A DNA stretch of 64,000 bases from a virus: positions 1 to 64,000 of IMG/VR virus record IMGVR_UViG_3300009008_000013, one strand, 5' to 3'. Position numbers and translations under genes: made by a program. Positions 1-64,000 of the stretch are shown here, in pieces (within the stretch, counting starts at the first letter, position 1; every line of letters starts with the position of its first letter). Under the pieces are notes generated by a model, which did no database searches, was not told the origin of the DNA, and saw only the letters and a list, made by a program, of their open reading frames with translations.

Positions 1-25
1 TATCAACTGAACCTGCGAGTTAATT

Positions 26-481
26 ATGAACGAAGTATTCAACATAGACGATCATAGACGTCAACTGAGAACAGAAAAAGTTCAACAAATGCCCAAAATG
101 ATTTGGGTTAAATTTCAAAAAGAGGGTATACACAAATACCCGGCCGCATTAGAAGATCCCGCATTAGCAACTGGTGATGAGTATGATGTATCCTTTCTCG
201 GATATCCACATCGCCACACATTCCACTTTAAGGTTACTATACAAGTATTCCACGACGACAGAGATATTGAATTTATTCAATTTAAACGTTGGTTGGAAAA
301 TCTTTATTCCACAGGCACTTTACAATTAGACTACAAGTCCTGTGAAATGATAGCAGACGATCTCTACCTAGCAATCAACGAACGCTATAAAGGCAGAGAA
401 GTCCAAATAGACGTAAGCGAAGATGACGAGAATGGATGCCATTGCGTCTATCCTGTAATCGCTTATAAAAACATTAACTAA
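26..481 (+). CDS. Conserved phage protein, probable T-fold (QueD/PTPS-like) paralogue
   Basis: 151 residues. No certain function. The middle resembles a shortened 6-pyruvoyl-tetrahydropterin synthase fold: an H62-R-H64 pair sits where QueD enzymes have their HGH zinc pair, followed by an acidic strand and an FIQFKRWLE helix (about 84-92) like the DFxDLKRWLE helix of QueD. The later SCEMIADDL helix and the IDVSEDDENGC strand fit the second half of that fold. The catalytic Cys of QueD is not evident, so enzymatic activity is doubtful. A true QueD-like gene lies at 3996-4472. Similar short proteins are, as I recall, common in marine T4-like phages. The start has only a weak purine stretch upstream. 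Confidence 0.55.
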   Translation: MNEVFNIDDHRRQLRTEKVQQMPKMIWVKFQKEGIHKYPAALEDPALATGDEYDVSFLGYPHRHTFHFKVTIQVFHDDRDIEFIQFKRWLENLYSTGTLQLDYKSCEMIADDLYLAINERYKGREVQIDVSEDDENGCHCVYPVIAYKNIN

Positions 482-502
482 CAACAATAACAAGGTACTG
501 TT

Positions 503-724
503 ATGAAAAAAGCAGTGAAACAAATCTTTGATGATTTGGATGCATATCGTGACTTCTGTCGAGAATTTGGACGAGTCTTTGATGAGGCACATTTATATAA
601 GGAAAAGAGTCCATATAGCGACTTTTTACGCTGGAAGGAGACTGGCAAGGCAAGATATTGGCCAGGGTATCCACATTTTAGAAAACCTTATAAAAAAAGC
701 AATGCAGAACAAAGACAACAATAA
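503..724 (+). CDS. Small conserved phage protein of unknown function
   Basis: 73 residues, basic and aromatic, soluble, with no membrane segment. The N-terminal part (KQIFDDLDAYRDFCREFG) looks helical; the C-terminus is rich in Lys, Pro and aromatics. AAGG occurs about 8 nt before the ATG. The 3' end overlaps the cupin gene by 23 bp in another frame, which suggests translational coupling. I do not recognise a family. Confidence 0.6.
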   Translation: MKKAVKQIFDDLDAYRDFCREFGRVFDEAHLYKEKSPYSDFLRWKETGKARYWPGYPHFRKPYKKSNAEQRQQ

Positions 725-1115
725 ATTTGATATCCAACGAGATTGGGGAGTTTATGATGTTCTTGCTAACTTCAAAAGTATGAAGGTTAAGGAGCTAGTC
801 GTAAATCCTAACTCCTGTATGAGTTTCCAACGTCATGAACATAGAAATGAGTTTTGGATTGTAGAATCTGGTGTTGCAAGACTTATATTAGCACCAAACT
901 ATACTGAATCTTGTAGCAAAGGAGATCTTAGCAATCGGCATAATTTTATAGAACGTGATGCTAGAACTATTATATTAAATAAGCATGAATCTTACCACGT
1001 GCCAGCCGGAGAATGGCATCAAATCATGAACCCTTCTTATACACCATTGCATATTGTAGAAATACAATATGGAGAATTTTGTGATGAGGTTGATATAGAA
1101 AGGCTTTATCAATGA
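702..1115 (+). CDS. Cupin protein, mannose-6-phosphate isomerase type II-like
   Basis: 137 residues forming one cupin beta-barrel. Cupin motif 1 is visible as FQRHEHRNEFWIVESG (metal His, His and Glu) and motif 2 as HVPAGEWHQIMNP. Length and motifs match the stand-alone C-terminal cupin domain of GDP-mannose pyrophosphorylase/phosphomannose isomerase type II, an enzyme of nucleotide-sugar synthesis. The open frame extends upstream to 528, but that part lies inside the previous gene and has no ribosome site. The internal ATG at 702 gives a complete cupin, so I chose it. A glycosyltransferase follows at 1350, which fits a sugar-related role. Substrate unknown. Confidence 0.75.
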   Translation: MQNKDNNKFDIQRDWGVYDVLANFKSMKVKELVVNPNSCMSFQRHEHRNEFWIVESGVARLILAPNYTESCSKGDLSNRHNFIERDARTIILNKHESYHVPAGEWHQIMNPSYTPLHIVEIQYGEFCDEVDIERLYQ

Positions 1116-1260
1116 ATAGGTTTATACTTGCAGAGATGCAAATAGAAATTTTTATTTGGGCGAAAAATCTAGATTTGCCGCCTGGAACAAAGCAAGACCT
1201 GCACCTGAATGGTATGTAACTGGTCTTAAGACAACGAACATAGATGGAGTTACTGTTTAG
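1112..1260 (+). pseudogene. Frame-disrupted small gene
   Basis: An ATG at 1112 overlaps the cupin stop (ATGA) but its frame closes after 35 codons at 1219. A different frame from 1120 to 1260 reads as a natural soluble peptide of 46 residues (ending NIDGVTV, with motifs NFYLGEKSRFAAWNKARP and EWYVTGL) yet has no start codon. One extra base near 1118 would join the ATG to this frame. Either a true small pseudogene or a one-base sequencing error is possible. Confidence 0.4.
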
Positions 1261-1349
1261 AGGTAATACCAACAACGGCGATGTTTACTGTGCTAATAGC
1301 ATGGTTCTTACAGTAACGCCCATCTACTTAATTACTAAAGGAAAACACA

Positions 1350-2549
1350 ATGCGTAAATTAATATACATGGGACTTGAGCCTTATGAAGGAAGATATACA
1401 TTACAATTACAAGAATGGAGTGAGCGTGTATTTAAACGCAGAGGCATAGACTATATAGTTGTGCCCGGTGAGACTATTGACAATACTAAAGCAATATCTG
1501 TAGGACAAGTGTTAGACGCACATGGACGCAGTTATTTTGGTATGAGCCAAATGATGAACCTAGTCCAAATGATGCGTGATGGAACTGTGACAGGGGAGGA
1601 TGCTATCTTCTTTGAGGATATGTTTCAACCTGGTATAGAATCACTTCCGTATATTATGAACCAGATTCCCGAAAATCAACGCCCCAAAGTTTATGTCCGT
1701 TGTCTTGCCCAGGCGGTAGATCCTGATGACTTTGTCCATGTATGGGGTATGTCCAAGTGGATGAGTTTGTATGAGCAAATGGTTAATGAGTTTGCTACAG
1801 TATTGGCTACTAATGAAGAAATGGTTGCCCATATGCGTATTGCTAACTGGACTGCTCCTATATACAACATATCAGGATTGAGTTTTGGCAAAAGTGAAGT
1901 TCTTGAAAGAGTAGGAAATAAGGTAAAGAAGTGGAGTGAAAGATCTAATCGTGTTGTATTTGCGGCAAGATTTGATCAAGAAAAACAACCTGACTTCTTT
2001 ATGGATATTGTTGAAACAGTAACTGGCCATCTAAAGCACCAAAATCAATATGTAGATAGTATAACTGATGTTGAGTTCGCTGTTCTAAGCGGCGGGCCTT
2101 TACGCAGTAACAATCAAAAATATTTAGATCGTGCATTGAAATTACAAGCAGAAGGAGTTCTAAAAATTTATACTGACCTAAATAAGAATGATTATTATAA
2201 TATCGTTAACGACAGTAAGGTATTATTCAATTGTGCGCTACAAGATTGGGTAAGCAATACTGTAAGTGAAGCGGATACACTAGGGTGTAATGTAGTATAT
2301 CCTGCATATCGCAGTTTCCCTGAAACTTTTGCTAATGATGCAGATCGTTTGTATATTCCTTGGAGTATGCACTCTGCTATTGAAAAAATTGATACTGCTC
2401 TAAGAATGCCAAGTTTTAACATGGGAAGAATATCCGATTGGACGAATGGTACTATTGATCGCATATGTGATATTATGGAGGGCAACGGAGAACAGTGGCG
2501 CCGTGATGGAAATAGATATAGAGACCATGTTGCGGAGTCTAAATTTTAA
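1350..2549 (+). CDS. GT-B type glycosyltransferase (family 1/4-like)
   Basis: 399 residues. Predicted to transfer a sugar from a nucleotide-activated donor. The second Rossmann half starts at about residue 200 with NRVVFAARFDQEKQPDFFMDIVE, the typical GT4 strand-helix entry (…AR…KQPxxFxxI). Further on, VLFNCALQDWVSNTVSEADTLGCNVVYPAYRSFPE is the donor-binding region, where GT4 enzymes carry an acidic pair around SxxEGxxxxxxEA; here it is SEAD. Start ATG follows AAAGGAAAA at good spacing. Next to a cupin of the mannose-isomerase type. Target unknown: phage DNA, virion protein or host glycan are all possible. Confidence 0.75.
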   Translation: MRKLIYMGLEPYEGRYTLQLQEWSERVFKRRGIDYIVVPGETIDNTKAISVGQVLDAHGRSYFGMSQMMNLVQMMRDGTVTGEDAIFFEDMFQPGIESLPYIMNQIPENQRPKVYVRCLAQAVDPDDFVHVWGMSKWMSLYEQMVNEFATVLATNEEMVAHMRIANWTAPIYNISGLSFGKSEVLERVGNKVKKWSERSNRVVFAARFDQEKQPDFFMDIVETVTGHLKHQNQYVDSITDVEFAVLSGGPLRSNNQKYLDRALKLQAEGVLKIYTDLNKNDYYNIVNDSKVLFNCALQDWVSNTVSEADTLGCNVVYPAYRSFPETFANDADRLYIPWSMHSAIEKIDTALRMPSFNMGRISDWTNGTIDRICDIMEGNGEQWRRDGNRYRDHVAESKF

Positions 2550-2556
2550 CAAATAA

Positions 2557-2585
2557 TTGACATTTGCCTAAATAATCTTTATAAT
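2557..2585 (+). promoter_or_regulatory. Sigma70-type promoter for folE
   Basis: TTGACA at 2557-2562, exactly 17 bp, then TATAAT at 2580-2585. Both hexamers are perfect. The predicted start near 2592 gives a 15-nt leader that contains GGAG before the ATG at 2607. This suggests early expression by host RNA polymerase of the 7-deazaguanine block. Confidence 0.85.
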
Positions 2586-2606
2586 ATATAGTACTTGGAG
2601 AAATAT

Positions 2607-3293
2607 ATGAGCATTAGTAAAACAATTAGAAACAGAATGCTAGAACACGGTGGACGTTTTTGGGCAGGAGACAATATATCAGAATTTATCGAAGAAGAAG
2701 AAAAAGATCTGCTCATTGATGAACTAACGGAAAAGTTTGAAGGAGTATTGGACACTCTGCTTATTGATAGGCATAGTGATCCTAACTCTATTGACACGCC
2801 GCGTCGTTTAGCAAAAATGTATATAAGAGAACTTATGAGCGGCCGTTTTGATAACATGCCCAATGCAACCGCATTTCCTAATCATGTAGAGGATGGTTAC
2901 GAAGGCATGCTTGTTGTAAGAAGTGAAATACGTAGCGTTTGCTCCCATCATTTTCAACCAGTAACCGGAGTTGCATATATTGGCATTATCGCGGCAGACA
3001 CACTTATAGGATTATCCAAATATACACGTATAGCACAATGGTGTGCCAGACGGGGAACACTACAAGAAGAACTTGCCAACGACATAGCACATGAAATTAT
3101 TAAAGCAACAGGTTCTAGTAATGTAGGTGTTTACGTACAAGCAACGCATGGTTGCGTAGAAAATAGGGGTGTCATGGCACACTCTAGTCTAACACAAACA
3201 ACAGTGCTTAAAGGATCATTTAAAGAAGATGCTTCTACTAAAAAAGAGTTCTTTGACAATATCAAACTTCAGCAAGAATTTGCTCCGCGATAG
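2607..3293 (+). CDS. folE: GTP cyclohydrolase I
   Basis: 228 residues. Converts GTP to dihydroneopterin triphosphate, the first step towards 7-deazaguanines (and folate). Family signatures: TPRRLAKMY; CSHHFQPVTG with zinc ligands C112 and H115; LIGLSKYTRIAQW; and HGCVENRG with the third zinc ligand C183. An in-frame TTG at 2595 overlaps the Shine-Dalgarno; ATG 2607, six bases after GGAG, is the likely start. A phosphoribosyltransferase, a QueD-like enzyme and QueE follow on the same strand, so the product most likely feeds queuosine-type chemistry. Such genes are known in many marine phages, where 7-deazaguanine can replace dG in DNA or support tRNA modification. Confidence 0.95.
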   Translation: MSISKTIRNRMLEHGGRFWAGDNISEFIEEEEKDLLIDELTEKFEGVLDTLLIDRHSDPNSIDTPRRLAKMYIRELMSGRFDNMPNATAFPNHVEDGYEGMLVVRSEIRSVCSHHFQPVTGVAYIGIIAADTLIGLSKYTRIAQWCARRGTLQEELANDIAHEIIKATGSSNVGVYVQATHGCVENRGVMAHSSLTQTTVLKGSFKEDASTKKEFFDNIKLQQEFAPR

Positions 3294-3310
3294 CAAGGAG
3301 ACTTAAATAT

Positions 3311-3853
3311 ATGAAAATGATCTATCTAAATACACAAGACATTAAGTCGCAAGTTTTAGATATTACTCAACAGATTTATGCTGGTAATTGGCGGCCTGAA
3401 TACATTGTAGGTATTACAAGGGGAGGACTAATTCCTGCTACAATGTTGAGTCATTATTTAGAAACACCGTTACATACATTAGATGTTAGATTACGAGATG
3501 GACACAATCTACAATCTAGTTTAGAAATGGCGGCAGACGCGTCAGGCATAACTAAAACTAGTTTTAGTCATGAAGAAGTAATCGAACCTAAAAATATACT
3601 TGTTGTTGATGATATAAATGATTCTGGTGCTACATTTGATTGGATTGTAAATGATTGGATGAATGCGCCGATACCGGGTGTTAAGTCTTGGGACAAAGTT
3701 GTAGGCTCTAATGTTCGTTTTGCTTCGCTAGTTAATAATGAGGAGAGTAGATTTACAGAAATCTCTTACACCTCATTAGTGATTAATAAAATTGAAGATC
3801 CCTCGTGGATTGTTTTTCCGTGGGAAAACTGGTGGAGTGATAAAAATTGGTAA
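3311..3853 (+). CDS. Phosphoribosyltransferase (type I fold)
   Basis: 180 residues. The PRPP-binding loop is clear at about 98-111: ILVVDDINDSGATFDW, with the two acidic residues and the Gly-Ala-Thr of type I phosphoribosyltransferases. The N-terminal YIVGITRGGLIPATMLSHYL is the usual pyrophosphate-loop region (RGG). It should join or remove a ribose-5-phosphate on a purine-like base. Seventeen bases after folE and preceded by AAGGAG. Its position between folE and a queD-like gene allows a role in handling a 7-deazaguanine base, but simple purine salvage is equally possible. Confidence 0.8.
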   Translation: MKMIYLNTQDIKSQVLDITQQIYAGNWRPEYIVGITRGGLIPATMLSHYLETPLHTLDVRLRDGHNLQSSLEMAADASGITKTSFSHEEVIEPKNILVVDDINDSGATFDWIVNDWMNAPIPGVKSWDKVVGSNVRFASLVNNEESRFTEISYTSLVINKIEDPSWIVFPWENWWSDKNW

Positions 3854-3887
3854 TAAAAACATTAAAGATCAACTGAGGAGGAAATGA

Positions 3888-3995
3888 ATGTTATCAAAAT
3901 ATTTAGAAGGTGTTGATAAGACGCTAGTACGCAATCTAGTCATTATGCACACCATTGTATTAGGCTATAATCTTTTATGGCAAGGAGAAAAATAA
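3888..3995 (+). CDS. Small single-span membrane peptide
   Basis: 35 codons plus stop, directly abutting the next gene's ATG at 3996. A very strong Shine-Dalgarno (GAGGAGG) lies just upstream. The product has a hydrophilic N-terminus and one hydrophobic stretch (LVIMHTIVLGYNLLW). An alternative ATG at 3884 gives only ten codons. No family recognised. The strong ribosome site and exact fit in the gap argue that it is real. Confidence 0.55.
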   Translation: MLSKYLEGVDKTLVRNLVIMHTIVLGYNLLWQGEK

Positions 3996-4472
3996 ATGAG
4001 CGGAGTACCTGAATTTACATCTACAAAAACATTTTATAACTTTCCGTGTGCTCATAGACAACACAAGCATGACGGAAACTGCGCTATGATACACGGCTAT
4101 AGCCGTAGTTTTCATTTTACGTTTGGCGCACACACTATGACAAAAGAAGGATTTCTTGTTGATTATAGTGACTTGAAAGAACTAAAGAGATGGTTAGAAG
4201 AGAATTATGACCATACGTTTGTTATTGATCACGATGACCCATATATGGAAACATTCCAAATGCTACACGATGCGGGTGTATGTAAATTAATTGTACAAGA
4301 AGAAGGGCCAGGTATGGAAGGCACTGCTATGCGTATCTGTAATTATGCTGATGGATGGTTACGCGAAAGAACAGGTGGCAGAGCATGGGTTATTAGTGTA
4401 GAAGCAAGAGAAAATGACAAGAACAGTTCAACCTATCATAACCCCGAAGCAGGGTTTAATGGATGGGTGTAA
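3996..4472 (+). CDS. queD: 6-carboxy-tetrahydropterin synthase (QueD/PTPS family)
   Basis: 158 residues. Expected reaction: dihydroneopterin triphosphate to 6-carboxy-tetrahydropterin, second step of 7-deazaguanine synthesis. Visible are H20 in FPCAHRQ, the catalytic-type Cys C29 in CAMIHGYS, zinc ligand H33, and the Asp-His of YDHTFVID (D72, H73). The usual HGH pair reads H33-G-Y35, so one canonical zinc His is Tyr; another His (H40) lies close by. The insert between H20 and C29 is His-rich. The start has AAGGAGAAA upstream. The 3' end overlaps the amidinotransferase by 10 bp. Confidence 0.85.
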   Translation: MSGVPEFTSTKTFYNFPCAHRQHKHDGNCAMIHGYSRSFHFTFGAHTMTKEGFLVDYSDLKELKRWLEENYDHTFVIDHDDPYMETFQMLHDAGVCKLIVQEEGPGMEGTAMRICNYADGWLRERTGGRAWVISVEARENDKNSSTYHNPEAGFNGWV

Positions 4473-5665
4473 TCAATTGTAACACAGGATTCCAACCACT
4501 AAAAGAATGTTGGTTAGGCGATTGCTATCGTCCGGAGTTCTTTGACTACGTTGATAATATTAAAGTAAAAAATATTCTGCAACAAATTACTGAAGAAACC
4601 ATAGAAGATTTAGAGAACATTAAAGAAGTATTAGAAAGTTATGGCGTAACTGTTAAACGCCCGAAACTTTTTGATTTTGATCAAGTATATAATATATACA
4701 AAGTTGGTGGAGCTTGTGTTGATGAAAACTTAAACATTATTATTGATGAAGTATTAAATTATTTTCCAAGATTAATTGATAGGAAAGGTGTCGAAAGTTT
4801 TTTAGCAAACTACGATATATATGCAGATCCAGGCGCACTCACCCGACCGCCATTATTTCCACGGGACGATCAAATCATAGTAGGAGAAACTTTTTATAAG
4901 TTAAGACCGTACAGCATGCCAGAAGTAAACCCGGCTTGTATAAATACTATTAATCCATTATATCCACAGGGAGGTGCCAGCCGGGCCCTTGCTATATTTT
5001 ATGAACCATTATTCAAAGAATTAAAAGAACAAGGCGCAAATATTATTGAATTCCCGTGGAAAGACGATTATTTGAATGAGGGACCAAATATTGTGCGGCT
5101 TGGGGATACAATAATATTAGATGGATTGCGGCCGCATGTTTACAAATACTTTAAAAATCATTTTAAAGACAACTATAATATTATAACTGCTTTTAACGAC
5201 GGGCATTCGGATGGTATATACGCACCAATAAAACCCGGCGCATTTATATCAAATGGCGAAGCACTACAGTTTAAAAAGTATTTTCCAAATTGGGACGTAT
5301 TCTACTTGCCAGACGCCCAATGGTCTAATATGTCACCATTCTTAGAAGTTAGAGAAAAAGTACAAGGAAAATGGTGGATTCCAGGCGAAGAACACAACGA
5401 CGAACTTATTGACTACGTAGATAAATGGTTTAGCGAGTGGGTAGGATTTTGTGAAGAAACAATTTGGGACGTTAATGTATTGATGGTAAATCCTGAAACT
5501 GTACTGTGCCTAACCGAAAATAAAGAATTATTTAAATGGTTTAGAAAGCATAATGTAGAGCCTATAGTAACTCCGTTTAGGCATAGATTCTTTTGGGATG
5601 GTGGATTGCATTGCTTAACGTTAGACATACACAGGGAAGGAGGCATTGAGAGTTATGCAAGATGA
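4463..5665 (+). CDS. Amidinotransferase family (glycine amidinotransferase-like)
   Basis: 400 residues, the usual length of arginine:glycine amidinotransferases. These move the amidino group of arginine to an amine through a Cys thioester. The catalytic Cys is in DGGLHCLTLDIHRE (C384) and the catalytic His in FNDGHSDGIYAP (H248). Acidic residues suited to the third catalytic position lie in DTIILDGLRPH (D220). The gene overlaps queD (10 bp) and the next gene (11 bp) and sits between queD and queE, so its substrate may be linked to that pathway. Production of a free guanidino metabolite such as guanidinoacetate is the simple alternative. Confidence 0.85.
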   Translation: MGVINCNTGFQPLKECWLGDCYRPEFFDYVDNIKVKNILQQITEETIEDLENIKEVLESYGVTVKRPKLFDFDQVYNIYKVGGACVDENLNIIIDEVLNYFPRLIDRKGVESFLANYDIYADPGALTRPPLFPRDDQIIVGETFYKLRPYSMPEVNPACINTINPLYPQGGASRALAIFYEPLFKELKEQGANIIEFPWKDDYLNEGPNIVRLGDTIILDGLRPHVYKYFKNHFKDNYNIITAFNDGHSDGIYAPIKPGAFISNGEALQFKKYFPNWDVFYLPDAQWSNMSPFLEVREKVQGKWWIPGEEHNDELIDYVDKWFSEWVGFCEETIWDVNVLMVNPETVLCLTENKELFKWFRKHNVEPIVTPFRHRFFWDGGLHCLTLDIHREGGIESYAR

Positions 5666-5981
5666 CATTAATAAGGCAAAAGACCTAATAGACAAATGCT
5701 TCGATAATTTTAAAATACCTCGACACAGTGTATACATATCACGAACTGAACGTAATACACTTGACAATCTTAAAGAAATTGTTATAATATTAGATAAACT
5801 TCCAAAAAGATTAGAAGAAGAAAAGCAAGAATGGAAAGAAGAATACGACGATATGCAAATTAAAATACAGCGAATGTTAAAGGGGCCTAGTTGGGGTATG
5901 ACTAAGGAAGAACATCAAGCAATACCACTACATAAATTATTTGGCGATAAATGGCAAGGAAATAAACCCGATGAAGATTAG
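5655..5981 (+). CDS. Small helical phage protein, unknown
   Basis: 108 residues, highly charged. Residues about 45-80 (KRLEEEKQEWKEEYDDMQIKIQ) should form a coiled coil. No enzyme motif. I chose ATG 5655, which overlaps the amidinotransferase end; an in-frame TTG at 5646 lies only two bases from the GGAGG and is too close. The 3' end overlaps queE by 11 bp, so it is co-translated with the 7-deazaguanine genes. Function unknown. Confidence 0.6.
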   Translation: MQDDINKAKDLIDKCFDNFKIPRHSVYISRTERNTLDNLKEIVIILDKLPKRLEEEKQEWKEEYDDMQIKIQRMLKGPSWGMTKEEHQAIPLHKLFGDKWQGNKPDED

Positions 5982-6855
5982 ATATACAGAAATATTTTAT
6001 AGTTTACAAGGAGAGGGTAAGTTTACAGGCGTGCCGTCTGTTTTCTTGCGACTGTTTGGTTGTAATTTAAAATGCCAAGGTTTTGGAATGCCACGCGGTG
6101 AGTTAAGCAAAGAGCGACTCGGCGTTTTTGCCGCTGATTATACACACTTTGATGATTTGCCATTAGTTAGCACAGGATGTGACAGTTATGCAAGTTGGGA
6201 TCCACGATTTAAATATTTAGCAACAGATGTAGACTTAGACAAATTAGTAGATGATCTATTGGCAAAAACGCCCAATGGCAGTTGGATAATGCCCAATGGG
6301 CAAGACATACATTTAGTTATTACGGGCGGTGAGCCTATGATGTGGCAAAAAATATATCCTGATTTATTTGCACATGATCGTATGCAGGATTTAAAAAATG
6401 TTACATTCGAGACTAATACTACTAGAAATTTAACTGACAAAATTTTTGAATGGTTTTACGACTGGCGAAATTGGACCGGTGATTTTGCTAATTACAGGAC
6501 TCCTATCAGACCATATGTTACCTGGTCGTGCTCTCCTAAACTATCAGCAAGCGGCGAACCATGGGGAAAAGCAATTAAGCCTGATGTGGCGGCCGCATAT
6601 TATAAAATGCCTTTCTCAGACATGTATTTTAAATTTGTTATTGATAGCGAAGAAAGCATGGATGAAGTAGAAAAAGCCATTGCAGTATATAAAGAAGCAG
6701 GCGTTGACTGTCCTGTTTATTGTATGCCTGTAGGTGGTTTATATGATGATTATAAAAAGAATACACGCATTGTCGCAGAAGCAGTTATGAAACATGGATT
6801 ACGTTATAGTCCAAGACTACACTCTGATCTGTTTGGTAATGCATGGGGAACATAA
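5971..6855 (+). CDS. queE: 7-carboxy-7-deazaguanine synthase, radical SAM, with inserted cluster loop
   Basis: 294 residues. QueE turns 6-carboxy-tetrahydropterin into 7-carboxy-7-deazaguanine. The N-terminus (YTEIFYSLQGEGKFTGVPSV) and VITGGEPMMW are QueE hallmarks. The three cluster cysteines are C31 and C35 (FGCNLKC) and, after 34 residues, C70 in the QueE-like string TGCDSYASWD. Spacing is therefore CX3CX34C rather than CX3CX2C, i.e. a loop has been inserted within the cluster motif. ATG 5971 is used; an upstream in-frame TTG at 5941 has no ribosome site. No QueC or DpdA is present in the window, so later steps are outside it or absent. Confidence 0.9.
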   Translation: MKIRYTEIFYSLQGEGKFTGVPSVFLRLFGCNLKCQGFGMPRGELSKERLGVFAADYTHFDDLPLVSTGCDSYASWDPRFKYLATDVDLDKLVDDLLAKTPNGSWIMPNGQDIHLVITGGEPMMWQKIYPDLFAHDRMQDLKNVTFETNTTRNLTDKIFEWFYDWRNWTGDFANYRTPIRPYVTWSCSPKLSASGEPWGKAIKPDVAAAYYKMPFSDMYFKFVIDSEESMDEVEKAIAVYKEAGVDCPVYCMPVGGLYDDYKKNTRIVAEAVMKHGLRYSPRLHSDLFGNAWGT

Positions 6856-7229
6856 TGGATATATTTGAAAAACTAAAAAATGCATTTGGTTCTGAGCCAA
6901 CCCCAGAACCAGTTAAAGAACCAAAGAAAAAATTGACGCCAAAGGAGAAAGCGACAAAAAAGGGTGAACCATGGTTTACCATTGTGGATGTAGAAATTAA
7001 TAGTGAGAACCCACTTAATGGTGCGTTTGAATTAGATTGGAACGACCCATTCGTTAAAATGTTACGTGGTCACGGATTAACTGGTGAAACAGACGAAGAA
7101 GTGGTGGATCAATGGTTTCAAGACTTATGTAGACAAATTGCTATGGAAACATATGATGAAGACGTCGTAGGTAGCAATATTAATATACAAATGCGAGACA
7201 TACAAAACGGGAAAAAAGAATATAAATAA
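6855..7229 (+). CDS. Conserved phage protein of unknown function
   Basis: 124 residues from the ATG that overlaps the queE stop (TAATG). A further ATG at 6843 would lie inside queE. The N-terminus (MDIFEKLKNAFG) is an amphipathic helix, followed by a Pro/Lys-rich linker (about 18-40), then a compact domain beginning GEPWFTIVDVEI with ELDWNDPFV and VVDQWFQDLCRQIAMETY. It resembles, from memory, small proteins found widely in T4-like cyanophages. No catalytic motif. A late promoter element overlaps its stop. Confidence 0.65.
   Translation: MDIFEKLKNAFGSEPTPEPVKEPKKKLTPKEKATKKGEPWFTIVDVEINSENPLNGAFELDWNDPFVKMLRGHGLTGETDEEVVDQWFQDLCRQIAMETYDEDVVGSNINIQMRDIQNGKKEYK
7221..7228 (+). promoter_or_regulatory. 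T4-type late promoter element TATAAATA
   Basis: Perfect TATAAATA ending 6 nt before the ATG at 7235. With T4 late-promoter geometry transcription would start at the base next to the ATG, giving an essentially leaderless message. No Shine-Dalgarno is seen before 7235. Confidence 0.6.
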
Positions 7230-7234
7230 TTTAA

Positions 7235-7834
7235 ATGAATACCATTAGTTCTATCATATGCGTAGGAGGGGCACATACATCAGGCGTTCAATGCGTCAAT
7301 GATCATATATATGCCAACGAAGATTCATTATATAAAACGCATGGTGATGACTCACACCCAGAAAATAAAGCACAGGCGTTCTGGATACATTTTACGCCTG
7401 TTATGAAAATAGGCACTTTTAATATATCTAAACCAGGTTGGGTAAATAAAACCATTATAAATGAAGTAATGAAATATATTAGCAATAAGCCTAATCCAGA
7501 AGACACAGTTGCGGTAGTAGGTTTTGAGGAATGGAATTATTCCCTTGCTACTCCACAGGATCACTTAAAAGACGTGATTCAATTACACGAAGATTTAAAA
7601 ACATTAGATGTTAAACATTTAATGTTCAATGCACAAAATTGCTTAGATGTTTCTACTGACGAGCAATATGATTTTGGCGATTCTTATATTAGTCCATATG
7701 ATTCCGATGAAACCATGGTTTCTCAGTTAAAAGCACAAAATTTTGATTTTAACTCCGGAACACAGTATTTCGGACCTGCCGCACACAGAAAGTGGGCGAG
7801 AATATTATTAAAATACTTGACACAGTTAGTATGA
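7235..7834 (+). CDS. Putative SGNH-hydrolase-like protein
   Basis: 199 residues. The start (SSIICVGGAHTSGVQC) has the position and shape of the GDS block of SGNH hydrolases, but the Asp-Ser is replaced (GGAHTSG). The end (YFGPAAHRKWARILLKYL) resembles the block V helix (HxxWAxxL). Central strands AVVGFEEWNYS and DVKHLMFNAQN fit an alpha/beta fold. Two better SGNH members lie on the minus strand (36807-37454 and 38870-39697). Loss of the classic Ser suggests altered or no esterase activity. Tentative. Confidence 0.45.
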   Translation: MNTISSIICVGGAHTSGVQCVNDHIYANEDSLYKTHGDDSHPENKAQAFWIHFTPVMKIGTFNISKPGWVNKTIINEVMKYISNKPNPEDTVAVVGFEEWNYSLATPQDHLKDVIQLHEDLKTLDVKHLMFNAQNCLDVSTDEQYDFGDSYISPYDSDETMVSQLKAQNFDFNSGTQYFGPAAHRKWARILLKYLTQLV

Positions 7835-7846
7835 CAATGTTATACT
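7817..7846 (+). promoter_or_regulatory. Sigma70-type promoter
   Basis: TTGACA at 7817-7822, 18 bp, TATACT at 7841-7846. Drives the small membrane protein gene at 7934 with a leader of about 80 nt. The -35 overlaps the end of the previous gene. Confidence 0.75.
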
Positions 7847-7864
7847 GAAAGTGTTGTAAAAATT

Positions 7865-7907
7865 CTGTAGTAATACAGAGTAACAACGATATAAAATATT
7901 TTATATC
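7865..7907 (+). promoter_or_regulatory. Two inverted repeats in the leader of the 7934 gene
   Basis: CTGTA-GTAA-TACAG (7865-7878) and the perfect 20-bp palindrome GATATAAAATATTTTATATC (7888-7907) lie between the promoter and a strong AAGGAGG ribosome site. They may be an operator or a leader hairpin that tunes translation. Confidence 0.5.
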
Positions 7908-7933
7908 AAAAACAACCAAAAAGGAGGTAAGAT

Positions 7934-8167
7934 ATGGCTGGAAATATCGTTGACACAGCGTTAGGCTGGGTAAGAAAATTGACTGAAGTAGGCGTTGCTC
8001 TAGTTTCACTAGCAGTAGTCCTACAAATCATTTTCGGCCCTGGTGTAGCGTTTTTGCCAGGCGATGTAGTAGGTAACATTATCGGACTTGTAAATGCACT
8101 AGGTAGCAACGGACTTGTTGGCTTAGTAGCGGTTGCAGTTCTTTATTGGCTATTTACGAAGAAGTAA
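7934..8167 (+). CDS. Small two-span membrane protein
   Basis: 77 residues with two hydrophobic segments (about 20-40, VGVALVSLAVVLQIIF, and about 60-75, GLVGLVAVAVLYWLF) joined by a Gly-rich loop and ending in FTKK. The N-terminus is amphipathic. It has its own promoter, a structured leader, a consensus AAGGAGG and a terminator-like hairpin after it, so it is a well-expressed single gene. Size and topology would suit a holin or membrane-remodelling protein, but no sequence signature proves this. Confidence 0.7.
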   Translation: MAGNIVDTALGWVRKLTEVGVALVSLAVVLQIIFGPGVAFLPGDVVGNIIGLVNALGSNGLVGLVAVAVLYWLFTKK

Positions 8168-8192
8168 TATCGCTTACTCTGATAAAGTGGTT

Positions 8193-8232
8193 CGGCTAGG
8201 CAGAGCTAGCCGTTCTACTTTTCATGTTTTTT
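8193..8232 (+). terminator. Hairpin terminator, imperfect T tract
   Basis: Perfect 7-bp stem CGGCTAG/CTAGCCG (8193-8199 with 8206-8212), loop GCAGAG, followed by TTCTACTTTTC and later a T6 run at 8227-8232. Ends the single-gene unit of 7934-8167. Confidence 0.65.
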
Positions 8233-8404
8233 AATCGGACATATAACGGACAAAGATTTAGATAAAAAATTAGACAGAGAATTAGCTAATACAATCTGGC
8301 TAGTTGTTAAGGGTTATGATATGCCCAGCGATTGGACAGATAAAGATGTACAAGAAATTATTGTTCGTTATTGGTCCAGAGCCATCGCAAAAGCAGAAGG
8401 TTAA
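8224..8404 (+). pseudogene. Small gene with a probable one-base frame disruption
   Basis: A frame ending at 8404, directly before the RNase H gene, encodes a natural-looking acidic/helical peptide (DKDLDKKLDRELANTIW … GYDMPSDWTDKDVQEIIVRYWSRAIAKAEG) but lacks a start codon. ATG 8224 is in another frame and stops early. Removing one T from the T6 run (8227-8232) would join ATG 8224 to it and give about 59 residues. Homopolymer error, polymerase slippage or a real mutation are possible. A short start at ATG 8323 would give 26 residues. Confidence 0.4.
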
Positions 8405-9373
8405 ATGAAATATCTATTAATAGACACCGCTAATATGTTTTTTAGAGCAAGGCACGTAGTTGCCAAAAGTGTTGATACTGACACTAAACTAGGTCTTGCT
8501 ATCCATGTAACTCTTGGATCCGTGGCCAAAGTATGGCGTGAGTTTAATGCTGACCATGTTATATTTTGTTTGGAAGGCAGAAGTTGGCGCAAGTCCTTTT
8601 ATGAGCCATACAAAAAGAATAGAGTAGTAGCACGACAAGCACTTACTGAAAAAGAACAGGAAGAAGATGAATTGTTTTGGGAAGTGTTTGAAGATTTTAC
8701 TGCATTTCTTAGAAGCAAAACCAATTGTACTGTAATTCAAAATCCAACACTTGAAGCGGATGATCTTATTGCTGGATTTATACAAGGACATCCAGATGAC
8801 GAACATTTTATCATTAGCAGTGACAGTGATTTTTATCAACTGCTAGATACTAATGTTAAACAGTATAATGGCATTACGGATCAGTTAATAACCAACGAAG
8901 GCATTTTTGACAAGAAGGGCAATATGGTTATTGATAAGAAAACTAAAGAGCCCAAAGAGATTCCTAATCCAGAATGGTTATTGTTTGAAAAGTGTATGCG
9001 TGGTGATCCAAGCGATAACGTGTTTACTGCTTATCCACGTGTTCGTAAGACTGTGTTAAAAGAAGCATTTGAGGACAGGCACAATAAGGGTTATGTTTGG
9101 AACAATATGATGTTACAGCGATGGATAGACCATAACGAAATAGAACACCGCGTAAAAGATGATTATGAGCGTAATCGTATATTAATTGATCTTACAGCAC
9201 AACCTGAAGAAATTCGTAATGAAATAGTCGAAACCATCGGAGAAATTGTCCAAAAAGACAATGGCAACGTTGGACTACACTTTCTTAAATTTTGCGGTAA
9301 GCACAATTTACTTAAACTAGGCGAAGAAGCAAACAAATTTAGCGACTTATTAAACGCAAGGTATTCACAGTGA
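8405..9373 (+). CDS. rnh: RNase H / 5'-3' flap exonuclease, T4 Rnh type
   Basis: 322 residues, close to T4 RNase H (about 305). FEN1/PIN-type nuclease that removes RNA primers and flaps during lagging-strand synthesis. Metal-binding acids: D7 (LLIDTANMFFRARH), E117/D119/D120 (LEADDLIAGF), D140/D142 (SSDSDFYQLL), D201/D204 (RGDPSDNVF). EGRSWRKSFYEPYKKNR (about 57-73) matches the helical-arch basic region of this family. It starts directly after the upstream stop (TAAATG), and its stop overlaps the next gene's GTG. Confidence 0.92.
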   Translation: MKYLLIDTANMFFRARHVVAKSVDTDTKLGLAIHVTLGSVAKVWREFNADHVIFCLEGRSWRKSFYEPYKKNRVVARQALTEKEQEEDELFWEVFEDFTAFLRSKTNCTVIQNPTLEADDLIAGFIQGHPDDEHFIISSDSDFYQLLDTNVKQYNGITDQLITNEGIFDKKGNMVIDKKTKEPKEIPNPEWLLFEKCMRGDPSDNVFTAYPRVRKTVLKEAFEDRHNKGYVWNNMMLQRWIDHNEIEHRVKDDYERNRILIDLTAQPEEIRNEIVETIGEIVQKDNGNVGLHFLKFCGKHNLLKLGEEANKFSDLLNARYSQ

Positions 9374-9573
9374 CTACAGATATAAAAGAAAAAATAGAAG
9401 AATTTGAAAAGTGGTATTTTTATCAAAAAATGCCAAGAGAAGTTTCAGTAATGTATATGGACTATTATTGGGACTTATATTGTGATAATTTCCAAAACAA
9501 TGATGATGTTACAATACAAGATTTTGTATTATCAGTAGCAAACGATAACTTAAATGACGATCAAAAAAACTGA
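9370..9573 (+). CDS. Small acidic phage protein, unknown
   Basis: 67 residues from a GTG that overlaps the RNase H stop (GTGA). Aromatic-rich N-terminal half (EKWYFYQK, MYMDYYWDLY) and acidic C-terminus. No motif recognised. Coupled to RNase H by overlap and to the next gene by a 20-bp overlap. Confidence 0.55.
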   Translation: MTTDIKEKIEEFEKWYFYQKMPREVSVMYMDYYWDLYCDNFQNNDDVTIQDFVLSVANDNLNDDQKN

Positions 9574-9799
9574 AAAGCAAAAAGCAATCGAAGAACTCAT
9601 TAAACAGCAAAGAGAGTTCATGGAAAACGTTAACAAAAGTGGATACACTGAAGAAGAGTATTGGCTCAAGCAAGGCGAATATCGTGAACGTCAAGCGAAA
9701 CTTGCTAAGTTAATTCATACTGAAGCACACAAGAAATACTGGGACGAATACAGAATAAACCTCAAAGTAGATATTGGTGATATAAACAAAGACGATTAA
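9554..9799 (+). CDS. Small charged helical protein, unknown
   Basis: 81 residues, mostly charged and likely all-helical (AIEELIKQQREFMENVNK; GEYRERQAKLAKLI). Overlaps the preceding gene by 20 bp. No recognised domain. Confidence 0.55.
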   Translation: MTIKKTEKQKAIEELIKQQREFMENVNKSGYTEEEYWLKQGEYRERQAKLAKLIHTEAHKKYWDEYRINLKVDIGDINKDD

Positions 9800-9805
9800 T
9801 ATCAC

Positions 9806-9834
9806 TTGACTATATAAACTTTTTCAATTATAAT
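9806..9834 (+). promoter_or_regulatory. Sigma70-type promoter next to ATG
   Basis: TTGACT 9806-9811, 17 bp, TATAAT 9829-9834. The start codon at 9842 begins 8 nt after the -10 box, so the message should be leaderless or have a one-base leader. No Shine-Dalgarno is present. Confidence 0.8.
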
Positions 9835-9841
9835 ATTATAT

Positions 9842-10114
9842 ATGAGCACGTATCAAGAAAGGCAAGTAAGGGCGGCGCGGAAGAAGCGTCTAAAGGTATT
9901 TGGCCGGAAAAAGAAAATAAGATTAACTTCTACGGTTAATCCCTTTCCCAATTACGAAACTAATAGCCCTAATTATCCTTCATTAGACACACGAATCCCA
10001 TTGGGCCCGTGCCGTGATTCATTGAAATCAACAAATCATACAATCGCTCCTGCTTATAATAAAGGAGCATATCAAGTTATCAGCAAAGACTGTATCAAGG
10101 ACATAGGTAGATAA
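9842..10114 (+). CDS. Small basic protein, unknown, probably leaderless mRNA
   Basis: 90 residues. The first 30 residues are strongly basic (RQVRAARKKRLKVFGRKKKIR), suggesting nucleic-acid binding; the rest is Pro/Asn/Tyr-rich and probably disordered. No family recognised. First gene of a unit that continues through 10115 and 10584. Start at ATG 9842 sits immediately downstream of the -10 box. Confidence 0.6.
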   Translation: MSTYQERQVRAARKKRLKVFGRKKKIRLTSTVNPFPNYETNSPNYPSLDTRIPLGPCRDSLKSTNHTIAPAYNKGAYQVISKDCIKDIGR

Positions 10115-10603
10115 ATGACAGATGACACTGTAGCAAAACCACTAGTAAAAGACAGATTTTGGATACTATCACGAAATGGTGAAAGTGTCGGCTTATTAAA
10201 CAGAATAGGAGACTCTCACTATGTTGTTACGCAACACGGCAAAAAGATAGCATTCAATTCTAAAAAAACATTGTTAGATAAGTATCCACTTCGCTTTATT
10301 AAATATAAAGCAAGTGATAAACCAACAAAAGCATCTGAAGAAGTACACAACTATCCAATTAATTCTAAGAATGCATATAATGTTATATATGATCTTAAAA
10401 GAAAACTTCCGATGTTTAATAAAAGAGAGGATAGTAAATGTTGGTTTTGTGCCGGATATTATATTGTTAACTTTATAAAAATAGGATGGACATCGGCGTT
10501 TTGTCCTAAACTTATTACATTAGATAGATACGGATATAAAGGCCCGTTTAAAACGATTGAAAAGGCAAAGGAAGCATTAAGATATGCCAAATCCTCAACT
10601 TAA
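10115..10603 (+). CDS. Conserved T4-like phage protein, unknown
   Basis: 162 residues. Begins right after the previous stop. The N-terminal half has short beta strands (DRFWILSRNGESVGLLN, HYVVTQHGKKIAF). The C-terminal half carries KCWFCAGYYIVNFIKIGWTSAFCPKLITL with three Cys (CWFC and a later C), perhaps a small zinc site, and KGPFKTIEKAKEAL. Proteins with this YNVIYDLKRKLP…AGYYI…CPKL…GPFKT pattern occur, as I recall, in many marine T4-like phages. Function unknown. Confidence 0.65.
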   Translation: MTDDTVAKPLVKDRFWILSRNGESVGLLNRIGDSHYVVTQHGKKIAFNSKKTLLDKYPLRFIKYKASDKPTKASEEVHNYPINSKNAYNVIYDLKRKLPMFNKREDSKCWFCAGYYIVNFIKIGWTSAFCPKLITLDRYGYKGPFKTIEKAKEALRYAKSST

Positions 10604-10826
10604 TTTGCGCCCTGTAGAAAATCTACTTAACCAAATTGCCGGAATTAGACACACCGGACAAAATGAGTTAAGGATAGGCAAGCAACATTGCCAAGATCTT
10701 GAACATTGTTTGGCTGTACTTTTGACTCATATTGCAACTTGTCAAGAAGAAATCATTAGATTACAAAAAGAAAAACTTGAAGACAACGTTATTAAAGTAG
10801 AGTTTGACGCTGGAGAATTCGAGTAA
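10584..10826 (+). CDS. Small helical protein, unknown
   Basis: 80 residues overlapping the previous gene by 20 bp. Likely helices include VENLLNQIAGI and a heptad-like stretch QEEIIRLQKEKLE near the C-terminus. No recognised domain. Last gene of the 9842 unit; the next gene is preceded by a structured leader. Confidence 0.55.
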   Translation: MPNPQLNLRPVENLLNQIAGIRHTGQNELRIGKQHCQDLEHCLAVLLTHIATCQEEIIRLQKEKLEDNVIKVEFDAGEFE

Positions 10827-10830
10827 TAAA

Positions 10831-10905
10831 ATATTTAATCTGCGGATAAATAGTTATATGTACATATTATGCCTTGTACATATAATGGAGAAGCAGATTA
10901 AATAT
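10831..10905 (+). promoter_or_regulatory. Nested double-hairpin leader around the ribosome site
   Basis: Outer arm ATATTTAATCTGC (10831-10843) pairs perfectly with GCAGATTAAATAT (10893-10905), which includes the first two bases of the next start codon. Inside it, TTATATGTACA (10854-10864) pairs perfectly with TGTACATATAA (10875-10885) around a 10-nt loop. The Shine-Dalgarno GGAG (10887-10890) lies in the short bulge between the two stems. The left strand also holds GATAAATA (10845-10852), one base from T4 late TATAAATA. Transcripts from upstream would carry the full structure; transcripts from the late element would carry only the inner hairpin or none. Suggests a translation switch. Confidence 0.65.
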
Positions 10906-11197
10906 GAGCAGGCCAAAACCTAAAGTTCTTTTAGAACACATTAACAAGGACACATATAAGTCAGACCAGATTTTAGAAGTAGAAGGTATCTGGACAGTGT
11001 TCTATGACGGTCAGCCAATCAACCTTAAGACAAGTAATCTATTAGTCAATTACCCTGGGCCAAAATACAAAAGAATAGCCTTTGGTAATCCAGGTCACGC
11101 ACATAACTTGGCTAAAAAATTAAATTCCCAATTTAAGACAGATAAATTCTCAGTGTTTTTATTATCTAAAGGGAAAAAAGTAAAACCTAGTGAGTAA
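10904..11197 (+). CDS. Small conserved phage protein, unknown
   Basis: 97 residues, basic, beta-rich (IWTVFYDGQPINLKTSNLL) followed by GPKYKRIAFGNPGHAHNLAKKLNSQF. The N-terminal RPKPKVLLEHINKDTYKSDQILE resembles proteins of marine T4-like phages, as I recall. Expression is probably controlled by the nested hairpin whose arm covers the ATG. Its stop overlaps the GTG of the next gene. Confidence 0.65.
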   Translation: MSRPKPKVLLEHINKDTYKSDQILEVEGIWTVFYDGQPINLKTSNLLVNYPGPKYKRIAFGNPGHAHNLAKKLNSQFKTDKFSVFLLSKGKKVKPSE

Positions 11198-11606
11198 GCA
11201 ATTAACAAAATTAGACTACACAACAAAATTTTTTAGTCTGCTAGATATACCAGATAATCAAAAAAATAGAAAAAAATATCTTGATTTCTGGTGGTATAAT
11301 ATTAGAGAATCTAGCAATGGACTACGACTTACTAAGCCGGGATATCTAACAATAACAAAAGAGTTGGATATAAAGGAATACAAGTTCGATCTAGATATAG
11401 ATGATTACGAAGGGAAACTGCATCTGTATCTAGATTTGGACCACTATATCCCAAGCCCGTATTTCATACATTCTAATAAAATAGGGAAATTACATAAAGC
11501 AATGAAAATCTCGATTTTTGAAGAAAAACTGGCTACAATGTTTTATTTAAGCGGAAATTCCCTTAATAAAATTGTGGAATCTATGCGATTATCGCTTGAA
11601 TTCTAG
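11190..11606 (+). CDS. Phage protein of unknown function, GTG start
   Basis: 138 residues from a GTG overlapping the previous stop by 8 bp. Soluble, Lys-, Leu- and Asp-rich. The centre has repeated acidic beta strands (KEYKFDLDIDDYEGKLHLYLDLDHYIPSPYF), and the C-terminus is helical (LNKIVESMRLSLEF). LDFWWYNIRESSNGLRLTKPGYLTI may form a small winged-helix-like unit. No known family. Confidence 0.6.
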   Translation: MSKQLTKLDYTTKFFSLLDIPDNQKNRKKYLDFWWYNIRESSNGLRLTKPGYLTITKELDIKEYKFDLDIDDYEGKLHLYLDLDHYIPSPYFIHSNKIGKLHKAMKISIFEEKLATMFYLSGNSLNKIVESMRLSLEF

Positions 11607-11640
11607 TATTTTTTAGCATTTTTTTAAAAGTCCTTTAAAA

Positions 11641-11714
11641 TCAACAACTTACATCACCTTTTTTCATGACAATTTCGCCCAGATCCCGTATAATGTATAT
11701 ATACGCTAAAGAAA
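11641..11714 (+). promoter_or_regulatory. Promoter cassette A with upstream box
   Basis: Upstream box TCAACAACTTA (11641-11651), then 25 bp from box start to the -35 ATGACA (11666-11671), 17 bp, TATAAT (11689-11694), then GCTAAAGAAA (11705-11714) eleven bases after the -10. The same layout recurs before 17574 and 19235. Drives the gene series from 11726. Confidence 0.7.
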
Positions 11715-11725
11715 CAGGCAGAAAT

Positions 11726-12217
11726 ATGAAAATCGTTATTACTACACAGATTCTCGAAAACTACGGCGCCCATGATTGGGACGGCCAGGGTGAATGTCCT
11801 CAATACTGGAAAGCCAAGGGTGGCGAACTTTATGTGGTTGAAAACCTGTCACCCATGGAAGCCATTGAGGCTGTTAAACCCGGCGGTCTTGCTGATCGTG
11901 TTGGTGACGCGGTTACCGTCCGGGACAATCCCGCCTTTGAGGAGTATGTGATCGGTTGTAACTTGCTCGACGAGTGCGAGCCGGTTGGCGAGGAGTGGGA
12001 AACTCCTTGGATCCTGGTCGAAACTGATATCGGCTTTTATGCTGAACAGTTCCGCGCTCGGGACTACAGTTGGTCCGATGACGCTGAAGGCGTCATTGGA
12101 ATGCGGTCGTCCAAGACCATCGTTGCTGGTGAAGCGGACAAATACAATCCTGTCCTTTATGTTTATGAGGACGGTGAAACCAAAACTTTCGAAGAATTTC
12201 GTGCGGAGGCCGCGTAA
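11726..12217 (+). CDS. Accessory protein of unknown function
   Basis: 163 residues, acidic. An upstream in-frame ATG (11666) overlaps the -35 box, so ATG 11726 is the start. The opening MKIVITTQILENYGAHDWDGQGECPQYWKAKGG and WILVETDIGFYAEQF suggest a compact beta-rich domain; I cannot name it. Base composition is visibly more G/C-rich than the phage genes before it, with codons such as CGG, GTC and GGC, and it heads a run of plasmid/phage accessory genes. Stop and next ATG overlap (TAATG). Confidence 0.65.
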   Translation: MKIVITTQILENYGAHDWDGQGECPQYWKAKGGELYVVENLSPMEAIEAVKPGGLADRVGDAVTVRDNPAFEEYVIGCNLLDECEPVGEEWETPWILVETDIGFYAEQFRARDYSWSDDAEGVIGMRSSKTIVAGEADKYNPVLYVYEDGETKTFEEFRAEAA

Positions 12218-12783
12218 TGGCATGGTATAATCAAGAACGGAAGAAAGCAGTTCAACCCGCAATGCGAAAACTGCTGAAGGAGTACGGACTCAAAGGTTCA
12301 TTGTCCGTCCAAAATCACAGCACAGTGGTCCTTACCATCAAGTCTGGTGCCATCGACTTTGAAAATTCCAGAACCGCAGAGCATACCCATAACCAGGTAA
12401 ACGTATACTGGATCGATAGTCATTGGACTGGCAAAGCCAAGGAGTTTTTGACCAAGGCCAACGATCTGCTCAACATCGATAACTACGATAACTCCGACAT
12501 TATGACAGACTACTTTGATGTTGGTTGGTATGTTGACATTAATCTCGGCAAATGGAACCAGCCGTATGTTTACGAGCCTGGTGCGAGCGATCGAGTAAAG
12601 AAGGCGTCATCCAAGAAAAAGAAGGCCGCCAAGAAGAAGTCCGTAAAGAAGTGGACTGCTCTCGAAGGCGAAGCGACCAAGAAGCAGTTGTGGGCCTTGT
12701 TTTGTATCACCAAGAAGGACCATCGCGATATGGGACTTTCGCGACAAGAAGCGTATGATATGATTCAGGAGTTGAACTCGTAA
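12217..12783 (+). CDS. LPD29-type accessory protein with basic linker
   Basis: 188 residues. Residues about 1-110 match, from memory, the large polyvalent protein-associated domain 29 pattern seen on plasmids and in phages: KYGLKGSLSVQNHSTVVLTIKSG, IDFEN, then NYDNSDIMTDYFDVGWYVDINLGKWNQPY. A strongly basic Lys-rich linker follows (about 126-146), then a short C-terminal helical domain (TKKQLWALFCITKKDHRDMGLSRQEAYDMI). The linker suggests DNA or RNA contact. Role unknown. Overlaps both neighbours by one or a few bases. Confidence 0.65.
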   Translation: MAWYNQERKKAVQPAMRKLLKEYGLKGSLSVQNHSTVVLTIKSGAIDFENSRTAEHTHNQVNVYWIDSHWTGKAKEFLTKANDLLNIDNYDNSDIMTDYFDVGWYVDINLGKWNQPYVYEPGASDRVKKASSKKKKAAKKKSVKKWTALEGEATKKQLWALFCITKKDHRDMGLSRQEAYDMIQELNS

Positions 12784-13073
12784 TGGCACATCGAAAGACA
12801 ATCGAAGTTGAGAAAGTTAAGGGTATGGCAAATCGAGCCCTTGAAGCATCTATGCGTTGGAGCGAGGTAGAAAGCAAATACGTTCCTGTTGATCGCTACT
12901 GGCGCCAAGGCGTGATGTTGATGGTTGAGCAAGTCCTTATGGACTCTGGCAATTACAAGGGGTTTGGCTACTTGACTGAAAACGAAGTTCCGAAAGGAGC
13001 ATTGCCCGGTATACGGCGCAACAAAGCGGATAAATTCGAAAACACTGACAATACTCGCGTGAGGTATTTTTAA
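12783..13073 (+). CDS. Small accessory protein, unknown
   Basis: 96 residues overlapping the previous stop (TAATG). Predicted helices (VKGMANRALEAS; RQGVMLMVEQVLMDSGNYKGFGYL) followed by an extended tail containing GIRRNKADKFENTDNTRVRYF. Proteins with this GNYKGFxYL…PGIR…DxTRVxYF pattern accompany LPD29-type genes on plasmids and phages, as I recall. No enzymatic motif. Confidence 0.6.
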   Translation: MAHRKTIEVEKVKGMANRALEASMRWSEVESKYVPVDRYWRQGVMLMVEQVLMDSGNYKGFGYLTENEVPKGALPGIRRNKADKFENTDNTRVRYF

Positions 13074-13074
13074 A

Positions 13075-13485
13075 ATGGTTGACTACACTATCACAGCATT
13101 GGGTGATGACGTTAACATTCACCTGACAACCTATCAAGGGGCAGTTGTCGCAACCTACGAGGAGATTCGATCTCTCTTTATTTTTAATGTAGGTATGGAC
13201 AAAGACCCCGAATACTCATTTGAGGATGCGCGGATCCGCGCTTCGCGAGGATATCAAAACGTACATAACGAGTTTCGTGTAGAGATGAGCGTTACAGGAG
13301 ATGATGTTGAACCAGAATATTGGAAGCATAAACTAGTCGCTACTATATACGACTGGAAACCGAAAAAATCTGACGACGCGATGAAGGGATACTACCATTG
13401 GCGCGTCGGTGGCCACGAATCGTGTGTAGAAGGCTACATCAACGATATGGTTAAACGACAACGAAAGGTATTAACCAATGGTTGA
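13075..13485 (+). CDS. Accessory protein, unknown
   Basis: 136 residues, acidic, mixed alpha/beta. Opens VDYTITALGDDVNIHLTTYQG; later HKLVATIYDWKPKKSDD and GYYHWRVGGHESCVEGYINDM. No recognised family. Starts one base after the preceding stop and overlaps the next small gene by 8 bp. Confidence 0.55.
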   Translation: MVDYTITALGDDVNIHLTTYQGAVVATYEEIRSLFIFNVGMDKDPEYSFEDARIRASRGYQNVHNEFRVEMSVTGDDVEPEYWKHKLVATIYDWKPKKSDDAMKGYYHWRVGGHESCVEGYINDMVKRQRKVLTNG

Positions 13486-13555
13486 TGTTATTATCGAGTT
13501 GTTTATTATGGCAGGCTTAGTTCTGACTTTGTGGGCAACACTGACACAGCCATGA
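13478..13555 (+). CDS. Single-span membrane microprotein
   Basis: 25 residues, almost entirely one hydrophobic helix (VIIELFIMAGLVLTLWATL). ATG lies inside the end of the previous gene and the stop overlaps the next ATG (ATGA). Such tight coupling on both sides supports translation. Function unknown. Confidence 0.4.
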   Translation: MVDVIIELFIMAGLVLTLWATLTQP

Positions 13556-13740
13556 GCAAGATTAATCCAAAGAAAATGTCTGATGTTGATCTTTACTTTG
13601 AAATGGATCGCATCTGGATAGCAGACGATTGCCCTGAAATGACTACAAAACTGTTTAACAGATATATCTCAGAAAATTTCGCCGGCGAAACGGTGCAGAA
13701 GCGTCTTAATTATTATACCTGGAAAGAGGATAGGTGGTAA
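13552..13740 (+). CDS. Small accessory protein, unknown
   Basis: 62 residues from ATG 13552, which overlaps the microprotein stop. An in-frame GTG at 13531 lies within that gene. Pattern: NPKKMSDVDLYFEMDRIWIADDCPEMTTKLFNRYISENF, likely helical and acidic. No family recognised. Confidence 0.5.
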   Translation: MSKINPKKMSDVDLYFEMDRIWIADDCPEMTTKLFNRYISENFAGETVQKRLNYYTWKEDRW

Positions 13741-13741
13741 T

Positions 13742-14071
13742 ATGTATAATATTCATGTCAATCATGACGAAATGAGTTCGGCGTTCAAACGAATCATGAA
13801 CACTGATTTTCGAGATCTATCCATGGATGAGTTGGATATGATTCATCAAAATATTATTCGAGAACGCAGACGGAAAGGTAACACATTAATAAAATCTCTA
13901 AAAGTAGGAGATAAGGTTACTGTTGACACAGGACGCAAAACTAATAGAGGAAAGGTCCCCCCTACAATGTCTGGAGTAGTACGAGAAATAAAACGCTCTA
14001 GGGTTGTTGTGGATTGTATGCAACACGGCTTATGGAGAGTGCCTAGCACTCGTTTATCAGTAGAGGCATAG
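13742..14071 (+). CDS. Small protein with SH3-like C-terminal region
   Basis: 109 residues. The N-terminal half is helical (MDELDMIHQNIIRERRRK). The C-terminal half reads like a small SH3/KOW-like barrel: LKVGDKVTVDTGRK … PPTMSGVVREIKRSRVVVDCMQHGLWRVPSTRLS, with the GDKV and GVV strands typical of such folds. Possibly binds nucleic acid or a protein partner. One base separates it from the gene before. Confidence 0.55.
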   Translation: MYNIHVNHDEMSSAFKRIMNTDFRDLSMDELDMIHQNIIRERRRKGNTLIKSLKVGDKVTVDTGRKTNRGKVPPTMSGVVREIKRSRVVVDCMQHGLWRVPSTRLSVEA

Positions 14072-14075
14072 CATA

Positions 14076-14246
14076 ATGTGGTTATTCATTTTGTTAGTGG
14101 TGCCAGTGTTAAGTGTTGGTATTAATATCCACTATCTAGTAAACGATCCCGAAGGGTTTTTCAAAGGACTCGTTAAATCTTTTGCTGTATTCGGAATTGC
14201 GATCGGTGTAATAATTCTTTTGGCCATCACAGGACATATAGATTAA
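14076..14246 (+). CDS. Small two-span membrane protein
   Basis: 56 residues with two hydrophobic segments: WLFILLVVPVLSVGINI at the start and SFAVFGIAIGVIILLAIT near the end, joined by a polar loop. Starts four bases after the SH3-like gene. No family recognised. Confidence 0.5.
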   Translation: MWLFILLVVPVLSVGINIHYLVNDPEGFFKGLVKSFAVFGIAIGVIILLAITGHID

Positions 14247-14257
14247 GGAGAAGCACA

Positions 14258-14455
14258 ATGAGAACTAATTTAACAATGTTGACCGATTACCAAGGTCCTG
14301 GGTTCTATGACGAGAATGGTGCTCGAGTATGCTCACTTCATCCGGATGCGATGATGTGGTTTATCGAGACGCTGGGCTACGCTCGCATAGATTCACCCAG
14401 TGACTTTGGCCAATTTTCTAACAAGTCTGAAAGAAAACAAGATGAGCATGTATGA
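14258..14455 (+). CDS. Small protein, unknown
   Basis: 65 residues preceded by AAGGAG at good spacing. Contains GPGFYDENGARVCSLHPDAMMWFIETLG, then a polar tail. Overlaps the next gene by 14 bp. Function unknown. Confidence 0.5.
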   Translation: MRTNLTMLTDYQGPGFYDENGARVCSLHPDAMMWFIETLGYARIDSPSDFGQFSNKSERKQDEHV

Positions 14456-14687
14456 CACACCAAAATGTACGTACAAGAAGAAGTTTCCTGTGGACCAGTT
14501 TGGACGCCCGGGCGGATCATATTCGACATCCGATCTTCCAGTAGCAGGTGAAAAATCCCTAAACCGAGTAGGAATGATCATGGCCATGGATCTTGAGACT
14601 CAAGTCTATGAAATAAAAGACCATGAAAAAGGCTGGGTTTTTCTAGTGCCTTTCGCTGATGTAGAAATAGTTGAAAATAATTCATAA
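14442..14687 (+). CDS. Small beta-rich protein, unknown
   Basis: 81 residues. I chose ATG 14442 with a GAAAGAAAA stretch upstream; the longer frame from GTG 14400 lies inside the preceding gene. Sequence MSMYDTPKCTYKKKFPV … RVGMIMAMDLETQVYEIKDHEKGWVFLVPFADVEIVE suggests a small beta barrel. Last gene of the series from 11726. Confidence 0.5.
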   Translation: MSMYDTPKCTYKKKFPVDQFGRPGGSYSTSDLPVAGEKSLNRVGMIMAMDLETQVYEIKDHEKGWVFLVPFADVEIVENNS

Positions 14688-14730
14688 AAAGAATTTATAA
14701 TTGCTATAAGTTTATTTTATGTAGAAATGC

Positions 14731-14759
14731 TTGATTTCTGTTATTGTCTTTGCTATATT
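14731..14759 (+). promoter_or_regulatory. Sigma70-type promoter
   Basis: TTGATT 14731-14736, 17 bp, TATATT 14754-14759, upstream of the small gene at 14792 with a leader of about 26 nt containing ACGGAG. Confidence 0.6.
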
Positions 14760-14791
14760 ATTATATACGATAAACACAACACGGAGCGTAA

Positions 14792-14971
14792 ATGTCTACT
14801 AAAAGACAAAAAAGACAAAAGCAATTAGCAGAATTAAGCATTGTATGGGGAAGGTTAGCAGACACACAAGCCTTGCTCATAGAGCTGCAACAAAATGAGA
14901 TAAAATCTCTAGAAAGCCTTGTACAAGTTTTAACAGGACACGACGAAGACGAGGAAGTCACAATACACTAA
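14792..14971 (+). CDS. Small basic-N-terminus coiled-coil protein
   Basis: 59 residues. Starts with a basic patch (STKRQKRQKQ), then a helix with heptad spacing of Leu/Ile (LAELSIVWGRLADTQALLIELQ and KSLESLVQVL), and ends acidic (HDEDEEVTIH). Has its own promoter and ACGGAG ribosome site. Too short for family assignment; could be a small DNA-binding or assembly protein. Confidence 0.5.
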   Translation: MSTKRQKRQKQLAELSIVWGRLADTQALLIELQQNEIKSLESLVQVLTGHDEDEEVTIH

Positions 14972-14985
14972 GTAGAAACCACACA

Positions 14986-15013
14986 GATTGCCCGGGATTA
15001 ATCCCGGGCAATC
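14986..15013. repeat. Perfect 28-bp palindrome
   Basis: Each arm is GATTGCCCGGGATT or its complement, with no loop. It follows the stop of 14792-14971 and precedes the next promoter. The flanks lack a T tract on the plus strand (AAAAAG follows), so it is not a standard terminator; a protein-binding site or RNA 3'-end hairpin is possible. Confidence 0.7.
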
Positions 15014-15032
15014 AAAAAGTTAGTAAAAAAGG

Positions 15033-15061
15033 TTGACAAATAATGGTAGTGAGTATATCAT
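15033..15061 (+). promoter_or_regulatory. Sigma70-type promoter for the wHTH gene
   Basis: TTGACA 15033-15038, 17 bp, TATCAT 15056-15061. The leader of about 90 nt contains two perfect palindromes, TTTCGCGATATCGCGAAA (15081-15098) and GGGCTCGAGCCC (15132-15143), then AAGGA before ATG 15158. Confidence 0.7.
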
Positions 15062-15080
15062 TATATATAGTTGTAAAGAA

Positions 15081-15143
15081 TTTCGCGATATCGCGAAAGA
15101 GGTTGGCAGACCTTTTCTGCTATAGTAAATAGGGCTCGAGCCC
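15081..15143. promoter_or_regulatory. Palindromic operator candidates upstream of the wHTH gene
   Basis: The 18-bp perfect palindrome TTTCGCGATATCGCGAAA (15081-15098) and the 12-bp GGGCTCGAGCCC (15132-15143) lie between the promoter and the gene for a DNA-binding protein. Autoregulation by that protein is the simplest reading; it is an inference. Confidence 0.5.
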
Positions 15144-15157
15144 AAGGAAAATGTAAA

Positions 15158-15403
15158 ATGAGCAATACTGATAAAGTACTAAACGCACTTCAAGAAGGAC
15201 AGGAACTTTCAGCGGCGCAGATCTCTGCTCGTTGGGGAGTTGGTAACCCGGGTGCGACCATTCAGAATCTTCGATTCAAAGGTCACTCGATTTACTTGAA
15301 TGCACACACCGACACAAAAGGTCGTGTTGTCAACAAGTATCGCATGGGTACTCCTTCTCGCGCAGTTGTAGCCGCTGGTTACCGCGCACTTGCTGGTCAG
15401 TAA
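15158..15403 (+). CDS. Winged helix-turn-helix protein
   Basis: 81 residues, basic. DKVLNALQEGQELSAAQISARWGVGNPGATIQNLRFKGHSIYLNAHT is a classic wHTH layout: helix 1, short turn, helix 2 (AAQISARWG), recognition helix (GATIQNLRFKG), then the wing (IYLNAHTDTKGRVVNKYRM). The tail PSRAVVAAGYRALAG is also seen in similar small phage proteins, as I recall. Likely a local transcription regulator; palindromes next to its promoter could be its sites. A G/C-rich hairpin follows the stop. Confidence 0.75.
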   Translation: MSNTDKVLNALQEGQELSAAQISARWGVGNPGATIQNLRFKGHSIYLNAHTDTKGRVVNKYRMGTPSRAVVAAGYRALAGQ

Positions 15404-15426
15404 TCATTACTAACCACACAGGACAC

Positions 15427-15445
15427 AGGGGGGCGCTGCCCCCCT
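15427..15445 (+). terminator. G/C-rich hairpin after the wHTH gene
   Basis: AGGGGGGC (15427-15434) pairs perfectly with GCCCCCCT (15438-15445) across a 3-nt loop. Very stable; the following T stretch is weak (TTACTCC). Probably a terminator. Confidence 0.6.
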
Positions 15446-15531
15446 TACTCCTGAACTGATGTTGGCTTAGACCGAAGACATCATGTAAACAAAGTTGTAA
15501 ACAAAATCATCATTCCACAGGAGAAAAAAAG

Positions 15532-15647
15532 ATGGCATACAATTCTAAACTGTTTCCAAGATACATCCTAAGGATCCCCTTTATAAAGAAACGCAGCCAG
15601 GCACCGGTAAAGCACCCGGATGGTTGATGACCGTTATCGATTATTAA
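15532..15647 (+). pseudogene. Frame-disrupted small gene
   Basis: ATG 15532 follows CAGGAGAAAAAAAG, a good ribosome site. Its frame starts MAYNSKLFPR and stops at 15627, but a second frame continues as KIHPKDPLYKETQPGTGK and APGWLMTVIDY to a stop at 15647, followed at once by the ribosome site of the next gene. One added base at the TTT near 15552 would fuse both parts to about 38 residues. It looks like a real small phage gene with a one-base loss, or a sequencing error. Confidence 0.4.
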
Positions 15648-15659
15648 GGAGACAGTATC

Positions 15660-16880
15660 ATGTATCCAGACAAAGATCCGAAAGAGATTTTCGGCGAAGA
15701 CCTACTTCAGGTCTTCGGACCGAAGACAAAGCGTAAGCATATCAGCAAACTTACTACTTCTGAAAGAATTGAACTTTGTAGTAAAGTACCTGAATATGTA
15801 GACACAAGCGGATTAGGCGATGATCCATCCCTATTTCAAATTGCCAATCAAATTCTAACAGTACTGAAGAACTCACAGGCATTGCTTGGTATTGATTTAG
15901 ATTGGTTAACCTCTAATGACTTAATAGAAAAAGGATTAAAAAGGCATCCTGATGCCTTTAAGCCAGTCATAAAAGTAGTAAAGAATAACCAAGTTCAACG
16001 CGGTATACAACTACGCCATTTGCTATTAGATATTCTTTTTGTATTTGACCCCAAATGGGTCCTTATGGGAACCGCGCGGTATAGTAAAAAAGAAGATCTA
16101 TTTTATCTTAATGATGCACAACATCGTTATCTGTCATGCGTGATATTAGGCGTTCGTGACATTCCTTTAGAGTACGAAGAGAGTGAGCGCCGTAGTGTTG
16201 ATGTATGGCAATATGCCGCAGTTAATCTAAACAGCCTTGTGGCTAGCCATTACGATAGATACCGCAACATGGTACAAGCAGTTAAATCTTTAATAGAAGA
16301 AGGCGCAAAGGATGAGGTACAGGCTTTAGAAGATACTAAACCAGCGTACACAACTGCTTGGAACATCTATAACATTTTAAAGCGTGTACAGGCTAAGATG
16401 ATAGAGAAAGGTGGAGAAAAAGCAAAATCAAAAGAGTGTACAGGTGTGTTCAATATGTCACGTCACTATGATGATTATGGCCAGGAAATATTTGAACGTG
16501 CTGTAAGAATCCACGTTGGCGCCCTTAGCAGTAGTCCTATTGCTAGTCCTAATATTTGGGGCATTTGTGAGTTTATTAAGAATCAAGAAGGACTTGATTT
16601 AGACATCTATCAAATAGACTATGAAATAGGGCAAGCCATTAACCATAAGTACCTTCCTAGTAGGAATGGTTTGCACCTTGATGCCAAACGTGCCAAAAAG
16701 GAGGGAGTTGGAGAAGAACTAAACATTCCAGAGCCCTCTATTATTGCAGGCGCATTGCATAAGTTGATAAAAACTACTGCACCGCATGTTAAATGGAAGC
16801 CGATTACATTTAACAACAAGGTAATTGCCGACAAGTACCTTAAAGACTTTCGCGTAATGCCCTTACAAAAGGCGGCCTAA
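15660..16880 (+). CDS. ParB/DGQHR-like domain protein
   Basis: 406 residues. LFYLNDAQHRYLSCVILGVRDIPLEYEESE (about 147-176) resembles the xDGQHR motif of the ParB/sulfiredoxin-like fold found in DGQHR proteins and ParB-type nucleases; here it reads NDAQHR. The preceding part (DLDWLTSNDLIEKGLKRHPDAFKPVIKVV) fits the N-terminal strands and helices of that fold. The rest is helical, with no further motif. Preceded by AAGGAGA and followed two bases later by an HNH gene, so the two may act together on DNA. Exact function unknown. Confidence 0.6.
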   Translation: MYPDKDPKEIFGEDLLQVFGPKTKRKHISKLTTSERIELCSKVPEYVDTSGLGDDPSLFQIANQILTVLKNSQALLGIDLDWLTSNDLIEKGLKRHPDAFKPVIKVVKNNQVQRGIQLRHLLLDILFVFDPKWVLMGTARYSKKEDLFYLNDAQHRYLSCVILGVRDIPLEYEESERRSVDVWQYAAVNLNSLVASHYDRYRNMVQAVKSLIEEGAKDEVQALEDTKPAYTTAWNIYNILKRVQAKMIEKGGEKAKSKECTGVFNMSRHYDDYGQEIFERAVRIHVGALSSSPIASPNIWGICEFIKNQEGLDLDIYQIDYEIGQAINHKYLPSRNGLHLDAKRAKKEGVGEELNIPEPSIIAGALHKLIKTTAPHVKWKPITFNNKVIADKYLKDFRVMPLQKAA

Positions 16881-16881
16881 T

Positions 16882-17394
16882 ATGCCTACGTTAAATGAGC
16901 AAATACAAAACAGAGTCTTTACTACTCAGTATGATGATGACACGTATTATACTCAAGACCTTTATGATTACTTAATAGATAATATTAACGATCCCGATAT
17001 ACTTTTCAAGCATAAAATTTTAGGATTTTATAAACAAAAGTATAAGTGGACTAAAGAAGAAGCATTAGAATTTATTGAGAATAATCTAGAAAAAAGTAGA
17101 GGTCATTACGTAATTGACGAATGGTTTTCATATGATTGGGGCAGTGGATTGAATTCCATTACCAAGGACAAAATGTACAGTCCCCAATTGGATCATATTA
17201 TACCCAAAGCAGAAGGAGGCACAGACCATCCTAGTAATATGCGTATAAGGGCTGCCAGGCTAAATCAAAATAAAGGAGACACTAATACAGATATAGAATT
17301 TGTTGCTAGTATTCTGGATATGATTTCTGATTTAGAGAATCCTGGAAAATATGCTGAGCCTATTATCCAAGCAATTAATGAAAAACTAGGTTAG
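16882..17394 (+). CDS. HNH endonuclease
   Basis: 170 residues. The beta-beta-alpha metal motif is clear: PQLDHIIPKAEGG (D104, H105), then DHPSNMRIRAARLNQNKGD (N119, N130). The N-terminal about 95 residues are unfamiliar. It lies two bases after the ParB-like gene and ends at a strong terminator, so the two form one transcription unit. It could be a homing-type or a DNA-processing/defence nuclease; no zinc Cys pairs are present. Confidence 0.8.
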   Translation: MPTLNEQIQNRVFTTQYDDDTYYTQDLYDYLIDNINDPDILFKHKILGFYKQKYKWTKEEALEFIENNLEKSRGHYVIDEWFSYDWGSGLNSITKDKMYSPQLDHIIPKAEGGTDHPSNMRIRAARLNQNKGDTNTDIEFVASILDMISDLENPGKYAEPIIQAINEKLG

Positions 17395-17398
17395 GAAG

Positions 17399-17420
17399 AA
17401 GGGGCGAATCGCCCCTTTTT
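17399..17420 (+). terminator. Rho-independent terminator
   Basis: AAGGGGCG (17399-17406) pairs with CGCCCCTT (17410-17417) over a 3-nt loop; the stem runs into TTTTT and more T-rich bases. Textbook terminator for the ParB-like/HNH unit. Confidence 0.9.
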
Positions 17421-17437
17421 CTTTCTTTTTATAAAAA

Positions 17438-17493
17438 CCCTTATTTTTCAAGCATTTACGTTATCTAAAAAGCCCTTATTTTTCAAGCACTTA
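17438..17493. repeat. Direct repeat of a 21-bp upstream box
   Basis: CCCTTATTTTTCAAGCATTT(A) at 17438-17458 and CCCTTATTTTTCAAGCACTT(A) at 17473-17493 differ at one base and lie 35 bp apart. Their core TCAAGCAYTTA recurs before the 19235 gene and, degenerate, before 11726. The second copy starts 25 bp before a -35 region, as in the other two promoters. Likely an activator or repressor site. Confidence 0.65.
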
Positions 17494-17506
17494 GGTGTTC
17501 AAAATA

Positions 17507-17556
17507 TTAGACTTTTGCACCAAAATACGATATAATATATGTATAGGCTAAAGAAA
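17507..17556 (+). promoter_or_regulatory. Promoter cassette B
   Basis: Weak -35 TTAGAC (17507-17512), 18 bp, TATAAT (17531-17536), then GCTAAAGAAA (17547-17556) at the same distance from the -10 as in the cassette before 11726. Drives 17574-17936 and the MoxR gene. Confidence 0.65.
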
Positions 17557-17573
17557 TAAGGTAACCCAAGTAC

Positions 17574-17936
17574 ATGAAAAACACCCGTGAAATGAATGAC
17601 CGAATCTATGAATATTGCGATTTGGTCCAGAGACTGCAAGATGAGTATTTTGAGCGCATGAAATTTACTCATTCTCCGTCAGACTACATCACTGTCAATT
17701 TTGGTAATCGCTATGCGAAGGTTATCAAAGTCAGTCGCGATTACGACGACAACGGCAATGAAGTGTTGCGTGACCGAAGCCAGTCTGTCCACAGTTTTGT
17801 TGATATGAACAACGGCGACATTCTTAAGGGCTCGTGGAAAGCGCCTGTCAAGAACGGAGTTCGTGGCAACATCTTCAGCGATGACTGTGGTGAGAGTGTC
17901 ATCACCGAGCATGGTTGCGTATACCTCAGACGATAA
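17574..17936 (+). CDS. Small conserved phage/plasmid protein
   Basis: 120 residues. The helical start is followed by a beta-rich core: YITVNFGNRYAKVIKVSRD, SVHSFVDMNNGDILKGSWKAP, then NGVRGNIFSDDCGESVITEHGCVYL. Proteins with this SVHxFxDxxxGDxxKxxWKAPxxxVRGNI pattern are, as I recall, widespread in phages and plasmids, without known function. The ribosome-site context (AAGG…ACCCAAGTAC before ATG) is nearly repeated before the MoxR start, suggesting shared translation control. Confidence 0.65.
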   Translation: MKNTREMNDRIYEYCDLVQRLQDEYFERMKFTHSPSDYITVNFGNRYAKVIKVSRDYDDNGNEVLRDRSQSVHSFVDMNNGDILKGSWKAPVKNGVRGNIFSDDCGESVITEHGCVYLRR

Positions 17937-17956
17937 CTCAAGGAGACCCAAGTACA

Positions 17957-19081
17957 ATGAGCAAAAATCAAACAAGCGAAGTTCGCACTAATACCCTGAA
18001 GGAGGCCAAGAAGGCGATTCGTCGCGCGATGCTTCGTAAGCGACCCGTATTCCTTTGGGGACCTCCCGGAGTTGGCAAGTCTGATCTCGTGAGTCAGTTG
18101 GCCGATGACGTCAATGGTCTCATGTTGGACCTGCGTATGGCTCTTATGGAGCCTACTGATCTCCGTGGTATTCCTTACTACAACCAGACAGAAAACAATA
18201 TGTCATGGGCTCAGCCAGTTGATCTTCCTTCAGAAGAATTGGCTAGCCAGTATGATGTCGTCGTCTTGTTTTTGGACGAGATGAACTCTGCTCCCATGGC
18301 TACTCAGGCGGCCGCTTACCAGTTGGTGCTTAACCGCAGAATTGGTACTTACAACCTGCCCGATAATGTCGTTATTGTGGCGGCTGGTAACCGCGAGACT
18401 GACCGTGGTGTCACTTATCGTATGCCAGCACCGTTGGCTAATCGCTTCGTTCATGTTGAAGTGGCGGCTGATTTTGAGACCTGGCAGGATTGGGCGATCG
18501 AAAATCAAATACATCGTGACGTTCTTGGTTACCTTACATTCGCCAAAAACGACCTTTATAACTTTGATCCGGGCTCAAATGAGCGGTCCTTTGCTACTCC
18601 CAGATCCTGGGTGTTCGTGAGTGAATTGCTTCAGGATGAAGATGGCGATCCTGAAATGACTGAAAGCGAAGTTTCGGATCTCGTTGCCGGTACTGTAGGC
18701 GAAGGTATGGCGATCAAGTTCAACGCCCATCGTAAACATTCTGGCAAATTGCCTAACCCAACCGACATTTTGGAAGGGAAGGTGAAAAGCCTTACGGTAA
18801 AGGAAGTGTCAGCGATGTACTCACTGACGATTGCCATGTGCTACGAGTTGCGTGATGCTTTTAAGAAGTCAAAGAAAGCCAATCCGGGCAAAGAGTGGCA
18901 TGAAATGTGCGATAACTTCTTCCGCTTTATGATGGATAACTTCCTTACAGAAGTTACGGTAATGGGTGCTAAGATGGCGCTCACTAACTATAACCTCCCG
19001 CTAGTGCCGGGCAAACTCAAGTCGTTCGACGAGTTTCATAAACGCTTCGGCAAGTATGTGATCTCAGCGATGGAGGGCTGA
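17957..19081 (+). CDS. MoxR-type AAA+ ATPase
   Basis: 374 residues from ATG 17957; a longer frame from 17915 overlaps the previous gene. Walker A GPPGVGKS (35-42), Walker B VVLFLDE (102-108), sensor-1 AAGN (N145) and the arginine-rich PAPLANRF (R163) are all present. MoxR ATPases act as remodelling chaperones with a VWA partner, often loading metals or maturing complexes. The gene at 19235 encodes exactly such a VWA protein. The C-terminal 150 residues are helical, without a known motif. G/C-richer than most of the window. A structured hairpin follows. Confidence 0.88.
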   Translation: MSKNQTSEVRTNTLKEAKKAIRRAMLRKRPVFLWGPPGVGKSDLVSQLADDVNGLMLDLRMALMEPTDLRGIPYYNQTENNMSWAQPVDLPSEELASQYDVVVLFLDEMNSAPMATQAAAYQLVLNRRIGTYNLPDNVVIVAAGNRETDRGVTYRMPAPLANRFVHVEVAADFETWQDWAIENQIHRDVLGYLTFAKNDLYNFDPGSNERSFATPRSWVFVSELLQDEDGDPEMTESEVSDLVAGTVGEGMAIKFNAHRKHSGKLPNPTDILEGKVKSLTVKEVSAMYSLTIAMCYELRDAFKKSKKANPGKEWHEMCDNFFRFMMDNFLTEVTVMGAKMALTNYNLPLVPGKLKSFDEFHKRFGKYVISAMEG

Positions 19082-19096
19082 CAGAGTACTTGGGAA

Positions 19097-19136
19097 CCCC
19101 CTGGAGCCAGCGCAATGCTGGAATAACTCCAGGGGG
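19097..19136 (+). terminator. Compound hairpin after the MoxR gene
   Basis: CCCCCTGGAG (19097-19106) pairs with CTCCAGGGGG (19127-19136). Enclosed is a second hairpin CCAGC-GCAAT-GCTGG (19107-19121). No T run follows, so it may act as a terminator with help or as an mRNA 3'-end stabiliser. Confidence 0.6.
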
Positions 19137-19147
19137 ACTCATTTAAA

Positions 19148-19201
19148 TCAAGCACTTAGAGCACCATTTTTCGTGACAAATCGCCCGAAAAATGCTAAAA
19201 T
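19148..19201 (+). promoter_or_regulatory. Promoter cassette C with upstream box
   Basis: Box TCAAGCACTTA (19148-19158), -35 GTGACA 25 bp after box start (19173-19178), 17 bp, TAAAAT (19196-19201). TTTTTCGTGACAAATCGCCC here closely matches TTTTTCATGACAATTTCGCC before the 11726 gene. Drives the VWA gene. Confidence 0.7.
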
Positions 19202-19234
19202 ATTAGTATAGAAAGTAAAAACTCGAGTACAAAA

Positions 19235-20533
19235 ATGTCCGATAATTCTACTACCGCTGACAAAAAACTGAAGAATAATCCCAACCTTAAGGTCGGGTTT
19301 GAAACAGATCCGGATCTAGACAAAGAGATTCGCGAAGCCCTTACTACAGCAAGAATTGGCTTGTTGCTCAAAGAACCGTTTTTTGGTAATTTGGCTACTC
19401 GCTTAACCCTTGTAAACGCTGACGCATGGTGTCCTACTGCCGCCACAGATGGCCGCAGGTTCTACTACAATACTGAATTCTGCAAAATGCTGTCATCTAA
19501 AAATATGGAATTTCTGTTTGGACACGAAGTTCTTCATGTTGTATACGATCACATTGGTCGTAGAAACGACCGAGATCCGCAGTTGTCAAACATCGCCGCA
19601 GATTATTGCGTTAATGGTGATTTGATCAGATACAGAATCGGTGAGCCGATTGACGTAGTTCCTATCGTATACGACCGAAAATACGATGATTGGTCATATG
19701 AAGAAGTATATGACGATCTGTATGAGAACGCTGAAAAGATCGATATTGACGATCTATTAAATCGTGTACTGGATGACCATCTTGATCAGGATGGAGATAG
19801 CGAAGACGGATCTGGTGATTCCGAAGATGGTAATGAAAGCGGCAAGCGTCCGGTACTTTCGGAAAAGGAAAGAAAAGAAATCCGTGATGAGATGAAAGAA
19901 GCAATCATGTCAGCGGCTCAGACTGCTGGTGCTGGTAATGTGCCGGCAGGCGTCAAACGTATGCTCAGGGAACTCACAGAGCCTAAGATGAATTGGCGAG
20001 ATCTGTTGGACGTCCAAATTAAGAGCACTATTAAAAGCGACTTTTCCTGGATGAAACCCAATCGAAAGGCCTGGCATACTGGCGTGATGTTGCCTGGTAT
20101 GATGCCTGATGATACGATCGATATTGTAATAGGTATCGACGTAAGCGGCAGTATCAGTGAAGATATGGTTCGAGACTTCTTGTCAGAAATCAAAGGCATT
20201 ATGGATGCCTACACTACATTCAATATCAAGGTGTTTTGCTTTGATACTGACATATACAGCGTCAAAGATTTCACTGCTGACAATCTCTTCGAAATAAACG
20301 AGTATGAAATTGTTGGCGGTGGCGGTACAAGTTTTGAAGCAGTATATGAATACCTAAAGGAAAACGCAATCGAACCTAAGAAACTTGTTATGTTCACGGA
20401 TGGTTATCCGTGGGGTTCTTGGGGCGATGAACAGTATTGTGACGTATGCTGGATTATTCATACTCACAATTTAGAGGGAGCACCGACACCACCGTTTGGT
20501 GCTCATGCATACTATGAAACATCTTACAGTTAA
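19235..20533 (+). CDS. Metallopeptidase-like/VWA domain protein (DUF2201 type), MoxR partner
   Basis: 432 residues. The N-terminal domain has a zinc-protease motif in FLFGHEVLHVVYDH (H97-E98-x2-H101, plus H106). An acidic linker (about 184-202) separates it from a C-terminal von Willebrand A domain with the MIDAS motif GIDVSGSIS (302-306), a later Thr in GGGTSF, and VMFTDGYPW. This arrangement is the partner type found beside MoxR ATPases in bacteria, plasmids and large phages. It probably works with the 17957 product as a remodelling machine acting on an unknown target. Shares the upstream regulatory box with that unit. Confidence 0.88.
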   Translation: MSDNSTTADKKLKNNPNLKVGFETDPDLDKEIREALTTARIGLLLKEPFFGNLATRLTLVNADAWCPTAATDGRRFYYNTEFCKMLSSKNMEFLFGHEVLHVVYDHIGRRNDRDPQLSNIAADYCVNGDLIRYRIGEPIDVVPIVYDRKYDDWSYEEVYDDLYENAEKIDIDDLLNRVLDDHLDQDGDSEDGSGDSEDGNESGKRPVLSEKERKEIRDEMKEAIMSAAQTAGAGNVPAGVKRMLRELTEPKMNWRDLLDVQIKSTIKSDFSWMKPNRKAWHTGVMLPGMMPDDTIDIVIGIDVSGSISEDMVRDFLSEIKGIMDAYTTFNIKVFCFDTDIYSVKDFTADNLFEINEYEIVGGGGTSFEAVYEYLKENAIEPKKLVMFTDGYPWGSWGDEQYCDVCWIIHTHNLEGAPTPPFGAHAYYETSYS

Positions 20534-20543
20534 GGAGATAGGA

Positions 20544-22631
20544 ATGAAGATAATAAAGGTGGTCGCTCTAATGGCTTTGGTAATTGGTTACCATTTGGTA
20601 ATTGGTTACCATAGTACAGCAGATGCATTAGAGGGACCGTATAGTTTCAAAGCAGGTCACGGAACCGTCCCGTGGCTTGAGCACTTTGCGGATAGCGGGA
20701 ATGCCGTTGCAAGAGATTGGAACGGTGATGGAAAAACTGATGTGATGGTTTTTCCAGCGGCCCATGGCGTTTACTGTAATCAAGGCTGTCCGATGGGCTG
20801 GACTAAGAGTGTTCCACCTTTTGTGTTTCTCAGTAATCCAGACGGATCTTATAGTCCGACGAGAGCCGGGGGTGTTCCCTCTGCTTCGACAGTAAGCGAA
20901 TGGACTGGAAATTATTTTGCCCAAGGGCCTATTGCGCTAGGAAATGGTTGGGGTGGAGACCTACGTCCTGCTTTAATCTATAACGGCATTAATGCGGCCC
21001 CTGGCCCTAGTTTTCATTGGCACGGTTCAGCAATAGGAGATGTCAATAAAGACGGGCGTTTAGATATTGTTGGCTTCTCTGGTGGTACGGTGGTTTATCT
21101 TGGCTTCAATCCTGGCGCAAGAGGAATGAACGTAAACGGGGAGATCAGTGACCTCGGACAAATAAGGATGATGAACCAGGCTTTTGCAGGAACACTTATG
21201 GATCTGGACGGTGACGGGTATCCTGAACTTATTTCCGGAGATATGGACTCTCGTTCCTCGGGAGGCTACATGGATGATCACTCAACTATTGCGTTGGATG
21301 GTGTGTCAGCAAGGCGTGGCGCTATTAACGTGTATAAGAACAATGGGGGTAAATCATTCTCATTGATGCAAATATATCCAGATACGATTCCCGGCGTAGC
21401 AGGACTGAGGGCCGTCTATAACAACGGCCGCGACATCATTGTGCATGACGAATGCGGTGACGTATGTGCCACAAATAGTTGGATTCGTGTTTTTGCTACA
21501 GGCCCAGGCGGTGTGAGTTTAAAACAGCAATTTGGTCTAAATGGTGTTGTCCCACACACAAAGGGCCAAGCGCCGATGCTGGTTGACCTAAACGGCGACG
21601 GTAGAAACGACCTTTTTATTAACCATTTTTTTAATTATGGAGGCAATGTTGGTTCACAACACGGAGGGATCTGGTTAAACAACGGAAATGGAACATTCCG
21701 ACAACTTGGCACTCCTATCTTTGCAAACGTGCCGAAGGCAGGATCCAAAGGCGCGTTGTTTCCCACTCATGCTAACAACGACGGCCGCATGGATTGGATT
21801 ATTGTGTATGAAGACGGTTCCTTCGGAACGTTACTTTCTCCTGCACCTGCGGCTGTGTCGACATCTAGCGACGACGAGACAGAAGAGCAAGATACTGGCG
21901 GCGGGTTTCATCGATTCAGGTTTGCTGAAGTGATGCAAGGCGGGCCGAATTTTTGGCAGTTAAGTTTTGTGCAGGATCAACTATTAAATATGCAAAATAG
22001 TTTTGTAGATAACAGCAAAATCATGTCCTTTAGTGACATTAATATGGTTCCTGTGTTTGATTTTAATGGCAATACTGCTCTAACGTTTGGTGCTACTAAA
22101 GCAGACGAATATGGTGAGATTGACAATGCCGTCGTGGGTTTGCGTTACGGAGAAGTTGATGTCGCAATTGGTATGGATAACAGCCTTTTGGGTTGGTCAC
22201 CTGGACAGAGCCTGATGCATATTAATAATCCTAACACTCGTTATATTAATATTAGCCGTAAGAAAAGCATTGGTGAATGGAACTTTAGTGCTAATGCCAC
22301 TTATGCATTTGGTACAGCAAACGGCAGTTATGGTTACGTCAAAGACGTAGAAGACTTTCATGCTATGGGTTTTGGTGCTAACATGTCTTACAAGAAGTTA
22401 AAACTTAAAATCGCACAACCACTACGCATTGAGCAAGGTGGATTGCAATTTTCAGACTTTATTGCAGACATGGAGCCAAATGGCCGGCACATTGATTATA
22501 CTATGTCATACGAGGAAAAAGTTTCTAAGAACAGTAACTTTGAGTTGAGCCTTAAGTATACGGACGATGTTAACCATGTGCAAGGCGATAATAACGCTCG
22601 TCTAATGGCGGCGGTTAAGGGTATATGGTAA
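20544..22631 (+). CDS. Secreted FG-GAP-repeat protein with putative autotransporter-like beta-barrel
   Basis: 695 residues from ATG 20544 after AAGGAGATAGGA. A signal peptide (MKIIKVVALMALVIGY…) ends near the A-D-A at about 26-28. At least five FG-GAP/VCBS calcium-type loops are visible: DWNGDGKTDV (58), DVNKDGRLDI (166), DLDGDGYPEL (220), DLNGDGRNDL (348), NNDGRMDW (410). An acidic linker (about 440-452) leads to about 230 residues of alternating amphipathic strands ending in Trp, with LKIAQPLRIEQGGLQF and MEPNGRHIDYTMSYE, like barrels of marine autotransporter proteases. Here a propeller seems to replace the protease. Unusual for a phage: it may alter the host surface or block superinfection. 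Confidence 0.7.
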   Translation: MKIIKVVALMALVIGYHLVIGYHSTADALEGPYSFKAGHGTVPWLEHFADSGNAVARDWNGDGKTDVMVFPAAHGVYCNQGCPMGWTKSVPPFVFLSNPDGSYSPTRAGGVPSASTVSEWTGNYFAQGPIALGNGWGGDLRPALIYNGINAAPGPSFHWHGSAIGDVNKDGRLDIVGFSGGTVVYLGFNPGARGMNVNGEISDLGQIRMMNQAFAGTLMDLDGDGYPELISGDMDSRSSGGYMDDHSTIALDGVSARRGAINVYKNNGGKSFSLMQIYPDTIPGVAGLRAVYNNGRDIIVHDECGDVCATNSWIRVFATGPGGVSLKQQFGLNGVVPHTKGQAPMLVDLNGDGRNDLFINHFFNYGGNVGSQHGGIWLNNGNGTFRQLGTPIFANVPKAGSKGALFPTHANNDGRMDWIIVYEDGSFGTLLSPAPAAVSTSSDDETEEQDTGGGFHRFRFAEVMQGGPNFWQLSFVQDQLLNMQNSFVDNSKIMSFSDINMVPVFDFNGNTALTFGATKADEYGEIDNAVVGLRYGEVDVAIGMDNSLLGWSPGQSLMHINNPNTRYINISRKKSIGEWNFSANATYAFGTANGSYGYVKDVEDFHAMGFGANMSYKKLKLKIAQPLRIEQGGLQFSDFIADMEPNGRHIDYTMSYEEKVSKNSNFELSLKYTDDVNHVQGDNNARLMAAVKGIW
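20576..20611 (+). repeat. Exact 18-bp tandem duplication in the signal peptide
   Basis: TTTGGTAATTGGTTACCA occurs twice in a row and duplicates six codons (…VIGYHL twice) of the hydrophobic signal segment of the 20544 product. Each copy also contains the palindrome TGGTAA…TTACCA. Likely a recent slippage event. Confidence 0.85.
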
Positions 22632-23908
22632 ATCTGGAGATACTAAAAGCCCTGGAGAATCAGGCAACTTCTTCGGGGTTGCCTGTTTTTTCTACGAGTG
22701 AATGGCAGGAGTTTAAAGAGCACTACGAAAAGAAAGAAGCAATAGAAGCACTCGCTCATTATATCACAGAAAATAACATTCCATTTCCATTTCAAGATAT
22801 AACTGAAAACGATGTAATAGAAAAGTTTAAAAAACTTAAAGGAATGGACCATAACAAACTATTATATGGTTACACTACAAGCATCACAGATAAATTTAAT
22901 GATTACAAATATTCCTGCCAAGACTATTGTAAAGACGTTATAGACATTAATCATTATTATAATGACATTAGCAATTATTTTCAGCAACAGAACAGACTAA
23001 AATGTGGTGGCTGGTCACACAATAGTCCATTAGATATATGGAGCAGTAAAGAAGCATTAAAATCCCTTAACTGGACATTTTGGCGTGATGGTGTTGTAAA
23101 GTTTGTAGATGAAAGCAAATACAGAGAAGCATTCAGACTCGGTGCTTATGTTGCTACCCAATTTAAACCAACTGTAGCAAAATACATTTATAACAGATTT
23201 AATGCTAAAACAGTTTTGGATACTAGTTGTGGGTGGGGAGATAGATTAGCAGGCTTTTGGGCAAGTAATGCGGAAGTTTATGTAGGGTGTGATCCAAATC
23301 CTGATGTTTATAAAGCATATATGGAACAATGTAAGTTTTATGACAAGCATATTTTTAACAACGATGGACAGTTGATGCAGTTTAATGCCTGTAATGGATT
23401 AGAATGGTTTACCTACACAGGTGCAAAAACAGTAACCATTTTCAATGCGCCTGCTGAAGATATAAAAGACTTCCCCAAACTAAACTATGATTTAGCATTT
23501 ACTAGTCCGCCATATTATAATACAGAGCGTTACGCAGAGGGCATTAAAGAGGAAACACAAAGTTGGTTTAAGTATAAAGAGTTTGACAGTTGGCTTAAAG
23601 ACTTTTTATTTGTGACATTAGAAAATGTTAGTAATCTAATTAATCCGCAAACAGGTGTTATAGCAGTAAATATAATAGATGCCAATATTAAAAACAAAAG
23701 ACATTATGTTTGTGATCCAATGACAGACTTTATGGCTAGTGTTGGGATGCCGTTACAAGAAGTTATTGGTATGCGAATGAAACAGAGACCAAAAAATGAA
23801 GAAGGCGGCAATAAAGAGCATATGAAAGATTGTTTTATTGAGCCAATTTGGGTTTACAGTTCTTCCAATGACAATACTTTAACACAATTTGAGAGATTAT
23901 TCGAATAA
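22625..23908 (+). CDS. DNA methyltransferase (amino-MTase, TSPPY type)
   Basis: 427 residues. SAM-binding motif I is TVLDTSCGWGDRLAGF (about 197-211), motif II region YVGCDPNPDVYKAY, and catalytic motif IV AFTSPPYYNTE (about 291-301), the SPPY form of N4-cytosine or N6-adenine methyltransferases. Order I then IV fits gamma/beta-N4-like classes. The N-terminal 160 residues may recognise DNA. It starts by overlapping the previous stop (ATGGTAA). No restriction endonuclease is adjacent, so it is probably a solitary phage enzyme that protects its DNA or marks it. Confidence 0.85.
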   Translation: MVNLEILKALENQATSSGLPVFSTSEWQEFKEHYEKKEAIEALAHYITENNIPFPFQDITENDVIEKFKKLKGMDHNKLLYGYTTSITDKFNDYKYSCQDYCKDVIDINHYYNDISNYFQQQNRLKCGGWSHNSPLDIWSSKEALKSLNWTFWRDGVVKFVDESKYREAFRLGAYVATQFKPTVAKYIYNRFNAKTVLDTSCGWGDRLAGFWASNAEVYVGCDPNPDVYKAYMEQCKFYDKHIFNNDGQLMQFNACNGLEWFTYTGAKTVTIFNAPAEDIKDFPKLNYDLAFTSPPYYNTERYAEGIKEETQSWFKYKEFDSWLKDFLFVTLENVSNLINPQTGVIAVNIIDANIKNKRHYVCDPMTDFMASVGMPLQEVIGMRMKQRPKNEEGGNKEHMKDCFIEPIWVYSSSNDNTLTQFERLFE

Positions 23909-23910
23909 AC

Positions 23911-24132
23911 ATGAGTACTAAAAAACCTTATCAAACACTTGCATGGATGAGTACTGCGATATTAATACTGGCGGCTACATTAGCGGCCTTTAATATACAT
24001 CCGCAGTATGTTTGGATGTTTATTGTTGCTAATAGTATGTGGACGCTCACAGGTATATTATGGAAGGAAACCAGCCTTGTAGTTCTTAACGCAGGTCTTA
24101 CGCTGATATACGTTATTGGAATGTTATGGTAG
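23911..24132 (+). CDS. Small three-span membrane protein
   Basis: 73 residues with three hydrophobic stretches: STAILILAATLAAF, YVWMFIVANSMWTLTGILW and LVVLNAGLTLIYVIGMLW. Begins two bases after the methyltransferase stop and overlaps the next gene by 7 bp. Proteins of this type (a membrane protein about 70 residues long with a Lys-Glu in the second loop) are common in marine T4-like phages, as I recall. Function unknown. Confidence 0.65.
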   Translation: MSTKKPYQTLAWMSTAILILAATLAAFNIHPQYVWMFIVANSMWTLTGILWKETSLVVLNAGLTLIYVIGMLW

Positions 24133-24254
24133 ATAAAATAAAACAGATCTGGAAACTTTTTAGCAATATTGAAAGGATTATTTTCTCTCTTGCAATATGT
24201 TTATTGACAGGTTCTGTACTATTTTTGCTATATATTATATATGGGTCTATATAA
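24126..24254 (+). CDS. Single-span membrane microprotein
   Basis: 42 residues overlapping genes on both sides. A polar N-terminus (VDKIKQIWKLFSNIE) is followed by one membrane helix (IIFSLAICLLTGSVLFLLYIIY). The sigma70 promoter for the next gene lies inside it. No family recognised. Confidence 0.5.
   Translation: MVDKIKQIWKLFSNIERIIFSLAICLLTGSVLFLLYIIYGSI
24204..24234 (+). promoter_or_regulatory. Sigma70-type promoter next to ATG
   Basis: TTGACA 24204-24209, 19 bp, TATATA 24229-24234 (other registers give 18-21 bp). ATG 24241 lies 7 nt after the -10 box, so the next gene's mRNA is likely leaderless; no Shine-Dalgarno is seen. Confidence 0.6.
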
Positions 24255-24621
24255 TACAAGAACGGTTAATCCACACAATGTTTTAAACACTAGAAAGTGT
24301 GAAAACATTCCACCTTATTTCACACCTGTAACAATTCCTATTAGATCTAAATCATTTGCCACAAAATTAGACCTAGTACAAGACATGGATAGATGGATTT
24401 ATCTTACACTCAATGGACGCTACTGTATTACAAAAAAGGTTTTATTGGGCTTTGATACTAAAATATCACTTAATAAAACAATAGAAATAACCTCACCAAT
24501 TAAGAATCAAACTAGTACATTTGATATGCTTTGGTCATTGGAATGGGTAGTGGGGTTTGAAGAACCCAGTGAAGCAAGTTATTTTGTTTTAACATGCCCA
24601 CTTTTAAATGAAATTAATTAA
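24241..24621 (+). CDS. Conserved phage protein, unknown
   Basis: 126 residues, soluble, mixed beta. Contains NTRKCENIPPYFTPVTIP, FATKLDLVQDMDRWIYLTLNGRYCI and a C-terminal SLEWVVGFEEPSEASYFVL. No family recognised. Probably translated from a leaderless message. Its end overlaps the end of the minus-strand gene 24614-25117 by 8 bp. Confidence 0.6.
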   Translation: MGLYNTRTVNPHNVLNTRKCENIPPYFTPVTIPIRSKSFATKLDLVQDMDRWIYLTLNGRYCITKKVLLGFDTKISLNKTIEITSPIKNQTSTFDMLWSLEWVVGFEEPSEASYFVLTCPLLNEIN

Positions 24622-25117
24622 TAGCAGTTTCGCCCAAACCTTCTTTAATCCAGTTTCTGCACCATCTTACATATTCAAACGTTTCTATTATTTGTTTTCG
24701 AATTTGTATTGGATCCGTAACGTCGCGGCGATAATATAACTTTTCATAAGTTTTATCTCTGTTTTCATTAATAAACTCTGTTAATTGTTCTTCAGTAACA
24801 TCTGGAATACTATCTAGATATCCAATTGTACTATAAACAAATTGTTCAAACAATTCTATATTTTTACCTAGCCTTACATCAACATCATTTATTCTATCTG
24901 GCGCCATTACTTGAAATATTTCGTTAAATGACTTATATGTATCCATTAATCGTATAAGTTCTTCGTTAGCGTATAAACATTCTAAACCTTCTTGAGCATA
25001 TGTAAAGAATTTTAGTACTGTTTCTGTCGATGGTTGCTCTGGTTCAGAATTTTCTTGTGCTGATGATATAGTAATAAATACTAGTGAAAGGATTATAGTT
25101 AATATGGTTCTTTTCAT
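24614..25117 (-). CDS. Secreted (periplasmic) protein of unknown function
   Basis: 167 residues from ATG 25117; the longer frame to 25231 runs into the divergent gene. Clear Sec signal peptide: MKRTILTIILSLVFITISSA then QEN. The mature part is helical and acidic with two Cys (LECLYANEELI and VRWCRNWIKEG) that could pair in the periplasm. It is the only minus-strand gene before 29.8 kb, like an inserted accessory (moron) gene. A role in changing the infected cell envelope is possible. Confidence 0.65.
   Translation of the reverse strand: MKRTILTIILSLVFITISSAQENSEPEQPSTETVLKFFTYAQEGLECLYANEELIRLMDTYKSFNEIFQVMAPDRINDVDVRLGKNIELFEQFVYSTIGYLDSIPDVTEEQLTEFINENRDKTYEKLYYRRDVTDPIQIRKQIIETFEYVRWCRNWIKEGLGETAIN
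25073..25080 (+). promoter_or_regulatory. Candidate late promoter element AATAAATA
   Basis: Matches NATAAATA. It lies inside the minus-strand gene, 63 nt upstream of ATG 25144. Could drive 25144 and 25459 late in infection. One short motif only. Confidence 0.4.
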
Positions 25118-25143
25118 ACAATTAATTATCAGGAGAAAAACTA

Positions 25144-25434
25144 ATGTCGGACAATACTGAAAATGCAACAGAAACCCCAGTAGATGTTCTTGATGGCACG
25201 TCACAAGCATCCCCTGATGCAGGACAAGCACCAGAATTTAATCTTAAAGATTTGGCCGCTGTAAAGCAAATCATTGAAGTCGGAGCACGCCGTGGCGCAT
25301 GGAATGCCGCAGAAATGACTGCTGTGGGTGTAACTTATGATAGACTAGTACTATTTTTAAGACATCATATTCCTACAACAGAACCAGCAGAACAAGAAGT
25401 ACAAGCAGACGCACCAGACGCGACTGCTGAATAA
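25144..25434 (+). CDS. Small acidic conserved phage protein
   Basis: 96 residues with a consensus CAGGAG before the ATG. Acidic, Ala/Glu/Pro-rich ends flank a helical core: NLKDLAAVKQIIEVGARRGAWNAAEMTAVGVTYDRLVLFLRHH. This core (…IxVxxxRGAxxxxEMxxVGxxYxRL…) occurs in small proteins of T4-like cyanophages, as I recall. Divergent from the secreted-protein gene. Function unknown. Confidence 0.65.
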   Translation: MSDNTENATETPVDVLDGTSQASPDAGQAPEFNLKDLAAVKQIIEVGARRGAWNAAEMTAVGVTYDRLVLFLRHHIPTTEPAEQEVQADAPDATAE

Positions 25435-25458
25435 TCAATAATATAAACGGAGAAATAT

Positions 25459-26007
25459 ATGAAACACGTTGGCAAGCAAATTTCAACTAACGATAAAATC
25501 GTATTACTTTTTAGGGAAGTACCCGGCGAGCCAGATAATTGTTTGGTAGCGCGAACAGCATCATTATCTCAAGATGATCACGATTCTTTAATAACAGTTT
25601 TAGAAAGTGATGAAGGTCAACAAGCCAACACACTAGCAGAAGTATTACATACTAGAATGAATGGTGCAGGGAGACCAATTTTAGAAAGTTTGCATACAAG
25701 CGGACGAATTATGAAACTTCCAGCATCTGATGTTGCACTTACGCCAGACACAAAAACTAGTATTGCTTTAAATGAAGTTAATGCCGCAATACGCGGACAG
25801 GAAGCCACAACTTCAGAAGATACGGACGGCGCCTTAACAGACGAAAATATTGCGTCTGATTTGCGTAGGCAAGCCGCAGGACTACAAGCAGAAGCAGAAA
25901 GATTACTTACTAAAGCAGAAGAACTTTCACCTACTAAGAAAGCAAAAAAGACAACTAAAAAGAAAACTTCCAAGAAGAAGGCTACCAAGGCCCGTGTCTC
26001 AGCATAA
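25459..26007 (+). CDS. Conserved phage protein with Lys-rich tail
   Basis: 182 residues. The N-terminal domain (KIVLLFREVPGEPDNCLVARTASLSQDDHDSL … LESDEGQ) recalls a conserved family in marine T4-like phages. A middle helix (RRQAAGLQAEAERLLTKAEEL) is followed by a very basic C-terminus (KKAKKTTKKKTSKKKATK), typical of nucleic-acid-contacting tails. Preceded by CGGAGA. The 3' end overlaps the next gene by 14 bp. Confidence 0.65.
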   Translation: MKHVGKQISTNDKIVLLFREVPGEPDNCLVARTASLSQDDHDSLITVLESDEGQQANTLAEVLHTRMNGAGRPILESLHTSGRIMKLPASDVALTPDTKTSIALNEVNAAIRGQEATTSEDTDGALTDENIASDLRRQAAGLQAEAERLLTKAEELSPTKKAKKTTKKKTSKKKATKARVSA

Positions 26008-26311
26008 CGAAGTTTTCTTAACCGAATCTTTCAAAAAGCGATGGGAAAACATTATTGAAAACATTAATATCACTAATGTTCCCATCGAATATATTGATCA
26101 CTTAATATTACACGACGAAAAAGGCAAGGAATTTGTGGTTAGTGTGATAGATCTCCTAGCAGAAGGAGTAGATCCGCGTGATTTAGAAGAAGAACTTACA
26201 CACCGCATAGAAAGTTATGATGGTGTACTTTCAATTGACTATGTTTTAAACATTGAAAAAGTTACTACAGATATACAATCATCAACAAATAAAGTTTTAA
26301 AAAACTTATAA
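25994..26311 (+). CDS. Small conserved phage protein, GTG start
   Basis: 105 residues if it starts at GTG 25994, which follows AAGG at 5 bases; the frame extends upstream inside the previous gene. Soluble, acidic: ESFKKRWENIIENINITNVPIEYIDHLILHDEKGKEFVVSVIDLLAEG then DPRDLEEELTHRIESYDGVLSIDYVLNIEKV. Helix-strand pattern without catalytic motif. Function unknown. Confidence 0.6.
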   Translation: MSQHNEVFLTESFKKRWENIIENINITNVPIEYIDHLILHDEKGKEFVVSVIDLLAEGVDPRDLEEELTHRIESYDGVLSIDYVLNIEKVTTDIQSSTNKVLKNL

Positions 26312-26318
26312 TATTGCA

Positions 26319-26347
26319 TTGACAAAAATCAATTATAATCATATAAT
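26319..26347 (+). promoter_or_regulatory. Perfect sigma70-type promoter next to the thyX ATG
   Basis: TTGACA 26319-26324, 17 bp, TATAAT 26342-26347. ATG 26354 begins 7 nt after the -10, the normal +1 position, so the thyX transcript should be leaderless. Confidence 0.85.
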
Positions 26348-26353
26348 ATTAAT

Positions 26354-27265
26354 ATGACAAAAATTTCAGACATTAATTTTGAAAAAGATGAAAACTATGT
26401 AAAGTATTTGGACTATGGTTTTGTAGGACTCGTTGACACTATGGGTTCAGACGAAGCAATTGTCCAAGCTGCAAGAGTATCATATGGTAATGGTACCAAA
26501 GGTACTCGTAACGACAGGGCACTTATCAGATATCTAGTTAAGCACCGACACACATCACCGCTCGAGATGTGTGAGGTTAAATTCCATTTGAAAATGCCCA
26601 TTTTTGTTATGAGGCAACACGTAAGACACAGAACGGCAAACTTGAATGAATATTCTGGCAGATATAGTATTATGTCAGATGAGTTTTATGTTCCTGATAA
26701 AGCAAACCTTAAACCACAAAGTGTCATCAATAAGCAAGGTAGGGACGGTACGTTAATTCCCATTGAAGAAACTATGTGCCATAACACTATTAAGCGAATT
26801 GGAAGAGAGAACTATAAAGATTATTTGTCTCTATTAGGGGAGAATCCCAATGACAATTATAATATTGATAGTGATCTTAGGCAAGGATTATCAAGAGAGT
26901 TGGCCCGTGCGGTGTTGCCTCTCAACAACTATACAGAATTATATTGGAAAATAGATTTAAACAACTTTTTTCATTATGTAAAACTAAGAGCAGACTACCA
27001 TGCACAATGGGAGATACAAGAACTAGCAAAAGCAATGTATGGTTTAATTGTAAATAAGTTTCCATTGGCGTGTGAGGCATATGAAGATTATATTGAAAAC
27101 GCAACTACTGTGAGTCGCATGGAAAAAAGTCTTATTAAACGTATTATGTCAGGTAAACGCTGGTTTGATATTTTAGAAGATTATAGATCTGAAGAACTTC
27201 TCGCGAAACACTTTGATATGAGCAAGCGTGAACTTTCTGAATTTAAAGACAAGTGGGAATTATGA
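26354..27265 (+). CDS. thyX: Flavin-dependent thymidylate synthase
   Basis: 303 residues. Makes dTMP from dUMP with FAD, NADPH and methylene-tetrahydrofolate. The signature RHRX7S is present: RHR 91-93 and S101 (RHRTANLNEYSGRYS). Other family strings: ARVSYGNGTKG, HTSPLEMCEVKFHLKMPIFVMRQHVRHR, and LPLNNYTELYWKIDLNNFFHYVKLR (FAD/dUMP sites). Slightly longer than bacterial ThyX, as in other phages. Leaderless expression from a consensus promoter suggests early expression for nucleotide supply. Overlaps the PIG-L gene (ATGA). Confidence 0.95.
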   Translation: MTKISDINFEKDENYVKYLDYGFVGLVDTMGSDEAIVQAARVSYGNGTKGTRNDRALIRYLVKHRHTSPLEMCEVKFHLKMPIFVMRQHVRHRTANLNEYSGRYSIMSDEFYVPDKANLKPQSVINKQGRDGTLIPIEETMCHNTIKRIGRENYKDYLSLLGENPNDNYNIDSDLRQGLSRELARAVLPLNNYTELYWKIDLNNFFHYVKLRADYHAQWEIQELAKAMYGLIVNKFPLACEAYEDYIENATTVSRMEKSLIKRIMSGKRWFDILEDYRSEELLAKHFDMSKRELSEFKDKWEL

Positions 27266-27834
27266 AAACTATCTTAGCTCTTAGTCCGCACCCAGATGAT
27301 GTAGAGTTAGGAGCCGGCGGATTTTTGTTAAGCGAACTTAGCAATAATAGTTTTGTTAAAATTGTTTATTTTTATAAGGAAAAAGAAGAATCGGTTGACA
27401 TTAATTCTTTTAATTTAAAATATGAATATGAATTTTTTGACGATGTCCAAAGACCCTTCTTTAGTAGTGATAGTATTTCTAGACTAGACGATATATTATA
27501 CAATAATAATTACGATTATTTGTTAATACCTCATTACGGCGACAGCCATCAAGACCATCAAACTGTAAATCAACTAGCATTAGCAAGTAGTAGAAAATTT
27601 TCTGGCATTATATTGCAATATGAAGTTACTGCTTATGTAAACAATAATAAATCATTTAATCCAAATGTGTTTTTTGGAATGAATACTATACAAGATAAGT
27701 TAGATTGGTGCTCATCATTTATTGATGTAAGTGATGAATTATTAGAACAAACTCGTGCTCTTGCTATATTACGGGGGACATCTACGAAAAATCCTTATGC
27801 GGAGAGTTTTGAACTAGTTAAATGGACGATGTAA
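27262..27834 (+). CDS. PIG-L/LmbE family deacetylase
   Basis: 190 residues from ATG 27262 overlapping the thyX stop. Zinc-dependent de-N-acetylase fold: LALSPHPDDVELGAGGFL gives the HPDDxE zinc/catalytic motif (H10, D12, D13), and PHYGDSHQDHQTVN supplies the third zinc His. Members remove acetyl groups from GlcNAc-type sugars. Followed by an aminotransferase and an epimerase, it fits amino-sugar processing. Overlaps the next gene by 13 bp. Confidence 0.85.
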   Translation: MKTILALSPHPDDVELGAGGFLLSELSNNSFVKIVYFYKEKEESVDINSFNLKYEYEFFDDVQRPFFSSDSISRLDDILYNNNYDYLLIPHYGDSHQDHQTVNQLALASSRKFSGIILQYEVTAYVNNNKSFNPNVFFGMNTIQDKLDWCSSFIDVSDELLEQTRALAILRGTSTKNPYAESFELVKWTM

Positions 27835-28880
27835 AAGTATTTAATCTTGATAGACTTTGGAATGAAATAGGGTCTAATGTTAAGCAAGATATAGATTCAG
27901 TTTTGTCTACCGGAGTATGTCAGGGTGGAGATATAACTAAACAAGTCGAAAATAAAATATCTTTTTTAATTAATACAAAAAATACAACATTGTTCCATAG
28001 TTGTACAGACGCCCTTGTACAAGGTTTACGCAATCTAAATTTACCTAGCAATAGCGAAGTAATTGTTCCTGCTTATACGTTTATTGCAACAGCATCTAGC
28101 ATTTTACTTGCGGGACTAAAACCCGTGTTTGTAGATGTTGGGGATGATTATCATCTAGATTTAACTAAAGCAAAAGAAAAAATCACTAACAACACAAAGG
28201 TATTATTATATGTTACATTATGGGGAAGCCCCGCAAATAAACTAGTTGAAACGTTTTGTAATGATAATAACTTATTACTAGTCGAAGACGCGGCGCAAAG
28301 TCTAGGAGCACCATTAAGTAATTCTGCGTTTAGTGTGCTAAGTTTTAGTCCTACCAAGCCCTGTACTACATTAGGAAGCGGCGGCGCATTAGTTACTAAT
28401 AGCGATAACTTTGCTAAGTTAGCAACTCTAGGAAGATTACACGGAAAAATAAACAATTCTACTCCTAGTGAAGTTTTAGGAATGAATAGCATGATTAGTA
28501 CCACAGAATCTGTGGTATTAAATAACACGTTAGATTTATTAACAGAACATAAAAATAAAAGACGATATATTGCTAAACTATATACCACAGAAATAGGCAA
28601 CAAGTATGAACTTCCTGTATATAAAGAAGATTGTACCTATAGTAAATTTGTAATTAAGTGCGAAAGCAGAGATAAATTAATAAAACATCTTAAATCTAAT
28701 GGTATATTAACACAAATACATTATAGTATTTTACCTATACAAGAAAAACTGTTCAATATTAATATAAAAGAATATAATAATAGTTTAAGTTTACAACAAA
28801 CTAGTCTAACAATACCCAATTGTCCTTATATGACAAATAATGAAATAGAAAGAGTTATACAATGTCTAAAAGAATTTTAA
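27822..28880 (+). CDS. DegT/DnrJ/EryC1-family aminotransferase
   Basis: 352 residues. PLP-dependent sugar aminotransferase family. The catalytic Lys is K179 in SFSPTKPCTTLGSGGALVT; the PLP-Asp is D156 in LLVEDAAQSLGA; VIVPAYTFIATASSILLAGLKPVFVDV is the family-typical stretch. Slightly shorter than the usual 370-400. Converts a keto-sugar nucleotide to an amino sugar. With PIG-L and the epimerase it could build or alter an amino sugar for surface glycan or DNA. Confidence 0.9.
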   Translation: MDDVKVFNLDRLWNEIGSNVKQDIDSVLSTGVCQGGDITKQVENKISFLINTKNTTLFHSCTDALVQGLRNLNLPSNSEVIVPAYTFIATASSILLAGLKPVFVDVGDDYHLDLTKAKEKITNNTKVLLYVTLWGSPANKLVETFCNDNNLLLVEDAAQSLGAPLSNSAFSVLSFSPTKPCTTLGSGGALVTNSDNFAKLATLGRLHGKINNSTPSEVLGMNSMISTTESVVLNNTLDLLTEHKNKRRYIAKLYTTEIGNKYELPVYKEDCTYSKFVIKCESRDKLIKHLKSNGILTQIHYSILPIQEKLFNINIKEYNNSLSLQQTSLTIPNCPYMTNNEIERVIQCLKEF

Positions 28881-29857
28881 TATTAGGTGGCCACGGTTTT
28901 ATTGGATCGCATACTAGCGACATACTACGTAAACAAGGTCACGAAATAGCGGTAGTAGACTGTTACCACCAGTATTATATTTTTCCAGACGATGAATACT
29001 TTTGTATATTGCAACAACGACAAGAACTTGCTTGTGCTGATCATATGTTTCAAGGAAAAATAGAAGATACAGAGTTTATGTCCGGTGTTTTTTCTACTTT
29101 TAAACCAAATATAGTAATACATCTAGCAACATATCCAAACGCTTACATGGTAAAACGCAATGTTGTTGATGCTACCAACAATATGATTACAGCAACAGCA
29201 ACAACACTAGATTTATGTACAGAATATAACGTAGAAAAGATTGTGTTTTCTAGCAGTAGTATGGTTTATGGTAATTTTGAAAGTGAAGCGCCAGATGAAA
29301 CAAGCAAGACAGATCCTAAAACATTGTACGGGAGTTATAAACTACAAGGCGAACGTATGTGCGAAATATGGCATAGAGAAAAAAGATTAAACTATGCTAT
29401 ACTTCGACCTAGTGCTTTGTATGGCACAAGAGATATGATAGTTAGAGTAATTAGTAAAATGGCAGAATCTGCGTTAACTACAGGAAAAATACATGTCCAC
29501 GGCGCAGAAAATAAATTAGATTTTAGTTGGGTAGAAGATGTCGCTAGTGCATTTGCTGTCTGTGCTATAAATGAAAACACCACTAACGAAATTTTTAATT
29601 GCACCCGTGGTAATGGAAAAACTATTTTAGAAGCAGCCATGCGGGTACAAGAAAGATTAGGTGGAGATATGGAAATATTGCCACATGACAGTTTTTATCC
29701 TAATAGAGACACATTAAACAGCAACAAACTAAAAGAATATACAGACTGGAATCCTACAATGGATATTGAGATAGGAATTCCTACTTATTTAAATTGGTTT
29801 TTAGAACAACCATTTGTTAAAACTCTTCCTCGGTATCAAGAGGTAATGGGTTGCTAA
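28862..29857 (+). CDS. NAD-dependent sugar epimerase/dehydratase (extended SDR)
   Basis: 331 residues. Rossmann dinucleotide motif GGHGFIGSH (9-17); the active site has SSSSMVYGN followed by YGSYK (the YxxxK pair), then LRPSALYG, as in nucleotide-sugar epimerases/dehydratases. Overlaps the aminotransferase by 19 bp and, at its 3' end, the minus-strand repeat protein by 41 bp. Substrate is probably a nucleotide sugar. Confidence 0.9.
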   Translation: MSKRILILGGHGFIGSHTSDILRKQGHEIAVVDCYHQYYIFPDDEYFCILQQRQELACADHMFQGKIEDTEFMSGVFSTFKPNIVIHLATYPNAYMVKRNVVDATNNMITATATTLDLCTEYNVEKIVFSSSSMVYGNFESEAPDETSKTDPKTLYGSYKLQGERMCEIWHREKRLNYAILRPSALYGTRDMIVRVISKMAESALTTGKIHVHGAENKLDFSWVEDVASAFAVCAINENTTNEIFNCTRGNGKTILEAAMRVQERLGGDMEILPHDSFYPNRDTLNSNKLKEYTDWNPTMDIEIGIPTYLNWFLEQPFVKTLPRYQEVMGC

Positions 29858-32800
29858 TATTAGAATAACGTTCTTCGAAAAAGGCTTTTAACCATGGCCA
29901 ATCATAACTGTTTAACAATGCGTTATAATCACCATTTTCTTGTTCGTAATACTCTAATGCATCATTTGCTCCTGCCAAGCACCATTCCGCGTTCTGCCCT
30001 TCTGCAATAGTACACCATACTTTAAGTCTATATGCAATTTCTGGTCTAGGATCACCTAAATCTACTTCACGTTTAAGTTTTAATACTTCTCTAAATGCAC
30101 TTCTCCAAGTTACCCATGGATCTTCATTGAATCTACTAATACTAGCAACAATAGGAATAGTGTCGTGATTGCTACTTAAAGTAAAGTCTAATCCGGGCTT
30201 AGTATCTAAAGTTAACTGTCTATTATACATGTTAATATTCATAGCACCATATTCTAATCCGTTAAGAGGATTACGACTGTGTAACATATAATGTTTTGTT
30301 TCTTCTAAATAATTAGGAACTAGGTCAAATTTAAAATCTGGCATCACTTCTGTTTTTGCAAATACAGCATAAAACCATTCTGTTCTGCTAAGATTCGCGG
30401 CCGCTTGATATGCCTGTGTTCTACCATTCACGCCGCTACTTCTTAATAGTGTATTTGTACAGTTGTTATTCTTATATACTTCTACTAAGTGATCCCAATT
30501 TTTATTGGCGTTTTTTTCTCCATTGGAAATAAACACAATATCTAGTGGTTTATCTTCGCATTTGAACCCCGAATGGCGCAATATATGCGGGTAGTCATAT
30601 AATTGTGTTCGAAATTCCCTTTTACAGTCACGGGGTACTAAGGACACGCTACCACTCCTGTTAAAAACGTGAAGTTCTGGCGTTTTCCAGAAAGGAGGAT
30701 CATAATCTATAGTCTTTTGATTGTTGTGTAAAATCCATCCATATAATGTATCTAGTTCATGTATATTATTAACTATAGGCCAACTACAACGCGAAACATT
30801 AATATCTTTAACATAGTTAACTGTATCAAACCAACCCAATACTTTTAAATTACTAGATTGTTCTTTAAACTTTTTAACAGGTACATAAAAAGTGTCGCCT
30901 TCAAGTTGCTTATTACTAGGAAATACATGAAGCATGTCTTGTTGCCATGGCTCAGGTTCCCAGCCGAAGTCAAATAATGAATAATCACATATACTCCCGC
31001 ATACCCATATATAATCTTCGTCTGTTCTTTCTACAATACGTGTTAATGTTTCTAACCAATTACCAAAGAATCTTGCTTTATTATATTCTAGTAATGGCGC
31101 AAAATCTACGTTGTTACCAAAATCAACATACCATATTTCTCTATTGTCGTCGTACAATTGTACCTGTTGATCTTCTACAAAATTTAAATTATAAACATCT
31201 TCAATATTTTCTGCCCAGTCAAAGGTGCGAATAAAATCATCAGCATTTACTAAAAACGTGTTACTCCACTTGTTCCACTTACTGCCAAATACATGTAGCA
31301 TTCCATTTTGCCATGGTTCGCAATGCCAATCAAAGTTAAAACTGTCATAATTGTTCTCGCTCGAAATCGCCCAGAATCGCCCTGTATTGGATTTTTTAGC
31401 ACACCGTAGTAGTGTATCACGTATATTCCCAAAGAACCGTGTCTTGACCATCTGTGGGTGTCTTAGAAGCAGTGATTTAAAGCGTTCTGCGCTATTTTCT
31501 CCTCCCTTGTCGATATAGAAGATATCCAGGGTGCTATTCGCTACTACCTTCTGATCTCCCACAAAATTTAAGTGGGTATTGCCTTTTAAGTAGGCAGGAG
31601 CATTTACGTAGAATGTTTGGCTATGCTTTTGCCATTGAGACCCAAACACGTGAACATAATCCATTTGGCTTGCGTCTGGGTGCCAACTAAAGTCAAACTC
31701 TTCATAATCCATTTCTGAATTCAACGCCCAAAAGCGTTCAGTAGGATGATCGTTTATTAAATCCTCTAGTGTTGTTTCAATATTATAACGAGGCAATGTG
31801 TCGCTTTTACTTGTTACACGTTGGTCTGTTACATAGTTTATTTTTGGATTAGAATTATTGCCATTGTAGTAAAACGTCTTACTAGTCTTTTGCCATTGTG
31901 ATCCAAACACATGTTTAAAGTCTTTTTGTGACTCTTCTGGATGCCAGCTAAAATCAAATGTGCTATAGTCTGTTTCACTATCTGTATGCCAATGTTCTGT
32001 AGTGGGCAATGCTTTTGCTCTTGGTTCATCAATATAATTTATTTTAGTCGCACCTTCTACTTCATATATAGGTCCACCATCTTCCTGCCATTGTGTACCA
32101 AAAACATATATGTATGGGGGATCATCTGGATCAGGCATCCAACTAAAATCAAAACTATCTTCGTCTATATTACTAGGAATAATCCAATCTTCTTTTTTAG
32201 GTAGTGGTCTAATAACCTGGTCGCTTACGTATTTCTTTGGTGCACCTTCTTTTGTAGTATAACAAACATTGCTATTACGTTGCCATAATGAAGGAAATAC
32301 ATATGTGTAGTCGCCGTGCGAGGGATCAGGATGCCAACTAAAGTCAAACTCACTTGTGTCTATATTGTCTGGCAATTCCCAATTATCTAGACAGTTGGTA
32401 CGTTTTGTTACTTGGTCGCTAATATACTTTTTAGGCGAATCGAGGGCAGTTACATAATATGTGCCGCCATCACGTTGCCATTGCGAAGGGAAAACATACG
32501 TGTAGTTACCATATGATGGGTCAGGATGCCAGCTAAAATCGAAATTAGTATAGTCAGTATATTTGTTGAGACTCCAATTATCTTTATTTGGTATTCTTTT
32601 TGTTACCTGATCACTAACATACTTACGCGGTGCATTAGGACTTGTAACATAGTATGTACCGCCATCTCTTTGCCATTGTGAAGGAAACACATAAGTAAAA
32701 TCTCCGTGTGATGGATCAGGATGCCAACTAAAGTCAAAGTTACTGTAGTCTGTATCTTCATGTAGTTTCCAACCGTGTTTAATATCGCTAGTATGTTTAA

Positions 32801-33491
32801 TATTATCTGCAGACACAACACTAGTATCGGAACTAACAGGAACATCTCTTATTGTTGTTTGGTCATTAGCGTACTTACGCGGTGCGCCGGGTTCTGTAAT
32901 ATAGTGTGTTCCACTATCACGTTGCCATTGCGAAGCGAAAACATACGTGTAAGGTTTTTCAGCAGGATCGGGGTGCCAACTAAAGTCGAACTCAGTTGTG
33001 TCTACATTCGGTAGTTTCCAGTTATCCAAACAGTTTGTGCGTTTTGTTACCTGATCACTAACATACTTCTTAGGCGCGCCAGGCTCTGTAACATAGTACG
33101 TGCCACCATCTCTTTGCCACTGCGAAGGAAAGACGTATGTAAAATCGTCATCCAAATTGTCAGGATGCCAACTGAAGTCGAAGTTACTGTAATCAGTATC
33201 GTCATTGAGAATCCAATTTCTTTTCGTAGATTCTCGTGGAACAACATTACTATTATGTAATTTTATTTGTTCTTCGGGATGTTGCTTATTGACTAATCTT
33301 ATTCCGCCGTCACGTTGCCATTTGCTTGGGAAGATATGTACAAACTCGGATTCCCATGGTACAGGAACCCAATTGAAATCAAACCCAGTACAATCAACAC
33401 CATGATCAACGTACCAAAAATATCTCGTTTTGCATTTGGCGGCCGCCTCGTGAATGTCATCGATGTCATCCCTGCTTATTATGTCATACAT
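29817..33491 (-). CDS. Giant FDFSW-repeat protein with degenerate GT-A-like C-terminus
   Basis: 1224 residues. About eleven repeats with a core FDFSWHPDP … YVFPSQWQRDGGTYYVT start near residues 38, 104, 168, 252, 318, 382, 448, 512, 599, 718 and 840; units 2-8 are about 65 residues long, the last ones longer and more diverged. From about 984 the protein aligns with the GT-like protein at 52249-53175: DIVFISNGE, GVNGRTQAYQAAANLSRTEW, RNPLNGLEYG, WRSAFREVLKL. At the DGD site of that protein this one has AKTE, so catalysis is probably lost. No signal peptide. Possible virion adhesin, scaffold, or substrate of the adjacent modifying enzymes. Last gene of the minus-strand string. Confidence 0.75.
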   Translation of the reverse strand: MYDIISRDDIDDIHEAAAKCKTRYFWYVDHGVDCTGFDFNWVPVPWESEFVHIFPSKWQRDGGIRLVNKQHPEEQIKLHNSNVVPRESTKRNWILNDDTDYSNFDFSWHPDNLDDDFTYVFPSQWQRDGGTYYVTEPGAPKKYVSDQVTKRTNCLDNWKLPNVDTTEFDFSWHPDPAEKPYTYVFASQWQRDSGTHYITEPGAPRKYANDQTTIRDVPVSSDTSVVSADNIKHTSDIKHGWKLHEDTDYSNFDFSWHPDPSHGDFTYVFPSQWQRDGGTYYVTSPNAPRKYVSDQVTKRIPNKDNWSLNKYTDYTNFDFSWHPDPSYGNYTYVFPSQWQRDGGTYYVTALDSPKKYISDQVTKRTNCLDNWELPDNIDTSEFDFSWHPDPSHGDYTYVFPSLWQRNSNVCYTTKEGAPKKYVSDQVIRPLPKKEDWIIPSNIDEDSFDFSWMPDPDDPPYIYVFGTQWQEDGGPIYEVEGATKINYIDEPRAKALPTTEHWHTDSETDYSTFDFSWHPEESQKDFKHVFGSQWQKTSKTFYYNGNNSNPKINYVTDQRVTSKSDTLPRYNIETTLEDLINDHPTERFWALNSEMDYEEFDFSWHPDASQMDYVHVFGSQWQKHSQTFYVNAPAYLKGNTHLNFVGDQKVVANSTLDIFYIDKGGENSAERFKSLLLRHPQMVKTRFFGNIRDTLLRCAKKSNTGRFWAISSENNYDSFNFDWHCEPWQNGMLHVFGSKWNKWSNTFLVNADDFIRTFDWAENIEDVYNLNFVEDQQVQLYDDNREIWYVDFGNNVDFAPLLEYNKARFFGNWLETLTRIVERTDEDYIWVCGSICDYSLFDFGWEPEPWQQDMLHVFPSNKQLEGDTFYVPVKKFKEQSSNLKVLGWFDTVNYVKDINVSRCSWPIVNNIHELDTLYGWILHNNQKTIDYDPPFWKTPELHVFNRSGSVSLVPRDCKREFRTQLYDYPHILRHSGFKCEDKPLDIVFISNGEKNANKNWDHLVEVYKNNNCTNTLLRSSGVNGRTQAYQAAANLSRTEWFYAVFAKTEVMPDFKFDLVPNYLEETKHYMLHSRNPLNGLEYGAMNINMYNRQLTLDTKPGLDFTLSSNHDTIPIVASISRFNEDPWVTWRSAFREVLKLKREVDLGDPRPEIAYRLKVWCTIAEGQNAEWCLAGANDALEYYEQENGDYNALLNSYDWPWLKAFFEERYSNISNPLPLDTEEEF

Positions 33492-33539
33492 GTGGGAAAT
33501 CTTACTGTATATAATATTTAATTTTGTTAATAGAATTTA

Positions 33540-34466
33540 CTACAATTCTTGAATCAATAAATCTGAATTATGATAATTATGATAATCATCTACAATATAG
33601 TTTATTTTACCAAGCGGAATGCCACACATTCTAGGATCATATTCTAAGTTATATTGTTGCAACCATTTGTAAAATATTTTGTTTTTGCAAAAATCTACTG
33701 GCGTTTTGTTAGGATAAAGTACAAACATACCAGTATAATTATTTAAATATTGTATATCCCATTCAGTAGGATTATCATGATTTATAAATCCTGTTATGTA
33801 ATCTTTGCCTAGTAAATCTACTTTTAGCCACACATTCCAATTATTACTATCATCTGCCGCACTTAAACATTCTTCGGGTGTAATAGGACAATGAACACTT
33901 TCTGACAGATACATGTTTTCATTATATAAATGATACTGTATACTGAAATAATCTAAAATAGGAATACTTTGCAAATGGGGAGTTCTTGTATAACTATCTA
34001 AGTCATGAACTGCTTGGTTGATTTCTTGTATTCTGTTAATCCAATTGGATGTATCCTCTTCTTTTTTAATCATTCCATTTTTTAATAAATCTCTTCCATG
34101 AGGTTCGCGAATACCATTAGTAAAATGCCTATGGAATGTGTTTAAATATTGCTGTGCTTCTAATCCATTTTCTAAGAAAATATCATAACTTGGAAAATTA
34201 TCTGAATCATATGGGAATATATGTGTATTTGTAATAGAGTTTAGGTATAACCCCGCGTCTCTAATAGAATCAATTGATTTTTTAACTATGTCTATAGACG
34301 GTGCTGGCTTCCACGAATTTGTTGGATATAGATAATTTAGCGTATATGCTTGGAAATTAGAGTTTATATATTTCCAATGTTCGAACCATTTGTTAACAAA
34401 TGGATGATTCCGAAACTCAATAACTGCCAAAGAACGCCCTTGGCTAACTAGTTCAATCCTGTTCAT
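33540..34466 (-). CDS. Unknown protein, distant paralogue of 39706-40812
   Basis: 308 residues from ATG 34466 (an in-frame TTG at 34469 is unlikely); AGGAAAA lies upstream. No known family. It shares an ordered set of short matches with the 39706 product: NKWFEHWKYI vs RKWLTALNGIL, a LHRWFEEL-like helix, and the C-terminal KIFYKWLQQYNLEYDPRMCGIPLGKINY vs RINEFINWLRQNGLDPDD…GHPQVGQ. Both may therefore be one unrecognised phage family. Its location between the sulfotransferase and the repeat protein suggests a part in the modification island. Confidence 0.55.
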   Translation of the reverse strand: MNRIELVSQGRSLAVIEFRNHPFVNKWFEHWKYINSNFQAYTLNYLYPTNSWKPAPSIDIVKKSIDSIRDAGLYLNSITNTHIFPYDSDNFPSYDIFLENGLEAQQYLNTFHRHFTNGIREPHGRDLLKNGMIKKEEDTSNWINRIQEINQAVHDLDSYTRTPHLQSIPILDYFSIQYHLYNENMYLSESVHCPITPEECLSAADDSNNWNVWLKVDLLGKDYITGFINHDNPTEWDIQYLNNYTGMFVLYPNKTPVDFCKNKIFYKWLQQYNLEYDPRMCGIPLGKINYIVDDYHNYHNSDLLIQEL

Positions 34467-34583
34467 CAAATGTTTTCCTAATCGAAAAACTATTTGATCG
34501 AATTTAATTATTAATTAATTGAAAATATTATTTGATTGAACTTGTTTATATTAATTTTATAGAAATTTTTATAGTATTAATTA

Positions 34584-34591
34584 TATTTATA
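34584..34591 (-). promoter_or_regulatory. T4-type late promoter element TATAAATA
   Basis: Perfect TATAAATA read on the minus strand in the 127-bp gap between 33540-34466 and 34597-35169. Leader to ATG 34466 would be about 110 nt. It could give late expression of the last two genes of the string. Confidence 0.55.
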
Positions 34592-34596
34592 TTATG

Positions 34597-35169
34597 TCAT
34601 ACATTTGCTAATTCAGGATAAAAAACTGTTTGTTGAAGATTAAACGCTCGCCATATTTTTAAACAATATTCTTCTATGTCGCTTCTATTAAGCACATCTA
34701 AAATACCATCATAATTTAAGATTGCTTTTTTATAATATTCTAGATCGCGTTTTGTGTATATACTGTTTAAATTTTTCTGTGCTATGGTATCATATAATAT
34801 GAACTGGTATGGGCGAGTTGCTATAAGCGGTACCATGGTATCTGTAAAATCTTTAAGGTATTGGCATGCTGAACCAACAACTTGATATGGTATTTCTTGC
34901 GGAGATAAATCTGTTAATGGTCGATTTTTTGTGCCCACGCTATACCCATCTTTATCAGCATTAAACATACTATAAGAGTTAGATATAATTTGGTCTCTAG
35001 GATTACGCACTAAAACTATTAGATGTTTTCCTTTTTCATCATATAATTTTTTAGCGTAATCTGCTTCATGTCTAAATTCGCACTCATGCCCTTGGTTTTT
35101 AAAATAACTTTGCAAATAATGATTACCACTCCTTTTTGCGCCATATATTACTATTGTATTTTTATCCAT
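34597..35169 (-). CDS. Sulfotransferase-like protein (PAPS-binding fold)
   Basis: 190 residues. IVIYGAKRSGNHYLQSYF (about 6-23) matches the 5'-phosphosulfate loop of sulfotransferases (…PrSGt.yL), and LIVLVRNPRDQIISNSYS (about 50-67) matches the 3'-phosphate-binding motif (RNPxDxxxS). Shorter than most full-length sulfotransferases (240-300), but both PAPS motifs are complete. It would transfer sulfate to a hydroxyl or amine of a glycan, lipid or peptide. Next to a carbamoyltransferase, another decorating enzyme. Confidence 0.75.
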   Translation of the reverse strand: MDKNTIVIYGAKRSGNHYLQSYFKNQGHECEFRHEADYAKKLYDEKGKHLIVLVRNPRDQIISNSYSMFNADKDGYSVGTKNRPLTDLSPQEIPYQVVGSACQYLKDFTDTMVPLIATRPYQFILYDTIAQKNLNSIYTKRDLEYYKKAILNYDGILDVLNRSDIEEYCLKIWRAFNLQQTVFYPELANV

Positions 35170-35173
35170 TATA

Positions 35174-36841
35174 TTAAAACCTCACATGCCTACCCATGGT
35201 AACTGCACCGGCGGCAGTATATACAGGAATGCCATATTTTTTAGTAAATCTTATAGCATCGGCAACATCATTTACCATTGGCTCACCTCTAATATTTAAA
35301 CTGGTATTTAATAACATTGGACAACCTGTATAGTATTCCCACATTTTAAGTAAATTTCTTACATTTGGATTATCATTTGGGCCTACTGTTTGCACTCTAC
35401 TTGTTCCGTCTGCATGTACAATAGCCGGGAACTCTTTTGGCTTCTTACATTTGGCTACAAACTGCATATAAGGAGATGCTAATTTCCTTTTATTGCGATG
35501 TAGTATTACGCCATGTTTGTTTGCATAATCTGCTCTAGTTGCTGTTTCAAACAATAAAGTATCTGGCATATCAAAATACTCATGTGCTCTTTCTTCTAAT
35601 ATCATTGGCGCAAATGGACGAAACTTTTGTCTGCGTTTTATTTCATTTACTTTATCTTTAATATCATCACCGCGTGGATCTGCTAATAAACTTCTATTGC
35701 CTAATGCTCTTGGACCAAACTCTGCTTTACCGTTAGCAACACCCACGATGTTTCCTTCTAACAACTCTTTTATAATCTCTGCTTCTGGATATTGGCCACT
35801 AATATCATAGCCGAGATATGGATGCTCCCAATTTAATTTTTTACCATATGTTAATGCGGCGGCACCTAAACTGCTACCAGCATCTCCTGGATTAGGCATA
35901 ATCCAAATATTATTCCAGTTATTTGCTACTTTTGTATTTGCAACGCAATTTAATGCAACGCCGCCCATATAAACTAAATTTGTAGATTTGCAATGTTTTT
36001 TAGCGTGAGTCATAATATGGCCTACCATAAACTCTAAAACTTGTTGCGAAGATGCCGCAATGTCATAATTATCTTGATCTTCCATTTCTGCCAAGTAATT
36101 GGCCGCGAGCCGTGCGCCGTACCGAAGTTCATTACTTCGCCAATTTGTACCAGCGTGTAAGTTCTCTTTTAGTTTAAAAACTATTTTATTTAAGTTATTT
36201 GTTTCCCAAAAGGTATCAATTAAGTCTCGCGAATATATTGGAAATCCATATGCGGCCATTCCCATTAAAATGTATTCTTCATCTAGTGGGCGTAGGCCTA
36301 CGCGATCAGTCATAGCACTATAAAACAAACCAATACTATTTGGATATTTTGCACCCCAAACTTTTTCGTATTTTGCATAACCATTGTGATTGTATTGTGC
36401 ATTCCATATTGTAATAGTATCCCATTCTCCTATCGCGTCAATAACTACTATAGTTGCATCATTAAATGGACTTGTTTGAAAGCCCGCGGCGGCATGGGAT
36501 AAATGGTGATTATGATAATTAAAATGTTTGGTAAAATTCCAACTTAATTCAGTTTGCTTAACAAGCATTTTTTTAATGGAAAGATTTTTTAAACTTAATG
36601 CATCTTTCCATTGTCCGGAATATGCTTGGCGAGTTTTTTTAATCCATGGATTTTCGTAATACGAAACAACTTCGGGAAATCCATGTTTAAGTGCGTCAAT
36701 TATTAATTCATAATTTAAGTTATTGTCGTGTTTTTGCTTACTATATCTTTCCGCGTGTCCAGCAAAAAGTATATTTCCAGAATCGTCTATTAAACTGGCG
36801 GCAGCGTCATGAAACCCGCAACTTATTCCTAATATTTTCAT
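35174..36841 (-). CDS. O-carbamoyltransferase, NodU/CmcH family
   Basis: 555 residues, the normal size. The N-terminal ASKHA-type domain opens KILGISCGFHDAAASLIDD; metal-binding HHxxH is NHHLSHAAAGF (H112, H113, H116); then VVIDAIGEWDT and YMGGVALNCVAN. The C-terminal YrdC-like domain shows AEFGPRALGNRSLLADPR, RQKFRPFAPMI and NTSLNIRGEPMV. The enzyme attaches carbamoyl from carbamoyl phosphate to a hydroxyl, usually on sugars. Known in many marine phages. Overlaps the SGNH gene by 35 bp. Confidence 0.93.
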   Translation of the reverse strand: MKILGISCGFHDAAASLIDDSGNILFAGHAERYSKQKHDNNLNYELIIDALKHGFPEVVSYYENPWIKKTRQAYSGQWKDALSLKNLSIKKMLVKQTELSWNFTKHFNYHNHHLSHAAAGFQTSPFNDATIVVIDAIGEWDTITIWNAQYNHNGYAKYEKVWGAKYPNSIGLFYSAMTDRVGLRPLDEEYILMGMAAYGFPIYSRDLIDTFWETNNLNKIVFKLKENLHAGTNWRSNELRYGARLAANYLAEMEDQDNYDIAASSQQVLEFMVGHIMTHAKKHCKSTNLVYMGGVALNCVANTKVANNWNNIWIMPNPGDAGSSLGAAALTYGKKLNWEHPYLGYDISGQYPEAEIIKELLEGNIVGVANGKAEFGPRALGNRSLLADPRGDDIKDKVNEIKRRQKFRPFAPMILEERAHEYFDMPDTLLFETATRADYANKHGVILHRNKRKLASPYMQFVAKCKKPKEFPAIVHADGTSRVQTVGPNDNPNVRNLLKMWEYYTGCPMLLNTSLNIRGEPMVNDVADAIRFTKKYGIPVYTAAGAVTMGRHVRF

Positions 36842-37454
36842 AGATAATCTCTGCTATTTCAGCATGTGCCAATTTTCCTGGATGGCCTTTAGGACCGTGA
36901 TCCATACCATACACCCAATTAACTATTGCTTGGTTTGGCCACCCTATAAAATACTTATCGTCAACTAGGTCTTTAAACTCAGAATTACATTGTGGTATTA
37001 CTTTTTCATTATCAAAAGCATTAAGCATCAAATAAGGTATACGTCTAGACTCGAAAAAATCCTGTAATTCTCTTATTTGTACAAAAAAATTATCTAATAG
37101 ATAATTTTTTTCATTCTCTCCTAACACAATATTCTTTGGTATAGTTTCGTTTGGCCCCAATCGAATATACGAAGTCCATTGTATTACAGCACATTCTATT
37201 TCAGTTACTGAATTCAATGATTTCCTTTTACCAGTATTAAAAACAGATAGTCTGGCCAAATCGTTAAAAAAGTTTTTGGTAGTTTCTACTATACGATTAT
37301 TTGCGGCACCGGAACGTGCAAAATTAACTACTTGAAGTCTAGTTATTTCACCCAACTTGGCTGGCCAACATTCAGAAAACGGATGTTCTAACTCATCCCC
37401 AAACGTAAAACTATCACCGTTTGTGAATATTATTTTTTCTTGACTAATATCCAT
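36807..37454 (-). CDS. SGNH/GDSL hydrolase
   Basis: 215 residues from ATG 37454 (a GTG at 37466 would add four). Block I is IIFTNGDSFTFGDEL with the GDS nucleophile; block III-like GAANNRI carries Asn; the C-terminal GPKGHPGKLAHAEIAEIIYENI gives the HP of block V. Such enzymes add or remove acyl groups on sugars. Flanked by an Smr gene (25-bp overlap) and the carbamoyltransferase. Target unknown, probably a glycan. Confidence 0.8.
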   Translation of the reverse strand: MDISQEKIIFTNGDSFTFGDELEHPFSECWPAKLGEITRLQVVNFARSGAANNRIVETTKNFFNDLARLSVFNTGKRKSLNSVTEIECAVIQWTSYIRLGPNETIPKNIVLGENEKNYLLDNFFVQIRELQDFFESRRIPYLMLNAFDNEKVIPQCNSEFKDLVDDKYFIGWPNQAIVNWVYGMDHGPKGHPGKLAHAEIAEIIYENIRNKLRVS

Positions 37455-37663
37455 AGGTAAAAGCACCCGCCGTCGTCGCTTTGTTCTATTTTTCTTACTA
37501 GTGGGCTACATTCGATCCACTGTGGGAATTCTTGGCAAATACTTCCTTTGCCTGTAATTATTTTTATTTTTTTAATTCTTTCTTCATGGCATTCTTTAAT
37601 AGTAGCAATAATGTCATCATATGCTTCTTGTATGGAATAGCCGTGGTAGTCGATTACTATCAT
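37430..37663 (-). CDS. Small Smr-domain protein
   Basis: 77 residues, almost exactly one Smr (small MutS-related) domain: IDYHGYSIQEAYDDIIATIKEC corresponds to the LDLHG…EA helix and IKIITGKGS to the HGKG loop (here TGKG). Smr domains are nicking or RNA nucleases, or binding modules. An isolated domain among sugar and radical SAM genes is odd. Its ATG overlaps the previous stop (ATGA). Confidence 0.75.
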   Translation of the reverse strand: MIVIDYHGYSIQEAYDDIIATIKECHEERIKKIKIITGKGSICQEFPQWIECSPLVRKIEQSDDGGCFYLWILVKKK

Positions 37664-38730
37664 ATATTAATTAATGAACCCTTTAATGTTATATATCCAT
37701 TTTTATAATGTTGGTGATTTTTAAGTTTGTTTAACATGTTTATGCAATCACTGTACAATGAATTGTTTGGCAAAAAAACTGCTTGCTCTAAAAATAAGTT
37801 GGTATTGTAATTGTTAACCCACCAAGAACCCCAATCTTCTATACTACTAATAGTGGCACCAACATTGTACTTTTGACATAGGTTTGCAAAATTTATAACA
37901 TCCCTATAATTATTTTTTTGTAATACGAATGATAAATGAAAATAACGATTGTTCTCTTTCAAAAAGTCTAGACTATCAATAACAGTACTCCAGTTACCTG
38001 GGTAACGCACTTTTCTATATACTTCTTCACTTCCTGCATCAATACTAACTGCAAAAGATGTTACTTGATCCATAACTTTTGAATTTAAAAGCTTTTTATA
38101 ATTTATGCGTGTGGCGTTTGACCGAATTGTAAATTTATGATTTTTTCTAGGAATATAATTATAGATTATATCACCATAAATTCCACTAGCAAATGGTTCT
38201 CCGTCGCCTCCCAATTCTATTAAAGACGCGTGTTCAAAGTTTGACACCAAATCTAAAAAATGCATTGCATAACTTTTTCTTAACTCAAATTCAGGACCCT
38301 TATTAATAAACCTAAATTCTGGCCGGCAACTTGGACATTGTAAATTGCAACTATCATCAATAGCAAATATAAATGAATACCTTTGAGGGAAATCACCGAA
38401 TCGTATAGGCCCGGTGCATTTTGCTGTATTACAAAACTTAAAACTGCTTCCTGCTGAAGTATGTTCTTGTAGTTTTTTAGCAATTGAATTGTTCCATATT
38501 TCTTCTATAGTGTTAAAATCTTTTATATTACCAATTAGATAAGGTAAATGACCATGGCATGAACAGATGAATACGTGGCCAAGTTTGTTAACAAGAATTG
38601 AACTGCTTGGCATTATACAATAAACATCTTCTTTAAAAGGATGTAATTGGTTATCTCCCAATTTATACTTGTGTCTAATAGAACTTATTGAAGGTGTGCT
38701 TCTTATATAACGTAAGTAATCAACTTTCAT
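37660..38730 (-). CDS. Radical SAM enzyme A with N-terminal SPASM-like cysteine cluster
   Basis: 356 residues. The N-terminal cluster region has C38 (VYCIMP), C56/C58 (ICSCHG), C100 and C105 (FCNTAKC), resembling a SPASM/twitch iron-sulfur module placed before the barrel. The radical SAM motif is CNLQCPSC (C128, C132, C135); GGEP is varied to GGDGEPF. Close paralogue of 43413-44549: both share SFKFC, AKKLQE, FTIRSNAT and SIDAG. Starts inside a 30-bp palindrome with a late promoter element 5 nt before the ATG and no Shine-Dalgarno. Substrate unknown: a peptide, protein or sugar. Confidence 0.88.
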   Translation of the reverse strand: MKVDYLRYIRSTPSISSIRHKYKLGDNQLHPFKEDVYCIMPSSSILVNKLGHVFICSCHGHLPYLIGNIKDFNTIEEIWNNSIAKKLQEHTSAGSSFKFCNTAKCTGPIRFGDFPQRYSFIFAIDDSCNLQCPSCRPEFRFINKGPEFELRKSYAMHFLDLVSNFEHASLIELGGDGEPFASGIYGDIIYNYIPRKNHKFTIRSNATRINYKKLLNSKVMDQVTSFAVSIDAGSEEVYRKVRYPGNWSTVIDSLDFLKENNRYFHLSFVLQKNNYRDVINFANLCQKYNVGATISSIEDWGSWWVNNYNTNLFLEQAVFLPNNSLYSDCINMLNKLKNHQHYKNGYITLKGSLINI

Positions 38731-38765
38731 TTAAATATTTATTAATAAATATTTAAATATTTATT
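38729..38765 (-). promoter_or_regulatory. 30-bp palindrome with late promoter elements
   Basis: A perfect palindrome covers 38729-38758, with half-site ATTTAAATATTTATT. It holds AATAAATA on the minus strand (38743-38736), ending 5 nt before the ATG at 38730, and another on the plus strand (38744-38751). A third AATAAATA on the minus strand is at 38765-38758. Likely late promoter(s) for radical SAM gene A, giving an almost leaderless mRNA. Confidence 0.6.
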
Positions 38766-38895
38766 TGTATATAAATGGATCTCTCTTTTTAAGTTCTTTT
38801 AAACGCTTTCTATATCGTATCTCACGCTTAATTGCGTTAATAGGACGCATAGCTTGATACTTTGCTTTTTTATAGTATTTTTTTAATGTGTTCAT
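38761..38895 (-). CDS. Small basic phage protein
   Basis: 44 residues, strongly basic (MNTLKKYYKKAKYQAMRP then REIRYRKRLKELKKRDPFIYK). The ATG lies in the end of the SGNH gene 38870-39697 (26-bp overlap). The C-terminal RYRxRLKxLKKRDPFIY pattern recurs in small proteins of marine T4-like phages, as I recall. Possibly nucleic-acid binding. Its stop overlaps a late promoter element. Confidence 0.55.
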   Translation of the reverse strand: MNTLKKYYKKAKYQAMRPINAIKREIRYRKRLKELKKRDPFIYK

Positions 38896-39697
38896 AAATT
38901 ATCTCTGCCGCGTCTTCGTGTGCTTTCTCTAAAGGATGCGAAGTTGCAAATTCATAATTATTTATAAGTGCCCAGTCATTGAATCCCAAATACTTACTTG
39001 TTGGCCATGCTCCGGGAAAATGAAACCATACATCTTTATCAATTAATGTTCTTAAATTAATAGTATATTGATTAGTATGATCTTCAAATAATTGCGAAGG
39101 CGTATGATGTCCTACGTATGTGAATAAGTATTTAATATTTTTACTATTCAAAAATTCTTGAAGTAATAATATTTCTTTTAAACTGGTATATACATCGTCT
39201 TCATCGCTTACAGTATAATACCATGCTTTTGCTAAGTCTACAATGCCTGCTTCTTTATATATATTATATTTTCTTTCTAAAGTGGCTTTAGTACTTTCGT
39301 AATTGGGAGCATCAGAACTAACCTTTTTAAACCATTCAGATTTTACTTCATTGGTTGCGGCATAAGGATCTAACGATAACCACTCTGAATCTACTTTATA
39401 CATTTGGTCATTCAATGTTCCATTTATTAATTTGAACTCGCGCCTTGCAATAAATGTATACATGACTTGTACAAAAACATCTTCAGGATCATACTTCTTT
39501 AAGAATTCAATAGTATAATATAACACTCGCCGTGCCATAAATGCATTGCCTCTTCCACTAGCTGCCGTGTTTATGTGCTTGGCTCCTAGTTTATTAGATA
39601 CTAAATTACTCCAAGCATATTTACTAGGTCCAATACTATCATTTGGTAATTCAGCACCATAAGTAAAACTATCTCCGGATGAGATGCATATTTTCAT
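38870..39697 (-). CDS. SGNH/GDSL hydrolase
   Basis: 275 residues. Block I is CISSGDSFTYGAEL; an Asn-Gly region follows in INTAASGRGNAFMARRV (block II/III-like); the C-terminal SHPLEKAHEDAAEIIYEHI supplies the His of block V. A second member of this family within 1.5 kb (see 36807-37454); the two differ in length and insertions, so they probably handle different acyl-sugar substrates. Starts directly downstream of the 39706 gene. Confidence 0.8.
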   Translation of the reverse strand: MKICISSGDSFTYGAELPNDSIGPSKYAWSNLVSNKLGAKHINTAASGRGNAFMARRVLYYTIEFLKKYDPEDVFVQVMYTFIARREFKLINGTLNDQMYKVDSEWLSLDPYAATNEVKSEWFKKVSSDAPNYESTKATLERKYNIYKEAGIVDLAKAWYYTVSDEDDVYTSLKEILLLQEFLNSKNIKYLFTYVGHHTPSQLFEDHTNQYTINLRTLIDKDVWFHFPGAWPTSKYLGFNDWALINNYEFATSHPLEKAHEDAAEIIYEHIKKIL

Positions 39698-39705
39698 ATT
39701 CTTAT

Positions 39706-40812
39706 TTAACGTATTTGATCTATTTGTAATTGTTTAAAGTTACTATCGTGCCAAAAATAATCGAATGTAGCACTTGCGTCAGATGTTTGTAACTTATAAA
39801 CATCTAAATAGTCATTCATAATATACCAAGTTAGATAAGGTATGTCAGTATTAAAAGACTTTTGTAAGTTAACTTGTCCTACCTGTGGATGCCCCAATGT
39901 TAATGTTGGATCATCAGGATCTAATCCGTTTTGCCTTAACCAATTTATAAATTCATTAATTCGTTCATTATGATGTGGGAAATCTGACTTCCTTGACCAA
40001 CTAATATCAAAATCACCTGCGGCTTTTGTTTGTGATCGGCATGCAATAGTAATTTCACCCAATGTCATTGTATTGCCACCACTGATATCTAATGCACCAC
40101 CTTCATCTATAAAAACTTCCCAATGCGTTTTACCAACTGCTTTATTAACACCTACATAAACACCGCCAAACACTTTGTCTAAGCTACCAATTCCAAACCC
40201 TTCGAAGTCTGATTCATCTACTAAATCAAAGCGTGGTGCATTTAACCAACACATTAATTGTGACTTCTGCATCCACTCAGGCGCCTGTACTAACTTACGA
40301 TTAGTTAATGCCCATGTTTCAAACTCGTGACATAACAAATTAAGTTGCCTTATATGATACTTTTCTTCAGGTGTGGCGTTTTTAAAATGCCGAGACATTG
40401 ACGTTGACGTATCACCTGTATCAATGCCTTGTAATTCTTCAAACCATCTATGTAACCAATTAAACTTTTCATGTTTAATGGATAGTCCTGGATGGCCAAA
40501 CCCTACTTCACCATAATTAATACAATTTTCTAATGTATATGGCGCTGTTTCTATATTATAGTTTAATGAACTACTGTTAATAAAGTCTATCGTATCGTTG
40601 ATTTCATCAAGAATCAATTGCCCTGATCGTTTTCCGTTTACAAAACCCAAAAAGCAATAGTTTTTTTCAAGTATTAAATTGTCGTTAAGTATTCCGTTTA
40701 ACGCTGTAAGCCATTTGCGACTTAACCCTGTATCATATACGTCAATATAGACATCCATAGTACTATGATATCTTGTTCTTAACGTCATTACAATTTCATC
40801 TAATTTTTTCAT
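39706..40812 (-). CDS. Unknown protein, distant paralogue of 33540-34466
   Basis: 368 residues, no recognised domain. Begins with a strand-helix unit (MDVYIDVYDTGLSRKWLTALNGIL), then LHRWFEELQG, a strongly aromatic middle, a possible beta-barrel region (DKVFGGVYVGVNKAVGKTHWEVFIDEGG), and the C-terminal INEFINWLRQNGLDPDDPTLTLGHPQVGQVNL. These pieces match in order the 33540 product. Overlaps the 2OG oxygenase gene by 17 bp. It could be a partner or acceptor protein of the neighbouring enzymes; this is inference only. Confidence 0.55.
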   Translation of the reverse strand: MKKLDEIVMTLRTRYHSTMDVYIDVYDTGLSRKWLTALNGILNDNLILEKNYCFLGFVNGKRSGQLILDEINDTIDFINSSSLNYNIETAPYTLENCINYGEVGFGHPGLSIKHEKFNWLHRWFEELQGIDTGDTSTSMSRHFKNATPEEKYHIRQLNLLCHEFETWALTNRKLVQAPEWMQKSQLMCWLNAPRFDLVDESDFEGFGIGSLDKVFGGVYVGVNKAVGKTHWEVFIDEGGALDISGGNTMTLGEITIACRSQTKAAGDFDISWSRKSDFPHHNERINEFINWLRQNGLDPDDPTLTLGHPQVGQVNLQKSFNTDIPYLTWYIMNDYLDVYKLQTSDASATFDYFWHDSNFKQLQIDQIR

Positions 40813-41572
40813 TGATTAGTTTCTCCTTTACTTCTTCAAATGTTTTACCATATAGGCATACTCTAAGCGTAAGTCTTTCATTTGGTGTTGCTTCTACACG
40901 ATGTTCTATACCACTATTAATTAACGCTACCTTGTAGGTATCTACTTTATAATAATTGTCACCTTCTCTAAACTCTGTTGCTCCACGTTTACTAGTTTCG
41001 CTATCTAAGTTAATAGCTATAACAATAGGTGTAAAAGTAATGTTATTAGACTTTAACAATCTATCCGGAACTGTTATAACATTATCCACATGCCAGTCGA
41101 TGCTAGTATTTTTTGCTGACCATACGTAATTTACATCATAATCTAAAATAAAGTCTTGCAAATTTAAATGTTCAATTAATTGTTTTCCTATTTCTTGCAT
41201 GTATTTTTTATTATCAGTAAACTCTTTAATACTGTGTTGGTCCTCAAGAACATTAAAACGAGAGTACAACGGATTATCTGCTTGCCCTACTAATATAACT
41301 CCTTCTGTTCCTTTTTTGTCAGTAACTAGTGGGCGAATTTTTTCCATATCTATAGAATCATAATAATCTTTGTTTTTTACTATTAGATCTAAGACTTTTT
41401 TCAGTGCTTTAGATTTATCTTTTTCCTCAACTGAATAATATGTTTCTCTATATTTTCTAAGTATAGAAAAAACTTCTCTTAACTTAGCAATATCAAACAT
41501 GTCATATTTGTCGTTAAAATCAATGTGTTGTGAACCAACCCATGGTTCAGATTTGTCTAATATCTTATCCAT
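40796..41572 (-). CDS. 2-oxoglutarate/Fe(II)-dependent oxygenase-like protein
   Basis: 258 residues. Double-stranded beta-helix signature in the C-terminal half: iron-binding HxD in IDWHVDN (H161, D163) and the distal His with following Arg in SGIEHRVEATPNERLTLRV (H224, R237). TFTPIVIAINLD and GATEFREGDNYY are typical strands. It should hydroxylate a peptide or small molecule. Strong AGGAGGA before the ATG. Lies between a HugZ-like flavoprotein and an unknown gene, in the radical SAM island. Confidence 0.75.
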   Translation of the reverse strand: MDKILDKSEPWVGSQHIDFNDKYDMFDIAKLREVFSILRKYRETYYSVEEKDKSKALKKVLDLIVKNKDYYDSIDMEKIRPLVTDKKGTEGVILVGQADNPLYSRFNVLEDQHSIKEFTDNKKYMQEIGKQLIEHLNLQDFILDYDVNYVWSAKNTSIDWHVDNVITVPDRLLKSNNITFTPIVIAINLDSETSKRGATEFREGDNYYKVDTYKVALINSGIEHRVEATPNERLTLRVCLYGKTFEEVKEKLINEKIR

Positions 41573-41573
41573 T

Positions 41574-42122
41574 TTATATTCCTCCTATTGTTGTAGTATC
41601 AAACTTTAGAAATTCTTGTTCATCAATACTGGTGCGTATCCAAGCTGCCTTAGCAAATCCTCCATTTAACCTAATAGACTCGACATTGAGTCTATACATA
41701 TTAAAGTCTAAAAAGTCAAAAAATCCTCTTGCTTTCTTATGCTTTTCTAAAAACTTTGATTTGTGTTCATTCTTGTCTACTAATTCTACTCTGCCTATAA
41801 AAGTGGCTCTGGGACTATTCATTCTCATACGTCCATGTAAACTACCGTCAATTGTGCCATCTAATAATAAAGATATCTTTTTGTATGTTTGAATATTTTT
41901 ACTATGGTCTGACAAATCTGATATAAAAATATAAGGAACTTTTCTAATAAAGCATGACTGAACCAAACTTACATATGGATGAGTTTGTAATGCATCATGA
42001 CCATTTCCTAATGAAGTGGCCATATACATAAAACCACTATCAGCAGTTATTAAATTTTCAACAATATGTATTGCGTCTACTGTAGTAAAATTTGTTTCTA
42101 AACTTTTATCGTCTTCCACCAT
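41574..42122 (-). CDS. HugZ-like pyridoxamine-phosphate-oxidase-fold protein
   Basis: 182 residues. Split-barrel flavin/haem fold suggested by GFMYMATSLGNGHDALQTHPYVSLVQSCF, PYIFISDLSDHSKNIQTYKKISLLLDG, SPRATFIGRVELVDKNE, and the HugZ-like end FFDFLDFNMYRLNVESIRLNGGFAKAAWI. Relatives degrade haem or bind flavin. Overlaps radical SAM gene B by 25 bp, so co-translated. It may supply redox chemistry to the island; substrate unknown. Confidence 0.72.
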   Translation of the reverse strand: MVEDDKSLETNFTTVDAIHIVENLITADSGFMYMATSLGNGHDALQTHPYVSLVQSCFIRKVPYIFISDLSDHSKNIQTYKKISLLLDGTIDGSLHGRMRMNSPRATFIGRVELVDKNEHKSKFLEKHKKARGFFDFLDFNMYRLNVESIRLNGGFAKAAWIRTSIDEQEFLKFDTTTIGGI

Positions 42123-43411
42123 TCTAAAATCTCGCCATTCAAAATATTATCTATAGTATAACTGGTTTTACGCAGATTGTCAATTTTTGCCATGCGTTGT
42201 TTGCCTTTCAAGATGCCTTGTTCGTACTCGTCGGACCACTCTTCTTGGAAAGTTGGTCTTTCTTTTAGATTTTTTAATACATCTATTAGCGGTTGTTGTT
42301 TCCATGTTGCCTCCTTACATTCTTCTAATAATTGATCTACTTTGTCGTTTAATAAGTTACGTGGTAAACACAATGGACTCATTATAATGTCCGGTGTAAA
42401 AGCAAAAGTAACTTTTGCTAATAACATCGTATCTAACTCCTTACTTAATTCAAACATATTTTTTACTTCATATAATCCAGGTAAGGTTAAAGTAAAGTCT
42501 AAACGCATTTGGTTTGGATGCTTTTGTGCCGCCATACCTTGTTTATAATAGTGTAAAAACTTACTCCAATCTAAACCATCGCGTATGTATTCTCCTATAG
42601 CACCTGTACCATCAATTGATGCACATATTTGCCAGTCGCGTATATTGTCTAGTATATTTCTAAACAAATGCGTTCCTTTATACTCTATACGAGATAAGTT
42701 TGTATTATATCTTGCGTATACTTTACTTCCGTGTCCTTGTTCTATAATTTGTTTCATATACTTCCAATGTTCTTCAAACATTAGAGGTTCGCCACCTACC
42801 CAGTATATCTCTTCTACTTTGCCATTTGCTACTGCATCAGCAAATTCTTTTTCTACTACTTGCGATTGAACCTCGCTTATTTGTTTTCTTACAGTTGGGT
42901 CCATCCAATTATTTTTTGGATTACTGTAATCAATCATGTTGTTGTTACGTTGTTCTGTTTCCCAACTACTACTTAACATATCGCCACACATACGACATTT
43001 AAAATTACATAAATTACTAAAGCGATAATCCCAACTTACTGGCTTCATTGTAGTGTAGCCTGTTTCGTCTGTACTTGCTATCACTTCGTCGTATTTGTGT
43101 TTAAATAAATTCCAAAAATAATCTCTATATACGTCAGTGTTTAGTAATTTTTTATTACATACTTGGCAAGCATCTATTTCTTCTCCCGCCATGTGTGCTC
43201 TACGTACACTTTTCATATATTCACTATTCCAATGTTCTTCTAATGATATTGGATTATATTCACCTGTGCCGGCTTCAGTGTCTATATATTGCTTAAAGCT
43301 TTGTGCAGGCTCGCGTGAAGCGCAACACAATCTACGTTCTGTTTGTGGACTTAGGTAAGTATGCACCCACGGTGCCATACACATTGTTTCTGGTTTTTGT
43401 ATTTTTTTCAT
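42098..43411 (-). CDS. Radical SAM enzyme B, N-terminal twitch cluster
   Basis: 437 residues. N-terminal cysteine module: C11 in MCMAPWVH, the C29-C30 pair in RRLCCASREP, and C82/C85 in ACQVC. Radical SAM motif CNFKCRMC (C135, C139, C142), then YWVGGEPLMFEEHW. The order (auxiliary cluster before the barrel) matches the twitch-domain radical SAM family. ASIDGTGAIGEYIRDGLDW is shared with the other members of this island (…EYIRxGxxW). Abuts gene C with one base between. Confidence 0.9.
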   Translation of the reverse strand: MKKIQKPETMCMAPWVHTYLSPQTERRLCCASREPAQSFKQYIDTEAGTGEYNPISLEEHWNSEYMKSVRRAHMAGEEIDACQVCNKKLLNTDVYRDYFWNLFKHKYDEVIASTDETGYTTMKPVSWDYRFSNLCNFKCRMCGDMLSSSWETEQRNNNMIDYSNPKNNWMDPTVRKQISEVQSQVVEKEFADAVANGKVEEIYWVGGEPLMFEEHWKYMKQIIEQGHGSKVYARYNTNLSRIEYKGTHLFRNILDNIRDWQICASIDGTGAIGEYIRDGLDWSKFLHYYKQGMAAQKHPNQMRLDFTLTLPGLYEVKNMFELSKELDTMLLAKVTFAFTPDIIMSPLCLPRNLLNDKVDQLLEECKEATWKQQPLIDVLKNLKERPTFQEEWSDEYEQGILKGKQRMAKIDNLRKTSYTIDNILNGEILEWWKTIKV

Positions 43412-43412
43412 T

Positions 43413-44549
43413 TTATTTTTTGGGTATTAATAATGAATCTTTACTAATGCTTATATTTCTGTTGAAAGTGATCGGAGGTACTTCCGGAGCGTGAAACCAC
43501 GGATGTGTTATGATATTATTATAGATTTTAACCCATTCATCATATAATTCGTGGTCAGGCATGAATACTTGTTGTCTTTTAAAATTTGTGTAGCGGTCTG
43601 CTTCCGTCAAGCCGTTATTCTGATCTACCACTGGCCATGTTATGCCCCACGCCGTGCCCCAATCGTGTACAGGGTTAAGAAATCCTTTAACTTCAAACTT
43701 TTCGCAAAGATTTATAAAATTTATAATATCTTTAAAATTATTTTTTTGCACAACAAAAGTCATATGAAATACATAATTATTATCTTTCAAAAATTGTAAA
43801 TTATCTAGAACAGTTTCCCATTTGCCAGGAGGTCTAACAATGTTATATACGTCCTTAGTGCCTGCATCAATGCTTATTGAAAATTCTTGTATATTATTTT
43901 TTAACATAGTAGATGTTTCAAACTTGGATTGATCTATTAATGTTGCATTTGATCTAATTGTAAAACGATGTTTTGGATTTGGTTTATAATTATATATAAT
44001 TTCACTATATATTTTACTAGCAAAAGGTTCACCGCCGGCGAATTCTATAAGTACTGATCCTTTATATTTGTCCAAAAGTTCTAAGAATTTTTTTACATAA
44101 CTTTTTTTCTTTTCAAACTGTTTTCCAGATTTATAATACATCAGTTCATTTCTGCAACTAGGGCACTGTAAATTGCAACTATCATCCGTTGTTATATTAA
44201 TTGTAAAATCATGAAATGGATCCTCCTCCTCAAAAGGACCATGACAATGTTTTAGATCACAAAATTTAAATGTTGATCCTGCTTTTGTGTTTTCTTGTAG
44301 TTTTTTAGCAACTGGGTTGTTCCATATATCATGCAATCTATAAAAATCAAAAATATGGCCAACAGGATAAGGTAAGAATCCTTCACAACTACATATAAAA
44401 ATATATCCATCTTTATCCATCGTCATGTTGGTTTCAGGAAGAATACATGTAAAATTTTTAGCAGATAAGTCGACTTTATTTCTATACTTATTTTTTAAGG
44501 AGAAATTACCGCCGGTTTTTCGAACAAGGGTTAAATATTTTGTATCCAT
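43413..44549 (-). CDS. Radical SAM enzyme C, paralogue of A
   Basis: 378 residues. N-terminal cysteines C35, C53/C55, C97, C102 in the same pattern as enzyme A; radical SAM motif CNLQCPSC (C125, C129, C132); IEFAGGEPFAS has a normal GGEP. Shares FTIRSNAT, SISIDAGTKDVY and FVVQKNNFKDIINF with A but has a longer C-terminal segment. Overlaps gene D by 19 bp. Two copies of this subtype imply two related substrates or a two-step modification. Confidence 0.9.
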   Translation of the reverse strand: MDTKYLTLVRKTGGNFSLKNKYRNKVDLSAKNFTCILPETNMTMDKDGYIFICSCEGFLPYPVGHIFDFYRLHDIWNNPVAKKLQENTKAGSTFKFCDLKHCHGPFEEEDPFHDFTINITTDDSCNLQCPSCRNELMYYKSGKQFEKKKSYVKKFLELLDKYKGSVLIEFAGGEPFASKIYSEIIYNYKPNPKHRFTIRSNATLIDQSKFETSTMLKNNIQEFSISIDAGTKDVYNIVRPPGKWETVLDNLQFLKDNNYVFHMTFVVQKNNFKDIINFINLCEKFEVKGFLNPVHDWGTAWGITWPVVDQNNGLTEADRYTNFKRQQVFMPDHELYDEWVKIYNNIITHPWFHAPEVPPITFNRNISISKDSLLIPKK

Positions 44550-45877
44550 TTTTTATAGTCATAATTTATGAATTCTGCTAACACAGAATCAACATCATTT
44601 AAAGTTTTGCTTCTTACACTATCTACTTTACAGATAATGGTATGTAACATGGTGTCTAGATATTCTTCACCATCTTTTTCCTTTCTAAGATCTTCACTAT
44701 ACATATAAGAAATTAAAGACTCTACTTCTTTTACGTTATCAAAGTTTTTATCTATTAACTCTTGCCAATTATATGCTCTTAACTTATTTGCAATAATATC
44801 TTTTACTTCAGGTGAATGCATTTGTATATTAAAATGTTTGGGATAATGCATTAAATTTAGATACCAAGAATCTAAGTCTTTAATTTCTTTAACCCAGTCT
44901 GCAACATCTGTTATGTTATGGAAATTAAACAAGTTAAATGTAGTGCATATTTCTGTTTCCATGTTACTGGTTTTGTTCTCAGAAATATACAGTATATTAC
45001 TGTTTACTTCATCCCATTTTGCACCATAACGTTGGTATTCAAATTTATCGCCAATATCATCTACACTAAAAGATATTCTACAATGTTTAAAATGTGGTAA
45101 AATATCATGAAATTCATCTTTTGGCAACTGAGTGCCATTTGTATTATAATGAATATTTATATTTTTTGCGTGTCCGGATTCAATTAATGTTTCTAATACT
45201 GTAAAGTGTTCTTTAATCATCCAGGGTTCACCGCCTGTAAACTCTAAATGCTTTACGTTAGGCAATATTTCCTTTAGGTCTTCCCAAAATTGCGGACTTT
45301 TGCGTGGCCATTCGCCTTGCTTTAGATAGTAATATGCTGATGATTTTTTTGCATCTTCTTTTTTAAGTCCATGGAACTTTATATCTAATTCTATTTCTTC
45401 TTGCGCCCATTTGCTACTACTCCATGATCCGCATATTCTACATTTTAAATTACAAATAGTTCCTAACTTTAAGTCTAAATATGCAATATCATTTTCTGTA
45501 ATATCTTTACTAAAAATATCACGCATTTCAGGCAAGTGATGTGTAAAGTAGTGTGCCCAATTTATACGTTTACTTTCCAATCCAGCGTCTTCCTCATCCC
45601 AACACTTTTTGCAAATCTCAGGCTTTTTGCCGTCTAAGAAGTCTTGTCGTAACTTTTGCATATCAGGACTATTAAACGCATTTGTAATATTGTCGCCATT
45701 GTTTAAATTATACGGCTCATTTGTTCCTTCTTTACGCACAGGCCCTTCTGTCATACAACAAGGTTTAAGCCATCCTTTAGCATCTGCTTCCATATGCATA
45801 AAGGGCAAGTAGCATAGTGTAGGTGTTTCCTTAAAAGAGTCTACTTTATGTATAACAGTTTTTAGTTTTTCATTCAT
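44531..45877 (-). CDS. Radical SAM enzyme D, N-terminal twitch cluster
   Basis: 448 residues. N-terminal C22 (LCYLPFMHMEADAKG), C40-C41 (KPCCMTEG), C89/C92 (ICKKC). Radical SAM motif CNLKCRIC (C142, C146, C149), GGEP in EFTGGEPWMIKEHF. IHYNTNGTQLP and RISFSVDDIGDKFEYQRYGAKW follow the common plan but lack the EYIRxG form of the others. Start ATG overlaps the stop of gene E (ATGA). Confidence 0.9.
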   Translation of the reverse strand: MNEKLKTVIHKVDSFKETPTLCYLPFMHMEADAKGWLKPCCMTEGPVRKEGTNEPYNLNNGDNITNAFNSPDMQKLRQDFLDGKKPEICKKCWDEEDAGLESKRINWAHYFTHHLPEMRDIFSKDITENDIAYLDLKLGTICNLKCRICGSWSSSKWAQEEIELDIKFHGLKKEDAKKSSAYYYLKQGEWPRKSPQFWEDLKEILPNVKHLEFTGGEPWMIKEHFTVLETLIESGHAKNINIHYNTNGTQLPKDEFHDILPHFKHCRISFSVDDIGDKFEYQRYGAKWDEVNSNILYISENKTSNMETEICTTFNLFNFHNITDVADWVKEIKDLDSWYLNLMHYPKHFNIQMHSPEVKDIIANKLRAYNWQELIDKNFDNVKEVESLISYMYSEDLRKEKDGEEYLDTMLHTIICKVDSVRSKTLNDVDSVLAEFINYDYKKWIQNI

Positions 45878-47127
45878 AGTTCACTCAACTCTGGAAATGT
45901 TTCTTTAAAGTTTTCATTTCTTACATCGTCTACTTGGTTGGTTAGTTTTAAAAAGTCTTGTAGCAATTGTTCGTTGGCAGGTTGATTAATAAAGTTAATA
46001 GCACTTTCATAACCGTTTGTTGCTCGTTGCAAGCCGTCCAACGGTCTAATATATTCAATATGCTCTTTGTATTTAGCGATTAGTTTTTCTTTAAGATTAT
46101 TTGGTAGATTGTCTATGCGATAGTGTGGTGGATTCATTAATATGTTTATGTTAAAGTCTTGTGCTTGTATTAAACCTCTATCCATCCAATCACGATGAAA
46201 GTCTGGCATATGGAAACTGTTCATTATGCTTAACGTGCAACTAATATAAAAATCCACGTTAGGACAAATTTCTAACATTTCAAATCTATTTTGTTCAGTC
46301 TCTTTCCAAATAGTTCCTTTACGTATATACTCGGCACGTTTGCCCATGCCATCCAAACTTGCGCCGACACTAACACTATCAAAATGTTTCCACATTTCAA
46401 AAATACTTTTTCCTTTAAACTTCATTTCGCTCATATTAGTGTTGTAAATAAGTTTTACATCAAAACGCTCTTGTCGTATAAGTTCTTCTAAAATTTTCCA
46501 ATGCTCAACCATTGTAAGTGGTTCACCACCCGCAAAATAAAATTGCTCAATGTATGGCATATGTCGCTTTGCTTCTTCATAAAAGTCTTTGTCATCACCA
46601 CATCGTATTACTTTGGGATGATTTGGCGTTTGTCCTAACTTAACGGCATCACTATACCAATTAGAACTAAACAGTGGTCCGCAAGTGCGACAACGGAAGT
46701 TACACATATTACTAAAGCGAACGTCCCAATACACAATTTCAAAATTTGGATCAACGTTATGTGATTTTGTTTTATTAATATGATGTCCAAAATGTTTATT
46801 TGCACTTACTCTACCACTCATGAATCCGTTTTTATCTTGTTCATAGCATTTACTACATTCTTTAAGGTGCAATTCTTTAAACATTCTATCACGTATATTT
46901 TGCATTTTCTCGCCGTGCCAAATCTCTTCCAAAGTATTATCTTTTAAATCACCAACTGGCATATTCATATCTGACATACAGCAAAGATGCACAGAGGAAT
47001 CAGGATAAGCATGTATATGAGTCCAGGGATAGATACAAAACGTAGGATTTTCTAAGAGATTGAATTGTTCTTGTGGTGATAGATCCTCAAGTTGAACTTT
47101 CAACGGCTTTTTTTCATTATAATCCAT
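45874..47127 (-). CDS. Radical SAM enzyme E, N-terminal twitch cluster
   Basis: 417 residues. N-terminal C31 (FCIYPWTHIHAYPDSS), C49-C50 (HLCCMSDM), C91/C94 (CSKCYEQD). Radical SAM motif CNFRCRTC (C142, C146, C149), FAGGEPLTMVEHW, VGASLDGMGKRAEYIRKGTIW. Very similar in layout and sequence to the next enzyme F, including YNTNMSEMKFK and PPHYRI vs GPDYYRL, so E and F are probably a tandem duplication. Overlaps F by 11 bp. Confidence 0.9.
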   Translation of the reverse strand: MDYNEKKPLKVQLEDLSPQEQFNLLENPTFCIYPWTHIHAYPDSSVHLCCMSDMNMPVGDLKDNTLEEIWHGEKMQNIRDRMFKELHLKECSKCYEQDKNGFMSGRVSANKHFGHHINKTKSHNVDPNFEIVYWDVRFSNMCNFRCRTCGPLFSSNWYSDAVKLGQTPNHPKVIRCGDDKDFYEEAKRHMPYIEQFYFAGGEPLTMVEHWKILEELIRQERFDVKLIYNTNMSEMKFKGKSIFEMWKHFDSVSVGASLDGMGKRAEYIRKGTIWKETEQNRFEMLEICPNVDFYISCTLSIMNSFHMPDFHRDWMDRGLIQAQDFNINILMNPPHYRIDNLPNNLKEKLIAKYKEHIEYIRPLDGLQRATNGYESAINFINQPANEQLLQDFLKLTNQVDDVRNENFKETFPELSEL

Positions 47128-48430
47128 CCATTAACTCCTTTAATTCTGGAAATACTTCTACCATATCTTCATTTCTAAATCTATCAAACTTATGTATTTC
47201 CTCTCTAAACTTTGGTAATAAGTCTGTTTTATCTTCGTTCTCTAAAAAGTGTATGGCGCCTTCAAATCCATTTGTAGCACGTTTGATATCATCTGCTTCG
47301 GCAATGTTTACTAAATGCTCTTTATATAATTTTATTACTTCTTCTCTCATATGTTGTGGCAAGATAGTTAGTCTATAATAGTCTGGTCCTTGTAATATAT
47401 TAATATGAAAGTCATACGCCTTAATAAGGCCACGATGCATCCAATCATTATGGAAATCTACAATATGATATGCATTTAATACCTGCAGTGTAGCACTTGG
47501 AAAAAAGTCTACTGTAGGACATATATCCAACATTTCTTCTCTGTTGCGAACTATTTTATCCCAATTAGTTCCTTTGCGTATATACTCTGCTCTTGCACCT
47601 ATCGCGTCTAAACTTGCACCTACTGATACTGTTTCAAACTCTTTCCATATTTCAAATACGTTTCTGCTTTTATACTTCGTTTCACTAAAGTTTGTGTTAT
47701 ACATTAACTCTACATTTGTTTTGCCGCGTTTTAATAGTTCATCTATTAAGCGCCAGTGTTCTTCCATCATTAGCGGTTCTCCGCCAGCAAAGTATATTTT
47801 ATGTAAGTTATCTATATATGGTTCTACCATTTCCCAATTTAATTCTTTATTGCCACGTGTATATTCAATCTTTAAGTCTTGCCCATATATGCGATTAAAC
47901 TCTTTAACCCAATTACTACTAAACTGCGGGCCACACATTCTACAACTAAAATTACATAAATTATTAAACCGCATATCCCAATATATAATATTCGGATCAG
48001 CACTGCCATCTGTTTGTGTGCTATCTATATAATCTACAGCATACGCAAAGTTTCTATTGCTTTCATTACGCAAACTAAAAAAGCCATTGTCCTCTTTCTC
48101 ATAACATTTTACGCATTGCTCGCTAGGTTTATCTTGTAGCATATTAAGACGCATTTGTCTCATGCTTTCACCGTTCCATACTTCTTCTAAAGTATTGTCG
48201 CGTAAATTTCCTACTGTTTCATTCATCTCTGCCATACAGCAAGGATATGCTTCGCCTTGTGACCAACCGTGTAAATGTATCCACGGCAGCATACAGAAGT
48301 GTTTACTATGTGCTAACAGTTCATACTGTAATTGCGTAAAATCACTCTTTTGTAATCGTTGTTTGTTTCTATCAAGTAACAACGTCTTACTATCAAACGG
48401 ATTATCTTCGTCTAAAAATCCTTTATCCAT
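47117..48430 (-). CDS. Radical SAM enzyme F, paralogue of E
   Basis: 437 residues. N-terminal C46 (FCMLPWIHLHGWSQGE), C64-C65 (YPCCMAEMNETVGNL), C106/C109 (CVKCYEKED). Radical SAM motif CNFSCRMC (C159, C163, C166), FAGGEPLMMEEHW, VGASLDAIGARAEYIRKGTNW. Close to E throughout, with a longer N-terminal extension. Overlaps gene G by 8 bp. Confidence 0.9.
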   Translation of the reverse strand: MDKGFLDEDNPFDSKTLLLDRNKQRLQKSDFTQLQYELLAHSKHFCMLPWIHLHGWSQGEAYPCCMAEMNETVGNLRDNTLEEVWNGESMRQMRLNMLQDKPSEQCVKCYEKEDNGFFSLRNESNRNFAYAVDYIDSTQTDGSADPNIIYWDMRFNNLCNFSCRMCGPQFSSNWVKEFNRIYGQDLKIEYTRGNKELNWEMVEPYIDNLHKIYFAGGEPLMMEEHWRLIDELLKRGKTNVELMYNTNFSETKYKSRNVFEIWKEFETVSVGASLDAIGARAEYIRKGTNWDKIVRNREEMLDICPTVDFFPSATLQVLNAYHIVDFHNDWMHRGLIKAYDFHINILQGPDYYRLTILPQHMREEVIKLYKEHLVNIAEADDIKRATNGFEGAIHFLENEDKTDLLPKFREEIHKFDRFRNEDMVEVFPELKELMDGL

Positions 48431-49790
48431 TTAAACTATTATACCAATCTGCTAGGCGTGGAAACGTTTCTACAAAATTCTTTCTTCTACGCTCATCATA
48501 TTGTTTGTAGAAATGATAAAAATCATTATGCAATGCTGGTTTTTCAAATGTATCGCTGTGCGGTGTTTCTACCACATCTAAATAATCTATTAAACGCTCT
48601 ACGTGATTGCGTTCCATTTCATGCATCAACTTATTTTTCTTTGCTTTTCTATACCAACCTTGTATATCCCCTCTAAACTCCGCAAGTATTTCTTTCGGCA
48701 ATACCAACGGAGATTGGAAACTTGGAAAACGTAAAATATTTAATGTAAATGTTGGAAAGCTCGATCCGTACTCTTCTTTAAATTCCAATTGTTGCTGTAA
48801 AAATTGTGGAAGAGAGTTTAAACACAATGCGTTAATTGTACACATCATATGAAAACCTTCAAGGTTTCCTTCGGTACAGGCTCTGTGGCAATTACTCACC
48901 CATCTATTCCACTCTAATCCATCACGTATATATTCTGCTTGTACGCCCATCGCTTCACAACTTGTATATAAATGCAAGTGCGGAACATGCTGTGCATTTT
49001 CAATAAATCTATCTAATAGTTCGTCTTTGGCACCCAGATTACTGTTAATAGCAAAACGCATATTTGTTTGCCTGTCACTATTTTTAAACCATTCAAATAG
49101 TTTCCATATGTCGTCAGACATCAATGGTTCGCCACCAGTAATACGAAGTTCATCAAGTGTTTCGTGTAATTCCTCATCCCACCACTTCCAGAACGCTTCA
49201 ACATAAGGATTAGTTTCATCCTTTTTGTATAATTGAGCAGAAGGGTGGGTATGAGTAAAATGATTACGACCGTCGCTAATTAGATTTTCGTACGGTCCAT
49301 CTTTTTTGATATCCTTTACCCAGGAACTACTAAAAGCAGGATTACAGTAAGAACAGCTAAAGTTGCAAGTCCGATCAAAGGCGGTCTCAAGAGTGCGAAG
49401 TGCAAAATTTTCTGTCGGTAATTTGTCTTTGACATAATTAACATCCTCCTCGTCATAAATGACTGATTTATGGACACGATCCGAAATAGCATCGGGCCCA
49501 ATATCTTCAATCTTCCAACAATACTCACAGCCAGCAGGACGTTGTCCCATTAGCATATTGTGTCGATCTTTCTTTTTTTGGAATGTGTTATGGATAGCGG
49601 CTGGATTGGATTGAAGTTCTGTTACATCTATTTCGTGGGCAGGCGGGTGATGACAACTTGTTGTCATTCCACTTCCTAACCATATTGTAGCGTTCCTCCA
49701 TTTTGCCATACAAAAAGATGGACTTATAGTATTATTTAGCCATTTTTTGACCTCTAAATCGGTCTCTCTACCCGGTTTTCTTAGTGTCAT
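48423..49790 (-). CDS. Radical SAM enzyme G, twitch cluster with His-containing variant
   Basis: 455 residues. The N-terminal module differs: C27 (FCMAKWRNATIWLGSG), then C46-H47-H48-P (SCHHPPAHEID) where enzymes B, D, E and F have a CC pair, then C88/C91 (CEYCWKIED). Radical SAM motif CNFSCSYC (C142, C146, C149), RITGGEPLMSDDIW, TSCEAMGVQAEYIRDGLEW. It shares this variant with enzyme I, so G and I form a second subtype, possibly with His as a cluster ligand. Abuts gene H. Confidence 0.9.
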   Translation of the reverse strand: MTLRKPGRETDLEVKKWLNNTISPSFCMAKWRNATIWLGSGMTTSCHHPPAHEIDVTELQSNPAAIHNTFQKKKDRHNMLMGQRPAGCEYCWKIEDIGPDAISDRVHKSVIYDEEDVNYVKDKLPTENFALRTLETAFDRTCNFSCSYCNPAFSSSWVKDIKKDGPYENLISDGRNHFTHTHPSAQLYKKDETNPYVEAFWKWWDEELHETLDELRITGGEPLMSDDIWKLFEWFKNSDRQTNMRFAINSNLGAKDELLDRFIENAQHVPHLHLYTSCEAMGVQAEYIRDGLEWNRWVSNCHRACTEGNLEGFHMMCTINALCLNSLPQFLQQQLEFKEEYGSSFPTFTLNILRFPSFQSPLVLPKEILAEFRGDIQGWYRKAKKNKLMHEMERNHVERLIDYLDVVETPHSDTFEKPALHNDFYHFYKQYDERRRKNFVETFPRLADWYNSLNG

Positions 49791-50810
49791 TTAAAACCTC
49801 ATTACTGTTTCTTTATTAACCTCAGTTGATTTACATTTTAAATTACATATATCCAACTTAGGTATGTTTTCTATAAATTCTTTCCAACAAGGATTGTTTA
49901 ATACTGATTCTAACCCACGTTGTTTTATGTTCTTGTCATGCGTCAACCAGTTTTTATATGCCTCATCATTATATCTATTAATAATCCAGCAACACGGATA
50001 AAAATATCCTCTGCTATCAATGAATAACCCTTTTGTACCTATAAAGCAATAAGGTATTAAATCACCCACCAAAGATTGCTTTTTATATAACTGTACTGCT
50101 GTCTTAAAACTATCATCGTATATTTTCCTTTTTGTAAGACGTATGGTATTACTTTCGTATCTACCAGATTTACTAATGTAATCTTCTATAGGATCTAAAG
50201 AATTATCATAGTGTTGATAATAAAAATTAAACTTATTACTTTTAGTTTGTCTTATAGCATCAAAATTTAGTTCCTTTGCAAGTGCTATCATATGATCTTC
50301 ATGTTTATAATTAAAAGAAAAATATATCATATCCCATACTAATCTAACAGGTTTTTTTCTTAATGCATTTACGCCTTCCATTATACTATTCCAATCACAA
50401 TTTATTCTATATTTCTCATTACTTTCTTGATCATAACCATCCAAACTAAAATGCACCTGATCGTATTTGTTTAATACTTTAGCCAATCTTTCCCACCATA
50501 CTACTGGTTTGTAACTACCATTGGTAACAATACTTAACTCTATTTTAGGATTAATAGTTTTAAAATATTCACAAATCTCTATAAATTCTCTATTGTAAAT
50601 TGGATCACCGTCGTAGCCACACAATGTAATTCTTTTTATTTGTGTTAAGATATCCTTAGTAAAGTTTTTTGTAAAAAAGCCTAATGTTAAATTATCTCTT
50701 TCTAATGTTTGTGGTTTTTCTGTTCTAGAACATCTAGGACATTTTAACGTACATAAACTACTAAGTTCAATATGCCAATGCCACAGTGGCCAGTTAAATT
50801 CATTTTTCAC
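49791..50810 (-). CDS. Radical SAM enzyme H with C-terminal SPASM domain
   Basis: 339 residues. Here the barrel comes first: CTLKCPRC (C20, C24, C27) and LCGYDGDPIYNREF in place of GGEP. The C-terminal SPASM region is classical: YCFIGTKGLFIDSRGYFYPCCWI, NNPCWKEF, then CNLKC. It is thus a different class from its neighbours, nearer to peptide-modifying SPASM enzymes. It lies between G and I with a 4-bp overlap to I. Confidence 0.88.
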   Translation of the reverse strand: MKNEFNWPLWHWHIELSSLCTLKCPRCSRTEKPQTLERDNLTLGFFTKNFTKDILTQIKRITLCGYDGDPIYNREFIEICEYFKTINPKIELSIVTNGSYKPVVWWERLAKVLNKYDQVHFSLDGYDQESNEKYRINCDWNSIMEGVNALRKKPVRLVWDMIYFSFNYKHEDHMIALAKELNFDAIRQTKSNKFNFYYQHYDNSLDPIEDYISKSGRYESNTIRLTKRKIYDDSFKTAVQLYKKQSLVGDLIPYCFIGTKGLFIDSRGYFYPCCWIINRYNDEAYKNWLTHDKNIKQRGLESVLNNPCWKEFIENIPKLDICNLKCKSTEVNKETVMRF

Positions 50811-52249
50811 GATTGCGCCAACCTCTTACATTCTTCCCACCAATCTATCATTTCGGGGAAAGTTTCGAGGAAGTTTGTTCCTCGGCGTTTATCGTGTTCG
50901 TTAAAAAACCTATAAAAATCTGCTTTACAGTCTTTTACATAGTGCTCGTCTAAATTACTACCTTCTTGCCACCACGCCAAGTCACGTTGCATACGTTGAA
51001 CTTCATAATCTTTAAATCCCTTAAAGCGTGTTTTTTCGTCTTCCATATTATCCAACATCCAACAAATGTTGTCGTCATGTATCATTTGGTATGCTTCGGG
51101 CAATAATTGTATGCTTTGCCAACGTGGTTGTCTCAACAGTGGAGTATCAAACCACACTCGTTGGTAAGTCTCGCTATATATTTGTCTTAAACCATGTATA
51201 GCGGCTAACAGTTTATCCATGCCTGTTACACTTAAATTATTATATGTAATAATAAACGTAACGCTGTTTCTATATGGAACTTCTGTTAAAAATCTATTAA
51301 CGTTGTCCCACATTCTATTAAAATCTAATCCATTGCGTATATATTCCGCTTGCTCCATCCACGTGTCAACGCTAACATATTGCATAAAGTGTTCTACTTT
51401 TTCATCTAAGCAAATAGGTTTAATTGCTTCAATATATTTGTTAAACAGTTTATCCTCTACTGAGAAGTTACTCGTTACGTTAAGATGTAAATCGCTTTTT
51501 GGATGCTCATTAATGTAATCAAATACTTTGTAAGTATTTTTATCCATCATTGGTTCGCCGCCAGTCATTCTAAAGTGTTTTAAATCTTTATATAAGTCGG
51601 GCCACCATTTCCAAAATGCTTCTACATGTGGATTATAATGACTATGTGGAATACATGCTCTGTCGCCAGTAAAATGTTCAGGTGCGTTATGTGGTGTTTT
51701 TGTGGGCCATGCACCATACTGCTTCATTTCCTTTTCCCACGATGTGCTAAACTGTGGTGAACAGTAACTACACTTTAGATTGCAATTATGATTAAAGTTA
51801 ACTTCAACATAGCGTGGGTTTTTGTCTGCATTCCACGGAGCATTAAGTATAGTTTCAAAGTCCATGTGTGCCCATGGCTCGCCACTTCTATAATGCCTGT
51901 CGCTCATATGCCCAGTATCTTCAATGTTCCAACAATACTGGCATTCTTTTGGACGTTCTCCTTCTAGCATTAACTTACGCATTTGTTTCTTGTGTTGCGT
52001 ATTATGTAAAGCAGATGGATTTTGTTTAACTTCTTCTGCGTCTATTTTGTGTAGTGGTGGGTGGTAGCAACTGTTGTTTAATCCAGTTGGTAAATGTAAA
52101 CTAACTTGATTCCATTTAGCAAGGCAAAAGGACGGTGATACAGAGTCTAATTGCTCTGTAATATTTTCTGCGCTTTTGTAAAAGTCCGATTTAAATTTCC
52201 CATCTTCAACTTCTACTTTATCGCCCTTATTGTCCTTGTATAGTTCCAT
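50807..52249 (-). CDS. Radical SAM enzyme I, paralogue of G
   Basis: 480 residues. N-terminal C42 (FCLAKWNQVSLHLPTG), C61-Y-H63-P (SCYHPPLHKID), C103/C106 (CQYCWNIED). Radical SAM motif CNLKCSYC (C156, C160, C163), RMTGGEPMMDKNTY, then QYVSVDTWMEQAEYIRNGLDFNRMW. Same subtype as G but longer. First radical SAM gene of the string; overlaps the GT-like gene by one base. Confidence 0.9.
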   Translation of the reverse strand: MELYKDNKGDKVEVEDGKFKSDFYKSAENITEQLDSVSPSFCLAKWNQVSLHLPTGLNNSCYHPPLHKIDAEEVKQNPSALHNTQHKKQMRKLMLEGERPKECQYCWNIEDTGHMSDRHYRSGEPWAHMDFETILNAPWNADKNPRYVEVNFNHNCNLKCSYCSPQFSTSWEKEMKQYGAWPTKTPHNAPEHFTGDRACIPHSHYNPHVEAFWKWWPDLYKDLKHFRMTGGEPMMDKNTYKVFDYINEHPKSDLHLNVTSNFSVEDKLFNKYIEAIKPICLDEKVEHFMQYVSVDTWMEQAEYIRNGLDFNRMWDNVNRFLTEVPYRNSVTFIITYNNLSVTGMDKLLAAIHGLRQIYSETYQRVWFDTPLLRQPRWQSIQLLPEAYQMIHDDNICWMLDNMEDEKTRFKGFKDYEVQRMQRDLAWWQEGSNLDEHYVKDCKADFYRFFNEHDKRRGTNFLETFPEMIDWWEECKRLAQS

Positions 52250-53175
52250 TACCAGCCTTCAATTTGGCGTATTACATCTAACTCCTGGATCATGATATCA
52301 TAGTTTTTGTGTGTGCTATAGTGCTCTTTAAAAAACTTACTTGATTCAGCATCCATTTCGCATATAGGCATACCTAATTTGTTTTGTAGTATTTCGCCCA
52401 ACCTTCTTGCTTCTGCTTCTGGATCTTTGTCTGCGTGTTCCGCATTAAACAATTCTGTAAGATACTTAAAGTCTCTTACATTTATATAATCCCAATCTGC
52501 AAGCATGGTTAAAAACGTGCCTAAACGTGCTCCATATATTGCCCAAATGCCGTGTTCAACATCGCGTCCTACTGTTTGCCAAATACATAGATTATCGTAA
52601 TTACGAGCATGTATTTGTTTCTCAAATGTATCGAGACTGGGGCGGGATCCTTTATCCAGCACCATCTTGACGCCTTCTCTAAAGCCTGCCCTCCACGCAT
52701 GAAGTTCGGATCCATTTGGATATGTTGTACTGTAGCAGTTATGCATTGCTCTATATTTGTCATCAAAACAAAATTCAACCAATGTTTCATCTCTGCCATC
52801 AGTGTTTTCATGTGATTTCATGTTCATTACAAACTCAACTGGCCAACAACTTAAACCACCATTGCCGTACATTAGTCCGTTTATAACATTACGTCCCTTC
52901 CATCTAAAAACGCAATCTTTTGTATCGTTATCTAATGTAATTTGAAGGTTAAAGAACTCCGGGTCAGGCATATTGTCTCCGTCAATCAAAACAAACCGTT
53001 CTGTGTCACTTGCTTCTGCCGCCGCTTTATGTGCCGCATCAGAACCATAAACACCGTCAACGTGTTTTGCCCACGGAACCATATTAAGTATCTTTGCCCA
53101 AAACTCATCCTTTTGTGGTTCATCGTATGTTAGATATATGCAGTCTAAGTCCGCAATGTCGATGATTTCAGTCAT
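52249..53175 (-). CDS. GT-A-like protein, homologue of the repeat protein's C-terminus
   Basis: 308 residues. Glycosyltransferase-A-type start (DLDCIYLTYDEP), then VYGSDAAHKAAAEASDTERFVLIDGDNMPDPEFF with a DGD motif in the metal/nucleotide position. INGLMYGNGGLSCWPV, HAWRAGFREGVKM and LCIWQTVGRDVEHGIWAIYGARLG follow. Each of these has a counterpart in the last 240 residues of the 1224-residue repeat protein. The acceptor is unknown. Overlaps the small gene upstream by 4 bp. Confidence 0.7.
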   Translation of the reverse strand: MTEIIDIADLDCIYLTYDEPQKDEFWAKILNMVPWAKHVDGVYGSDAAHKAAAEASDTERFVLIDGDNMPDPEFFNLQITLDNDTKDCVFRWKGRNVINGLMYGNGGLSCWPVEFVMNMKSHENTDGRDETLVEFCFDDKYRAMHNCYSTTYPNGSELHAWRAGFREGVKMVLDKGSRPSLDTFEKQIHARNYDNLCIWQTVGRDVEHGIWAIYGARLGTFLTMLADWDYINVRDFKYLTELFNAEHADKDPEAEARRLGEILQNKLGMPICEMDAESSKFFKEHYSTHKNYDIMIQELDVIRQIEGW

Positions 53176-53399
53176 GAGTTAAAGTGTTCTTCAAATAATG
53201 ATGCTTCTGTTGGGCGTTTAAAATCTACCCTTACGCCGTGGGCATAAACTCGGTCGTCGACTTTATATTCACCCTTACAGTTTGATTCACACCATACTTT
53301 TACACTTTTATATATTTTAACTGCCTCTTTAAACTCTTGATTTTTAATTACGTCTCCCTTTTCAACTTTCCACGGAAACTTTGCATGTGATGTCACCAT
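53172..53399 (-). CDS. Small protein, unknown
   Basis: 75 residues with AGGAGGA before the ATG. KFPWKVEKGDVIKNQEFKEAVKIYKSVKVWCESNCKGEYKVDDRVYAHGVRVDF: basic, beta-rich, with two Cys four residues apart. No known family. Could be a peptide substrate or partner of the radical SAM enzymes, but it shows no RiPP leader/core features I can point to. Confidence 0.5.
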   Translation of the reverse strand: MVTSHAKFPWKVEKGDVIKNQEFKEAVKIYKSVKVWCESNCKGEYKVDDRVYAHGVRVDFKRPTEASLFEEHFNS

Positions 53400-53407
53400 T
53401 TTTCCTC

Positions 53408-53797
53408 CTATTGTAATTGGTAATAACTTTCATCTTTAATAAATTTGACTTGGTCTGGATTAATAACACGTTTAATTAACCTATGATCTTTATTAGTAAC
53501 TAATACAGGACGAGTATGGTCTAACTCTGAAGCATGTGTTATTTGTTTATATTTTGATATTGCGCTATTATATTTTTCTATAGGCTTTAACTTACCATCT
53601 TCAACAGTCCAATCTGTAATAAAGTTATCGTTTGGCCAGTTCCATGGAACTTTTATATAACTTAATCCTTCTCGTTCTTCTGTTGATGCTTCGTATATTC
53701 TGCCTGAGTCATCATAATATAAACAATAATCTGGCTTTTCCTTTTCACTATAGTTAAAGCCTTCTAATGCTTCTAAAAACTCATTAAGTCCTTTCAT
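53408..53797 (-). CDS. Small protein, unknown
   Basis: 129 residues. N-terminal helix (LNEFLEALEGFNYSEKEKPDYCLYYDDSGRIYEAS), central YIKVPWNWPNDNFITDWTVEDGKLKPIE, then RPVLVTNKDHRLIKRVINPDQVKF. Strands dominate; DGKLKPIE recalls small virion-protein modules. No known family. Overlaps the GT8-like gene upstream by 14 bp. Confidence 0.5.
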   Translation of the reverse strand: MKGLNEFLEALEGFNYSEKEKPDYCLYYDDSGRIYEASTEEREGLSYIKVPWNWPNDNFITDWTVEDGKLKPIEKYNSAISKYKQITHASELDHTRPVLVTNKDHRLIKRVINPDQVKFIKDESYYQLQ

Positions 53798-54647
53798 AGT
53801 ACTCTATTGTTTTATCAGCCAAGTATTCTTTACAATCAGCACCATGTACTGGGTATAACTGTGGCTCAACACCAATAAGTAATCCCACATCATCACTATA
53901 ACTTATATTAACAACATCCTCTATTTTGTGTTGCTCTGGCCATTCTAGAATGCTTGGTTTTAAATGTACAAATGTTGGGTAATCTATAATTTTATTTGTA
54001 TATGTATATTCTTGCTCTTGCAATACTAACGCAATAGCTAACGCAACATCTGTTGTGGGTTTATTATCTCTACAGTTTTTAATATTCTCTGTTACTGTAT
54101 TCCAGTTTTTGTAAACCCATTTGAGTGTTTTAAACAGTTTTAAACTTTCCTCACCGTAACGAAAATACATAAACCCACTATATACGTTTGGTAAATTATT
54201 TTCATCAAATACACTTCTATATTTGCGTGATGTGGCAATGTGTCCATTTAATTTACGTACATTCGTCGCAATTAGTATTTCTTGCTCTCGCATAAATGTC
54301 CACCAATGGTCAACGTTTCTGGTAAACACCATATCACAGTCTAATTTAACTGTTTCTTTAAATGGTGTTATTGCCCACGCCTTCCATTCGTTGCCTAACT
54401 TCCAACTATCTTCTTCGCTATCATCTCCCCACGGTATATCTATAACATAATCAAATACTTTATAATGTTTGTCTTCCAAACATTCTTTAGTTGCTTCGTC
54501 TACTGCTATAGCAAACTTGTTTATGCTTTGTGTTGCCTTTAAACTTAAACCACACGCATACGCAAGTTTTAAATAGTCTGTTGTTTCATTGTTTTGAACA
54601 AATGTAAAGTAACCTAATTGCTCACTGTGATCATTGATTCGCTTCAT
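53784..54647 (-). CDS. GT-A glycosyltransferase-like protein (GT8-type)
   Basis: 287 residues. Nucleotide-sugar site pattern: WKAWAITPFKETVKLDCDMVFTRNVDHWW, where DCD is the DxD motif, preceded by a VDEATKE…VFDYVIDIPWGDD region. Later NVYSGFMYFRYGEESLKLFKTL and DVALAIALVLQE match the acceptor/donor end of GT8-like folds (…SGxMyF…). Paralogue of 54631-55473. Overlaps both neighbours. Confidence 0.7.
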   Translation of the reverse strand: MKRINDHSEQLGYFTFVQNNETTDYLKLAYACGLSLKATQSINKFAIAVDEATKECLEDKHYKVFDYVIDIPWGDDSEEDSWKLGNEWKAWAITPFKETVKLDCDMVFTRNVDHWWTFMREQEILIATNVRKLNGHIATSRKYRSVFDENNLPNVYSGFMYFRYGEESLKLFKTLKWVYKNWNTVTENIKNCRDNKPTTDVALAIALVLQEQEYTYTNKIIDYPTFVHLKPSILEWPEQHKIEDVVNISYSDDVGLLIGVEPQLYPVHGADCKEYLADKTIEYYERT

Positions 54648-55473
54648 GTGCTGTGTGGATTAAAGTAGGTTGTGTTGCGTATCGTATAATATTATTTGCA
54701 TTTTCTAATATACTGTGCTTGTTCATAATGTGTAAATTAGCATTTGTTATTGTTGATAAACAATTATCAAACTCATACACTACCGTACCATCTTCTCTAA
54801 CATCACTAACAATATATTGAGAAGGTAAGGTAAGGAGGGAGTTGTCGAAGTAACCTTCTAAGCTTAGAAGGTTATATGCAATACTTATAGCATAGTCGTT
54901 TCTGTATGGGCCTTTCTTGAAATTATATAGATTATAATAATACATATAATTTTCTTGTATCATTTTCATTAAATCGAAAAATGCTTTAGCAGTTTCTCCT
55001 TTAGTAAAATATAATACAGTTGCCCACAGCATCGGTATGCTACTCCAATGCAATAACTTATCATCAATAAAACTATGATTTTCTGTTATATCAAACACAT
55101 CTTTATGACATATTAGTTCTTCTTGTGTTTGAAATATCCCTTGCAACGAATTATTAAACATAAGATAATCTACATCTAATAATAAAGTTTTGTGGAATGG
55201 AGAAATATCGTATGCTAAGGGTCTAGTTTTATTGTGCCATGTAAGTTCTTCGAGTTCTCCCTCCGGGCCTCTAAATGTTCTTCTTCCGCTGTTCCCAGCG
55301 TCAACGTGTATAATATGATCGAAGGGGCCATCGACAGGATTGTTAGTAACTAACGCTATTCCTGTTCCTGGTAAGTGTTTGCGTACTAATAAAGCACAAA
55401 TAATGGCGAGATTTGTGTAACTTATTGATTCGTTATCATACGCAAATAATAATACGCCTTTTTCATCTGGCAT
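54631..55473 (-). CDS. GT-A glycosyltransferase-like protein (GT8-type), paralogue
   Basis: 280 residues. ISPFHKTLLLDVDYLMFNNSLQGIF carries the DVD motif; LWATVLYFTKGETAKAFFDLMKMI and RNDYAISIAYNLLSLEGY align with the same places in the 53784 product. The opening KGVLLFAYDNESISYTNLAIICALLVRKHLPGTGIALVTN is a typical GT-A Rossmann entry. Overlaps 53784-54647 by 17 bp and 55473-55823 by one base. Confidence 0.7.
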   Translation of the reverse strand: MPDEKGVLLFAYDNESISYTNLAIICALLVRKHLPGTGIALVTNNPVDGPFDHIIHVDAGNSGRRTFRGPEGELEELTWHNKTRPLAYDISPFHKTLLLDVDYLMFNNSLQGIFQTQEELICHKDVFDITENHSFIDDKLLHWSSIPMLWATVLYFTKGETAKAFFDLMKMIQENYMYYYNLYNFKKGPYRNDYAISIAYNLLSLEGYFDNSLLTLPSQYIVSDVREDGTVVYEFDNCLSTITNANLHIMNKHSILENANNIIRYATQPTLIHTAHEANQ

Positions 55474-55823
55474 TAAATTTGGTCTGGTTTTCTAATTTGT
55501 CGAATTTTTTCTAGTTCGGCATAGTATTCGTTTGTTACTTCGTAATACCGTTGCCATAACTTCTGTGTAAAATCTACTGGATCCTCAATTAAAATTGGGT
55601 TTTCAAATGAATCTAAAACTACTGTTGGATTTGCATCTAAGTCATTTTGTGTGGCTATTTGGTGTCTTAAAGACATTAATTCACCAAAACTTATTAACTC
55701 CTGTGTTACTTTAAATAAGCCACCGTTATAAGGAAGGGAAAGTAAACCTAGGGTGGTCTCACGCTTTGTTGCATGAGCCACCTTTTGGTTAAACTTTTTC
55801 TTTACTACTTCTTTTGCACTCAT
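55473..55823 (-). CDS. Small helical protein at the head of the minus-strand string
   Basis: 116 residues from ATG 55823; an ATG two codons earlier (55829) is only one base after the -10 box, so 55823 fits better as a leaderless start. Helical, basic N-terminus (SAKEVVKKKFNQKVAHATKRET), then SLRHQIATQNDLDANPTVVLDSFENPILIEDPVDFTQKLWQRYYEVTNEYYAELEKIRQIR. No known domain. First gene under the sigma70 promoter of the modification island. Confidence 0.6.
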   Translation of the reverse strand: MSAKEVVKKKFNQKVAHATKRETTLGLLSLPYNGGLFKVTQELISFGELMSLRHQIATQNDLDANPTVVLDSFENPILIEDPVDFTQKLWQRYYEVTNEYYAELEKIRQIRKPDQI

Positions 55824-55830
55824 ATACATT

Positions 55831-55859
55831 ATTATATATTAAATGCTTTTAATTGTCAA
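55831..55859 (-). promoter_or_regulatory. Sigma70-type promoter of the modification island
   Basis: Read on the minus strand: TTGACA (55859-55854), 17 bp, TATAAT (55836-55831). Perfect hexamers. ATG 55823 begins 8 nt after the -10, so the first mRNA should be leaderless. A second TTGACA lies at 55872-55867 and a CAATTTAAATTG palindrome (55857-55868) overlaps both, a possible operator. Confidence 0.85.
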
Positions 55860-55873
55860 TTTAAATTGTCAAG

Positions 55874-56785
55874 TTATGATTGTGCGAAACTTGAACTAGC
55901 ATACGTAGGCGCGCCAGTCCAACTCGCATTGTTTAATTGAGTTGTGTTTGGTGTTCTATGTGTAACAGTATTAGTTACTGTACCGTCTACTGTATCATCA
56001 AAGTCATCTGCGGCCGCGTCAGCCCAAGTAATAGTAAATGTTAAAACACTACCTTTGTCGCTGTTTGAACCTTGTGTACCATTTGACTTTGCCTGTACAG
56101 AAATATAGTTAGATGTGTAAGGACTATCGCCTTCATACTGTCTAAATATTAACTGGTTGCTTGTTGACATGTCATGATAACCAATTGTTGTTGCTTCTGT
56201 ATCTACTGTACCAGATCCGCCTGACTTGGTTGTGCCTTGTGCGGCAAAAATAACTGTGCCACATGCAGTTGCCAAGTTTGCCCATTCTGTATTTTTTGTA
56301 TGTGATGTACCGCCTGATCTACTAAACGTAAGACGGGTGCTACCACCTGCATTATAATAATATCTTGCTTCGTCGCCACTTGACCATGTTAATGTAAACT
56401 CGTCAACAGTACTTGTTGTCCAGCTAGCTGATCCACTACCAGTGCTAGTAGTATCATCATAGTTAGGTGAAGTAATGTTTAACTTGCTTGTATCAATTGT
56501 GCCAATGTTTGTTGATAGAGCGGCGTATGCGCTAATTGTATCACCTGCACTTGGTGTTGAAATAGCGGTAATTGAACTGCCTTGATGGGACGCGGCTGAA
56601 GAAATTCTTGCTAACAACGTTGCCCACTGGGTTGCTGTTACTGTGTCAGATGCGCTTACGGTTGAAATTACATTACTTTGACCATAACCATCGTCACCAC
56701 CGCCTGTTCCCCAGATGGTGTTAACACTAGTCACAAAGCCATTATAGTGTGTAGCGAGAATTGTATCACCGGTTGAATATGCCAT
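55874..56785 (-). CDS. Virion structural protein, tail-fibre/adhesin-like
   Basis: 303 residues, Ser/Thr/Gly/Asn-rich, low in charge, beta-strand-rich; typical of phage tail or capsid decoration proteins. The N-terminus (MAYSTGDTILATHYNGFVTSVNTIWGTGGGDDGYGQ) matches structural proteins of marine T4-like phages, as I recall. Strong AAGGAGAA before the ATG and a TATAAATA late element upstream support late expression. No enzymatic motif. Confidence 0.75.
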   Translation of the reverse strand: MAYSTGDTILATHYNGFVTSVNTIWGTGGGDDGYGQSNVISTVSASDTVTATQWATLLARISSAASHQGSSITAISTPSAGDTISAYAALSTNIGTIDTSKLNITSPNYDDTTSTGSGSASWTTSTVDEFTLTWSSGDEARYYYNAGGSTRLTFSRSGGTSHTKNTEWANLATACGTVIFAAQGTTKSGGSGTVDTEATTIGYHDMSTSNQLIFRQYEGDSPYTSNYISVQAKSNGTQGSNSDKGSVLTFTITWADAAADDFDDTVDGTVTNTVTHRTPNTTQLNNASWTGAPTYASSSFAQS

Positions 56786-56819
56786 CTTTTTTAATTCTCC
56801 TTAAGGATTTTTCGTTTTT

Positions 56820-56872
56820 AAACTCGAGTTTTAACTCACTATTCTCCCCCTACTGTTAGGAAGGGAGAGAAT
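56820..56872 (-). promoter_or_regulatory. Leader hairpins before the 55874-56785 gene
   Basis: Inverted repeat ATTCTCCCCCT (56841-56851) with AGGGAGAGAAT (56862-56872), 10 of 11 pairs, 10-nt loop, and the palindrome AAACTCGAGTTT (56820-56831). Both lie in the roughly 100-nt leader between the late promoter and the gene. They could stabilise the mRNA or be a weak terminator for the upstream gene. Confidence 0.5.
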
Positions 56873-56891
56873 ATATAGTTATATATATACT

Positions 56892-56899
56892 TATTTATA
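56892..56899 (-). promoter_or_regulatory. T4-type late promoter element TATAAATA
   Basis: Perfect element on the minus strand, between the stop of 56911-58452 and the gene 55874-56785. Predicted start near 56887. Confidence 0.65.
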
Positions 56900-56910
56900 T
56901 CGTTTGTAAC

Positions 56911-58452
56911 TTAGACTGCTCGAACAATACAAAGAACTAACTTTTCATCTTCATCAGAATTGCTTTCAAGGGCCCTTCCAATAACGTTAAATGCAGTCAT
57001 TTCTTTTCTTGTTGCCTTTCTAGCAGTTCCGTTGCCAGCGGCCACAATCCTGTCACCTTTTGCAATAGAACCAGTAATTTTAACTGCAACTCTGCCTGCT
57101 AATGCTATTTGAACACCATCTTCTTGATCACTATTCATCAAGTACGCCGGATATGAACTTACAACGCCCAATACATCTTCAGATGCGCTTGTTTCACACA
57201 TTGTAACTTCACATTCGCCACCAATTTGAACAACAGTACCTGCATCGTAGTCATAGTCTGCTACAAACTTTTCTGCCAAGTCAGCGTATTGTGCTGATGT
57301 TGCTAGACCGGTTAAGGTTCCACAATGAATATTGGCATAACTATCAATTGTTACATCACCTGATGTACTACCTGTTTCTGCTGTAACGACAGCCGCCCAT
57401 TCAGTACCTGATCGATCCCAAATAAATCCAACATTTGAAGTAGATCCTCTTTCTACTATTAAGCCTGCGTCCGGATGCGGGCCCGCGCCTGTTACGTTCT
57501 TAGAAAGAACAATTAACGGATCTTCTACCAACAAGTTGTTAGTATTAATTGTTGTAGTAGTTCCACCAACTGATAAATCGCCCGCGATTGTTACAGCGGT
57601 TGTTGAACCATCAACAGTAATAGCGTTTGTTGGAGTACCGCCTTGATTAACATTAATGTATACATTACCATTACTTGTATTGTTCTTAAGTGATACATCA
57701 TCACCTGCTACTGTTGCGCTAAAATCAGAATCAACACCAACTACTATACCATTGTCATTTAAAATACTAATTGATCCTGATGTAGATTCATTAGTATCTG
57801 AACGCATGTAGCTAGCGGCCGCAACACTTCCTAATTTATCTGAGTTTGTTGCGGTTCCGTGCCATTTAGCACCTGCTACTGTTGTACTTAAATTGTATCC
57901 TGGTTCAACTGTTGCAAAACCAGAAATAGCAACGTTTGGTGTAAAGGACGTATCTTTAGATATAATAGAAACTCTTGAATTTCCTACATACATTGTAATT
58001 ACAGTATGATCAACTGCCAATGTATCAGTAATTGTTTCTATAACGGGTCCCGTTTTAACACCACCTGCATACAATGGACCAACAAGAATCCATGAACCAC
58101 CGTCGTATGCAAATAGTTGATCATTTACTGTATCAAACCACAATTCACCTTCTGAAGGACCGGATGGTGCTGATGCCCTAATTGTTATTCCACCTGCACC
58201 TTTCCAATTTGATCCAGTGTAAACATTCAATAACGTATTGGCAGTGTCCCACCAAAGTTGACCCGCCACCGGTGAACTTGGTGCTGAAGTATTTGCAAAA
58301 TTTTCTAGCATAAAGACAAAATTTTCATTTTGAATCTCGCCATATCCAGCATAATTCTTACCAATAAGCGTCAGGTCGGTTGTTGTATCCAGCGTTGAGT
58401 CTGCAACCGTAGTTAAGACTGAACCGTCTGTTTTATTAACTGTATATGCCAC
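56911..58452 (-). CDS. Tail-fibre-like structural protein with C-terminal peptidase-G2-like domain
   Basis: 513 residues from a GTG preceded by GGAG. N-terminal APSSPVAGQLWWDTANTLLNVYTGSNW and SEGELWFDTVNDQLFAYDGGSW are tail-fibre-type motifs. A beta-solenoid-like middle (GDLSVGGTTTTINTNNLLVEDPLIVLS) follows. The end, SAQYADLAEKFVADYDYDAGTVVQIGG … GVQIALAGRVAVKITGSIAKGDRIVAAGNG … NVIGRALESN, matches the C-terminal domain of many T4-like structural proteins, where the end can be cut off or act as a trimerisation chaperone. Late promoters precede it. Confidence 0.85.
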   Translation of the reverse strand: MAYTVNKTDGSVLTTVADSTLDTTTDLTLIGKNYAGYGEIQNENFVFMLENFANTSAPSSPVAGQLWWDTANTLLNVYTGSNWKGAGGITIRASAPSGPSEGELWFDTVNDQLFAYDGGSWILVGPLYAGGVKTGPVIETITDTLAVDHTVITMYVGNSRVSIISKDTSFTPNVAISGFATVEPGYNLSTTVAGAKWHGTATNSDKLGSVAAASYMRSDTNESTSGSISILNDNGIVVGVDSDFSATVAGDDVSLKNNTSNGNVYINVNQGGTPTNAITVDGSTTAVTIAGDLSVGGTTTTINTNNLLVEDPLIVLSKNVTGAGPHPDAGLIVERGSTSNVGFIWDRSGTEWAAVVTAETGSTSGDVTIDSYANIHCGTLTGLATSAQYADLAEKFVADYDYDAGTVVQIGGECEVTMCETSASEDVLGVVSSYPAYLMNSDQEDGVQIALAGRVAVKITGSIAKGDRIVAAGNGTARKATRKEMTAFNVIGRALESNSDEDEKLVLCIVRAV

Positions 58453-58542
58453 TTTTATTTCTCCATGTATAATCGATTATGTGTTTGCCGCGGCTATTAT
58501 TGCCGTAATTGATTTGGCATTACATATATAATATGCTACTAT

Positions 58543-58561
58543 TATTTATATTCTATTTATA
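58543..58561 (-). promoter_or_regulatory. Tandem T4-type late promoter elements
   Basis: Two perfect TATAAATA on the minus strand (58561-58554 and 58550-58543), 11 bp apart, upstream of GTG 58452 in the 153-bp gap after 58606-59271. The rest of the gap shows only small inverted repeats and the ribosome site. Confidence 0.65.
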
Positions 58562-58605
58562 GTAATGTGGAATAATAGAGCAGAAAAAGTGGTTTTTTAG
58601 GGCCC

Positions 58606-59271
58606 TTATGTAGCAGAACTTAGGTTTGTAAGCGTTTGAATACGTATTGTGTAGTCAATTTGAATCAAACGGTTTAATGACTTCTGTACAGGGTGGAAAA
58701 CTACGTGTGTAAGCAAATTGCCTTCACCAATTGTGCCTTCCCAACTCTTTAAGCCTAGTTCGTCAAATACATATGTACCGTCTAGTGAAGCGGAGTTATC
58801 AAATGCTTCTTGACCTGCAGGTTCACCGTAATCTAACAAACATGTAACTAGGATATCAGAATAAACTGTGCCAGCAGTATGGCCCACTGTCATTTTGTTA
58901 CGAATTGGATCTGGATTAGAACTACTTGTATCATCAATAACTTTGTAGTAGGTTTTGTTATATAAATCTGCAGAACTACCTGAGTTATTTGCAGGCAAGT
59001 AAGTGATAATACCAGTAGTTGATACTGAAGTACCGCCGTTGCCAAAATGCATTTCGTGAATAAATCCTGTTGTTTTATTAGCAACACTTTTCGCTAATGC
59101 CAAAGAAAAGTTTTCATAATGAATAGCGTTACGCTTATCTACAAAAACTTCATCTGTTTCAGGATCAAAGATTTTAATGTGGCCTTCGATATGCACATTA
59201 GGAATTTCATTAGGTTGTTTCACTTCCATATCTTTTTGTTCTTCACTGTTGTTGATTTGTTCGTTTTCCAT
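58606..59271 (-). CDS. Virion structural protein, conserved in marine T4-like phages
   Basis: 221 residues. After an acidic N-terminus comes VHIEGHIKIFDPETDEVFVDKRNAIHYENFSLALAKSVAN, FIHEMHFGNGGTSVS, VFDELGLKSWEG, LLTHVVFHPVQKSLNRLIQIDYTIRI, which resembles structural proteins near tail-fibre genes in cyanophages, as I recall. No Shine-Dalgarno at useful spacing; a GATAAATA late element ends 6 nt before the ATG, so translation is probably leaderless. Confidence 0.75.
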   Translation of the reverse strand: MENEQINNSEEQKDMEVKQPNEIPNVHIEGHIKIFDPETDEVFVDKRNAIHYENFSLALAKSVANKTTGFIHEMHFGNGGTSVSTTGIITYLPANNSGSSADLYNKTYYKVIDDTSSSNPDPIRNKMTVGHTAGTVYSDILVTCLLDYGEPAGQEAFDNSASLDGTYVFDELGLKSWEGTIGEGNLLTHVVFHPVQKSLNRLIQIDYTIRIQTLTNLSSAT

Positions 59272-59277
59272 CTTGTA

Positions 59278-59285
59278 TATTTATC
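59278..59285 (-). promoter_or_regulatory. Late promoter element GATAAATA next to ATG
   Basis: NATAAATA match on the minus strand ending 6 nt before ATG 59271, the same spacing as TATAAATA before ATG 7235. Overlaps the 3' end region of the giant structural gene. Confidence 0.6.
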
Positions 59286-59288
59286 CTA

Positions 59289-62200
59289 TTAATATGCCTT
59301 TGGAATAGTTAACGGCCCTTCTTTTAAGAATTTTACTTGTTGTGTGGTTGCCATTCCCAACCCTAATCCATTTGTTGCTGTGCTTGTTCCTTGGTCATAC
59401 CATACCTTTGTATGTGAGTCTGACCCGCCCGGAACAATTTGTTGCTTACTGCTATCTACTACTTCTGTACCTGACGCATGTGTAGTAACAACACCTGTGC
59501 CCCATGTACCTCTGCGAATTCTTTTTAGTTTGTTGCTATCAATTTCCCAATACTCAATACGTTCACCACCAATGAATATAACACCTGGTATGCCATCACT
59601 TGGATTAGGCGTTAATAATTTAGAAGCGTCTGTTACATGAATTTCTAAATCAGTATATTCAAGTGTATCAGCAAGCGTAGTAATATTGTCTGTTGCAATT
59701 CTATAATAAGCAATTTGGTCGAACATATCTTTCCAAATTCTAAATCCAATGCTTTGTTCTTGTTCTGCTTCAGCACCGCGCATAGTCGATACTGTAATTT
59801 TATCTGTCGCTAGAATTACTCCAGTGCGAGGAGTCATAACTAAATAACCATCATCTGTAATATAATAATCATGGTTAGCAATCTGATAAACGCCATTTAA
59901 CCATACCCAAGCATAGTTGGTATTATATTCTTCTTGTAATAATCTAATATCATAAACCGGCGTAGCAATGCTAACACTTACATCGCCTGCGTATCCGGAA
60001 GTATCATAAATTATAGCGTCAAATCTTTCTAATGAAGTAGATGTTGCTATTGACGAACCTTCAATAGTTATGGTTTTCCCTTGGCTATACGTTTGGTTAG
60101 CAAATGATTGTACAAACACCTTGTCTCCATTAACTGCACCGGCATCCGTTGACAATCCACTACCATTTTCTAATATAACCTGTTGATTGTTTGCAATCCA
60201 ATATTTTCCGTTTCTAACTGTAATGGCAACTTCTGCACCATCTGCAGGAGCCGTTACGAATGTTACTTCTGCGCGAGAAGGGGTTCCTGTAAACGTATAA
60301 TCTGATGTGAGTGTTTTTAATTCACCAGCAACATGCACTTGTATATCTGCATCTGTGGCTGAAGCATAATTAACCGTTGGATTAGTTGGACTTGCATATA
60401 CTGTTGTTGTGCCATCACCGGTGTAGTATTCTGTATCGGGCGGAATTAAACGTGTGCCATTTAGATAAACAAATGCTTTGGCCATATCTGGGCCCTGTTC
60501 CTCAAATAAACTCGGATAAGTAATAGTATAATCACTTGGCCATGATGGTGAGCCTGGCAATGAAAGTGTAAATTCCTCCGAGTCAATTCTAATATATGGA
60601 GATGGTACAGCAATTTTATCATCATATACTTGCGCGGTTGCTGTTGCTGTGACTCCTGAAGCAGGAGGAGCAATAGTAACTGTTGGTGCTGTCGTATATC
60701 CTGTTCCTAAGTTTGTAATAATAAAGCCTTCTACTTCGCCATTATCATTAACTATAGCATCGGCGGCCGCGTTTGATCCTACTCCCGTAATAGTCACAGT
60801 TGGTGGACTTGCTTTACTATATCCTGATCCTGGGTTAACCAATGTTAATCCAGACATATTAAACGTATGCACTCTTATTCTACTATTAGCGCCGGGCGCG
60901 GATGAAAATGTAACTTTTGTCTTTTTGTAATAACTAGATGCTGTATATGTAGCATCCCCACCGTTGACTGTTACATACAAATTTTGTGCATATTGATAAG
61001 GAATATTAACAATAAATTGAGTTGTTGACCCGTCACCTGTAAAGTCTTGTTTAAAGGCGCTAATATTTTCGCCACCTGTTTCAACAAGAACAACGTGTAC
61101 TAATTGCCCCGGGTTTGCAGGAGTGTTCAAGTTAACTGTGTTTATCTCATAATTTAATGTAAAATCAGTACCACGTATTTTTAAAACATTATCAATATAC
61201 ACTTCTGCACCATAGTCTGTTGTAGGCAATCCACCTACACTACTGAAATCATAACTAGTAGTTGAACCGTTACCATAGTAAGTATATTTTTTAACCGTTA
61301 CTCCCGAATTCCTAGGTGAAGGCATTTCATATACTTTCATATCTAATGTATCAAACATTCTGCCAGGAATCTGTTCTTCCGGAGCGTGTGATGTATATAC
61401 GGTTACAAAGCCATCGCCATCTACTACAACATTAGCAGGATCAATACCTCCTGATGTACTAAAATCACCACCACTTAAATCAGTGTCGACACTTGCTATA
61501 ACTCTAATACCTTCTTCTGTTACAGCATAATCATCAAAAGCGTTTTTAGCATACGCCGCTCTGTCATAACCGGGTTCTAAACTAAATTCTGCACCTAACA
61601 CTTTATTTGCTTTGTATTCTAAACCAGATTCTGAAATAATTGATTCATAATTGGGCAAATCTATTAATTCATTTTTCCAATTCTTATTACTATTTGTGCC
61701 TGTTTGCCCGCCTGCATAATAAAGAGTTAATCTATCACTATGTTTTTTACTTGTTAATTCATGATCAGGCTCTAATCTATTATAAGATGAATACGTAACT
61801 GTTGCTGTTGCTGTAGCACTACTACCACCTCCTCCACTAATAACAACGGTAGGAGCCGTTTGATATCCTTTACCCTGCTCAGTTACTGTAATACTTGTTA
61901 CTGCTCCCCCTGAGATGGATGCTATAGCCTGTGCTCCGTTACCCCCCAATCCTGTGTTTATTGCTGATGCATGTGCCTTTTTTGTTGGATTAGGATCTGC
62001 AGGACTATTTTTAATAAATTGTACAAATGGTTTATTAATATATCCACTGCCTTGTTCTGTTATAGTAACAGAAGCAATTGAACCATCTACATCTAGTGTT
62101 AATGATGCGGTTGCTTGTGTACCATTTAACTCATCTGGCGCAGAAATAAGCACTTTTGGCGCTACTGTATATCCTAAACCTTTTTCAGTTATCGTGATAG

Positions 62201-64000
62201 TATCAACGACGCCGGCCAATGATATATTTGGTATAGAAGTATACCCGGAACCACCGTCAGTTACTGCAACTGTTTCTACATGTCGAGGGCCATCAACACG
62301 GTCAAACTTAATTGTTTCTAAAATATCTCTCACTTTAAAGTTTTCTAGATTAGCATATGCTATAGCGCCAGTACCTGCACCACCTTCTATTATTACTTTT
62401 GGTGTAGTTACATATCCTGTACCACCGTTGGTAACTGTAATAGACGCTACTGAATCTAAACCAGGTGTGGTCATTACAGGAACAGCGGTTGCGCCTGAAC
62501 CATCTCTATGTGTTCCATCTTCTAGTGCAGAGAATCTAAAGACCCCTCTTGTGGCGTTACTTGCATCTGTTTGTGTAAAGGTATATGTTGAACCTCTATA
62601 CAATATTAAATTAGGACGCTCTACACCATCAATATAAAAATCTGGATTGCCTTCGCCATCAACTACTACAGTAACAGCAAATGTTTTTGATTCTGGAGTA
62701 TTTAATGCTGGTTTTATTCTCACTTTCCAACCCATGTCTTTTATGTCACTACTATAATACCATAGCGTATCTGGACTATGTTCTGGAACCACAAGAACTG
62801 CTTGTGCGCCTGCTTCGCCTGGGTCGGTGTCGCTAGTATAACTATAGCCAAGTTCCCATTGTGCTCCGCTTTCAATAAAGACAACCGGAGGCGTTGTTGA
62901 TACGGCTGCCCCATCATATTTTGTGGTATCATATGCAGATTCTGCATATTCATCAATATCACTATTACCATAACCACTGCCACCTTCAGTAACTGTAATA
63001 GATTCTACGTGTTTTGTATAATGGTTAAACCAGTTAACCCATGGCCCTGTTTGCATACGCTGATCATCATCTGCCTCGTATACATTTGGTGAGCGGAATA
63101 TCTGTTGTGTCTCGTCCCAATAACCTGGTAAATCAAAATCTGTTACTGCATTGTGAGATATTTCAAGATATGGATATCTATAGATATATTCTCTTAAATT
63201 TGTTCTATATGGCTTTGCTTCTTCAATGTAACTTTCTATACTATCCTGAACATCATAACTATAATTAACAATTTCAGAAAGTTCTCTTACTGTTTGATTT
63301 ACTCCTACGAAACTAGTTTTAAACGCCCAATCGACCTGTAAATTTTGATCAACTAATGCATATTGGACCAATTGAAACCAGATTTTATTAAAATGTTCTT
63401 CTAATGAATTAATAAACAAATCATCTTTTAATGCATCAATAATATATCTTATTTCTTCTAATGGCCCAGGTAAAGTATATAATTCTGTTTTTAAAGATAT
63501 ACTTGCGTTTTCTTCACCTATTAATTCGTAAGGGTTTGTTTTTTCATAAAGTTCCCAACGACCTTGCCCATTGTCAAGAACTTTGACAATATCACCCGTG
63601 CTGGTAGTTAATTTATCTAAATCATTTCTAGTGGCAACAGTATAATTAATAACAGTGTTAACACTATATCCGGTCTTATACCAATCACTATAATCCCAAT
63701 ATTTAGATGTATCATATTTTTGTTTTTTATCAAAAGCCCAAAGTTGTGTAGCTGTTGACCAAGAGTATTGTGTCCAATAATTACCTCTTGTTTCATCTTT
63801 TTTAACTACCACTGTATATCCATTAGAAATTGTTGCGGTGTTTATATAAGTTAATTCAGCATATGTTTCTACAACTTCATCAAAGCCATCTATTGGCAAT
63901 GCTTCTGCAGTCTGTAGTTTACTTAAACTATATTCTATTGCCATTCTGTTTTCAACAAATACTGAATTACTATAATTAACTAAGACTTTAATAGCATCGT
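59289..64000 (-). CDS. Very large virion structural protein, 5' end outside the window
   Basis: At least 1570 residues. An ATG exists at 63944, but the frame stays open upstream to the window edge (…VLVNYSNSVFVENR), so the true start lies beyond 64000. A helical N-terminal part (FINSLEEHFNKIWFQLVQYAL; YIEEAKPYRTNLREYIYRY) is followed by at least eight beta motifs of the form GxGYxxxPxVxI (e.g. GGSGYTSIPNISL, GKGYQTAPTVVIS, GTGYTTAPTVTI). Three DG-T-T hairpin motifs (GDGTTTVY, GDGSTTQF, GNGSTTSY) and a Ser/Thr-rich end also occur. Typical of the giant structural proteins of marine T4-like phages, probably in tail fibre or baseplate. Confidence 0.85.
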   Translation of the reverse strand, partial: DAIKVLVNYSNSVFVENRMAIEYSLSKLQTAEALPIDGFDEVVETYAELTYINTATISNGYTVVVKKDETRGNYWTQYSWSTATQLWAFDKKQKYDTSKYWDYSDWYKTGYSVNTVINYTVATRNDLDKLTTSTGDIVKVLDNGQGRWELYEKTNPYELIGEENASISLKTELYTLPGPLEEIRYIIDALKDDLFINSLEEHFNKIWFQLVQYALVDQNLQVDWAFKTSFVGVNQTVRELSEIVNYSYDVQDSIESYIEEAKPYRTNLREYIYRYPYLEISHNAVTDFDLPGYWDETQQIFRSPNVYEADDDQRMQTGPWVNWFNHYTKHVESITVTEGGSGYGNSDIDEYAESAYDTTKYDGAAVSTTPPVVFIESGAQWELGYSYTSDTDPGEAGAQAVLVVPEHSPDTLWYYSSDIKDMGWKVRIKPALNTPESKTFAVTVVVDGEGNPDFYIDGVERPNLILYRGSTYTFTQTDASNATRGVFRFSALEDGTHRDGSGATAVPVMTTPGLDSVASITVTNGGTGYVTTPKVIIEGGAGTGAIAYANLENFKVRDILETIKFDRVDGPRHVETVAVTDGGSGYTSIPNISLAGVVDTITITEKGLGYTVAPKVLISAPDELNGTQATASLTLDVDGSIASVTITEQGSGYINKPFVQFIKNSPADPNPTKKAHASAINTGLGGNGAQAIASISGGAVTSITVTEQGKGYQTAPTVVISGGGGSSATATATVTYSSYNRLEPDHELTSKKHSDRLTLYYAGGQTGTNSNKNWKNELIDLPNYESIISESGLEYKANKVLGAEFSLEPGYDRAAYAKNAFDDYAVTEEGIRVIASVDTDLSGGDFSTSGGIDPANVVVDGDGFVTVYTSHAPEEQIPGRMFDTLDMKVYEMPSPRNSGVTVKKYTYYGNGSTTSYDFSSVGGLPTTDYGAEVYIDNVLKIRGTDFTLNYEINTVNLNTPANPGQLVHVVLVETGGENISAFKQDFTGDGSTTQFIVNIPYQYAQNLYVTVNGGDATYTASSYYKKTKVTFSSAPGANSRIRVHTFNMSGLTLVNPGSGYSKASPPTVTITGVGSNAAADAIVNDNGEVEGFIITNLGTGYTTAPTVTIAPPASGVTATATAQVYDDKIAVPSPYIRIDSEEFTLSLPGSPSWPSDYTITYPSLFEEQGPDMAKAFVYLNGTRLIPPDTEYYTGDGTTTVYASPTNPTVNYASATDADIQVHVAGELKTLTSDYTFTGTPSRAEVTFVTAPADGAEVAITVRNGKYWIANNQQVILENGSGLSTDAGAVNGDKVFVQSFANQTYSQGKTITIEGSSIATSTSLERFDAIIYDTSGYAGDVSVSIATPVYDIRLLQEEYNTNYAWVWLNGVYQIANHDYYITDDGYLVMTPRTGVILATDKITVSTMRGAEAEQEQSIGFRIWKDMFDQIAYYRIATDNITTLADTLEYTDLEIHVTDASKLLTPNPSDGIPGVIFIGGERIEYWEIDSNKLKRIRRGTWGTGVVTTHASGTEVVDSSKQQIVPGGSDSHTKVWYDQGTSTATNGLGLGMATTQQVKFLKEGPLTIPKAY

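Follow-up and report, generated by a model that had tools for sequence, protein, structure and literature searches.

A predicted T4-style hairpin and late-promoter switch before a conserved, uncharacterised gene of jumbo phages

The question raised by this locus is whether the leader of a 97-aa gene, which lies directly behind other genes of the same orientation, keeps that gene closed to ribosomes in long RNA and opens it only in RNA started late in infection. Here, we provide computational and comparative evidence that the leader most probably acts as a T4-style, stage-specific translation switch that combines a hairpin with a late promoter. The term RNA switch denotes this combination of promoter choice and hairpin, not a ligand riboswitch. 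A ligand riboswitch or other known RNA family was considered and rejected, as the leader has no Rfam match and the stem sequence is not conserved between leader classes.

Architecture of the leader and its upstream region

The window, i.e., the whole 64,000-nt stretch of DNA that was analysed, is part of a 111,813-bp IMG/VR virus record, for which no near-identical named phage was found. The controlled gene (97 aa, 10904-11197) and all elements of its leader lie on the plus strand. The outer stem is formed by ATATTTAATCTGC (10831-10843) and GCAGATTAAATAT (10893-10905), pairs at 13 of 13 positions and was listed as inverted repeat I22 in the window repeat search. The inner stem, between TTATATGTACA (10854-10864) and TGTACATATAA (10875-10885), consists of 11 perfect pairs and a closing G-U. 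The Shine-Dalgarno sequence (SD) GGAG (10887-10890) sits in the internal loop, and much of the long, 13-nt spacer between SD and ATG is contained in the outer stem. The minimum-free-energy fold is exactly this nested two-stem structure (-28.9 kcal/mol, z = -5.27), and none of 200 dinucleotide shuffles folded equally well. A perfect 13-bp inverted repeat alone is not rare, as several perfect repeats of 14-15 bp occur in the AT-rich window; the distinctive feature is the nesting around SD and ATG, not the length of the outer repeat. Elsewhere in this AT-rich genome, a loopless palindrome with arms of 14 bp that match perfectly (GATTGCCCGGGATT/AATCCCGGGCAATC) is present at 14986-15013 of the window.

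An earlier, sequence-only reading had described perfect stems of 13 bp (outer) and 11 bp (inner) flanking the SD, with the outer arm reaching the start codon. Both stems are where it had placed them, the right outer arm pairs the A and T of the ATG at 10904, and folding recovered the nested structure. It had also placed a late promoter element in the left strand of the fold; the element exists, as GATAAATA at 10845-10852, but it occupies the gap between the outer and the inner left arm and is inside neither. Only one other copy of GATAAATA occurs in the window.

Closure of the gene in long RNA would depend on transcription entering from upstream. An 80-aa co-directional gene (10584-10826, plus strand), the presumed source of read-through, is separated from the outer stem by 4 nt. 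Genes upstream of the leader share its direction and are closely spaced, and the only terminator-like site detected in 8100-11700 lies at 8193-8212, with none from 8,213 to the leader; read-through is therefore plausible. A co-directional open reading frame (ORF) ends at most 260 nt upstream in 150 of 151 relatives (median 61 nt). A sigma-70-like promoter match on the plus strand (TTGACT-17-TATAAT, 11/12, 9806-9834) is a candidate source of early read-through RNA, with such matches being no more frequent here than expected by chance. No intrinsic terminator, i.e., a G+C-rich stem followed by a T-run, was called at the leader itself. In Pseudomonas phage PA5oct (L085:3901-4000), a strong terminator-like stem (AAAAACCCTGTATAGTCTATACAGGGTTTTTATAT) is located just upstream of the promoter element and the hairpin at the ribosome-binding site is weak; this stem is perhaps another way to exclude read-through RNA from the gene. 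Replacement of the hairpin by a terminator is not general among weak-hairpin relatives (10% of weak versus 6% of strong), and only PA5oct is a clear case.

Probable late promoter element and predicted accessibility of the start region

We collected leaders of this gene from 248 loci, which gave 155 distinct leaders. An element of the form [GC][AGC]TAAATA is found 14-63 nt before the ATG in 151 of these (111 with GATAAATA, 23 with GGTAAATA, 13 with CATAAATA and four with GCTAAATA), and lies within 60 nt of the start in just 13 of 1,211 neighbouring genes from the same loci. PA5oct has no GATAAATA in its first 44 kb, a region of small early-type genes, and 31 copies in the remaining 205 kb that were examined, where copies stand 27-54 nt ahead of baseplate, sheath, tail-fibre and other virion genes, if not ahead of all of them. 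In the window's own record, TATAAATA, AATAAATA or GGTAAATA precedes several genes of the structural block. The same record encodes a gp55-like sigma factor (84079-84357, E 4e-7), as do nine relatives, the weakest match being that of PA5oct (E 0.003). Conservation at the gene, placement before virion genes in PA5oct, the gp55-like sigma factor and the published motif of jumbo phage CBB together indicate that the conserved element is very probably a late promoter.

In the region around the gp55-like gene (83635-84435 of the record, beyond the window), AATAAATA precedes the ATG of this gene by 23 nt, and the opening cost of its start region falls from 8.0 to 0.4 kcal/mol upon truncation. The sigma gene is possibly under similar control.

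T4 late promoters have their element at -13 to -6, and late start sites were assumed from this geometry throughout. For the window it predicts a late RNA on the plus strand that starts near 10858. In the proposed mechanism, RNA entering from the upstream co-directional genes would carry both arms of the outer stem, provided that transcripts cross the leader early in infection. The stem would then cover the spacer and start codon, initiation by ribosomes would be blocked, and the gene would be repressed in the cell. At the late stage, RNA polymerase carrying the gp55-type sigma factor would start from GATAAATA at or close to this predicted site and produce an RNA without the outer left arm, with SD and ATG open for synthesis of the 97-aa protein. 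The outer left arm would thus exist only in read-through RNA, as the sequence-only reading had proposed. The inner left arm is partly absent from the predicted late RNA, which retains part of the inner stem.

Accessibility was computed as the cost of opening positions -15 to +3 relative to the start. In read-through RNA the family median is 9.8 kcal/mol, versus 4.7 kcal/mol in the 1,211 neighbouring genes (p 4e-39, a nominal value because related sequences are not independent), and SD and/or start codon are computed to be sequestered by a helix. When the RNA is cut at the predicted late start, the family cost falls to 2.55 kcal/mol and the start region is predicted to be open. The drop amounts to 7.1 kcal/mol, whereas cuts at matched offsets in other genes gave a drop of 1.6 kcal/mol (nominal p 1e-54). 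Of the positions that pair with the start region, 76% lie 5' of the predicted late start; sequence and T4 geometry thus place the promoter element such that the 5' strand of the helix would be removed from late RNA. For the window leader, the cost changes from 13.2 to 2.6 kcal/mol. The positive controls T4 gene e (16.2 to 0.8-3.8 kcal/mol) and T4 gene 49 (15.8 to 3.0 kcal/mol) behave alike, which lends computational support to the earlier proposal of a gene that is silent early and open late. Other late genes respond less, with a median change from 6.2 to 2.3 in PA5oct.

Conservation of the hairpin and competing explanations

In most relatives, the start region is part of a hairpin whose other strand lies upstream of, or at, the predicted late start site. 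The commonest leader class has the order GATAAATA-TATGCGTA-loop with AAGGA-TACGCAT-ATG, in which the left arm starts at the end of the element, the right arm extends into the ATG and part of the loop sequence (GTTAAT) is shared. Pairing was counted in 96 leaders that had been selected by element position only. In these, 88.6% of cells are paired, versus at most 56% when the arms are slid, two-sided changes occur at seven of ten pairs, and the covariation score was reached by none of 500 shuffles; the register is shifted in some rows, and single G-U counts are not to be over-read. In the commonest class, about 24 double compensatory changes were counted on a coding-sequence tree, 13 of them at one pair and five at another. 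Compensatory changes, by which the sequence-only reading had proposed to check the fold, are thus abundant in the commonest leader type. The window's own clade comprises few distinct sequences. The nearest relatives of the window retain the nested fold with altered arms: inspection shows a single T-A to A-T change in L004, the arms of L006 differ for the most part yet remain paired, and the fold of L007 is weaker. Structure is weak (<5 kcal/mol) in 20 of 151 relatives, and the PA5oct hairpin is also weak at 5.8 kcal/mol.

Leader classes diverge strongly in stem sequence and loop length, and the GGTAAATA class has a different stem, TAGTTGTA/TACAATTATG. Across this variation, the right arm stays tied to the ATG while the spacing between the arms ranges from about 10 to 50 nt. 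These properties bear on whether the hairpin could instead be an operator bound by a protein, for instance the 97-aa product, so that translation is under autogenous control rather than set by promoter choice. The restriction of stem and element to a single gene family and the GTTAAT loop segment common to the commonest class would fit an operator. The strong variation between classes suits pairing over a specific protein site, however, the predicted late RNA would be without the structure to be bound, and neither fold nor family searches linked the 97-aa protein to a known RNA-binding protein. We therefore regard such an operator as highly improbable.

The inverted repeat could also function at the DNA level, as a palindrome recognised by a regulator of the late promoter, in which case the RNA fold would be a by-product. 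The repeat adjoins or overlaps the promoter element in most relatives, compensatory changes would preserve the symmetry of the DNA as well, and I-TevI provides a precedent of an operator that overlaps a late promoter (PMC2988022). Yet a fixed DNA site would be expected to retain its sequence and spacing, whereas here the right arm follows the ATG through all arm spacings and it is specifically the accessibility of the start region that changes, as in T4 genes e and 49; this alternative appears highly improbable. A chance origin, of the stems from AT-rich sequence and of GATAAATA as a random match, might be argued from the 13-bp inverted repeats elsewhere in the window and from GATAAATA and TATAAATA not being enriched across the window as a whole. 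This has next to no probability given a z of -5.3 and the conservation in relatives, and is already contradicted by the covariation.

The leader classes also differ in the SD. It is present in 92% of the GATAAATA class, whereas among GGTAAATA-class loci (L063, L044, L046 and others) an SD precedes the 97-aa gene in just two of 15, and in none of eight with a close element. The element is only 14-20 nt before the ATG at L025, L026, L040, L041, L043, L047, L052, L058, L075 and L076, a distance that implies a predicted late mRNA with a leader of 1-7 nt, leaderless or nearly so. It is tempting, though rather doubtful at this stage, to propose that one jumbo-phage gene has been kept obligatorily late-only in translation across highly diverse lineages, with the stem repeatedly rebuilt and with some lineages having shifted to a leaderless or SD-less late mRNA. 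If so, the GGTAAATA and close-element classes would represent a change in translation mode that is set by promoter choice. Irrespective of this, the leaders are a natural test set for the coevolution of RNA structure and promoter position.

Known switches and the 97-aa gene

Inhibitory structures at translation starts have been described for T4 genes e, soc, 49 and I-TevI (PMC3014915). In gene e, the RNA made from late promoters is devoid of the 5' strand, and lysozyme synthesis is reduced about 100-fold by the structure (PMC3014915). The parallel to the window is close, as in gene e the long early RNA hides SD and/or AUG, the late promoter lies within the region coding for the 5' strand and the late RNA is without that strand (PMC3014915); the same accessibility change was computed for both. 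The window differs in the gene and phage group, in an outer left arm that lies wholly upstream of the promoter element and in its second, inner stem; moreover, the switch of T4 gene e is experimentally proven, whereas that of the window is a computational prediction. T4 genes 49 and soc likewise have the start region sequestered in an RNA helix (PMC3014915), but these genes are unrelated to the 97-aa gene, and the window has its SD in an internal loop with the spacer and the AU of the AUG paired. A further likeness is the NATAAATA element in the left strand of the gene 49 leader (AATAAATA).

Comparable hairpins are known from I-TevI, I-TevII, I-TevIII, segB and Aeh1 mobE, late homing endonuclease genes that are carried on early or middle polycistronic transcripts and kept silent by RNA structure until a shorter RNA is made from a late promoter (PMC2988022). 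The 97-aa protein, in contrast, matches no endonuclease family. Among jumbo phages, an ATAAATA motif resembling T4 TATAAATA was reported before structural genes of CBB and GAP32, together with a gp55-like sigma factor; the parts of that account available to us do not mention coupling to a hairpin or discuss the 97-aa gene family (PMC5259590). Within the incomplete literature covered, we found no published report of a hairpin and late-promoter switch for this family. The already known T4 device thus appears, with good computational support, in a new, conserved and uncharacterised gene. This extends a classical T4 trick, best described for a few T-even genes, to jumbo phages with strong comparative evidence. 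Persistent exclusion of the 97-aa protein from the early stage, as predicted here, would suggest that making it early is either harmful or useless.

The predicted switch would offer a concrete handle on a widespread phage protein that is conserved in jumbo T4-like phages. At least 591 relatives were confirmed among 599 candidate stretches in an IMG/VR scan, with more in two further scans, and 15 named records encode the protein, including Pseudomonas phage PA5oct, Agrobacterium phage Atu_ph07, Salicola phage SCTP-2 and Sinorhizobium phage Phosso. In the window and the named relatives, the gene stands behind others of the same direction, and genes for an exonuclease or RNase H, a glutaredoxin or a polymerase are located nearby. 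The protein has no sequence matches in Pfam, PHROG or PDB; its structural model is fair (pLDDT 81), has no fold match in PDB and resembles only uncharacterised viral proteins. The next gene (138 aa, GTG start, 11190-11606, plus strand) overlaps the 97-aa gene by eight bases and may be co-regulated with it; relatives of its product were found only in the window clade. On the minus strand, the window additionally carries a cluster at 35174-52249 that encodes radical-SAM proteins (three or four of the scanned ORFs) and a Nol-like carbamoyltransferase, an unusual phage cargo.
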